Virus record (IMG/VR): IMGVR_UViG_3300047564_001730
Span: 1-33,982 of that record
DNA length: 33,982 nucleotides
Origin: a virus
Strand: one strand, 5' to 3'
Position numbers and translations under genes: made by a program. The stretch's first letter is position 1; every line of letters begins with the position of its first letter. The notes beneath the pieces were generated by a model. It did no database searches and was not told the origin of the DNA. It worked only from the letters and a program-made list of their open reading frames with translations. This document shows, piece after piece, positions 1-33,982 of this stretch.

Positions 1-2016
1 CGCAGGTCAGATCGTTTTGTTCGCAACAAGCATTTTCAAACTGACATGTACTTTGAAAGTCTTAAAATGACTTCGGTAATTGGTATGAACAGCAGAACCC
101 GGGGTAGTAATGTGGTTGAAGTCAGTTTTACCATACTTGAACCATTTAGTGTAAGTTTTGTTGAAAGACTGCTGGCAGTGGCCAATGACCTTGATGTACC
201 GAGTTGGGATCAAATGTTTCTTATGCTGCAAATTGATTTTTTCGGTAATACCGATGACGGCGAAATAGTTAACCCATTGCCAGATCATACCAAATATATA
301 CCTGTTAAAATTATAGATGTCAACATCCGTGTTGATACCAAGGGTGCTGAATACAAGTGTACAGCTATTCCAGCCAGTCATACCAGCATGATGGAATCCA
401 GTGCTAGTACACCGGTTATATTTGAAGTGCTGTCAAAGAATCTAGGTGATTTTTTCAGCAGTACTGGTGCCGATGTTAATTTGAAACCCGAAAACAATCA
501 ACGTGAAGACACCGGAGGTACCAATGCTAATCCTGCTGCAAATTCTGTAAAAATTTATAGCTTTGTTGATGCCATGAACAAGCATCAACGAAATTTAAAA
601 GATGACAAACTACAAGACACAGCTGATGAATATAAGTTTGTAGTGCCTAAAAGCATTGCTAGTGCTACTGTACTACACAAACCTAAAATTAATGCTGCTG
701 GCAATTTGCCATCGCAAATCAACAATAACCAAACTAAAACCAGTAGCAAGCCAGATTCAGAGCGTGAAGTTACTAGAATCAATGCAGGAACCAGTGTGCT
801 AGATGTTGCTAACCAAATGATCCGAAACAGCTCTTATTTTATTGATCAAATAGACACTGAAAACGACGGTGAAGTTAGCACAGATACACCTATTAAAGCA
901 TTTAAGTTTCTCACTGAGATAAAGTTAGGGGAATGGGACAAGAAGAGAAAGAAGTACCAAAAGTTTATAACCTATCATATCAAAGAATATAGTTATTATA
1001 ACACTAAATTCCTTAAAACTAGACGCAGCATACCCAGTAAATGGGTCAAAGAGTACTACTACATGTACACTGGGAAAAATCAACAAATCATTGATTTTAC
1101 CATTGATTTCAATACCATGTTTATTACCAATGTCAGTGCTTTTGCGGATCGTAAAGATCGAAACCAAGTCAATAACGCAGACAGCGGTCCTAGTAGTGCT
1201 ATTGCTGAAAGCGATTCTGGTAAAATTCAAACCAATAGACCCAACTATGTGGTCAGTCAAACCAGTGTGCATGCTACCGGAACTGCTAATCTGAGCAAAG
1301 AGGCTGTGGCAGCTGGAGACTTGTACAAAAGCATGATGAGCAGCTCGCGTGGTGACATGATCAATGTGCGTTTGAAAATTGCTGGTGATCCAGAATTAAT
1401 CAAGCAAGATGACATTTTTATTTCTCCAAACCGCATGGGCACAGAAGTAATGGTAGGCAACAGCGTCAACATGGATGCTGGTGAAGTGCATGCTTATCTT
1501 ACTTTTAAAACTCCCGAAGACATAAACATGAACACAGGATTGTACGATGGGTTAGACAGCGGACGCAATGCATTTTCGGGCATATACAAAATTGTAACCG
1601 TAGACAATGAGTTTAGTCGTGGACAATTTACACAAACACTAGAAATGATTAGATTGTTTGATCAAGAAGATCAAACCAGTGCCAGTCGCAGAATTGATCC
1701 TAGAAACATACCAGCCAGTCAAGGTGATCTAATCGCAAGGGAACAATTTGCCATGGCCAATGAGGCACCAGCAGTGCCACCACCGCCCATAGAACAAGGT
1801 GATGCTCGTGTGGCAGAAACCATGGCCACTAGAACTACCAGTCAAACACAAACTACGCCTACACCCAGTGGATCCACACAGCAATCTAACCCCAGCGGTC
1901 GACGTGTGCTGCCTTCGTTTGTACCTGATATTAGACCCAATCTAAATCAAAGATTACAAACAGTGCGTGATCAACCTGTGACTCCAGTAACTGGGTTTAT
2001 ACCAAACAGTGAATAA
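1..2016 (+). CDS. T4-like baseplate hub/tail structural protein, 5'-truncated
   Basis: The reading frame is open from base 1, so the gene runs off the left edge. The first ATG at 46 is probably internal, because the upstream residues (RSDRFVRNKHFQTD) read as normal coding sequence and no ribosome site precedes that ATG. The N-terminal part (SFTILEP, LLAVANDL, LQIDFFG) resembles large baseplate-hub or virion proteins of marine T4-like phages, as I recall them. The last 100 or so residues are rich in Pro, Thr, Gln and Ser and look disordered. The gene ends 2 bases before the gp5-like spike gene, which supports a hub role. A more exact name (for example gp27-like) is not justified. Confidence is high that it is coding and moderate for the role. 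Confidence 0.7.
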   Translation, partial: RRSDRFVRNKHFQTDMYFESLKMTSVIGMNSRTRGSNVVEVSFTILEPFSVSFVERLLAVANDLDVPSWDQMFLMLQIDFFGNTDDGEIVNPLPDHTKYIPVKIIDVNIRVDTKGAEYKCTAIPASHTSMMESSASTPVIFEVLSKNLGDFFSSTGADVNLKPENNQREDTGGTNANPAANSVKIYSFVDAMNKHQRNLKDDKLQDTADEYKFVVPKSIASATVLHKPKINAAGNLPSQINNNQTKTSSKPDSEREVTRINAGTSVLDVANQMIRNSSYFIDQIDTENDGEVSTDTPIKAFKFLTEIKLGEWDKKRKKYQKFITYHIKEYSYYNTKFLKTRRSIPSKWVKEYYYMYTGKNQQIIDFTIDFNTMFITNVSAFADRKDRNQVNNADSGPSSAIAESDSGKIQTNRPNYVVSQTSVHATGTANLSKEAVAAGDLYKSMMSSSRGDMINVRLKIAGDPELIKQDDIFISPNRMGTEVMVGNSVNMDAGEVHAYLTFKTPEDINMNTGLYDGLDSGRNAFSGIYKIVTVDNEFSRGQFTQTLEMIRLFDQEDQTSASRRIDPRNIPASQGDLIAREQFAMANEAPAVPPPPIEQGDARVAETMATRTTSQTQTTPTPSGSTQQSNPSGRRVLPSFVPDIRPNLNQRLQTVRDQPVTPVTGFIPNSE

Positions 2017-2018
2017 TT

Positions 2019-4217
2019 ATGTCAATCAACAGCGATAAACGTATTGGTCGTCGAGTACCAGAACATATTAGACGCGAGGATGCCGAAGGTGTTCGTTATG
2101 ATTCTGGTCCATATATCGGCAAAGTCAAGAATAACAGCGATCCTACACGCAGCGGAAGGCTGCAAGTATGGATTCCTGACTTAGGTGGCGGTGATGAAAG
2201 TGATCCTGCTAACTGGCGTACAGTAAGCTATGCCAGCCCATTTCTGGGCAGTACTGTACAAGAGCCGCCTGATCCTAAAAGAAATAACAGTAAAAATAAA
2301 GAAAACAGTTTTACTCAGGTACGTCATACCTATGGAATGTGGTTTAATGTACCAGACTTAGACAATTTAGTACTTTGTACATTTGTGGCCGGTGATGCCA
2401 TGCGCGGATTCTGGTTTGCTTGTATACCTAACCAATTTGGACATCACATGATTCCAAATCTAGGTAGCTCAGACAAGGTAGATGCCAGCAATATCAAAGA
2501 TCCCAAGGTGCGTGCGATCTATAAACCAGGACTAGCTTATCCAGTGGTGGAAAGCAACGAGTACAGCGATAATTACTCCTGGGAAAATTTACTGGTAAAC
2601 AAGAAACCCCTGCATGAACCTCAGGTTAAGATTCTAGTAGAACAAGGTACTGATAGAGAAAATCTAACTCGTACCAGAGGAATCATCAGCGGAACCAGTC
2701 AACGTGACACTCCAAGCGGAGTATTTGGTGTAAGCACTCCAGGTAGGCCTTTTGGGCGTAATCCTCCTACACCAGATGCCACTGATCAGGAAAAGATTAT
2801 TCGAACTCGTCAAGGTGGGCATAGTTTTGTCATGGATGACGGAGACGTCAATGGCGCAAATAATCTAACTCGCTGGCGTTCTGCAGGTGGTCATCAAATT
2901 TTAATGGATGACACCAATGGTATCTTTTATATTAGTAATAACACAGGTAGTACCTGGATTGAATTACTAAGCACCGGGCATATCAATGTCTATAGTTCAG
3001 CTAGTATCAACATGCGTACCGCCGGTGATTTTAATTTACACGCTGACAAAGATATCAATATCAATGCTGAAGGCAGTTTAAAGATCAAAGCCAAGCAGCA
3101 GTTGGGCATTGAAACTGACAGCTTTAGTCTAAACGCCACGCAAGCAGCGACCATATTTGCACAAAATCTACAGCTAGGCGCTAACGGTAGACTGGATCTC
3201 AGTACCTCAGGTGGGGGTAGTTTTACTGCCGGCGGACCATTGATGTTTACTGGCAAGCCCGTTGGCTTGAATTCAGGTCAAGGGCCTGTGGTCAGTAGAC
3301 CCAGTCCATTGGCTTGTTGCAGTCATCAAGACACCAAGAAGGACTCAAACGGTCAATGGCAGCAGGAAGAAGGACGTATTAAAAGCATAGTTAAGATTTT
3401 ACCGGCTCATGAACCATGGACTAGAAAAACTGGTCCTAGCAGTTCATTGGCCAGTGGCAGCTCAGCTGGCACGCAAGCTAGTGTTCCTCTGGAAGGTACA
3501 ACAGCTCCTAGCACTGGATCACCTACTGCAAGATCGGGTGTGCTAACTGACAGCTCGGGTAGAGTGGTTACAGATAGTTCAGGTAATCCTGTACAAACAG
3601 GATCAGGAACCACTGATGCCGGACCAAACGCAGCCAAGGATAAAAAGGTTGAACGTCCAGCACCATCAAGATTAATCAATGACACCAACACTACTGCACC
3701 TAAACAAGGACTAGGACCTTTGACTCCAGAACAGCTCAGAGCCTGGAAGATTCAAACCGGTTACGCTGAAAGCGGACTAGTCTATGACAAAACAAATCAG
3801 TTTGGTTATTTAGGCAAGTACCAAATGGGCGCCGCTGCCTTGGCAGATTTAGGTTATATTAAATTAGATGCTTATAGATTATATGGTCAGCGTGCCTTAG
3901 ATTATCCCAGCAGTTGGACTGGTCGCGATGGCATAGCCAGCAAAGGTGAATTCCTAAGCAGCAGCTCGGTGCAGGAAAATGCCATGGACAGGTTGGCCTC
4001 TATCAACTATAACCGTATGGTACAAAGCGGCACCATTAGGTCCTCGGATTCAGCTGACATGGTAGCAGGTAAACTCAGTGTGGCTCACCTATTAGGTTCT
4101 GGCGGTGCTAATACTTGGACTAGAACTGGATTAGGACAAGATGCCAATAACACCTCAGGAACCAGATACTATAATGAAGGACGTTATGCTGTAATTCAGC
4201 TGGCCCGTGGTCCATAA
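2019..4217 (+). CDS. 5: gp5-like baseplate hub spike with C-terminal peptidoglycan hydrolase-like domain
   Basis: This 732-residue protein is probably the central tail spike, which pierces the outer membrane and digests peptidoglycan. Residues ~30-75 (YIGKVKNNSDPTRSGRLQVW) match the gp5/VgrG OB-fold N-terminus. Residues ~265-400 carry GGHSFVMDDGD, GGHQILMDD and short alternating hydrophobic repeats (SINMRTAGDFNLHADKDI) typical of the gp5/VgrG beta-helix. Residues ~440-560 are a Ser/Thr/Gly-rich linker. Residues ~570-732 contain GYAESGLVYD and FGYLGKYQMG, like a lysozyme or transglycosylase fold, with E584 the likely catalytic acid. In T4 gp5 the lysozyme lies between the OB fold and the helix; here it is at the C-terminus. 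The start is 2 bases after the previous stop, with no clear Shine-Dalgarno, so translation is likely coupled. Confidence 0.82.
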   Translation: MSINSDKRIGRRVPEHIRREDAEGVRYDSGPYIGKVKNNSDPTRSGRLQVWIPDLGGGDESDPANWRTVSYASPFLGSTVQEPPDPKRNNSKNKENSFTQVRHTYGMWFNVPDLDNLVLCTFVAGDAMRGFWFACIPNQFGHHMIPNLGSSDKVDASNIKDPKVRAIYKPGLAYPVVESNEYSDNYSWENLLVNKKPLHEPQVKILVEQGTDRENLTRTRGIISGTSQRDTPSGVFGVSTPGRPFGRNPPTPDATDQEKIIRTRQGGHSFVMDDGDVNGANNLTRWRSAGGHQILMDDTNGIFYISNNTGSTWIELLSTGHINVYSSASINMRTAGDFNLHADKDININAEGSLKIKAKQQLGIETDSFSLNATQAATIFAQNLQLGANGRLDLSTSGGGSFTAGGPLMFTGKPVGLNSGQGPVVSRPSPLACCSHQDTKKDSNGQWQQEEGRIKSIVKILPAHEPWTRKTGPSSSLASGSSAGTQASVPLEGTTAPSTGSPTARSGVLTDSSGRVVTDSSGNPVQTGSGTTDAGPNAAKDKKVERPAPSRLINDTNTTAPKQGLGPLTPEQLRAWKIQTGYAESGLVYDKTNQFGYLGKYQMGAAALADLGYIKLDAYRLYGQRALDYPSSWTGRDGIASKGEFLSSSSVQENAMDRLASINYNRMVQSGTIRSSDSADMVAGKLSVAHLLGSGGANTWTRTGLGQDANNTSGTRYYNEGRYAVIQLARGP

Positions 4218-4225
4218 ATATTAAT

Positions 4226-4603
4226 ATGACTACATATTCTGGTTTTAGTACCTACCGCCGCGTTAGAAAATATCGTGTTACAGATTTTGATTTAGTAAAA
4301 CAAGATCTGTACAATCATTTTCATATACGTAAAGGCCAAAAGCTCATGAACCCAAATTTTGGTACTATAATTTGGGACCTTCTCTACGAACCATTTACTG
4401 AGTCAGTGAGAGAAGCTATCGAAAAAGACATACGCACCATTGTGGCCTATGATCCCAGAATTGAAGCAGAAAAGATTACCATAACTGAATTTGTTAATGG
4501 TATCATGGTTGAACTAGATATTGTATACAGGTTAACCAACGAGTCATCGGCATTGGCACTGAAATTTGAACGCGATGCAGCCCTTAGAGCTGCTGGTGAA
4601 TAA
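4226..4603 (+). CDS. 25: gp25-like baseplate wedge subunit
   Basis: The protein is 125 residues, close to T4 gp25 (132), and is the conserved sheath-initiator type wedge subunit with a lysozyme-like fold (GPW/gp25 family). Visible family features are FDLVKQDLYNHFHIRKGQ near residue 20, NPNFGTIIWDLLYEPF near 42-58 and a basic/acidic helix up to IVAYDPRIE near residue 75. In the family the conserved Gly-x-x-(I/L)-W-(D/E) segment helps dock to gp6. It lies between the gp5-like and gp6-like genes, as in T4-like baseplate clusters. It starts 8 bases after the gp5 stop without a clear ribosome site. The assignment is confident. Confidence 0.9.
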   Translation: MTTYSGFSTYRRVRKYRVTDFDLVKQDLYNHFHIRKGQKLMNPNFGTIIWDLLYEPFTESVREAIEKDIRTIVAYDPRIEAEKITITEFVNGIMVELDIVYRLTNESSALALKFERDAALRAAGE

Positions 4604-4618
4604 ATGCCCATATAATGT

Positions 4619-4630
4619 CTAAATAAATAC
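4619..4630 (+). promoter_or_regulatory. Late-type promoter motif before the gp6-like gene
   Basis: CTAAATAAATAC lies in the 45-base gap between gp25 and the gp6-like gene, 19 bases before ATG 4649. It contains AATAAATA, one base from the T4 late consensus. The distance leaves a short leader. The assignment rests on motif and position only. Confidence 0.45.
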
Positions 4631-4648
4631 AAGAACTGGGTATAAGTA

Positions 4649-7600
4649 ATGGCCATTATTAGTCGTCAAACCGGATTATTAGCCGCAGAAAATTGGAAAA
4701 AGATTTATCAGACCTTCCGTGAGGCTGACTTTACTGCCTACGACTTTGAAACCTTGCGTAAGAGCATGATAGATTACATCAAGGTAAACTATCCCGAAGA
4801 CTACAACGATTTCACAGAAAGTTCAGAATTTGTAGCACTAATTGATCTTATTGCATTTTTAGGACAGAGTTTAGCGTTTAGAATGGATCTAAATGCTAGA
4901 GAAAATTTTGTAGACACCGCAGAACGTCGTGACAGCATACTGAAATTAGCCAGACTAATCAGTTATAATCCCAAACGCAGCATACCTGCCACCGGATATC
5001 TTAAAATTGACAGTGTCAGCACCAGTGAAACTGTGTATGACAGTGACGGTAACGATCTGAGTAATGCCATTATTAACTGGGATGATGTCAGCAATGAAAA
5101 CTGGTTAGAACAGTTTACTACCATTGTTAATGCCGCCATGGTTAATACACAAATGGTTGGGCGCCCAGCCAATAGCCAGCGTATCAACGGTATTCGCAAT
5201 GATGAATACAGCATAAACATTCTCAACAACATTGTACCTGTGTACCGATTCGAAACTGTGGTAGAAGGTCAACGTACAGGGTTTGAAGTGGTCAGTGCAA
5301 CCAGTGCAGATCAAAGCTATGTCTACGAATCGGCACCACGTGTAGGCAATGCTTTTAACATACTGTACAGAAATGACAACACCGGTAACAGCAGCAATAA
5401 CACAGGATTTTTCCTATATTTCAAACAAGGTGAACTAGGCAGTGTTGATTTCAGCATTGAAGAAATGTTGCCTAACAAAATTGTCAACATTGATATCAAC
5501 AATATCAATAACTCAGATGTGTGGCTATACAGCGTAGATTCTCAAGGACTAGTACAAGATCTATGGCGAGATGTACCTGCTACGTCAGGTATTAACATTA
5601 TCTACAACAGCAAACAAGAACGCAATTTATATCAAATCAACAGCAGAGCCAATGACCAAATCAGCTTGGTATTTGGTGACGGATCATTTGCCAACATTCC
5701 TCAAGGTAATTTTAGGCTTTATTATAGAACCGGCAACGCACTAACTTATACAATTACACCAGACGAAATGCGCGGAATCACTATTAGTATGAACTATGTA
5801 AGTCGTACTAACAGAATAGAAACTATCACATTCCGAGCCAGTCTACGATACACAGTGGCCACTGCGTCAGCACGAGAAAGCATAGACGATATTAGACAGC
5901 GTGCTCCACAACAATACTATACACAAAATCGTATGGTCACTGGGGAAGATTATAACATTCTTCCCTATACCAGTTATTCAAACATTGTCAAAGCCAAGGC
6001 CATTAATAGGACCAGTGTGGGATTGAGTCGTTATCTAGATGTCTTAGATACCACTGGCAAATATTCTAGCACCAACATATTTGGTGAGGATGGCGTACTG
6101 TATCGCGATGATCATGTTGATATATTAAATTTTAGTTTTGCCAGCACTGCCGACATACTCAAGGTTATACAAAATCGAATTATTCCAAGCATAGTAGACA
6201 GCCAAGAAATGCTGCACTACTACTATGCCAACACTGTTGAGCAGTTACCCGAAATCAGTCCTGTAACAGAAGCTAATTTAAAGAATTCAGTGCTGTATAC
6301 CATTGTGAGTACAGGTACCACTGATTTCACACAGTACGGTGCAGCTAATAATATTTCAGGCACACGCTTTGTTGCCAGTAATGCCGGACCAGTGGTGCGT
6401 GGTTTTTCGGTTACTGCGTCTGGTAATTCAGCTTATGTACTCAACAGTGTTAATAATCCCAATATTGATATACGAGTTGGTGATACCATTAACTTTACAG
6501 TTAGCATAGCCGGACATCCGCTATGGATTAAAACTGCACACACCACTGGCAATGCCAATTTGGTAACCACTGGTACTATTAGTAATAATGGTGTTCAGTC
6601 TGGCACTATTAGCTGGAATACCACTGGCGTCGTGCCGGGTGTGTATTATTATCAATGCCAAAATCATTTAGGCATGTATGGTAATATCAATGTTAGAAAC
6701 TGGGGCACCGGTATAACCAGAACCGACATGCTATGGAATCTAGCTCAAATTGGTGACAGCACAGTAAATGGTTATTTTAGTTATAATGCTTCAGCTGCTC
6801 CAATTGGACCAACCTCTTTGAATCGTAATAGATTTATTGTGCCGGGCGCACTGGTACGTTTCAGAGCACCAGAAGGTCAATACTTTAACGCTACTAATAC
6901 TTTAGTAGCAGGAACACCAACTCGTGCTGAAGACAGCAATGTGGTTTATTCAGCCATAATGCAGGTCAGCAATAACGGAACCAACAACGGCGCTGGTACA
7001 TATGCCAATGGGATAGGACCGGTTAGTTTAAATTTAAAAGTTCCTACAGGTGCCATAGTAGATCGTGTTACACCGGTGTACAAGAATACTCTCAACGATG
7101 CTATTGTAGCAGCAATGGTCGCCTATATCCGGGACTTTAAGAATTTTGGCTTACGCTATGATATAACCACGCAGACATGGCAACTAATAGATACTGCGCT
7201 AATTGATTCTGCTACAAATTGGTATTTGAAATTTGTCTACAATTTTGCCAATGGTCAGTATTCAGTATCTAGTAGAAGTATTCGCTATGTGTTTCACAGT
7301 CCAGCTGAAACTAATTTTTACTTTGATGAGTCACAGCGTATCTATGACAGTGTGAATAACACTGTGATTGAAGATAACATACGTGTATTACGCACCAATC
7401 CGCAAGCTGATAGTGCTGTGCCATTGGGACGTGACTATGAGTTTAAGGTCTTTAAGAATATTGTTGGCACTGACGGATACACAGACAATCGAAGCATCAT
7501 GGTCAGCTATACTGACACCAACAATGACAGTGTACCCGATTATCCTAATGTGTTTGAATCAGTGGTTTCGCCTACGGTAAACCCAAATAATAAACTAGTG

Positions 7601-9550
7601 TACTTTGAACAAATACAAGACAGTAATCGATATGTAAGTTTAAAAGCCGTGGACAATCGCCATGTGGTTAGTAATTTTACCAATGCAGCCATGGTCAATG
7701 GTGTTATCAGAAACTATGATGTTGGTCAGCTATTTTATTTTACAGAAACCAAAGAATTTAGGCGTGTGTTATGCGGACCGGCTTTACCATTGGTATCAGA
7801 AGCTGTGTTACCGGCCAATTGTTATAACATTGACACTTTTGTTGTAGATTACCGTGGTGTAAGAGATCCTGCAACATACAGAGCCACAGCATTACAGGTT
7901 TTAGAATTATACATTACCAACACTCAATATTCGGCCTTGCAGAATGGACTGCCGGTAATTCGATATGGTCTTTATAGAACAGCTGACACCGCTGGCCTTG
8001 CTTACTGGACCAATTTGGCCATTGATCAAGGTCGTGTGGTAACCAGTGCAGCGTTCCTAAGTGAATTTTTCGCAGCAGCAAGCTCGAGCGGTCCAGGATC
8101 TACGCCCGATTCGTTCCGCATGTTAACCGCAGATAAAACTTTTGATAATACTACCACTGATTTTCCTGGCTGTACAGTGTTTAGAAACCGCGGAACTGCT
8201 GTCACTACTACAACTACTAGCACAACCTCTACTACAACTTCTACATCTACAACCACAACTACCACAGCAGCACCTACGACTACTACCTCTACGACTACTA
8301 CGGCAGCACCTACGACTACTACCTCTACGACTACTACGGCAGCACCGGGTACTACAACCTCTACAACTACTACGGCAGCACCGGGTACTACAACCTCTAC
8401 GACTACTACGGCAGCACCGGGTACTACAACCTCTACGACTACTACGGCAGCACCTACGACTACTACCTCTACAACTACTACGGCAGCACCTACGACTACT
8501 ACCTCTACGACTACTACGGCAGCACCGGGTACTACAACCTCTACGACTACTACGGCAGCACCGGGTACTACAACCTCTACGACTACTACTACTACGGCGG
8601 CACCTACGACTACTACAAGTACAACCACAATACCACCACCCACAATAGTTACATTTACATTTGACAACGGACAAACATCAAGCACCGCAGTTGCCAATGA
8701 TAATCCTAATTTTATTTGGAACGTTACTGGTACAGTAACAACTTTAACGATAACACCAATTGTAGGTGGAACACCCGGATCACAAGTTAATGTGTTAGGT
8801 GAAGGAACTAATGTTAATCCAAGTTCTGAGGTTATGGGGACCATTAGCACTACTACCACGTTTAGACTCACTGCTGGAAACAGCACAGGTTCCGTAACAG
8901 CTGACATTGTTTTAACTATTGAATCAGCAGTAAGTACCACATTTAATTTATTAAGTCCGGTTGAAAATGGTGACGCTATTATTGCCGCATTTACTACCAC
9001 TGTGGCTGACAGAGCATACATCAGGCGTCAAGATCCTGGTCTAACATATGTTAATGTATATGGATCAGCGGCAAGTCCAATCACAGTAACACCCGGTGCT
9101 CTTAACAGTGGAATTAACTTAGGCACTGCTGATTATGTTACCATGGGTGGCTCAGTTAATTACTTGCTAACTGTATTTTTGTCAACAAACCTAAGTAATA
9201 CCAATACTCAAACTCGTGCACTAACTATTAATGCACCAAGTAGTATAAACTATAGATTTGATGTAATTAATTCTACAATGACACAAGGTACTAGTCAGGA
9301 TGTTACTATTGTATCACCAGCTGGTAATACAGGACCGTTTACTATACAAGTATTCAGTGGCCCAGGACAGGTCAAGCCATTTGGTTCAGGAAGTTACGGG
9401 TCAAGCGTGAATGTTACTACATCAGTTCCTTCTGGTGAACCAGAAGCGACCGGTAAATTTACTCTACAGGCTACTGGCGCAGGATCAATTGTAATTTACT
9501 ACTACGATGGTGCTACTTTAGTTAACACCTATACAGTTACGGCCTCTTAA
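4649..9550 (+). CDS. 6: gp6-like baseplate wedge protein, N-terminal ORF with inserted domains
   Basis: 1633 residues, against 660 for intact T4 gp6. The first ~520 residues are gp6/baseplate-J-like (LRKSMIDYIKVNYPEDYND, FVALIDLIAFLGQSLAFR, RQRAPQQYYTQNRMVTGEDY); gp6 forms the ring joining the wedges. Residues ~540-590 are a short YTIVSTGTTDFTQYGAANN module of a type I recall from marine phage proteins. Residues ~595-685 are a cupredoxin-like domain with H623, C670, H673 and M676. Wedge-type sequence continues to ~1075. Residues ~1080-1145 are DUF4214-like (GLYRTADTAGLAYW), ~1185-1330 are Thr/Ser/Ala/Pro repeats and 1331-1633 look like Ig-type beta domains. The normal gp6 C-terminus is missing and is found in the next gene. 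A late-type promoter motif lies 19 bases upstream; no clear Shine-Dalgarno is seen. Confidence 0.85.
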   Translation: MAIISRQTGLLAAENWKKIYQTFREADFTAYDFETLRKSMIDYIKVNYPEDYNDFTESSEFVALIDLIAFLGQSLAFRMDLNARENFVDTAERRDSILKLARLISYNPKRSIPATGYLKIDSVSTSETVYDSDGNDLSNAIINWDDVSNENWLEQFTTIVNAAMVNTQMVGRPANSQRINGIRNDEYSINILNNIVPVYRFETVVEGQRTGFEVVSATSADQSYVYESAPRVGNAFNILYRNDNTGNSSNNTGFFLYFKQGELGSVDFSIEEMLPNKIVNIDINNINNSDVWLYSVDSQGLVQDLWRDVPATSGINIIYNSKQERNLYQINSRANDQISLVFGDGSFANIPQGNFRLYYRTGNALTYTITPDEMRGITISMNYVSRTNRIETITFRASLRYTVATASARESIDDIRQRAPQQYYTQNRMVTGEDYNILPYTSYSNIVKAKAINRTSVGLSRYLDVLDTTGKYSSTNIFGEDGVLYRDDHVDILNFSFASTADILKVIQNRIIPSIVDSQEMLHYYYANTVEQLPEISPVTEANLKNSVLYTIVSTGTTDFTQYGAANNISGTRFVASNAGPVVRGFSVTASGNSAYVLNSVNNPNIDIRVGDTINFTVSIAGHPLWIKTAHTTGNANLVTTGTISNNGVQSGTISWNTTGVVPGVYYYQCQNHLGMYGNINVRNWGTGITRTDMLWNLAQIGDSTVNGYFSYNASAAPIGPTSLNRNRFIVPGALVRFRAPEGQYFNATNTLVAGTPTRAEDSNVVYSAIMQVSNNGTNNGAGTYANGIGPVSLNLKVPTGAIVDRVTPVYKNTLNDAIVAAMVAYIRDFKNFGLRYDITTQTWQLIDTALIDSATNWYLKFVYNFANGQYSVSSRSIRYVFHSPAETNFYFDESQRIYDSVNNTVIEDNIRVLRTNPQADSAVPLGRDYEFKVFKNIVGTDGYTDNRSIMVSYTDTNNDSVPDYPNVFESVVSPTVNPNNKLVYFEQIQDSNRYVSLKAVDNRHVVSNFTNAAMVNGVIRNYDVGQLFYFTETKEFRRVLCGPALPLVSEAVLPANCYNIDTFVVDYRGVRDPATYRATALQVLELYITNTQYSALQNGLPVIRYGLYRTADTAGLAYWTNLAIDQGRVVTSAAFLSEFFAAASSSGPGSTPDSFRMLTADKTFDNTTTDFPGCTVFRNRGTAVTTTTTSTTSTTTSTSTTTTTTAAPTTTTSTTTTAAPTTTTSTTTTAAPGTTTSTTTTAAPGTTTSTTTTAAPGTTTSTTTTAAPTTTTSTTTTAAPTTTTSTTTTAAPGTTTSTTTTAAPGTTTSTTTTTTAAPTTTTSTTTIPPPTIVTFTFDNGQTSSTAVANDNPNFIWNVTGTVTTLTITPIVGGTPGSQVNVLGEGTNVNPSSEVMGTISTTTTFRLTAGNSTGSVTADIVLTIESAVSTTFNLLSPVENGDAIIAAFTTTVADRAYIRRQDPGLTYVNVYGSAASPITVTPGALNSGINLGTADYVTMGGSVNYLLTVFLSTNLSNTNTQTRALTINAPSSINYRFDVINSTMTQGTSQDVTIVSPAGNTGPFTIQVFSGPGQVKPFGSGSYGSSVNVTTSVPSGEPEATGKFTLQATGAGSIVIYYYDGATLVNTYTVTAS
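8196..8640 (+). repeat. 36-bp minisatellite encoding Thr/Ser/Ala/Pro linker
   Basis: About ten imperfect tandem units of 36 bases lie inside the gp6-like ORF. Each codes for 12 residues of the form (A/P)-P/G-TTTTSTTTTAA, with two unit types that alternate in blocks (PTTTTS and PGTTTS versions). The repeat leaves several other frames open on both strands; those are by-products. It probably forms a long, flexible linker between the DUF4214-like and Ig-like parts and may vary in copy number. Confidence 0.9.
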
Positions 9551-9600
9551 TACAACATGGAATTACTAATGCCCAATTGGTTTATTAACAAAATAAAATA

Positions 9601-9625
9601 TCTTTCTGTAGATTCTACAGAAAGA
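9601..9625. other. Perfect inverted repeat between the two gp6 ORFs
   Basis: The arms TCTTTCTGTAGA and TCTACAGAAAGA are exact reverse complements around a single T. It lies 51 bases after the stop of the N-terminal gp6 ORF and 27 bases before the C-terminal ORF. As RNA it could form a 9-bp stem with a 7-base loop. On the plus strand no T-run follows; on the minus strand a T-rich stretch does. It could be an mRNA processing or stability element, or a scar of the insertion. Confidence 0.6.
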
Positions 9626-9651
9626 ATCTGCGTCATATTAGGCATATAACT

Positions 9652-10374
9652 ATGATAACTAATTCATGTCCAACTGGTAATAAAATTCTAAGCGATCCGT
9701 TAACGGAATACCGTGCCTATGTAGGACGCCAAGGACTGTTTTATCAATATCGTCATAACAGTCCTAGCACTAATCGTATTGATCCCAGTATCAGTAACAT
9801 CATTGATCTTTATGTGTTAACAGCCAGCTACGACACAGATTATCGTAGATGGATACAGGATTCCACTGGCACAGTTTCCAAACCAGTAGCACCTACCAAC
9901 ACTGAATTAGCATTGGCCTACAGCGATTTAAATAATTTAAAAACAATCAGTGACACCATTGTGTTTAACAGTGCGGTATTCAAGCCCATCTTTGGCGCTA
10001 AAGCGGATCCAGCACTACAGGCCACATTTAAGGTAGTAAAGAATCCTACACTGAGCATCAGCGACAGCGATATCAAAGCCAGTGTAATAGCAGCTATCAA
10101 TGACTATTTCAGCACTGAAAACTGGGATTTTGGTGATGACTTTTATTTCAGTGAACTTAGTGCGTATTTGCATAGAGTGCTTAGTCCCAACATTGCCAGC
10201 ATTGTGATAGTGCCTAAAGATCCCACAGTGAGTTTTGGTAGTTTGTATCAGATCAATGCCGAGCCTAATGAAATCATAATTAGTGCGGCCACTGTGGATG
10301 ATGTTGAAATTATTTCAGCTGTAACAGCAGGACAGTTAAATCAAAGTTTAGCAGTAGTGAATCGTAGTGCGTGA
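9652..10374 (+). CDS. gp6-like C-terminal domain as a separate ORF
   Basis: These 240 residues match what I recall as the C-terminal part of gp6 in marine T4-like phages: GLFYQYRHNSPSTNRIDPS, IIDLYVLTASYDTDYRRW, LQATFKVVKNP, NWDFGDDFYFSELSAYLHR and EIIISAATVDDVEII. In the usual gene this follows directly on the wedge domain. Here it is a stand-alone ORF, 101 bases after the stop of the N-terminal ORF and in a different frame. The first ~22 residues (ITNSCPTGNKILSDPLTEYR) lead into the conserved part, so ATG 9652 is a reasonable start, though only weak AGG-type ribosome signals precede it. The product probably assembles with the N-terminal piece in the wedge ring. It ends 13 bases before the giant gene. 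Confidence 0.8.
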   Translation: MITNSCPTGNKILSDPLTEYRAYVGRQGLFYQYRHNSPSTNRIDPSISNIIDLYVLTASYDTDYRRWIQDSTGTVSKPVAPTNTELALAYSDLNNLKTISDTIVFNSAVFKPIFGAKADPALQATFKVVKNPTLSISDSDIKASVIAAINDYFSTENWDFGDDFYFSELSAYLHRVLSPNIASIVIVPKDPTVSFGSLYQINAEPNEIIISAATVDDVEIISAVTAGQLNQSLAVVNRSA

Positions 10375-10387
10375 TTGGGATTAGATA

Positions 10388-13300
10388 ATGGCAGTGATTA
10401 GAAAAACCGTAGACCTACTTCCTAGTGTATTTAGAACGGATGTTAATAGAAAATTCCTAGGATCCACAGTAGACCAGCTGGTAAGCGATACCGCGCTGAC
10501 CAGAATTGATGGATTCATTGGCCGACAATTCAGTCCTACACATTCTCCCAGTGACAATTATCTACTAGAGCCCACTGCGGCCAGAACCAATTATCAACTT
10601 GAACCTACGGTGGTAGTTGAAAATACCAGTGATAAGATTGATTTACTCTGCGATTACAACGACCTAATCAACAAAATTAACTACTATGGTGGTAAAACTG
10701 ATAATCATGATAGATTGTTTAGTCAAGAGTACTATACCTTTGATCCTAGAATTGACCTTGACAAGTTTGTAAACTACAGCCAGTATTACTGGTTGCCTGA
10801 TGGTCCTGCACCGGTTACTGTTAGTACCAAAGGCATAATCACAGCCAACACTTATACCTTTACTGCTGGTGTTAGCAGTTATACAACCAATAGAACAGGT
10901 GCAGTCACTAACCCTACTATATATTTGGCTCGTGGCGTTACCTATGCGCTTTCAGTAAACCATGCAGGCGCAGGCAATCTTTGGATTCAAACTGAACCTG
11001 GTGTTACTGGACGCAAACTTTATTTGCCTCAAGTTTCTAGTAGAAACATCTTAGGTGTAACCAACAACGGCGAGGATTCAGGAACTATTGTATTTGCTGT
11101 GCCCACTGAAACAGCTCAAGATAGTTTATTAACATTGCCCTTAGTGGATTATGTCAACTATGCTACTTCAGCTACTTTTACCAGCTTAGACGGCAGCTTA
11201 TGGACTCAAGGTACCAGCACCATAGATGGTGATGGACAGTTTCCTAAAGATCGTTATATTATATTCACCAATACCAGCACAGCCAATGGCGATTGGACCG
11301 ACCGTAATAGTGCAGTGGTAGCTGCCGGCAACAGATACAGTGTATGGAAAATCACAGTTAATCATTTAAACCGTATCGAACTCAGCTTGGCACGATCAGT
11401 TGCAGTAGATACTAGAATTAAAATACTCGACGGTGGTACACAAGAAGGTGCACAATGGCGTAGAACCAGCACTGGCTACAGCCTAATACCAGATGTTACT
11501 GCTCCATTGACCACGCTGTATTATCAAAATGATAGTAGTCCAGATCTTTACGGCGAAATACGCTTGGTAGATGCCAAGATTAATACCATCACAGTCAACA
11601 CAGACATTGTAGGCAAGACAGCTTATGTTAGCCCAGATGGAGTGCGATTTACCAATGGCATGATGGTTTACTTTGATGAAACCGTGGAACCTGCACAGTA
11701 TCGTAATCGCAGTTATATTGTAGAAGGTGTGGGCACCGCTATACGTTTGGTAGACTATGCACAGCTAGTCAGCCCAGAAGTAACCAGTCCTGAACAAAAT
11801 GTACCTTTTGACATCACTGCATTTGACATCGGCGGTTTTGACGCTACTGTACAAGGTAGCACCGAACCCGATTACATAGTGGTAAACCGTAGCAGCATGG
11901 ATCTCAATGCCTGGAGCCGTGTTAATCGTTGGTTTCACATAGATGTTATTCGTCAGGCAGCAGCAGCCAATGGTACCACAGTTAATTTAAATCAGTCAAG
12001 TCGGGCACAACGACCTATCATTGAGTTTGATCCAGATCTGCAATTATACAACGCAGGTAGAATTGGCATTGGTGCTGTGGATCAAGTGTTTGATGCCAAT
12101 GTGTTTCTAAATGAGTCTGGCACAGTTACAGTGCTCACTGATGCACTGTCTAAGGTACACCAGAAAACATTTGCCAGCTTGAAGACATCGGGTATAAATC
12201 TACGTCCGGCACAGCGTGTGGTATTTGCCAATGACGCAGATCCCACAGTAAGAAAGACTGTTTATCGTGTAGATTTTGTTAATCAATTGGTGGCTGTGTC
12301 TGGTAGTAACCTAACCGGTGCTATTACTGCACGAGCAGGATCTACTAGAATTTCAGGAACCGGTACAGCGTTTCTAACCGAATTAGAAGTTGGCACAGAT
12401 TTGTACCGCTCAGACTTTAGCTACATTGGGCGTGTAAAACAGATTTTCACTGACACATACTTGATTGTTGAAAATGCGGTTTACAGCAACATCAATAATT
12501 TAAGTGGAATTAAATATAATCCACCTAAGGTAAATTTAACCAGTGTCACAGTGGCTCAGCAATATGACAGCATCACAGTGATGTCAGGTAGCAATGCCAA
12601 GAAGTCTTACTATCTGACTACCAGTGGCCTATGGAAAACAGCACAGCAAAAGACCGCAGTAAATCAAGAGCCATTATTTGATATTATTACCACTCAAGAT
12701 GTCAGTTTAACCAACGCATATTTAAACAGTACCTTTGCTGGTACCAAGTTGTTTAGCTATAGTCGTGGTAGCACAGTGGCAGATCCAGTATTGGGATTCT
12801 CATTGAGCTACAGCAGCACTGGTGGCAGCATTGGGCAGTTAAACTTCACTAACAATTACTGTGCGGATACTTTTGCATATACATCAGATTCGGTTAAACG
12901 CATTACCACTGAGCTTAAGACCAATGTGGGATTTATTAGAAAGATCACTGGTAGAGTAACTTATAGTTTACTAAACACCTGGAACCGTGTTAGTGATACC
13001 AGCAAGCAGTACCAACAAATTACGGCAGTTTATGATGGCCTAACCAGTTATTTTGAACTAGGCGCAGTTCCGGTAATAGATACCATTGACACTCCATCTA
13101 TAAAAATTTATATCAACAATCGTCGTTTAACCAGAACAACTGTAGCTGGTAGTTTTGCCACAATTACGGGCACAGCAGCAACAACCACAGTGACCGGAGC
13201 TAATGCAGCAATCTATGCCACCACTGTCAATGGTTACTACAATACCTATCTTGGTAGACATGCTGACCAGACTGGTTTAGATTATTGGGTAAATCTTGTT

Positions 13301-16300
13301 AATAATGGGACTGTGACACTCAGCGAAGTCGAAGCCAGAATCATAGCCAGCGAAGAAGCCTATAGATTTGCCTGTGGATTTGAACTAGCACAGGTCGGGG
13401 CAAGAACCGCAGTTAAAATACGCACAGACTTGTTAAGTCAGGGCGACCGTGTGGATATCCTGTTCTACAGCACTGCAATCAGTGAGCTGGCTCACTATGA
13501 AATTCCCAAGAATCTAGAGTTTAATCCGCAGAATTCCGAAATCGCACAATTAACACTAGGTCAACTACGCAACCACCTTCAAACCATTGGAGAAAATACT
13601 CGCGGTCTAATAGGATCAGCACTGGCTCAAGGCAACATAAGAGACTTAGATATCACAGCCAAACCTGGAACTATTTTACAGCACAGTGCTCCTATTATCT
13701 ACAGTAGCTTATTTCTGTCAGACTCTGATGCTAACTTTATAAACAGCATAGATTTTGCTCGTAGAGAATACACAAGATTTAAAAATAAATTTTTAGAATT
13801 ATCAGTGACTTTGCCTGATGTGAATCCTAGCGACATCAGTCACAGCGTGGATGTAATTTTAGAATCTATCAACACTGTTAAGAACAACTTGTTCCCATGG
13901 TACTATTCTGACATGATGGCCCATGGCAGCGACTACAATCAAACCACTATCACTGTGTTAAATGCATCAGTGAAGACCTATAATCTTTCTAGATCTTATA
14001 GAACTCTTAGTGTGGGCAGTACCGCAGTATTGATTTATCGCAATGGAACATTATTGGTCAAAGACATTGATTTTGTGTTTGACGCCAGTGCCACTTTTAC
14101 CTTGAGTAGCAGTGTGACATTGAATTTAAATGATACTTTGGTTATTAGAGAATATGCCAACACCGAAGGATCTTATGTTCCTGAAACACCTAGCAAGTTA
14201 GGCCTTTATCCTAAGTTTGTACCTGCTATCTACACAGATACAACATATAGAACAGCTCGACAAGTGATTCAAGGTCACGATGGTAGTATCACACCGGCTT
14301 TTGGTGATTATCGAGATAATTTACTACTAGAGTTAGAAAAGCGCATTTACAATAATATTAAAACCGAATACACTGGTGCTCTGTTCAACATAAACTCTAA
14401 CCAGCCTGGAAAATACAGAACCACTGCCTATAACAACAGTGAATATAGAGATATTCTCAATACTGAATTCCTAAAGTGGGTCGGCTATAATCAACTTGAC
14501 TTTGCCAGCAATACTTACTTTCTAGGCAACGATGAATGGAGTTGGAACTACAGTGGTTCCCTAGACATAGATGACGCTGAAGTATCCGGATACTGGCGTG
14601 GCATCTATCGTTATTACTATGACACAGATCGTCCACATACGCATCCTTGGGAAATCATGGGTTATGCGATAAAGCCAAATTGGTGGGATACTTATTATTC
14701 CTGGACTGATCCTGTCAAGCGTAGCACCTTGATATTTAATATTACCAATGGGCTAATCAATGACCCAGGGTCTGCCACAGCAGCGCAGGCTAACCCTGTT
14801 TATGCTAGACCAGGATTCAGTAGTCGTGTACCAGTGAACAGTGCTGGTCAATTACTGTCGCCAATGTCTACAGTAATTAAGAAATTTAACGATTCAAACT
14901 TTAACAGACCATTTGCAGTTGGTGATCAAGGTCCAGTTGAAAGTGCTTGGTATCGTAGCAGCGAATATGCTTTTGCTGTGCAACGTGCCATGGCATTAAT
15001 GCGTCCTGCTGAGTATTTTGGCAGATTAGCTGACACATTCAGATATGGTATCAACAGTTTAATTAACCAATATGTACGCAGCACAGGTCTAGTGCGTGGT
15101 AGTACCAGTGGCACTGCTATCAACGGAGAAGTCATTGGATCGGTGACCACAAGATCGTTGGGGTATTTAAATTGGGTACAGGCTTATTTGACCAGTCTGG
15201 GTCGTGATGGCACCGCAGTTATTAGAACACTGCTTGACACTGTGCAGGTTAAACTAAGTCATAAACTAGCTGGATTCAGTGACAGAAACATGATTACTGT
15301 GCTAGCTGAACAGTTTTCGCCTACTAGCACCAGTGAAAGTGTGATTATTCCTGATGAAAACTATCAGGTTCATTTAAATCGTAGTGTGCCGGTGGCAAGA
15401 GCTACCTACAGTGCTGTGATCATTGAACGATCAGAAAACGGTTACACAGTCAGCGGTTACGATCTCAAATATCCTTATTTTATCATTGTTCCCAGTGAAA
15501 CAGCCGGTACTGCCTATGAAATTGGTGTGCTTGACCAAACTGCTGTGGTCTACGAGGATTTCAAAATACAAAAGGTAGCTGTGCCTTATGGTTATGAATT
15601 TACCAGTGCACAACAGGTTGTTGATTTCCTAGTAGGTTACGAGCGTTGGCTAATAGCTCAAGGATTTATCTTTGATAGATACAGCACAGATTTTCAATTG
15701 ATGCAAGATTTTAAACTTGCTGCAAGAGAATTTTTAACTTGGGATCAACAAGGATGGCAACCTGGTAACATTATTGTGGTTAGTCCAGTTGGTGACAAAT
15801 TAGATATTTTCACCGACAATACAGTGGTTGATTATATTACTAACAGAATCAATGAATCGCAGCTGATGGGTGTTAACTTTAATGTAATTAAAGCTGCTGA
15901 TTTTTCTGTGATACGTGACAGTAATTTAACCACAATATTTACTCTTAGCGGGCAAAGTATTGCATTTGCTGAACTAAATCTTGTGCAGTATGAACATGCA
16001 TTGGTGTTTGATAATACCACAGTGTTCAATGACATAATTTATAAACCTGACCTGGGCAATAGACAATATAGATTAAGACTAGTAGGAGCCATAACCAGTA
16101 ACTGGGATGGACAATTAACACCACCAGGATATATCTATAACACTGGTAATATTGCTGATTGGGCTACAGGTCAAGATTACCGTAAAGGTGACATTGTTAG
16201 ATACAAGTTGAAAAATTATACTGCGGCACAAGATGTTGCTGCTAGCGATAGTTTCAACTACAATTATTGGACTCTATTAGACAGCGTACCAGAATCTGGA

Positions 16301-19300
16301 CTAAGTGCAAACTTTGTCACTGGTGCCAGCAGATCCAAACAGTTCTATGACGTTGACGATCAGCCATTGGATGAACAATTTGCTAGATTTAGCAATGGTC
16401 TAATAGGTTTTAGGAATCGTACCTATCTTGAAAACTTAGGTATGAATACCATAACTCAGACCAAGTTTTATCAGGGTTACATACGAGAAAAAGGAACCAA
16501 GAACAGTATTGCTGCTCTAAGTCGTGGACAATTCAATAACATAAGCAGTACAATTACTGTATACGAAGAATGGGCTGCTCGAGTTGGTGAATATGGAGCC
16601 ATAGACAGCAATCCTTATATTTCATTGGCACTTAAAGATTCTGTGTTCCGTGACAGACCCATGGCCATTGAGTTACTATCTACCACAGGTACTGCCAGCG
16701 ATAACAATGTGATTGCTGTAAAGCCTCATGAATTAACTTATCGTCCTGATCCTTATACACCAAATATCTTTTTAACTAGAGAACCTGCTGTTACCAAAAC
16801 ATTCAAAATAGAATTGTTTGGTGATGGTATCATGTGCGGCCGAGATCCTGCTGCTGCATCCATGGTAAATTTACAACCAGTGGTAGCATGCCGTGATGAC
16901 CGAACCACAGCCAGAGTTGCTAGCCCTCCGGATTATCTACTTTATCAGGCACTTAATAGCAAGTATAACCTAGCAATTACCACACGTTCAGTGGAAAACT
17001 CAACTTCGGCACAGTTGTTGTCCGGTGGCGACAGTGTAAATGGTGCTTGGCCCGACGACATAGAAGCTGACATTGTTGTAATCAACCATGGCATGATTGA
17101 TGCTAAAAATGGCATATCAGTGGTTGATTATAAATCAAATCTACGAGCACTGCGTACAGCATTGAAGCCAGATCAAATGGTTATTTGGCAAACTCCTAGT
17201 TTGGTAAATCGTAGTTTGCCCAGCACTGATTGGAGTTTAACTGGAACCAACGACGTAGCCATATATGCTCAGGCCATGAGAGAAGTGGCAGCAGAGTACA
17301 ATGATGTAGTAGCCGATGCGGCCGCTATACCAAATTGGACTAACTACCTTGGCACCAATGGAGTATATCCTTCGCAACAAGGATACACCGTGTTGGTTAA
17401 CACAGTGTTGGCACCCGCAGTAGAAAAGGTTATAAGAAAACAACTACAACAGCAGATTAGAGTATTCGAAGACGATGTTAAAACTGCTGGTTACGTAAAT
17501 CAAGACCATGTTGATCATTTGCTATTCGATCTTTATAACTACAGCTCATTGACTGACTCTGTGTTGTCTGAGCTGGTAACTGGATATAAAATTTGGGTTG
17601 CCAAGGATTTTAACGACGATTGGCAGGTTTACAGAGCCTACCAAGCAGAAAACATTGTTACCAGAGTAGAAGCCGATATTGATAATCGCATCGTATTCAC
17701 CATTGAATCAGCACATGGGCTTGCGGCCTATGATGTGTTTGCAGTGCGTGGTATGGATCCTGCTATCGACGGATTTTATCAGGCCCTGATTGTAGACGCC
17801 AACACTGTAACAGTGTTAGCCAGTGATACAGTTTATCAATATGTAGGCAATCAAGTTACAACTAGTAGTACCGCACTGTTATTCGACCTGCAAAAATTAA
17901 GATTTGCCAATAATACACAGCGTGATCTAGCAGTGCCCAAGCATGGATGGTTAAATTCTGATCGTGTCTGGATCGATGACAGCGGTGATGCACTTGGTAG
18001 TTGGGCAGTATATGATAGATTAGACACTTATAGAATAGCCGGCGATCGAGGTAACGTGTCCACTAGCGGCACAGTTAATTTTACAGTTACCACAGTACAA
18101 CCAAACGAAACTGTGTACTATACCATTGCCGACGGAGCCACTGCTACAGTAATACCAGAAACCAATGCATGGACATTGTTGGTCAGCCAGCCCATGCATG
18201 TGGACATTGACAGTATCAGTAATTGTTATTTGTTCTCTAATAAAACCAAAGAAATTGTTGCTAGACTAGACATACTTGACCCAGCCAAAGGCAGACTACT
18301 AGGCGTGGCACAAAGCAATATCGACTACACAACCAGTATTGATCCTGCACGTTATAGTAACAGCAGCAGTTTGTCTGACGTATTACCAACCAGTACTGAT
18401 TATTATTGGGCGGCAGCACAAGTAGGAAAATTCTGGTGGAACATAGACACCTGTAGATTTGTAGACTATGAACAAGGATCATTGACCTATAGATTGGCCA
18501 ATTGGGCAAAACTATTCCCAGGTAGCAGCGTGGATGTTTATGAATGGATCGAAAGCGATCTGTTGCCCAGCGAGCATGTTGCTGCTGGTCTACCTGGTGT
18601 GCCTTTGTATGCCAATGACGACGGATATAGTCGTGTAAGTTACATAGACCCGGCTACCAACATAGTCAAAACCAAGTACTACTATTGGCTTCACGGTCAT
18701 AACACCAAGATTAGCGATCAGCGCACACATACCAGTTACAGTCTTGAACAAATCATTGCTGCTCCAGAACAACAAGGAATTCCTTATCTGGCACCATTGA
18801 GTACCAATGCTTTTGCGTTGTTTAATGTAGGTAGCTATTTGTCTGGGTCTGACACAGTGGTACATGTCAGTTATCGTCGTGTGCTTAATGAGCGCATTAT
18901 TCACAGTGATTACAAACTGATACAGCAAGGTGATCCTGCTAGCACAATTCCTGATAGAATTGAAAGCAAAATCATCGACAGCGTGATCGGCTCTGACGCA
19001 CTGGGATTGCCAGTGCCAAGTCCTATTTTACCGCCTAGCCAACGTTTAGGATTAGGCATGAGACCAAAACAAACAGTGGTACTCAATGCTGATGTGGCCA
19101 AGGAAAATCTGGTCAAATATGTAAATTCGGTATTGATCAAGCAGGCACTAGCAGGCAAGCTAGTGGACAGTGCCGGCAGTACCGTAGACAACTTTTTCGC
19201 ACGAGATCCTATTCCTGCTGCCACTGAGTACCTGCATAGAGTTAGTACCTACAGTAGAATTACACTGCCTCCGGCCAACGTTGGAGAACGTATACTGGTT

Positions 19301-21982
19301 GAACGTGACGAGCGTAACAGTAATTACTGGACCATTTATCAACGTACCGACACTGGATATAAACTACTGCGTCGCCAACAATTTGACGTAACCAAACTCT
19401 GGAGTCTAGTAGACTGGTATGCCAGTGGCTATTCGGCCAAAACCAATCCGGACTATACTGTAAACGAGTACAAAGACATTTATAAACTACCATTGGTTGA
19501 TGGAACCTTGGTGCAAGTTTTAAACAGTCGATTCGATTTCGCCAGTCTGATTAACACTTATCGTACAGCCAAACAAACCACTGGTGTTACAGAACTTTAT
19601 AGATTTGATACCATTGAAGGTACTTTAAAACCTATTTTAATTGGTAGAGAAAATGGTACTTTCCAACTCAGTGACGATTTATATGCTGGCAAAGGGTTTG
19701 ATAGTGCAGCCTTTGACGCAGAAGATTTTGATAATCATTACATGACAGAATGGCGCTATATCATGCAAGGTTTGAAGCATGATATATTTGTAGCTGAGTT
19801 AGCAGTAAATTATAATCAGATGATTTACTTCCTAATCGATTACATACTCAGTGAACAGCGTTACATTGATTGGTTCTTCAAAACCAGCTTTGTAAAAGTG
19901 CTGCACCAAGTATCAGGATTGGTGCAATCACCCACCTATATTAAGAATCGTCAGGAAAATTATGAAAGCTATGTGCGTGAAGTCAAACCATACCGTACCA
20001 AAATACGAGATTACACACTGGGTTATGATCACGTAGAAAAGCCTAGGTTCACTGTAACTGACTTTGATATTCCTGCTTACTATGATACCACACTAAAAAT
20101 TTTCCGTAGTCCCAATGGTGAACAACCAAGCATTGACGCAGAAAAGTTTACCAAACCTGAATATCAAGACTGGGTAAACAACCATGGATATTCAGTTACA
20201 GCATTAAATCTTGCACAGTCAGGTTATGGTTATCGTGGCGGCAACGCCGCGCCTAGTGTTAGCATAATACGACGTGACACCAATACAGGCACTGATGCCG
20301 AAGCCAAAATATTCCTCAACAGTGACACTGGTGGAATTAGTCGAGTTAGTGTTACCAGCTTTGGATCAAATTATACACTAACACCCACAGTTACCATCAA
20401 CGGCAACGGCGGTACCATAATCAGTGACCATAAGAGTTATGCATTTAGGGTAACTGCCAAAGGTCAAGCAGACACCAGTGGCAACATAGCTTTTGGATTG
20501 TATAGCCTGGTGGGCAATGCAAATGTCTCGCTGTACACTACTGCCAACATCGGATACACCATGCATCGTATACGCAGGTCTGATGGTCAACTGTTGTTTA
20601 CAAGACATTATGAATTACCCAACGAGCTTACTGGTGGTTACACAGGATATACCAGTGCTGATTTAGCCAATGATCTCAATGATAGTTCTGCTAATCAGTT
20701 GGTAGTGGTACACACTCTAGGAGATGCTAGAACCAACAGACTCAACAATAATCTAGATCTTGCCATGTATCGTTGCGGTGCTAGCCCACTGGTGTTTGGT
20801 AATAACACAGTGATGACCGCTAACTGTGCTTATTTGTTGGTAGGTATACCAGGCGTAGGTCAAGGCAATGGACTAGAAATACAGTCAGGCAATGTAGCCA
20901 ACAGTACTACTTCATTTAGTAGATTAGATTTCAAACTACGACGCAGTTTCTTTATACCCACAGTGGCTCAGCCTAAAACTGCCAACAGTGATTTTGCATA
21001 CTCGAGTTCATTGGGCACAGATCTAGCGCCACATTACGCAGTGATATCACCTAGACTGGAAAACAATACCATTAGAAAGCTCAAAACCACCATGCGTTTT
21101 GACAGAATCCAGTATACCACACAGGTAGTAGATTGGCAACCCGGCGGATTTGATGTCAAGAACTTTGACATGGATAACTACGATCAAACCTATGCTGCTG
21201 GTACCTATGTGGCATATCGCGGTGAAGCATATGTAGCCGACGGGTTTAGCAGGACCACACCGTATGCGTACCCAGTGGTAGGCAGTTTAGAGAATCCTAA
21301 TTCTAGAACATATCGACATGGATTTTTCGATAATGCCAATGATCGTATCATGGCATATTATCAACCTACCGCAGATATGATACCTAAAGATCTAGAAAGA
21401 TTGATTCCTGGTATTAGACAAGGTGGTACTACCTATGCAGGCAGTGGATCTGGATCTGGTGCTGGTGGTACTACCACTATCATGGTAGGTGATACATTTA
21501 GTAGCATGGGCGGTTTACCGGCCAGCAATATCACTGTCACTGGTGGCAGTTTTGTAAATGAACTGTTCAGTCATGCTCCAGAAGAATTGTTACCTGGCCA
21601 AACATTTGAAAGTCTACAAATTAGAGTAATGAGCAATACCACTAATACAGGATTCCATTTGTTTAAACCATTGCAGGGTAATGTGGAATATGCTACTAGA
21701 AATTCAGTGTATACAACTACATTAACACAAGCATTGTTACTAACTGATACCACTATTACTGTGGCAGACGGTACTAAGTTAGCAGCTCCTGATCCTTTAT
21801 TGATTAAACCAGGTATTCTTTATGTCAACGGTGAACGTATTGCCTACTACAGCAAAGTAGGAAATGTGCTAAGTCAAATTAATCGTGGTTATGGTGGTAC
21901 CGGTGCTGCTGCTGTGCATCCAGCTGGAAGCTCAGTGGAGGATGTCAGTGAACGAACCAAATTGCCCACAGTTCAAACTTAA
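10388..21982 (+). CDS. Giant T4-like baseplate/tail structural protein (gp7 position)
   Basis: A single uninterrupted 3864-residue reading frame lies directly after the gp6 pieces, where T4 has gp7 (1032 residues). The N-terminus (TVDLLPSVFRTDVNRKFLG, VNYSQYYWLPDGPAPV) is of the kind seen in very large virion proteins of marine T4-like phages. Residues ~155-250 resemble a cupredoxin-like fold without copper ligands. Residues ~944-1000 are DUF4214-like (YLGRHADQTGLDYW). Residues ~2135-2345 resemble an SGNH hydrolase with altered catalytic blocks. Residues ~3750-3864 (LIKPGILYVNGERIAYYSKVG) form a small terminal beta domain. Between these are wedge/linker segments such as NNRRLTR and IWVAKDFNDDWQVYR. 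The gp7 assignment rests on position and weak recollection; the virion role is confident. Confidence 0.75.
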   Translation: MAVIRKTVDLLPSVFRTDVNRKFLGSTVDQLVSDTALTRIDGFIGRQFSPTHSPSDNYLLEPTAARTNYQLEPTVVVENTSDKIDLLCDYNDLINKINYYGGKTDNHDRLFSQEYYTFDPRIDLDKFVNYSQYYWLPDGPAPVTVSTKGIITANTYTFTAGVSSYTTNRTGAVTNPTIYLARGVTYALSVNHAGAGNLWIQTEPGVTGRKLYLPQVSSRNILGVTNNGEDSGTIVFAVPTETAQDSLLTLPLVDYVNYATSATFTSLDGSLWTQGTSTIDGDGQFPKDRYIIFTNTSTANGDWTDRNSAVVAAGNRYSVWKITVNHLNRIELSLARSVAVDTRIKILDGGTQEGAQWRRTSTGYSLIPDVTAPLTTLYYQNDSSPDLYGEIRLVDAKINTITVNTDIVGKTAYVSPDGVRFTNGMMVYFDETVEPAQYRNRSYIVEGVGTAIRLVDYAQLVSPEVTSPEQNVPFDITAFDIGGFDATVQGSTEPDYIVVNRSSMDLNAWSRVNRWFHIDVIRQAAAANGTTVNLNQSSRAQRPIIEFDPDLQLYNAGRIGIGAVDQVFDANVFLNESGTVTVLTDALSKVHQKTFASLKTSGINLRPAQRVVFANDADPTVRKTVYRVDFVNQLVAVSGSNLTGAITARAGSTRISGTGTAFLTELEVGTDLYRSDFSYIGRVKQIFTDTYLIVENAVYSNINNLSGIKYNPPKVNLTSVTVAQQYDSITVMSGSNAKKSYYLTTSGLWKTAQQKTAVNQEPLFDIITTQDVSLTNAYLNSTFAGTKLFSYSRGSTVADPVLGFSLSYSSTGGSIGQLNFTNNYCADTFAYTSDSVKRITTELKTNVGFIRKITGRVTYSLLNTWNRVSDTSKQYQQITAVYDGLTSYFELGAVPVIDTIDTPSIKIYINNRRLTRTTVAGSFATITGTAATTTVTGANAAIYATTVNGYYNTYLGRHADQTGLDYWVNLVNNGTVTLSEVEARIIASEEAYRFACGFELAQVGARTAVKIRTDLLSQGDRVDILFYSTAISELAHYEIPKNLEFNPQNSEIAQLTLGQLRNHLQTIGENTRGLIGSALAQGNIRDLDITAKPGTILQHSAPIIYSSLFLSDSDANFINSIDFARREYTRFKNKFLELSVTLPDVNPSDISHSVDVILESINTVKNNLFPWYYSDMMAHGSDYNQTTITVLNASVKTYNLSRSYRTLSVGSTAVLIYRNGTLLVKDIDFVFDASATFTLSSSVTLNLNDTLVIREYANTEGSYVPETPSKLGLYPKFVPAIYTDTTYRTARQVIQGHDGSITPAFGDYRDNLLLELEKRIYNNIKTEYTGALFNINSNQPGKYRTTAYNNSEYRDILNTEFLKWVGYNQLDFASNTYFLGNDEWSWNYSGSLDIDDAEVSGYWRGIYRYYYDTDRPHTHPWEIMGYAIKPNWWDTYYSWTDPVKRSTLIFNITNGLINDPGSATAAQANPVYARPGFSSRVPVNSAGQLLSPMSTVIKKFNDSNFNRPFAVGDQGPVESAWYRSSEYAFAVQRAMALMRPAEYFGRLADTFRYGINSLINQYVRSTGLVRGSTSGTAINGEVIGSVTTRSLGYLNWVQAYLTSLGRDGTAVIRTLLDTVQVKLSHKLAGFSDRNMITVLAEQFSPTSTSESVIIPDENYQVHLNRSVPVARATYSAVIIERSENGYTVSGYDLKYPYFIIVPSETAGTAYEIGVLDQTAVVYEDFKIQKVAVPYGYEFTSAQQVVDFLVGYERWLIAQGFIFDRYSTDFQLMQDFKLAAREFLTWDQQGWQPGNIIVVSPVGDKLDIFTDNTVVDYITNRINESQLMGVNFNVIKAADFSVIRDSNLTTIFTLSGQSIAFAELNLVQYEHALVFDNTTVFNDIIYKPDLGNRQYRLRLVGAITSNWDGQLTPPGYIYNTGNIADWATGQDYRKGDIVRYKLKNYTAAQDVAASDSFNYNYWTLLDSVPESGLSANFVTGASRSKQFYDVDDQPLDEQFARFSNGLIGFRNRTYLENLGMNTITQTKFYQGYIREKGTKNSIAALSRGQFNNISSTITVYEEWAARVGEYGAIDSNPYISLALKDSVFRDRPMAIELLSTTGTASDNNVIAVKPHELTYRPDPYTPNIFLTREPAVTKTFKIELFGDGIMCGRDPAAASMVNLQPVVACRDDRTTARVASPPDYLLYQALNSKYNLAITTRSVENSTSAQLLSGGDSVNGAWPDDIEADIVVINHGMIDAKNGISVVDYKSNLRALRTALKPDQMVIWQTPSLVNRSLPSTDWSLTGTNDVAIYAQAMREVAAEYNDVVADAAAIPNWTNYLGTNGVYPSQQGYTVLVNTVLAPAVEKVIRKQLQQQIRVFEDDVKTAGYVNQDHVDHLLFDLYNYSSLTDSVLSELVTGYKIWVAKDFNDDWQVYRAYQAENIVTRVEADIDNRIVFTIESAHGLAAYDVFAVRGMDPAIDGFYQALIVDANTVTVLASDTVYQYVGNQVTTSSTALLFDLQKLRFANNTQRDLAVPKHGWLNSDRVWIDDSGDALGSWAVYDRLDTYRIAGDRGNVSTSGTVNFTVTTVQPNETVYYTIADGATATVIPETNAWTLLVSQPMHVDIDSISNCYLFSNKTKEIVARLDILDPAKGRLLGVAQSNIDYTTSIDPARYSNSSSLSDVLPTSTDYYWAAAQVGKFWWNIDTCRFVDYEQGSLTYRLANWAKLFPGSSVDVYEWIESDLLPSEHVAAGLPGVPLYANDDGYSRVSYIDPATNIVKTKYYYWLHGHNTKISDQRTHTSYSLEQIIAAPEQQGIPYLAPLSTNAFALFNVGSYLSGSDTVVHVSYRRVLNERIIHSDYKLIQQGDPASTIPDRIESKIIDSVIGSDALGLPVPSPILPPSQRLGLGMRPKQTVVLNADVAKENLVKYVNSVLIKQALAGKLVDSAGSTVDNFFARDPIPAATEYLHRVSTYSRITLPPANVGERILVERDERNSNYWTIYQRTDTGYKLLRRQQFDVTKLWSLVDWYASGYSAKTNPDYTVNEYKDIYKLPLVDGTLVQVLNSRFDFASLINTYRTAKQTTGVTELYRFDTIEGTLKPILIGRENGTFQLSDDLYAGKGFDSAAFDAEDFDNHYMTEWRYIMQGLKHDIFVAELAVNYNQMIYFLIDYILSEQRYIDWFFKTSFVKVLHQVSGLVQSPTYIKNRQENYESYVREVKPYRTKIRDYTLGYDHVEKPRFTVTDFDIPAYYDTTLKIFRSPNGEQPSIDAEKFTKPEYQDWVNNHGYSVTALNLAQSGYGYRGGNAAPSVSIIRRDTNTGTDAEAKIFLNSDTGGISRVSVTSFGSNYTLTPTVTINGNGGTIISDHKSYAFRVTAKGQADTSGNIAFGLYSLVGNANVSLYTTANIGYTMHRIRRSDGQLLFTRHYELPNELTGGYTGYTSADLANDLNDSSANQLVVVHTLGDARTNRLNNNLDLAMYRCGASPLVFGNNTVMTANCAYLLVGIPGVGQGNGLEIQSGNVANSTTSFSRLDFKLRRSFFIPTVAQPKTANSDFAYSSSLGTDLAPHYAVISPRLENNTIRKLKTTMRFDRIQYTTQVVDWQPGGFDVKNFDMDNYDQTYAAGTYVAYRGEAYVADGFSRTTPYAYPVVGSLENPNSRTYRHGFFDNANDRIMAYYQPTADMIPKDLERLIPGIRQGGTTYAGSGSGSGAGGTTTIMVGDTFSSMGGLPASNITVTGGSFVNELFSHAPEELLPGQTFESLQIRVMSNTTNTGFHLFKPLQGNVEYATRNSVYTTTLTQALLLTDTTITVADGTKLAAPDPLLIKPGILYVNGERIAYYSKVGNVLSQINRGYGGTGAAAVHPAGSSVEDVSERTKLPTVQT

Positions 21983-21999
21983 AATCAGGATTTTATACC

Positions 22000-22149
22000 A
22001 TGATAAATATAGAGAAAGCCGTTGATGATCAGGAAAGCCAAGACACAGAACAGCACGAACCCGATGATGTGGGCGGTATTGCTGTGCAAGGGTTTTTCAA
22101 GATTTTTGATCCTGAGTCAGGCGAAGTCTTAACGCAAGGTCGTGCATAG
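22000..22149 (+). CDS. 49-residue protein, partial paralogue of the next gene
   Basis: A short ORF starts at ATG 22000, 17 bases after the giant gene, with AGGA nine bases upstream, and ends two bases before the next start. The first 27 or so residues are acidic and probably disordered (DDQESQDTEQHEPDD). The end reads GIAVQGFFKIFDPESGEVL, which matches the N-terminus of the following protein (GHVHIFDPESGTTY) at the same pattern of positions. I infer a small structural or accessory tail protein derived from that module. It may also be a remnant of a longer paralogue, because the part that should follow (the NAIH-type helix) is absent. The tight packing and ribosome site favour real expression. 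Confidence 0.6.
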   Translation: MINIEKAVDDQESQDTEQHEPDDVGGIAVQGFFKIFDPESGEVLTQGRA

Positions 22150-22151
22150 AT

Positions 22152-22760
22152 ATGAAACACAATAGCGAGTTGAAAATTACTGGTCATGTGCATATATTTG
22201 ATCCTGAATCAGGAACTACATATGTGGATCAACACAATGCCATACACTTTGAAAACATCAGTGAAGCACTGGCCTATAGTTTAGCCAATAAGAGCACTAA
22301 TTTTATCAGTGAAATGCATTTTGGTCGTGGCGGCACCAGCATTGATAGCACTGGGGTAATTAACTATTTGCCGCCCAACACCAACAGCCAAAATTCAGAT
22401 TTATATAATCCTACATTTTTCAAAATTGTAGATGACACTGATGAGGAAAACACAGATCCTGTGCGTAATAACATGACTGTGCGGCACATTCCTGGCACAG
22501 TGTATTCTGACATAGTGGTAACCTGTCTACTAGATTACGGTGAGCCTGCTGGACAATTGGCTTTTGACAACACCAGCAGTTTAGAAAATACTTTTGTGTT
22601 TGATGAATTAGGCTTGAAAAGTTGGGGAGCTGCCGGAGGTGGAACCGGTAAGCTGTTGACTCATGTGGTGTTCCATCCTGTACAAAAGAGTTTGAATCGT
22701 TTGATACAGATTGATTATACCATTAGGATTCAGAGCTTGACTAATTTGACTGGTGCTTAA
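22152..22760 (+). CDS. Tail/baseplate virion structural protein
   Basis: The product is 202 residues. It begins with a short beta module (ITGHVHIFDPESGTTYVDQHNAIHFENISEAL), followed by EMHFGRGGTSIDSTG, NNMTVRHIPGTVYSDIVVTCLLDYGEP, DELGLKSWG and a C-terminal LLTHVVFHPVQKSLNRLIQI. I recall this set of motifs from uncharacterised structural proteins next to the baseplate genes of marine T4-like phages. There is no signal peptide or membrane segment. The gene starts two bases after the 49-residue ORF with no Shine-Dalgarno, so it is probably translated by coupling. A CTGGT-GCTTA-ACCAG dyad covers its stop codon. Its precise place in the virion is unknown. Confidence 0.7.
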   Translation: MKHNSELKITGHVHIFDPESGTTYVDQHNAIHFENISEALAYSLANKSTNFISEMHFGRGGTSIDSTGVINYLPPNTNSQNSDLYNPTFFKIVDDTDEENTDPVRNNMTVRHIPGTVYSDIVVTCLLDYGEPAGQLAFDNTSSLENTFVFDELGLKSWGAAGGGTGKLLTHVVFHPVQKSLNRLIQIDYTIRIQSLTNLTGA

Positions 22761-22764
22761 CCAG

Positions 22765-22772
22765 CTAAATAA
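22765..22772 (+). promoter_or_regulatory. Late-type promoter motif before the S74 fibre gene
   Basis: CTAAATAA lies in the 36-base gap before the fibre gene, 25 bases upstream of ATG 22797, at a position like that of the motif before the gp6-like gene. Just before it, CTGGT-GCTTA-ACCAG (22750-22764) forms a small hairpin over the preceding stop codon. Confidence 0.4.
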
Positions 22773-22796
22773 CTAAAACTTCGGAGCATAGGTTTC

Positions 22797-23963
22797 ATGG
22801 CTTACATTATTAACAAAACAAATGGTGATCCGCTTATCACAGTAGATGATGGTACTGCGGATGTAACCACAACCACATTGGCCTTGATTGGTCGTAATTT
22901 TCCTGGCTATGGCGAGTACATAAATGAAAACTTTGTCAAGCTGCTGGAAAACTTTTCTAGAAATACACAACCAAACACAGCGCAAAGTCTAAAAGGGCAG
23001 CTCTGGTATGATACCAGCGTTAGTCCTGGTGTGCTTAAAGTTTACAATGGTACTGCATACGTAGCAGCTGGTAGCAGCATTGAACTAGAGCAAACCAGTG
23101 CCAACATGCACTACATGACTGTGGTAGCCAGTGAAACCGGCGCACCTGCACTTAAGACTACCAAAGACAAAGGTCTAACTATACAACCCAGCACTGGTAA
23201 CATTGGTATTAATACCACACAGGTTCCTGTAAGTAAGTTAGTAATAAATGCAGACAGCAATCGCAGTCGTGCATTACCTGCGCTAGCATATCCTGGCACA
23301 GTGGCTCAGATATATGGTGCTGACAGCCAATATTGTATTGTTGCTATTGATGCTTTTAGTGGCACAGATGGTGTTCCTGCAGGTGGGTTTTGGTTTAGAA
23401 AAGCACGTGGTAGTAGTGCAGCACCCGCCACAGTACAACAATACGATTTCCTAGGTGGTATGGCTGCTGGTGGATACGGATCGACAGCTTATTCACCGAA
23501 TCCTCGAGTAGCAGTATGGTTCCAAACCAGTCAAGTATGGACTGATGCCAATCACGGAACTAGAATTGCATTTTACAATACTCCAGATAATAGTACTACC
23601 TGGCGCGAGTCATTGGCCATTGAAGCCAATGGCGACATCAAAGCCAATTACGGCGATGTAATCGCCTATGCTGCATCCGACGAAAGAATGAAATCTAACA
23701 TTGAAAAGATTCCTAGTGCTCTGAGTAAGGTATTATCATTAGATGGTGTGACCTTTAACTGGCGCGAAAACATCAACGGCAAAGACAGTACGCAGCGCGA
23801 ACCTGGTGTTATTGCACAACAAGTACAGCAGGTATTGCCAGAAGCTGTTAAACAGCGTGATGATGGTAATCTAGCAGTACGCTATGAAAAACTAATTCCC
23901 TTGTTGATTGAAGCTATCAAGGATCTACAAGCCGAAGTAGCTGATCTAAAGAAATTTGCCTAA
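22797..23963 (+). CDS. Tail fibre protein with C-terminal S74 intramolecular chaperone domain
   Basis: The product is 388 residues. The N-terminus (DPLITVDDGTADVTTTTLALIGRNFPGYGE, then SLKGQLWYDTS and LKVYNGTAYV) is of the type that anchors phage fibres. The middle is Gly/Ala/Ser-rich beta sequence. The last ~100 residues are a peptidase S74 chaperone: SDERMKSNIEKI, VTFNWRE, GVIAQQVQQVLPEAV and a terminal coiled coil (LLIEAIKDLQAEVADLKK). Ser294 and Lys299 sit at the spacing of the known autocleavage dyad. In the family this domain trimerises, folds the fibre and is then cut off. A CTAAATAA late-type motif and GGAG/AGG sequences precede ATG 22797. It is probably a host-recognition fibre. Confidence 0.85.
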   Translation: MAYIINKTNGDPLITVDDGTADVTTTTLALIGRNFPGYGEYINENFVKLLENFSRNTQPNTAQSLKGQLWYDTSVSPGVLKVYNGTAYVAAGSSIELEQTSANMHYMTVVASETGAPALKTTKDKGLTIQPSTGNIGINTTQVPVSKLVINADSNRSRALPALAYPGTVAQIYGADSQYCIVAIDAFSGTDGVPAGGFWFRKARGSSAAPATVQQYDFLGGMAAGGYGSTAYSPNPRVAVWFQTSQVWTDANHGTRIAFYNTPDNSTTWRESLAIEANGDIKANYGDVIAYAASDERMKSNIEKIPSALSKVLSLDGVTFNWRENINGKDSTQREPGVIAQQVQQVLPEAVKQRDDGNLAVRYEKLIPLLIEAIKDLQAEVADLKKFA

Positions 23964-23975
23964 TAGGAATCTGCT

Positions 23976-25157
23976 GTGACACTACCTGTATGGTCTAATA
24001 CAACACCTTTGTCGCTGGGTAATATACAAGCTGAATTCGGCGGCACCGGTAACATCGGTCTCAGTGAATATTATGCAGGTGGCTTATATGTTACTGCTGG
24101 TACCACTGGTAGTTATCAAGGTGTTACTACACCTATACCAAGTTCTGGAAACATAGCCATTGGTAACTTTTATGGTGCAAGTGCCAGTGGAGGTAGCGGT
24201 GGCGGGACTACTTCAACAACAACAACCACAGCAGGGCCCGGAACTACCAGTACTACCACTACCACTACAACCACAGCAGCAGTACCATTAGAGCTGATAT
24301 TCCAGACCACAGGAACGTCTCGATTCACTCCTGGCAGTTATCTAAAAACCAATCTTAGCACTGGTGCACTAGCAGTAGGTAGTTACGGTGGTGGCGCAGG
24401 TCCTTATTGGGTAGCAGATCAAAGTCAAAGCTATAATGGTGTATATAGAACCAGTATTCTAAGCCCAGGTGCAGGATTCGACGGACCAGCTACTTATGCT
24501 GATCCAGCTGGTGCACTAGACGGCATTAATCATTATTTTGAAGAAAATCAAAGCACACGAATTACCGCTGCACCGTACCCGGGTGGTGCTAAAAAGGTTA
24601 AAAGCATTGTTATCACAGGAACCACTGATCCCGAGACCAGCACAACTACCAATGGGTACATACTAGAAAACTGGGGCCACGCCGCAGGTGGAGACACAGC
24701 TTATTCAGTGGATCAGAGATTTACTACAACCAATAATGTAAATTGTAGAATTGCAGGAACTCCATACGTGTTCTTAGGTATCCACTACGGTAATAATACT
24801 ACTCAGGTTGCTATTGGAACCAAGTTGGGCGAAGTTGGATTAAACACCGATCTAGCAATCAAGATAAGACTATATGATCCTGTTAATAATACATTATTAG
24901 CCACTCACAATACTTGGATTCCTGCACCTAATGCACCGGGATTTGGTTTTGCAAGTTCCGGTGGAGTTGTTAATGCTGACACCGCAAATGTATGTTGGCA
25001 AGTAACCAGTGCAGGTAGCCCAAGCGATTGGACCAGAACCAACTTTGTAGATGTAGGTGATCCGGGTAATAATACCGGTGCCGGTGATTGGGGAGTATTT
25101 AAGAGTAGAACTCAATCAGGACTGCCAACTAAATTGGTTATTACCTTAGGTCATTGA
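23976..25157 (+). CDS. Tail fibre-like protein with Thr-rich linker (GTG start)
   Basis: The product is 393 residues. GTG 23976 is chosen because AGGA lies eight bases upstream and the next residues (TLPVWSNTTPLSLGNIQAEFGG) form an N-terminal attachment motif that I recall from other phage tail proteins. Residues ~70-105 are a Gly/Ser stretch followed by a Thr/Ser/Ala/Pro linker like the one in the gp6-like ORF. Residues ~106-393 form a globular-looking beta domain with no family that I recognise; it contains GPYWVADQSQSYNG, INHYFEENQS and GDWGVFKSR. This could be a receptor- or glycan-binding head, but that is inferred from position. It is packed 12 bases after the S74 fibre gene, and a 7-bp hairpin covers its stop. 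Confidence 0.72.
   Translation: MTLPVWSNTTPLSLGNIQAEFGGTGNIGLSEYYAGGLYVTAGTTGSYQGVTTPIPSSGNIAIGNFYGASASGGSGGGTTSTTTTTAGPGTTSTTTTTTTTAAVPLELIFQTTGTSRFTPGSYLKTNLSTGALAVGSYGGGAGPYWVADQSQSYNGVYRTSILSPGAGFDGPATYADPAGALDGINHYFEENQSTRITAAPYPGGAKKVKSIVITGTTDPETSTTTNGYILENWGHAAGGDTAYSVDQRFTTTNNVNCRIAGTPYVFLGIHYGNNTTQVAIGTKLGEVGLNTDLAIKIRLYDPVNNTLLATHNTWIPAPNAPGFGFASSGGVVNADTANVCWQVTSAGSPSDWTRTNFVDVGDPGNNTGAGDWGVFKSRTQSGLPTKLVITLGH
24208..24287 (+). repeat. Short Thr/Ser/Ala/Pro repeat in fibre gene
   Basis: About 80 bases encode TTSTTTTTAGPGTTSTTTTT and a further Thr/Ala run between the N-terminal attachment part and the globular part of the 393-residue fibre-like protein. The composition matches the larger repeat in the gp6-like ORF, including the A-G-P-G-T variant. 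It probably acts as a flexible linker. Confidence 0.8.
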
Positions 25158-25164
25158 TGACCTA
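25147..25164 (+). other. Hairpin over the stop codon between the last two late genes
   Basis: TAGGTCA-TTGA-TGACCTA is a perfect 7-bp stem with a 4-base loop, and the loop contains the stop of the 393-residue gene. The next gene starts 15 bases later. No T-run follows, so it more likely modulates coupling or mRNA stability than ends transcription. Confidence 0.5.
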
Positions 25165-25178
25165 CCACAGGTTACGCA

Positions 25179-27170
25179 ATGCCTAAATCATTTTTAGTTG
25201 AACTTAGAACAGGTGGCATAGACGGTCCAATACGTGCTACTAGCAATATCATCACCATAGACGGAACCACTGGCAATATTACAAGTACCGATTTCGCTGA
25301 TCGTACTTTGTCTGGCATAGTAACCAGCAACGAAAACAGCATTGGGCGTTTTGCTAAAACCATGACGGTAACTGCTGCACCCGCACCAGTTACCCCGGGC
25401 TCAGCAAATTATACACTGTCAGCTGTGGTAACCAGCACAGGAAGCACTAGCACAGTTACCGAAGGTGACACAGTTACTTTTAATTTAACTGTGGCTAATA
25501 TTGCTGTAGGTAGCCAAATACCATTTACTGTAACTGGGGTAAGTGCTGACGATGTAATAGGTCCGGATCTTAACAATCTCCGAGGCTATTTTACAGTACA
25601 GTCTAACTTAACAGCCAGCTACAGCATATATGTTGTAGACGATTATGTAACTGAACCAATAGCAGAAACACTAACATTGACCATTGATGGAACTAGCGTG
25701 TCTAGTTCAGTTAACATTGTTGACAGCTCTCAAAACATGTCGGGTACAGCCTGGATTGCTGGCCCAGAAAGTTCAGGTACGCTGTCTGGAACTCCTGTAA
25801 TCCCTAGAGCAGCCGCTTGGGTAATGTTTAGAATGATTGGCGCCGGTGGAGCCGGCGGTGGAGGTGACGAAGAATCGCAACCCGGCGGAGTAGGCGGTGG
25901 AGGTGCAGCCATACGTGGCATAGTGAGATTACCTAGAACCGCTAACACCAAGGTATTAGTAGGTGGTGTGGGTGCTGGTGCTGTAGGAGTACCAAGTTGG
26001 GTACCAATAAGCCAATTTGGCGCAGCAGCCGGTGGTCGTGGCCACAGCTTTGGACAAAATAGTTTTGATGGCGCAGGAGGTGCTGGTGGCGCAGTTGGAC
26101 CAAACGGTCGTAGTGGCCCTGGTGGAGGTGGTGGTGGGTCAACTTCATTGGGATTTTATTTAACCAACGTACTTCCACAAACAGTGGTAGGTATAGCAGC
26201 AGCTCCCGGAGGTGGTGGCGGAGGTGGTGCCAGTCATTTTAGAGCAGGTGGTAATGCCACTGTGGCCACTAACACAGCCAGTGTAGATTCCATGCCAGAC
26301 CCTCGTGGTCGTGCAGGTAATTCTGTCAGCGGCGATGGTGGCGGTGGTGGCGGGGGCGGTGGTGGTTTTGGCATCGGTGGCAGTGGAGGGTTAGATCGAA
26401 TGACGCCTAGCACCGGAGGTAGCATTGGTAACTTGGTGAAAAATACCACATTTGCACTAGACAACACCGACTGGCACTATTACGAAGCCACAGTTCCCGC
26501 TAGTAGCTTTGTGCTTGGTGTGCCCGATAATGTAGCATCTAATAATCGTGGATACTTTGGTTACGGTGGTATTGGTGCTGTAGGTAAAGCTGGTCCTAGT
26601 GGCAGCGGTACACAAGGCGCACTTAGCGTTTATTGGACCACTGCTTCAGAACCACCTAGTAACTGGAATCTAGTGCCGGGTTTTCGAGAGCCTGCTGATG
26701 CTGTGTCTATATCAAACAGAACCATGTGGGCATATACTAATTTAAGTATATCATTCTATCGTAGTGGACAACTAGCTGTACCTGGCGCTACACCCTGGAA
26801 CGCAGGTTACGAACTAGTGACCGACGAATACGGCAACGAATATTGGGCAGGAGTGCCTACATATTGGACAGTAACACCTACTCAATTCATTGGCAATCTA
26901 TATCAAATACGTGCTACACTGGTAAGCAGCAGTCCCAATGGCAGCGTAGTAACTGGTAATTCACCACTGAGTACTTGGATAAACATGGATGCAAGTACAC
27001 CAAGGACCTGGACTTTAACTGTGCCACCTGCGGAGTTTGTTACTCATACCGCAAATATATTAATTGAAATACGTGGCGTTAATACGCAAACTATTTTTGA
27101 CAGTGCCACTTATAGTTTACGCACAGAATTCTTGTATCAAGCGCCTGATTTTGGCGGCGGTCAAGAATAA
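25179..27170 (+). CDS. Glycine-rich tail adhesin-like protein
   Basis: The product is 663 residues. It begins with LVELRTGGIDGPIRATSNI. Residues ~70-185 look like a Calx-beta/Ig-type domain (STVTEGDTVTFNLTVAN, DDYVTEPIAETLTLTIDG). Residues ~215-415 are strongly glycine-rich (GAGGAGGGGDE, GGAGGAVGPNGRSGPGGGGGG, GGGGGGGGGFGIGGSGG), matching the pattern of polyglycine-type adhesin domains at fibre tips. The first such block is preceded by AAWVMFRMIGAGG, a typical entry sequence. The last ~240 residues are beta-rich with no family recognised. It is the last late gene on the plus strand, after two fibre genes, and its stop is one base from the convergent gene. I infer receptor binding. Confidence 0.72.
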   Translation: MPKSFLVELRTGGIDGPIRATSNIITIDGTTGNITSTDFADRTLSGIVTSNENSIGRFAKTMTVTAAPAPVTPGSANYTLSAVVTSTGSTSTVTEGDTVTFNLTVANIAVGSQIPFTVTGVSADDVIGPDLNNLRGYFTVQSNLTASYSIYVVDDYVTEPIAETLTLTIDGTSVSSSVNIVDSSQNMSGTAWIAGPESSGTLSGTPVIPRAAAWVMFRMIGAGGAGGGGDEESQPGGVGGGGAAIRGIVRLPRTANTKVLVGGVGAGAVGVPSWVPISQFGAAAGGRGHSFGQNSFDGAGGAGGAVGPNGRSGPGGGGGGSTSLGFYLTNVLPQTVVGIAAAPGGGGGGGASHFRAGGNATVATNTASVDSMPDPRGRAGNSVSGDGGGGGGGGGGFGIGGSGGLDRMTPSTGGSIGNLVKNTTFALDNTDWHYYEATVPASSFVLGVPDNVASNNRGYFGYGGIGAVGKAGPSGSGTQGALSVYWTTASEPPSNWNLVPGFREPADAVSISNRTMWAYTNLSISFYRSGQLAVPGATPWNAGYELVTDEYGNEYWAGVPTYWTVTPTQFIGNLYQIRATLVSSSPNGSVVTGNSPLSTWINMDASTPRTWTLTVPPAEFVTHTANILIEIRGVNTQTIFDSATYSLRTEFLYQAPDFGGGQE

Positions 27171-27171
27171 T

Positions 27172-27429
27172 CTATTTGTACTTTAGCAGAAAGTAAGTGA
27201 TATTCTGCTCGGTTAACCGAGCAGAAATCTTGTACTTATACCCATAGTACATTTGATCTATGACTCTTTGGTAGACGGGTGTTTCCAGTGAGTGTTCAAT
27301 AACCCACTGACCTTTTTCACTTTGTTGAAATTGCCATAATGGTTCGGCGGCATAGATATCGGGATCATCTACATCGCCCATGGTGAATTCATGGACGACT
27401 TGCCACCGTCCTTTATCCAACGAATTCAC
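27172..27429 (-). CDS. Small conserved phage protein, unknown function (GTG start)
   Basis: The product is 85 residues, including GRWQVVHEFTMGDVDDPDIY, AAEPLWQFQQSEKGQWV and FLLKYK. I recall similar WxxxHEFTMGDVEDP-type small proteins in marine T4-like phages, with no known function. The frame is open further upstream (to ATG 27504), but that would overlap thyX by 92 bases. GTG 27429 keeps the conserved WQVVHEFTMGD segment with only a 17-base overlap. An ATG at 27381 would cut into the motif. The ribosome site is unclear, so the start is uncertain. The C-terminal codons cover a perfect 24-bp palindrome. It is the last gene of the minus-strand operon and converges with the adhesin gene. Confidence 0.65.
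   Translation of the reverse strand: MNSLDKGRWQVVHEFTMGDVDDPDIYAAEPLWQFQQSEKGQWVIEHSLETPVYQRVIDQMYYGYKYKISARLTEQNITYFLLKYK
27203..27226. terminator. Perfect 24-bp palindrome at the convergent gene boundary
   Basis: TTCTGCTCGGTT is followed directly by its exact reverse complement. The palindrome lies 33 bases past the stop of the last late gene and inside the 3' end of the last minus-strand gene. As RNA it could form a strong hairpin in either direction, but it is not followed by a clear T-run on either strand. A bidirectional terminator or transcript-end stabiliser is the likeliest role. Confidence 0.5.
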
Positions 27430-28090
27430 TGGACATGGGGAAAATTTGGGCAATAGCGGCCGCACAGGCTCTAGCCACTTCGACATGCTCTTGCTGAGTG
27501 CCATGAGCGCTCCTTAGTTCGATATAGTGAATCCATGAACGCAAGGTACCGTTCATGTACAAGCGACTTTCTATAAGCCCTTCGGGTAACACAGCTCGAG
27601 CTTGCTCTTTAGCAATACCATTACGTATAGCCCACTCATAGGCATTCTTAGCTGCATCAATAACCTGTTGTTGTTTGATCTGCCAATGATTGGCCAAAAC
27701 AGGATCATCAACAGCAATGCTATTTTGTCTATTGGTAGTATCTTGTAACCTAGATTCACGATAGACAAAATTGAGATCCTTTGTAGGATCGGCATATCGT
27801 TGACTAAATTCTTGAAAACTAAAACTACGATGTCTAAGTATTTGCCTAGCAATATCTCTGGTGGTAGTGATTTCCATGCAAGCTGAAACCATTTCCAATG
27901 GTGACCAATGCTGATGTTTAATTAAATATCTAATCAAGCGTTCACTGGTTTCGGTATTGAGTTGATTGCTAGGATTGCTAACACGAGCGCAATAAGCAAC
28001 AAGGTCTTGTAGGTCAGGTACGAGGTGCCGGTCATAATCCTCTAGCATGTCCTTGGCGGCCTGGCTATAACTAATTAATCTAACTTTCAT
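27413..28090 (-). CDS. thyX: FAD-dependent thymidylate synthase ThyX
   Basis: The product is 225 residues, the usual family length. ThyX makes dTMP from dUMP using methylenetetrahydrofolate, with FAD and NADPH. The signature RHR-x7-S is intact: R86, H87, R88 and S96 in RHRSFSFQEFSQRY. Other family features are HQHWSPLEMV near 59-68, LPEGLIESRLYMNGTLRSW near 165-185 and ELRSAHGTQQEH near 190-202. In phages it supplies thymidine for rapid DNA synthesis. Its ATG overlaps the stop of the upstream gene (ATGA), which indicates translational coupling inside the operon, and no strong Shine-Dalgarno is present. The assignment is confident. Confidence 0.93.
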   Translation of the reverse strand: MKVRLISYSQAAKDMLEDYDRHLVPDLQDLVAYCARVSNPSNQLNTETSERLIRYLIKHQHWSPLEMVSACMEITTTRDIARQILRHRSFSFQEFSQRYADPTKDLNFVYRESRLQDTTNRQNSIAVDDPVLANHWQIKQQQVIDAAKNAYEWAIRNGIAKEQARAVLPEGLIESRLYMNGTLRSWIHYIELRSAHGTQQEHVEVARACAAAIAQIFPMSSEFVG

Positions 28091-28431
28091 AGGTCTTTTA
28101 AAATTTGATCAGTTATTGGTTGAACAGTATCTGCTACTTTGTCTATGCTTACGAAAAAGTCTATATCAACAATTATACTATCAAGTGCTTGTAAACGTCT
28201 ATCTAATAATTCTTCGATATAGTCCGGATCTGTGCCTTCGTCTAGTAGTTCTTTGATGTTGATATTGACCTTGGTACCATCTATTAGATTAACGTTTAGT
28301 GCCAATAAAAGTGGAATAGGAATCTCTTCTTTGTCAATATCTTTGAGAATACTTTTCCACTTTTCCTTAGGTGATATGTTTATCTTTTTAGGCTTTGACT
28401 TTCGCCCTGACCTTTTTTGCGGGTTTGTCAT
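28087..28431 (-). CDS. Hypothetical phage protein, 114 residues
   Basis: The N-terminus is Lys/Arg-rich (PQKRSGRKSKPKKINISPKEKWK). A mixed alpha/beta part follows, with IPIPLLLALNVNLIDGTKVNI, acidic LLDEGTDPDYIEELLDRRLQAL and a C-terminus of IDFFVSIDKVADTVQPIT. I do not recognise a named family. The basic N-terminus could contact nucleic acid, but that is only a possibility. It overlaps the end of the upstream gene by 44 bases and thyX by four (ATGA), the pattern of a coupled operon. The alternation of hydrophobic and charged residues and the close packing support a real gene. Confidence 0.65.
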   Translation of the reverse strand: MTNPQKRSGRKSKPKKINISPKEKWKSILKDIDKEEIPIPLLLALNVNLIDGTKVNINIKELLDEGTDPDYIEELLDRRLQALDSIIVDIDFFVSIDKVADTVQPITDQILKDL

Positions 28432-29029
28432 TTGTTTTTACCGGATCCAATTTGTTGGCTTCTTCTACCAATAGTTCAGCCTCGCGCAATAACCTGGCAG
28501 CATCTGCCTTCATTGATTCCGCTTGTTGACGACGTTGGCGTGCTAGAGTAACGTCATCAAGTACACTATCTGCACTGGGCATAGCAGCAGGCTCGCCTAG
28601 TTCACGGCCAGTGGTTTTAGTGTTACGTTTCTTTTTACTTTGTTCAGCATCTAGTTCAGCTAACCGTTTGACAGCATCTTTGCCTTGGGTCATTTGATCC
28701 AGTAACAGATTCAGCTCGTCTAATTTCACTGAGCTAACTGTGTTAGGTGTAATCGTAACCTGCTCAGTTTGAACCTTTTTGATCATGCCATTGCGATGCA
28801 GTGCTTCTAAACAATTTTGACCATCAGGTAAAATTGTTCTAAATAACACATCACTAAAACTTTCAGCTTGTTGTCCTGAGGCACTTTCTAATACCTTCAT
28901 GATTTCGTCATGATACATTCTCGGTAGTAGATCACTGTAGATCACTAGACACATATGATCTTCATTGGGTACTTTTCTATACAATAAAACTATTTTCTTG
29001 CCGTTGTGTTTACCTACGTGTTTAAGCAT
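28388..29029 (-). CDS. Hypothetical phage protein with coiled-coil C-terminus, 213 residues
   Basis: The N-terminal ~130 residues look like a compact domain (MLKHVGKHNGKKIVLLYRKV, EDHMCLVIYSDLLPRMYHDEI, FRTILPDGQNCLEALHRNGM, SSVKLDELNLLLDQMTQGKDAVKRLAELD). I recall similar unnamed proteins in marine T4-like phages. The C-terminal ~80 residues are charged and helical (LARQRRQQAESMKADAARLL, REAELLVEEANKL) and end in a Lys-rich tail (KKVRAKVKA). AAGG lies eight bases before ATG 29029. The last 44 bases overlap the next gene in another frame. Function is unknown; a scaffold or assembly-type role is conceivable but unsupported. Confidence 0.7.
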   Translation of the reverse strand: MLKHVGKHNGKKIVLLYRKVPNEDHMCLVIYSDLLPRMYHDEIMKVLESASGQQAESFSDVLFRTILPDGQNCLEALHRNGMIKKVQTEQVTITPNTVSSVKLDELNLLLDQMTQGKDAVKRLAELDAEQSKKKRNTKTTGRELGEPAAMPSADSVLDDVTLARQRRQQAESMKADAARLLREAELLVEEANKLDPVKTNDKPAKKVRAKVKA

Positions 29030-29031
29030 GA

Positions 29032-29253
29032 TTATTCCTTATCTGTGGTCATAGCGCCATCTTGACCACTGTTTGGGTTAACACCAGCGGCGCTGAGAAA
29101 AGACATCATACGATCATACAAGATACCCACGGTGCTGAGTTCTTCGGGTTTCCAGGTACTGCGTTCAGTGGCAACTTGTATGACCTGCACCATGGCAGCG
29201 ATATCTTGCAGTGTAAGATTGGGTTTTTTGTCTTCTGATTGCTCTTCGGACAT
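29032..29253 (-). CDS. Small conserved phage protein, 73 residues
   Basis: The start is supported by GGAG seven bases upstream of ATG 29253. The central segment (LTLQDIAAMVQVIQVATERSTWKPEELSTVGILYDRMMSFL) is predicted helical and resembles small unnamed proteins of marine T4-like phages, as I recall them. The ends are polar and probably disordered (MSEEQSEDKKPN, NPNSGQDGAMTTDKE). There is no membrane segment. The gene ends two bases before the start of the 213-residue gene. A 60-base AT-rich gap separates it from the gene before it, so an extra promoter there is possible. Function is unknown. Confidence 0.65.
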   Translation of the reverse strand: MSEEQSEDKKPNLTLQDIAAMVQVIQVATERSTWKPEELSTVGILYDRMMSFLSAAGVNPNSGQDGAMTTDKE

Positions 29254-29313
29254 AGTTGATCTCCAGTTAAATATAAACTTATTTAAGCTGGGGATCGTGG
29301 TGTATAAAATTTA

Positions 29314-29589
29314 TCAAAATACCAGACTGCTATGATTAAGCTCTGGCAGTACCATGGCAAAATAGCTGGCTTCGCCGTGTATCTCAAAAGCAGCACGTTT
29401 GCATATTGTTTGCCGGCCTTGCTTCATAAGCAATACATCGCCAAGATAATATCTGCCGTGAAGATGTTCATAGATCCAATCACTGATGCGTTTAGCTTGT
29501 ACTTTGCAGTCAAAGTCCACCGCGAAAAAGTGCGGTGGACAGTGTTCTACAATACGCAGATCAAACAGGTTGAGCGGATTTATTTGCAT
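29314..29589 (-). CDS. Hypothetical phage protein, about 91 residues
   Basis: The coding part reads MQINPLNLFDLRIVEHCPPHF, then CKVQAKRISDWIYEHLHGRYYLG, GDVLLMKQGRQTICKRAAFEIHG and EASYFAMVLPEL. This is a compact alpha/beta pattern with no family that I recognise. The frame also has ATGs at 29601 and 29628. I choose 29589 because it gives the smallest overlap (29 bases) with the preceding 98-residue gene and GAAG lies upstream, but 29601 is also possible. A 60-base gap follows its TGA. It is part of the run of small genes between the VWA gene and thyX. Confidence 0.55.
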   Translation of the reverse strand: MQINPLNLFDLRIVEHCPPHFFAVDFDCKVQAKRISDWIYEHLHGRYYLGDVLLMKQGRQTICKRAAFEIHGEASYFAMVLPELNHSSLVF

Positions 29590-29857
29590 GAGCACGATCA
29601 TCTTCAATGATGATGTTAGGACGGTCAAGATCCTCTTGTGATACTTCGGGCATGGTCAAACGGTCCTCAAGGCACACTTGCGCGGCTTCAACAAATGTCT
29701 GCATCAAATGCGTCTGTTTGGTAATGTCGGCGATTTCAGCTGAACGAGCTAGATCATCTAAGGCCTGCTCGCACTTGAACAGACGCTTTTGCAAGTCTAG
29801 GATAAGTTCACGAGCCTCTTTAATCTTCTTAACTGACTTGGGATTAATAATTTCCAT
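29561..29857 (-). CDS. Hypothetical coiled-coil protein, 98 residues
   Basis: The first ~70 residues are strongly helical with heptad-like spacing (VKKIKEARELILDLQKRLF, CEQALDDLARSAEIADITK), and the last 25 are acidic and polar. I recognise no family. Its ATG overlaps the stop of the VWA gene (TAATG), so it is almost certainly translated by coupling to that gene. This makes a functional link to the MoxR/VWA pair possible. The end overlaps the next gene by about 29 bases. It has no membrane segment or signal peptide. Confidence 0.65.
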   Translation of the reverse strand: MEIINPKSVKKIKEARELILDLQKRLFKCEQALDDLARSAEIADITKQTHLMQTFVEAAQVCLEDRLTMPEVSQEDLDRPNIIIEDDRAHANKSAQPV

Positions 29858-31119
29858 TAGTGTGCCTTTTTAGCGTCTTCGTAATGTGCCCAAATACCAA
29901 AGGGCGGTTCAGCATGTTTATTACCTTTAATAATCCATACAGTGTCGCAGTAGTTCTCGTCACCCCATGAACCATACGGCATGCCATCAGTGAACACAAT
30001 AAACTTCTTGGGCTCAATGCCTTGATCTTTCATGTATTCCCAATTAGCCATAAAGTCAGTGCCACCACCACCTTTGGGCTCGTAGTTAGCAATAGAGTCC
30101 ATGTTCTCACTAGTAAACAACTGATCATTGTAGACACTAGTATCAAAGCTCCACACACGAATCCGATACTCCTCGTAACTTTCCATGATACCTTGAATCT
30201 CACTCAAGAAGATCTTGAGTTCAGTCTCACCGATGCTACCAGAAGTATCAATAGCTACACAGATATCAATCTGCTCACCTGGCTTCATGCCAGGCAAAAT
30301 GGCATCCATATGCCAACTACGACGACTGGGCTTGAGCCAGGTGTAGTCTTGCTTGATGGTGCTTTGAATTTGTTGTAGCAACAATTCACGCCAGTCAATC
30401 ACCGACTCAGTCATGTCCTGGATTAGTCGCTTGACACCAGCAGGAACATTACCTGCGCCTGCGGCTTGAGCTGCTTGTAATACAGCATCTTTGATCTCGT
30501 CGCGCAGTTCCTTGGCTAGTTTTTTGCCAATTCGCGGTCGGCCGCCTTCACCATCCTCATTCTCACCTTCGCCTTCACCATCCATGTCCAGGTGCTCATC
30601 TAGCACCTGCTTCATGAGCTCGCTTAGTGGAATCTTCTCTGCGTTTTGGTACAGGAGATCGTAGACTTCTTCAAAGCTCATACCGCGGTACTTGGTGTTT
30701 AACAAGATAGGTACCTTGGTAATCTTGGTACCAATATTGTGATCTACCAAGTCTTGGTTAACGCAATAGTCTGCGGCAATGTTACTGAGAATAGGGTCAC
30801 GATGTTCACGACGGCTAAGGTGATCATAGACTACGTGCAAGACTTCATGTCCAAACAAGAATTCACACTCGCGTAGACTAAGCGAATTGATAAAGTTGCT
30901 GTTATACCAAAAATGACGTCCATCAGTGGCAGCAGTGGCGCACCACTCATCTGCGTTCTTGAGCTTGAGACGAGTAGCCAAGTTACCAAAGAATCCCGCC
31001 TTGAGCAAGAGACCCACACGAGCAGTAATCAACTTCTCTAGTGCGGCTGCGTTGACTTTGGGGTCGGTAACAGTTTTCTTAGCAGACTTTTCTGCTACAG
31101 TAGTATCTTCACGTGCCAT
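29857..31119 (-). CDS. VWA-domain protein with metallopeptidase-like N-terminus (DUF2201-like)
   Basis: The product is 420 residues. The N-terminal half has HEVLHVVYDH at residues 91-100, a zinc-peptidase HExxH motif, then IAADYCVNQDL near 114-124, as in the DUF2201 N-terminal domain. Residues ~172-195 are an acidic linker (DEHLDMDGEGEGENEDGEGG). The C-terminal half is a von Willebrand A domain with a complete metal-binding MIDAS: D291, S293 and S295 in DTSGS, T354 in GGGTDF and D378 in FTDGM. Such proteins usually work with a MoxR-type AAA+ partner, encoded just upstream here. The start has AAAGGAG five bases before ATG 31119 and its own sigma70-type promoter. Whether the peptidase site is active is unknown. 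Confidence 0.88.
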   Translation of the reverse strand: MAREDTTVAEKSAKKTVTDPKVNAAALEKLITARVGLLLKAGFFGNLATRLKLKNADEWCATAATDGRHFWYNSNFINSLSLRECEFLFGHEVLHVVYDHLSRREHRDPILSNIAADYCVNQDLVDHNIGTKITKVPILLNTKYRGMSFEEVYDLLYQNAEKIPLSELMKQVLDEHLDMDGEGEGENEDGEGGRPRIGKKLAKELRDEIKDAVLQAAQAAGAGNVPAGVKRLIQDMTESVIDWRELLLQQIQSTIKQDYTWLKPSRRSWHMDAILPGMKPGEQIDICVAIDTSGSIGETELKIFLSEIQGIMESYEEYRIRVWSFDTSVYNDQLFTSENMDSIANYEPKGGGGTDFMANWEYMKDQGIEPKKFIVFTDGMPYGSWGDENYCDTVWIIKGNKHAEPPFGIWAHYEDAKKAH

Positions 31120-31142
31120 ACATGCTCCTTTGTGATATTTAC

Positions 31143-31171
31143 ATTATATGCGATAACCAAAAGGCAGTCAA
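31143..31171 (-). promoter_or_regulatory. Sigma70-type promoter of the VWA gene
   Basis: Reading the minus strand, TTGACT (31171-31166) is followed by a 17-base spacer and TATAAT (31148-31143), then AAAGGAG and ATG 31119. The match is 5 of 6 at -35 and 6 of 6 at -10 with ideal spacing. An 8-bp inverted repeat (CCAAAAGG / CCTTTTGG, 31157-31164 and 31189-31196) encloses the -35 box. Confidence 0.85.
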
Positions 31172-31174
31172 CTT

Positions 31175-31190
31175 GGGGGCCGAAGCCCCC
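31175..31190 (-). terminator. GC hairpin with TTCG loop between moxR and the VWA promoter
   Basis: On the minus strand GGGGGC-TTCG-GCCCCC forms a very stable 6-bp stem closed by a C(UUCG)G tetraloop, 8 bases after the moxR stop. No T-run follows on that strand (AAGTTGACT follows), while on the plus strand TTTT follows. It probably marks the moxR transcript end, perhaps with incomplete termination. The stem shares two bases with an outer inverted repeat, so the two structures exclude each other. Confidence 0.5.
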
Positions 31191-31197
31191 TTTTGGA

Positions 31198-32298
31198 CTA
31201 GTTAGCATTGCTAACAGCGGCTACCACGTACTTGCCAAAACGCTTGTGAAACTCATCAAAATGCTTGAGTTTGCCAGGCACAAACGGAATGTTGTAGGTA
31301 GTAATTGCAACACGAGCCGCCATAACTACAAGCTCAGTATTGAAATTATCCATAATGAAACGGAAGAAGTTATCGGCCATTCCATTCCACTTGTCCAACT
31401 TGCCATTGGCCTTGTCGTAGGCATCCTTAAGCTCGTAGCACAGGCTAATAGTCAGCGAGTACATAGCAGACACTTCTTTGACTTTGAGCTCGGTGACCTT
31501 GCCATTTAGTACTTCAATAGGATCGGGCATCTGTCCACTTACCTTGCGGTGAGCCATAAACTTGACCGCCATACCTTCGCCAACAGCACCAGCCACTAAG
31601 TCAGTAAGACCGGCGTCATTGTCCTCGTCAAGTAACTCACTGACAAAGGTCCAGCTACGCGGAGTAGCAAAACTACGACCTGCTGAACGCGGGTCAAAGT
31701 CAAACAAGTCGCCTTTAGCAAAACTCAAGTAGCCAACTACATCTTTATGGATCCGATTGTTCACAGCCCAAGTCTGCCAAGAGTCAAAGTCCACACGCAT
31801 TTCTAAGTGAACAAAACGATTAGCAAGAGGACTTGGCATACGATAAGTAACACCTTTGTCGCTGTCGCGATTACCTGCTGCCACCATAACTACATTGTCA
31901 GGTAGCACATACTTGCCTACACGACGATTCAAAATCAGCTGATAAGCCGCAGCCTGGGTAGCCGGAGGAGCCGAATTCATCTCGTCCATAAACAGTACCA
32001 CGATGGGATACTGGCTAGCAGTCTCAGCGTCGGGCAGTTCGATCGGGGGAGCCCAATCCATTTTGCCATTGTCTTTGTTGTAGAACGGGATACCACGCAG
32101 GTCGGTGGGCTCCATCTGACTCAAACGAATATCAATCATGAGACCGCCAAGATCTTCGGCAATGCCAGCAACTAATTCTGACTTGCCAATACCCGGAGGC
32201 CCCCAAAGAAAAACGGGACGTTGACGCTTGAAGCAACGAAGTAAAGCACGACGAGCTTCTACACTAGTAACTGTACGATTTTCGCTTACTACTGCCAT
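31198..32298 (-). CDS. MoxR-type AAA+ ATPase
   Basis: The product is 366 residues. Walker A is GPPGIGKS at 33-40, Walker B is VLFMDE at 101-106, sensor 1 includes N143 in VAAGNRD, and an arginine-finger candidate is R161 in PLANRF. The segment DLRGIPFYNKDNGKMDW near 66-82 is also typical of MoxR-like proteins. In the family, MoxR ATPases remodel or insert cofactors into partner complexes together with VWA proteins; the adjacent VWA gene is the obvious partner. AAAGGAG lies six bases before ATG 32298, below a TTGACT-17-TATAAT promoter. The phage substrate is unknown: virion assembly or host takeover are both possible. Confidence 0.9.
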   Translation of the reverse strand: MAVVSENRTVTSVEARRALLRCFKRQRPVFLWGPPGIGKSELVAGIAEDLGGLMIDIRLSQMEPTDLRGIPFYNKDNGKMDWAPPIELPDAETASQYPIVVLFMDEMNSAPPATQAAAYQLILNRRVGKYVLPDNVVMVAAGNRDSDKGVTYRMPSPLANRFVHLEMRVDFDSWQTWAVNNRIHKDVVGYLSFAKGDLFDFDPRSAGRSFATPRSWTFVSELLDEDNDAGLTDLVAGAVGEGMAVKFMAHRKVSGQMPDPIEVLNGKVTELKVKEVSAMYSLTISLCYELKDAYDKANGKLDKWNGMADNFFRFIMDNFNTELVVMAARVAITTYNIPFVPGKLKHFDEFHKRFGKYVVAAVSNAN

Positions 32299-32327
32299 TT
32301 AAGGCTCCTTTGTGTTAATGAACAACT

Positions 32328-32356
32328 ATTATAGAACAGATCTCAACCACAGTCAA
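32328..32356 (-). promoter_or_regulatory. Sigma70-type promoter of moxR
   Basis: On the minus strand TTGACT (32356-32351), a 17-base spacer and TATAAT (32333-32328) precede AAAGGAG and ATG 32298. A short inverted repeat CACAG / CTGTG (32348-32352 and 32361-32365) lies across the -35 box. Confidence 0.85.
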
Positions 32357-32366
32357 ATTGCTGTGA

Positions 32367-32585
32367 TTAAATGGATTCGCAAAACCAATGCTCACGCTCG
32401 ATCTTGCGACGTGCTGAGAGCATGGTATTACGCAATTTACGCACTTCTAGGGTATTGGGAGCATGAATGCCACCTAATGCTTTGAGTTTGAGCAGAGCAG
32501 CATCACGACGCTGATAAGTTTTAACAGCAGCCTCGGGCACTAAAAACTTAGCATTTACGGCAGGACTAGTATAAACTACACGCAT
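32367..32585 (-). CDS. Small basic hypothetical protein, 72 residues
   Basis: The sequence is rich in Arg, Lys and Ala (VKTYQRRDAALLKLKALGG, TLEVRKLRNTMLSARRKIER) and is probably helical through most of its length. I recognise no family. It might bind nucleic acid or a host protein, but only its charge suggests this. CGGAG lies seven bases before ATG 32585, and a sigma70-type promoter with a hairpin over its -35 box lies just upstream. The separate promoter and strong ribosome site suggest early expression. It is a single-gene unit, 69 bases before the moxR start. Confidence 0.65.
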   Translation of the reverse strand: MRVVYTSPAVNAKFLVPEAAVKTYQRRDAALLKLKALGGIHAPNTLEVRKLRNTMLSARRKIEREHWFCESI

Positions 32586-32614
32586 TTCGCACTCCGTTTC
32601 GTTACTGTACCACT

Positions 32615-32643
32615 ATTATAGCAGGAATCAATAACCCTAGCAA
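32615..32643 (-). promoter_or_regulatory. Sigma70-type promoter of the 72-residue gene
   Basis: On the minus strand TTGCTA (32643-32638), a 17-base spacer and TATAAT (32620-32615) precede CGGAG and ATG 32585. The -35 box is weaker (4 of 6) and lies within an 8-bp hairpin (AACCCTAG / CTAGGGTT, 32633-32653), which may also end the upstream gene. Confidence 0.78.
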
Positions 32644-32662
32644 GTCTAGGGTTGTTGCGCTT

Positions 32663-32866
32663 TTACAACACTCGGCCGTTGCGATCAAACTGCACAGGTG
32701 CACTAAACTCAGGGAAATGCAGGCCAAGTGGAGCCAAATATTCGGCGACTCTTAGTAGGGTGATGCCTAGAATTTCTGCAATGTCCTCGGGCTCAAAATT
32801 ATTAATGTACAGCTCATTGATATTCCAATCAAGTGATTTTGTAGTATCAACATGCTTAACAGGCAT
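32663..32866 (-). CDS. Small HTH-like protein, 67 residues
   Basis: I start at ATG 32866 because AAGGAG lies six bases upstream. The frame is open for ten more codons to ATG 32896, but that ATG overlaps the -10 box and would lie in the leader. The middle (FEPEDIAEILGITLLRVAEYLAPLGL) has the helix-turn-helix pattern of DNA-binding domains: PEDIAEIL, a turn at GI, then LLRVAEYL. The rest is short and polar. A role as a small transcription regulator is an inference from this pattern and from its place among promoters with inverted repeats. It has its own TTGACT-17-TATAAT promoter. Confidence 0.65.
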   Translation of the reverse strand: MPVKHVDTTKSLDWNINELYINNFEPEDIAEILGITLLRVAEYLAPLGLHFPEFSAPVQFDRNGRVL

Positions 32867-32896
32867 TACTGACTCCTTGTTGTTTACTGTACCCAC

Positions 32897-32925
32897 ATTA
32901 TAGCAAAAATGGATAACCCAGTCAA
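32897..32925 (-). promoter_or_regulatory. Sigma70-type promoter of the HTH-like gene
   Basis: On the minus strand TTGACT (32925-32920), a 17-base spacer and TATAAT (32902-32897) precede AAGGAG and ATG 32866. The inverted repeat ATAACCC / GGGTTAT (32913-32919 and 32931-32937) places the -35 box in its loop. From -35 to the leader it matches the promoter of the 72-residue gene at 32 of 42 positions. Confidence 0.85.
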
Positions 32926-32964
32926 ACGTCGGGTTATTCTGGTGTGTTGCAGGAAAACAACAAC

Positions 32965-32987
32965 AAAAAACCCTGCTCTAAGCAGGG
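32965..32987 (-). terminator. Rho-independent terminator after the 91-residue gene
   Basis: On the minus strand CCCTGCT-TAG-AGCAGGG forms a 7-bp GC-rich stem followed directly by TTTTTT. It lies 24 bases after the stop at 33011 and 40 bases before the next -35 box. Confidence 0.92.
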
Positions 32988-33010
32988 TTGTGCCTGTTTT
33001 TTAAGCAGAA

Positions 33011-33286
33011 TTATCGGCTTTTTGGGGTGGCCGCGTTGACAAAACTGTACATCTTTTCTGCTGTGGCAAGCACTTGATCAAGACCGGGGAACTCAGGCAT
33101 ACCGACTTTGGTAGTGACATTGCCCTGGTTATCTTTGGTCACACTTAGTTCCCAACCGTGAAACTTGCTATGGTATTCTTCTGCTACCAAGTCTTTGGCC
33201 ATTTTGAGAATTTCTGTGCGGATTTCGTATCCGTTCTTGTTGAATTTGACTTCAGGGGCCTTGGGTAGTTGAAAGTTGTCAGACAT
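33011..33286 (-). CDS. Conserved phage protein, 91 residues, unknown function
   Basis: The sequence reads MSDNFQLPKAPEVKFNKNGY, then EIRTEILKMAKDLVAEEYHS, KFHGWELSVTKDNQGN, MPEFPGLDQVLATAEKMYSF and ends VNAATPKSR. I recall similar unnamed proteins (FNKNGYEIRT, A.KMY.FVN) in many marine T4-like phages, so it is probably a conserved accessory or structural factor. AAGGAG lies about seven bases before ATG 33286. Upstream are a sigma70-type promoter and an overlapping late-type CATAAATA motif. A clear rho-independent terminator follows at 32965-32987, so it is transcribed on its own. Confidence 0.72.
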   Translation of the reverse strand: MSDNFQLPKAPEVKFNKNGYEIRTEILKMAKDLVAEEYHSKFHGWELSVTKDNQGNVTTKVGMPEFPGLDQVLATAEKMYSFVNAATPKSR

Positions 33287-33317
33287 TTTGTTTCTCCTTA
33301 GTGTGTGAATGTGTCTA

Positions 33318-33347
33318 ATACTACAAAATTATTTATGAAACAGTCAA
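33318..33347 (-). promoter_or_regulatory. Sigma70-type promoter of the 91-residue gene
   Basis: On the minus strand TTGACT (33347-33342), an 18-base spacer and TAGTAT (33323-33318; 4 of 6) precede AAGGAG and ATG 33286. It is weaker than the others. The -35 box contains the stop codon of the last tiny gene. Confidence 0.6.
33330..33337 (-). promoter_or_regulatory. Late-type promoter motif CATAAATA
   Basis: CATAAATA on the minus strand differs from the T4 late consensus TATAAATA at one base and lies 44 bases before ATG 33286, inside the spacer of the sigma70-type promoter. If used, it would give the 91-residue gene late expression as well. Confidence 0.45.
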
Positions 33348-33484
33348 GTCTTACGGCGGGTATTTGGGGTGATGAAATCCCATTCTTCGCCCAAAACTTG
33401 TCTGCGTTCCAACATTTCGTCTATGGCTACTACTGCACATAAAAAGGTCAGTAAGCCAAATGTGGCTAATAGTTCAGGTTCCAT
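33344..33484 (-). CDS. Tiny gene 4 of coupled cluster: 46-residue membrane-like peptide
   Basis: This ORF starts at ATG 33484, two bases after the stop of the previous tiny gene. The product begins MEPELLATFGLLTFLCAVVAI, a hydrophobic segment of about 17 residues (6-22) that could span or sit on a membrane, followed by a charged tail (DEMLERRQVLGEEWDF, then NTRRKT). There is no ribosome site of its own, so translation is probably coupled. Its TGA stop lies inside the -35 box of the next gene's promoter. Family unknown. It could be an anti-host or envelope-acting peptide, but that is not shown by the sequence. Confidence 0.5.
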   Translation of the reverse strand: MEPELLATFGLLTFLCAVVAIDEMLERRQVLGEEWDFITPNTRRKT

Positions 33485-33486
33485 AG

Positions 33487-33600
33487 TTATCGATTCATCA
33501 GTCGAGTAGCACTCTGCCATTTACCGCGGCGAGTAAGTTGAGCAGCCAATAGTCCTTGACACCATACAGTGTATAACATTTTTAGAAAAGTCATTGCCAT
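33487..33600 (-). CDS. Tiny gene 3 of coupled cluster: 37-residue basic amphipathic peptide
   Basis: ATG 33600 has AGGAG three bases upstream. The sequence is MAMTFLKMLYTVWCQGLLAA followed by QLTRRGKWQSATRLMNR: a short hydrophobic/amphipathic helix, then a strongly basic tail. It overlaps the end of the preceding tiny gene by ten bases and ends two bases before the next start. The plan (hydrophobic N-terminus, Arg-rich C-terminus) recalls very small DUF1127-type proteins, but no family can be claimed. Function unknown. Confidence 0.5.
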   Translation of the reverse strand: MAMTFLKMLYTVWCQGLLAAQLTRRGKWQSATRLMNR

Positions 33601-33704
33601 GCTCCTGGGTTATGGTTGCTTAAGTATCTGCGGGCACGAGCTTGACCGCTGGCTTCTAAGGCCAGAAAAATTTTATGAAATACTGCTAATACGTAAGTGA
33701 TCAT
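33591..33704 (-). CDS. Tiny gene 2 of coupled cluster: 37-residue peptide
   Basis: ATG 33704 overlaps the stop of the upstream gene (ATGA), with AAGGA about ten bases upstream. The product starts MITYVLAVFHKIFLALEASG and continues QARARRYLSNHNPGAWQ. The first half is a hydrophobic, amphipathic helix and the second half has a basic ARARRYL stretch. The size and plan match the adjacent 37-residue gene, although their sequences are not clearly alike. It overlaps the next gene by ten bases. Function unknown. Confidence 0.5.
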   Translation of the reverse strand: MITYVLAVFHKIFLALEASGQARARRYLSNHNPGAWQ

Positions 33705-33880
33705 TTATAATATTCCTTGTGAGAATGGTATTCAAACTCTTTGATGTAGTTATCTAGAGTAGCCGCATCAGTTATACTGCGGCGTGCCAAATATGCTTCT
33801 AAGCGTGATTGGTAACCATCTTGCGGAAACATTTCGGCTAGACGCTCAAGGATGTTGAGCATGAATTGTGAAATAAACAT
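33701..33880 (-). CDS. Tiny gene 1 of coupled cluster: 59-residue helical protein
   Basis: ATG 33880 has AGAGGA about five bases upstream. The product has an amphipathic N-terminal helix (MFISQFMLNILERLAEMF), then DGYQSRLEAYLARRSITDAATLDN and a charged end (YIKEFEYHSHKEYYK). The part with RLEAYLARRSITDAATLDNY loosely recalls the bacterial DUF3563 pattern (EAYLA followed by a D..DLE helix), which is a weak recollection. It is the first complete gene of the coupled cluster, and its stop overlaps the next start (ATGA). A GATAAATA motif and a hairpin lie upstream. Confidence 0.58.
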   Translation of the reverse strand: MFISQFMLNILERLAEMFPQDGYQSRLEAYLARRSITDAATLDNYIKEFEYHSHKEYYK

Positions 33881-33900
33881 TTTTATCCTCTGTAAATGTG

Positions 33901-33919
33901 TATGCTGCTATGCAGCATA
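33901..33919 (-). other. Hairpin before the tiny-gene cluster
   Basis: TATGCTGC and GCAGCATA are exact reverse complements around TAT. The hairpin lies between the GATAAATA motif and the AGAGGA ribosome site, so it would be in the 5' leader if transcription starts at that motif. It lacks a T-run and is not an obvious terminator. Confidence 0.5.
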
Positions 33920-33920
33920 A

Positions 33921-33982
33921 TTATTTATCGAGTTCAGTGTTATTGTCTAAGTACTTTTGTAAGTCGTTACCGTATAAACTCA
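33921..33982 (-). CDS. C-terminal fragment of a gene cut by the right edge
   Basis: One minus-strand frame is open to the right edge and ends at TAA 33921. It encodes SLYGNDLQKYLDNNTELDK, a plausible helical C-terminus. The two edge bases would complete an ATG if the next base is A, so it could be either a 20-residue ORF or the end of a longer gene. Nothing more can be said without the adjacent sequence. Confidence 0.35.
   Translation of the reverse strand, partial: SLYGNDLQKYLDNNTELDK
33922..33929 (-). promoter_or_regulatory. Late-type promoter motif GATAAATA before the tiny-gene cluster
   Basis: GATAAATA on the minus strand lies 42 bases before ATG 33880, a distance like that of the motif before the 91-residue gene. 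It overlaps the end of the edge ORF. No sigma70-type promoter is clear here. Confidence 0.4.

Follow-up and report, generated by a model that had tools for sequence, protein, structure and literature searches.

A baseplate wedge protein gp6 apparently carried by two adjacent genes in one jumbo-phage lineage

IMG/VR virus record IMGVR_UViG_3300047564_001730, a genome fragment of 33,982 bp that we analyzed over its whole length (the window), carries its gp6-like baseplate wedge sequence in two open reading frames, and this raises the question of whether an insertion has divided one structural gene into two that are both maintained. On the + strand, hub/lysozyme-like genes, a gp25 homologue, ORF1, ORF2, and an 11.6-kb gene at the gp7 position form a baseplate cluster, in which the following features are relevant here.

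4226-4603, + strand: gp25 homologue (Pfam GPW_gp25, E=2.6e-10), upstream of ORF1, order as in relatives
4649-9550, + strand: ORF1, 1633 aa, with stop codon TAA at 9548-9550
4649-7768, + strand: gp6 N-terminal part within ORF1, residues 1-1040, core model positions 1-889
9652-10374, + strand: ORF2, gp6 C-terminal part, 240 aa, of which residues 15-237 are core model positions 899-1121
10388-21982, + strand: very large virion structural protein at the gp7 position, downstream of ORF2, order kept in most relatives

The two ORFs lie in different frames, and 101 bases (9551-9651) separate the stop of the first from the ATG of the next. Measured against a gp6 core model of 1122 positions made from relatives, about nine positions are missing between the ORF1 and ORF2 parts, all within a variable loop. 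The phrog_10646 profile, which describes the baseplate wedge subunit over 1142 positions, matches ORF1 residues 2-562 with positions 2-567 (E=2e-214) and ORF2 residues 24-231 with positions 934-1140 (E=1e-77), and QYRHNSPSTNRIDPS is found in ORF2 and absent from ORF1. The N- and C-terminal wedge regions of this family are both present, but not on a single polypeptide as is usual for it, and because two ORFs in different frames stand here against 189 one-ORF relatives, the locus appears to be a two-gene gp6 rather than an ordinary phrog_10646 member. The coordinates and profile matches bear out the original prediction that the conserved gp6 C terminus is confined to the next ORF, in another frame and 101 bases on; that prediction had also extended the wedge sequence to about residue 1075, and core homology actually stops at residue 1040, with the motif EFRRV.

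Scans of viral contigs together with annotated phage regions gave 330 loci, and removal of duplicates left 189 distinct one-ORF gp6 sequences, 11 that are cut by contig ends with no stop visible, and one split lineage, that of the window and a second contig (L003). Complete gp6 proteins of the first relative set have 1095 to 1470 aa. All 15 of the isolate records inspected (Phosso, PA5oct, RaK2, 121Q, Atu_ph07, XacN1, SCTP-2, Vibrio 2.275.O, Munch, GAP32, RAS14, UB, SD-1_S14, Sharanji, and phiKp_21) have gp6 as one CDS, and the flanking gene order is kept in most of them. The PA5oct record flags its gp6 as detected by mass spectrometry (MS), and the CBB wedge protein was seen in virions by mass spectrometry as a single gene product (PMC5259590). 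No natural two-gene gp6 boundary occurs among the surveyed relatives (189 distinct one-ORF sequences); homologues with such a boundary had been named beforehand as an observation that would count against an insertional split. Because relatives and isolates carry a single gp6 CDS, the ancestral state is one gene. The earlier statement that these parts form one polypeptide in marine T4-like phages is right as to the single polypeptide, but not as to the phages: the closest relatives are jumbo phages of the RaK2, 121Q, PA5oct, and Atu_ph07 type, and the match to gp6 of typical marine T4-like phages is restricted to the N-terminal part. The entry "baseplate wedge protein (x2)" in Phosso was considered as a split gp6 and rejected, as the second entry is the gp25 homologue and Phosso gp6 is intact. 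We note that two short viral proteins in BFVD, A0A2Z5HGH2 (200 aa) and A0A2Z5HGV8 (126 aa), match parts of the gp6 model with TM scores of 0.82 and 0.87, respectively, and are possibly another fragmented gp6 or else a fragmented record.

Across the junction, an intact close relative (L087) reads KEFRKVQLVNGVRVFSSALSDYKVYYGRQNLMYQYRHN, whereas ORF1 reads KEFRRV and then LCGPALPLVSEAVLPANCYNIDTF, with MITNSCPTGNKILSDPLTEYRAYVGRQGLFYQYRHN as the counterpart in ORF2. The cut lies in a length-variable loop joining the strand that ends in EFRRV and the strand that starts with EYRAYVGRQ. The anchor-to-anchor length over this loop varies from 21 to 69 residues in 86 relatives, and the site is naturally permissive. 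The fold was established on an intact relative (L105, 1181 aa) rather than on the window sequence; its AF2 model, built with 56 sequences, has a mean pLDDT of 78.3 and a pTM of 0.49, so that domain placement is uncertain overall, and it places the cut between two strands, 945-951 and 966-984, both in blocks that are predicted well. Among known structures, this model matches T4 gp6 (5iv5_A, E=1.8e-8) as well as 5iv5_B, 5hx2, and other wedge proteins, and a sequence-based profile search of the PDB with the gp6 alignments gave no significant match.

Beyond the core, residues 1041-1633 of ORF1 consist of four parts: a short junction, a module of about 120 aa, a Thr-rich tract, and a beta-rich block.

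7769-7819, + strand: junction after EFRRV, residues 1041-1057, placed by alignments; relatives run on into the C-terminal part here
7820-8203, + strand: inserted module CYNIDTFVVDYRG...DTAGLAYWT, residues 1058-1185, with a DUF4214-like motif and homologous modules in relatives
8204-8629, + strand: Thr-rich tract, residues 1186-1327, with a 36-bp repeat in 9.2 copies at 8258-8589
8636-9550, + strand: C terminus of ORF1 up to stop TAA, a beta-rich block of about 300 aa, called Ig-like by eye alone

The three labels that the original prediction had given to this block fared differently. The Thr minisatellite is confirmed by the 9.2 copies of the 36-bp repeat, in a tract with 93 Thr in 146 residues. 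The "DUF4214-like segment" does have the DxAGLxYWT motif but lacks a Pfam DUF4214 match; neither DUF4214 (PF13946) nor any other Pfam family matches residues 1058-1185 or the corresponding module of the relative L085, and a module homologue in another relative (L093), which has the motif in common, reaches DUF4214 at just E=0.12. The "Ig-like domains" are a guess that Pfam does not confirm: residues 1330-1633 have no Pfam match, they are beta-rich, and the single-sequence AF2 model has an uninformative pLDDT of 37. This block has a weak phrog_9158 match, and no homologue or donor was found in viral contigs, phage records, or GTDB genomes except in L003.

Part of the history of the block can be read from L085, which is the sister of the window lineage in the tree (support 0.983), is 80% identical to the window in the first 550 residues, and has 71% amino acid identity over 1191. 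The window's module is present in it at the corresponding gp6 site, with a module identity of 57%, and its contig breaks off as the Thr tract begins, in the first codons, such that the downstream half is absent. The module appears to have been at the junction already when the L085 and window lineages diverged. Differences between the two modules are concentrated at third codon positions (74, versus 42 and 35 at first and second positions), which argues that the module is under constraint, although it evolves faster than the wedge. Inserts are also present at other gp6 loops, including one in the window.

6320-6712, + strand: older in-frame gp6 insert, plastocyanin-like region, residues ~558-688, Pfam Copper-bind E=0.004 (below cutoff), common to several relatives

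Four relatives (L013, L093, L096, and L102) have a homologous module (~40 to 44% identity) in frame within the plastocyanin-like insert, at core position ~532, and one module family occupies two different gp6 loops. Four others (L004, L086, L094, and L095) have different in-frame inserts of 59 to 74 aa at core position ~825; that of L086 is a true DUF4214 domain (E=2.5e-6) and that of L004 is a sub-threshold DUF4214 match. Vibrio phage 2.275.O adds a further accessory domain of the wedge: its gp6 (L170, 1264-5127) is annotated as a carbohydrate-binding module 5/12 protein, and 167 aa separate core positions 686 and 710. The gp6 of this clade takes up accessory modules at several loops, and a chain ended by the insert is seen in the window lineage only.

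The downstream part has the properties of a gene in its own right, and the spacer before it does not resemble coding sequence.

9551-9651, + strand: spacer of 101 nt with GC 0.29 and codon statistics of the non-coding type; it has a hairpin at 9601-9625 and an AGG at 9640-9642

The codon score of ORF2 (0.228 per codon) falls between the 5% and 95% limits found for coding windows (0.106-0.404), as are those of the module and the beta-rich block, whereas the spacer scores -0.267 and resembles the neighboring spacers at 4604-4648 and 10375-10387. ORF2 is open throughout and retains conserved positions; its root-to-tip length in the tree of the C-terminal part is 1.69 versus a median of 1.75, showing no rate acceleration, and its ATG has an AGG nine bases upstream that is neither better nor worse than those of neighboring genes. 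The normal codon usage, the near-median root-to-tip length, and the ATG with its AGG support ORF2 as a maintained gene. The spacer has no Rfam match to a known RNA, and at 101 nt it could not accommodate a group I or II intron. Two candidate signals were rejected: a + strand terminator, for which the sole candidate is a terminator-like pattern on the minus strand, at chance level, and a T4-type late promoter TATAAATA, which also occurs at chance level.

Three other readings of the locus were weighed. An assembly or sequencing artefact could have joined unrelated sequence into gp6 or broken one long frame, an idea favored by the Thr minisatellite, which is difficult to assemble and at which the L085 contig breaks. 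Sequencing error is nonetheless unlikely because two contigs agree: L003, from the same lineage, has the same split; over 11,377 bp its identity is 99.98%, the only differences being mismatches at 6010 and 6034, both far from the split, and it shows no gaps and an identical insert and spacer. The module junction is also present independently in the diverged L085, and the frames would need more than one base change to join, since the ORF1 stop is at 9548-9550 and the ORF2 frame opens at 9589; we consider an artefact very improbable. Intact gp6 might alternatively have been inactivated, with ORF2 a decaying remnant and either an intact copy elsewhere in the genome or a defective phage. The window is a 34-kb fragment of an incomplete genome in which an intact gp6 could sit elsewhere, but ORF2 is open at full length with normal codon usage, conserved positions, and no accelerated rate, and the gene order is intact, which makes decay improbable.

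Programmed recoding, by ribosome bypass or by stop readthrough with frameshifting, would rejoin ORF1 and ORF2 and make the insert an internal domain. Several features of the spacer invite this reading: the ORF1 frame after the stop is open for 32 codons to 9649, two bases short of the ORF2 ATG, and reads YNMELLMPNWFINKIKYLSVDSTERICVILGI; the last sense codon, TCT, is found again in the ORF2 frame at 9601; and the hairpin is strong (z-score -2.98). A matched landing codon is often expected by chance, however, and the TCT at 9601 sits at the hairpin base; the frames are not joinable by a simple frameshift, the spacer is non-coding in its codon statistics with a GC of 0.29, ORF2 has its own ATG and AGG, and no relative needs recoding. 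We therefore regard it as very unlikely here.

We favor an insertional fission of gp6, in which two complementary chains rebuild the wedge and the new C terminus of ORF1 is a flexible, probably adhesive arm, and consider this reading as a whole probable. Its core, gp6 fission in one jumbo-phage lineage, appears well supported: the hallmarks of insertional gene fission are an intact ancestral state, an insertion at the break, and maintenance of both complementary halves, and all three are found here, the last as judged from sequence. A foreign block would have entered gp6 at the variable loop between the EFRRV and EYRAYVGRQ strands, bringing its own stop codon, after which comes an AT-rich spacer whose ribosome-binding site is weak. 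Because the block ends in its own stop, the conserved C-terminal part would have become a separate 240-aa gene translated from the ATG at 9652. The ORF1 core and ORF2 would fold together, the first ORF2 strand pairing with the last ORF1 core strand, and this pairing and the packing of the uncut protein would hold the two chains as one gp6 unit. In T4 and XM1, a wedge combines a pair of gp6-type chains with a single gp7-type chain; in XM1, it is through its third domain that the gp6 counterpart joins neighboring wedges (PMC10457771). By T4 and XM1 homology there would be two gp6 units per wedge and twelve per baseplate. The new end of ORF1 would hang free as the module, an extended Thr-rich stalk, and a beta-rich tip, and, with less certainty, we infer that it projects from the ring as an arm touching the host surface. 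A tail-cluster ORF at 23976-25157, with a GTG start and no family match, has a Thr-rich linker of the ORF1 type, and a surface-exposed, fiber-like role is favored for this reason.

The locus shares much with known systems. Like the window, phages of the RaK2, 121Q, PA5oct, and Atu_ph07 type have a gp6 core from N to C terminus, a gp25 homologue and a giant gp7-position gene as neighbors, and in-frame loop inserts, but their isolates have one chain of 970 to 1319 aa, whereas the window has two chains and an insert that ends in a stop. T4 gp6, which forms a (gp6)2-gp7 wedge and whose fold is matched by the intact L105, is one chain of 660 aa with very weak sequence similarity to these proteins. 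Insertional fission itself is already known, as in Campsomeris mitochondrial cox2, where an insertion split an essential gene and the two complementary products apparently heterodimerize (PMC5374615). The cox2 case likewise yields two complementary genes from one essential gene, but what was inserted there is an ORF cluster of 3 kb that includes a putative nuclease, whereas the window has coding domains joined to the first half and shows no nuclease. That domains are shuffled among phage tail proteins is well established (PMC10684548), Ig-like domains in tail and baseplate proteins included (Fraser 2006, as cited in PMC10684548). The window resembles these cases in that mobile accessory domains are added to tail structural proteins. 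In the known cases the host protein apparently stays one chain, whereas here the added domains end it. No report of a split wedge gp6 was found in the open-access papers searched.

Because gp6-type proteins join neighboring wedges and rearrange on contraction, a chain break should be poorly tolerated. A natural and apparently maintained two-chain gp6 would reveal which loop tolerates opening, and the junction loop would be a place already used in nature for attaching domains to a contractile baseplate. The two-chain reading predicts two products in equal numbers per virion, and the presence of the module at two gp6 loops suggests that the wedge is an overlooked location of accessory domains. 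It is conceivable, although we hold this only tentatively, that an essential ring protein is made of two chains in every subunit and that the break is used for twelve new flexible adhesive arms, with the variable gp6 loops as docking sites for mobile modules, one of which ends the chain. Elsewhere in the window, the 3864-aa protein of 10388-21982 has a GDSL lipase domain and a DUF4214 domain, and a thymidylate synthase gene (ThyX-like, phrog_85; 27413-28090, - strand) adjoins the tail genes.
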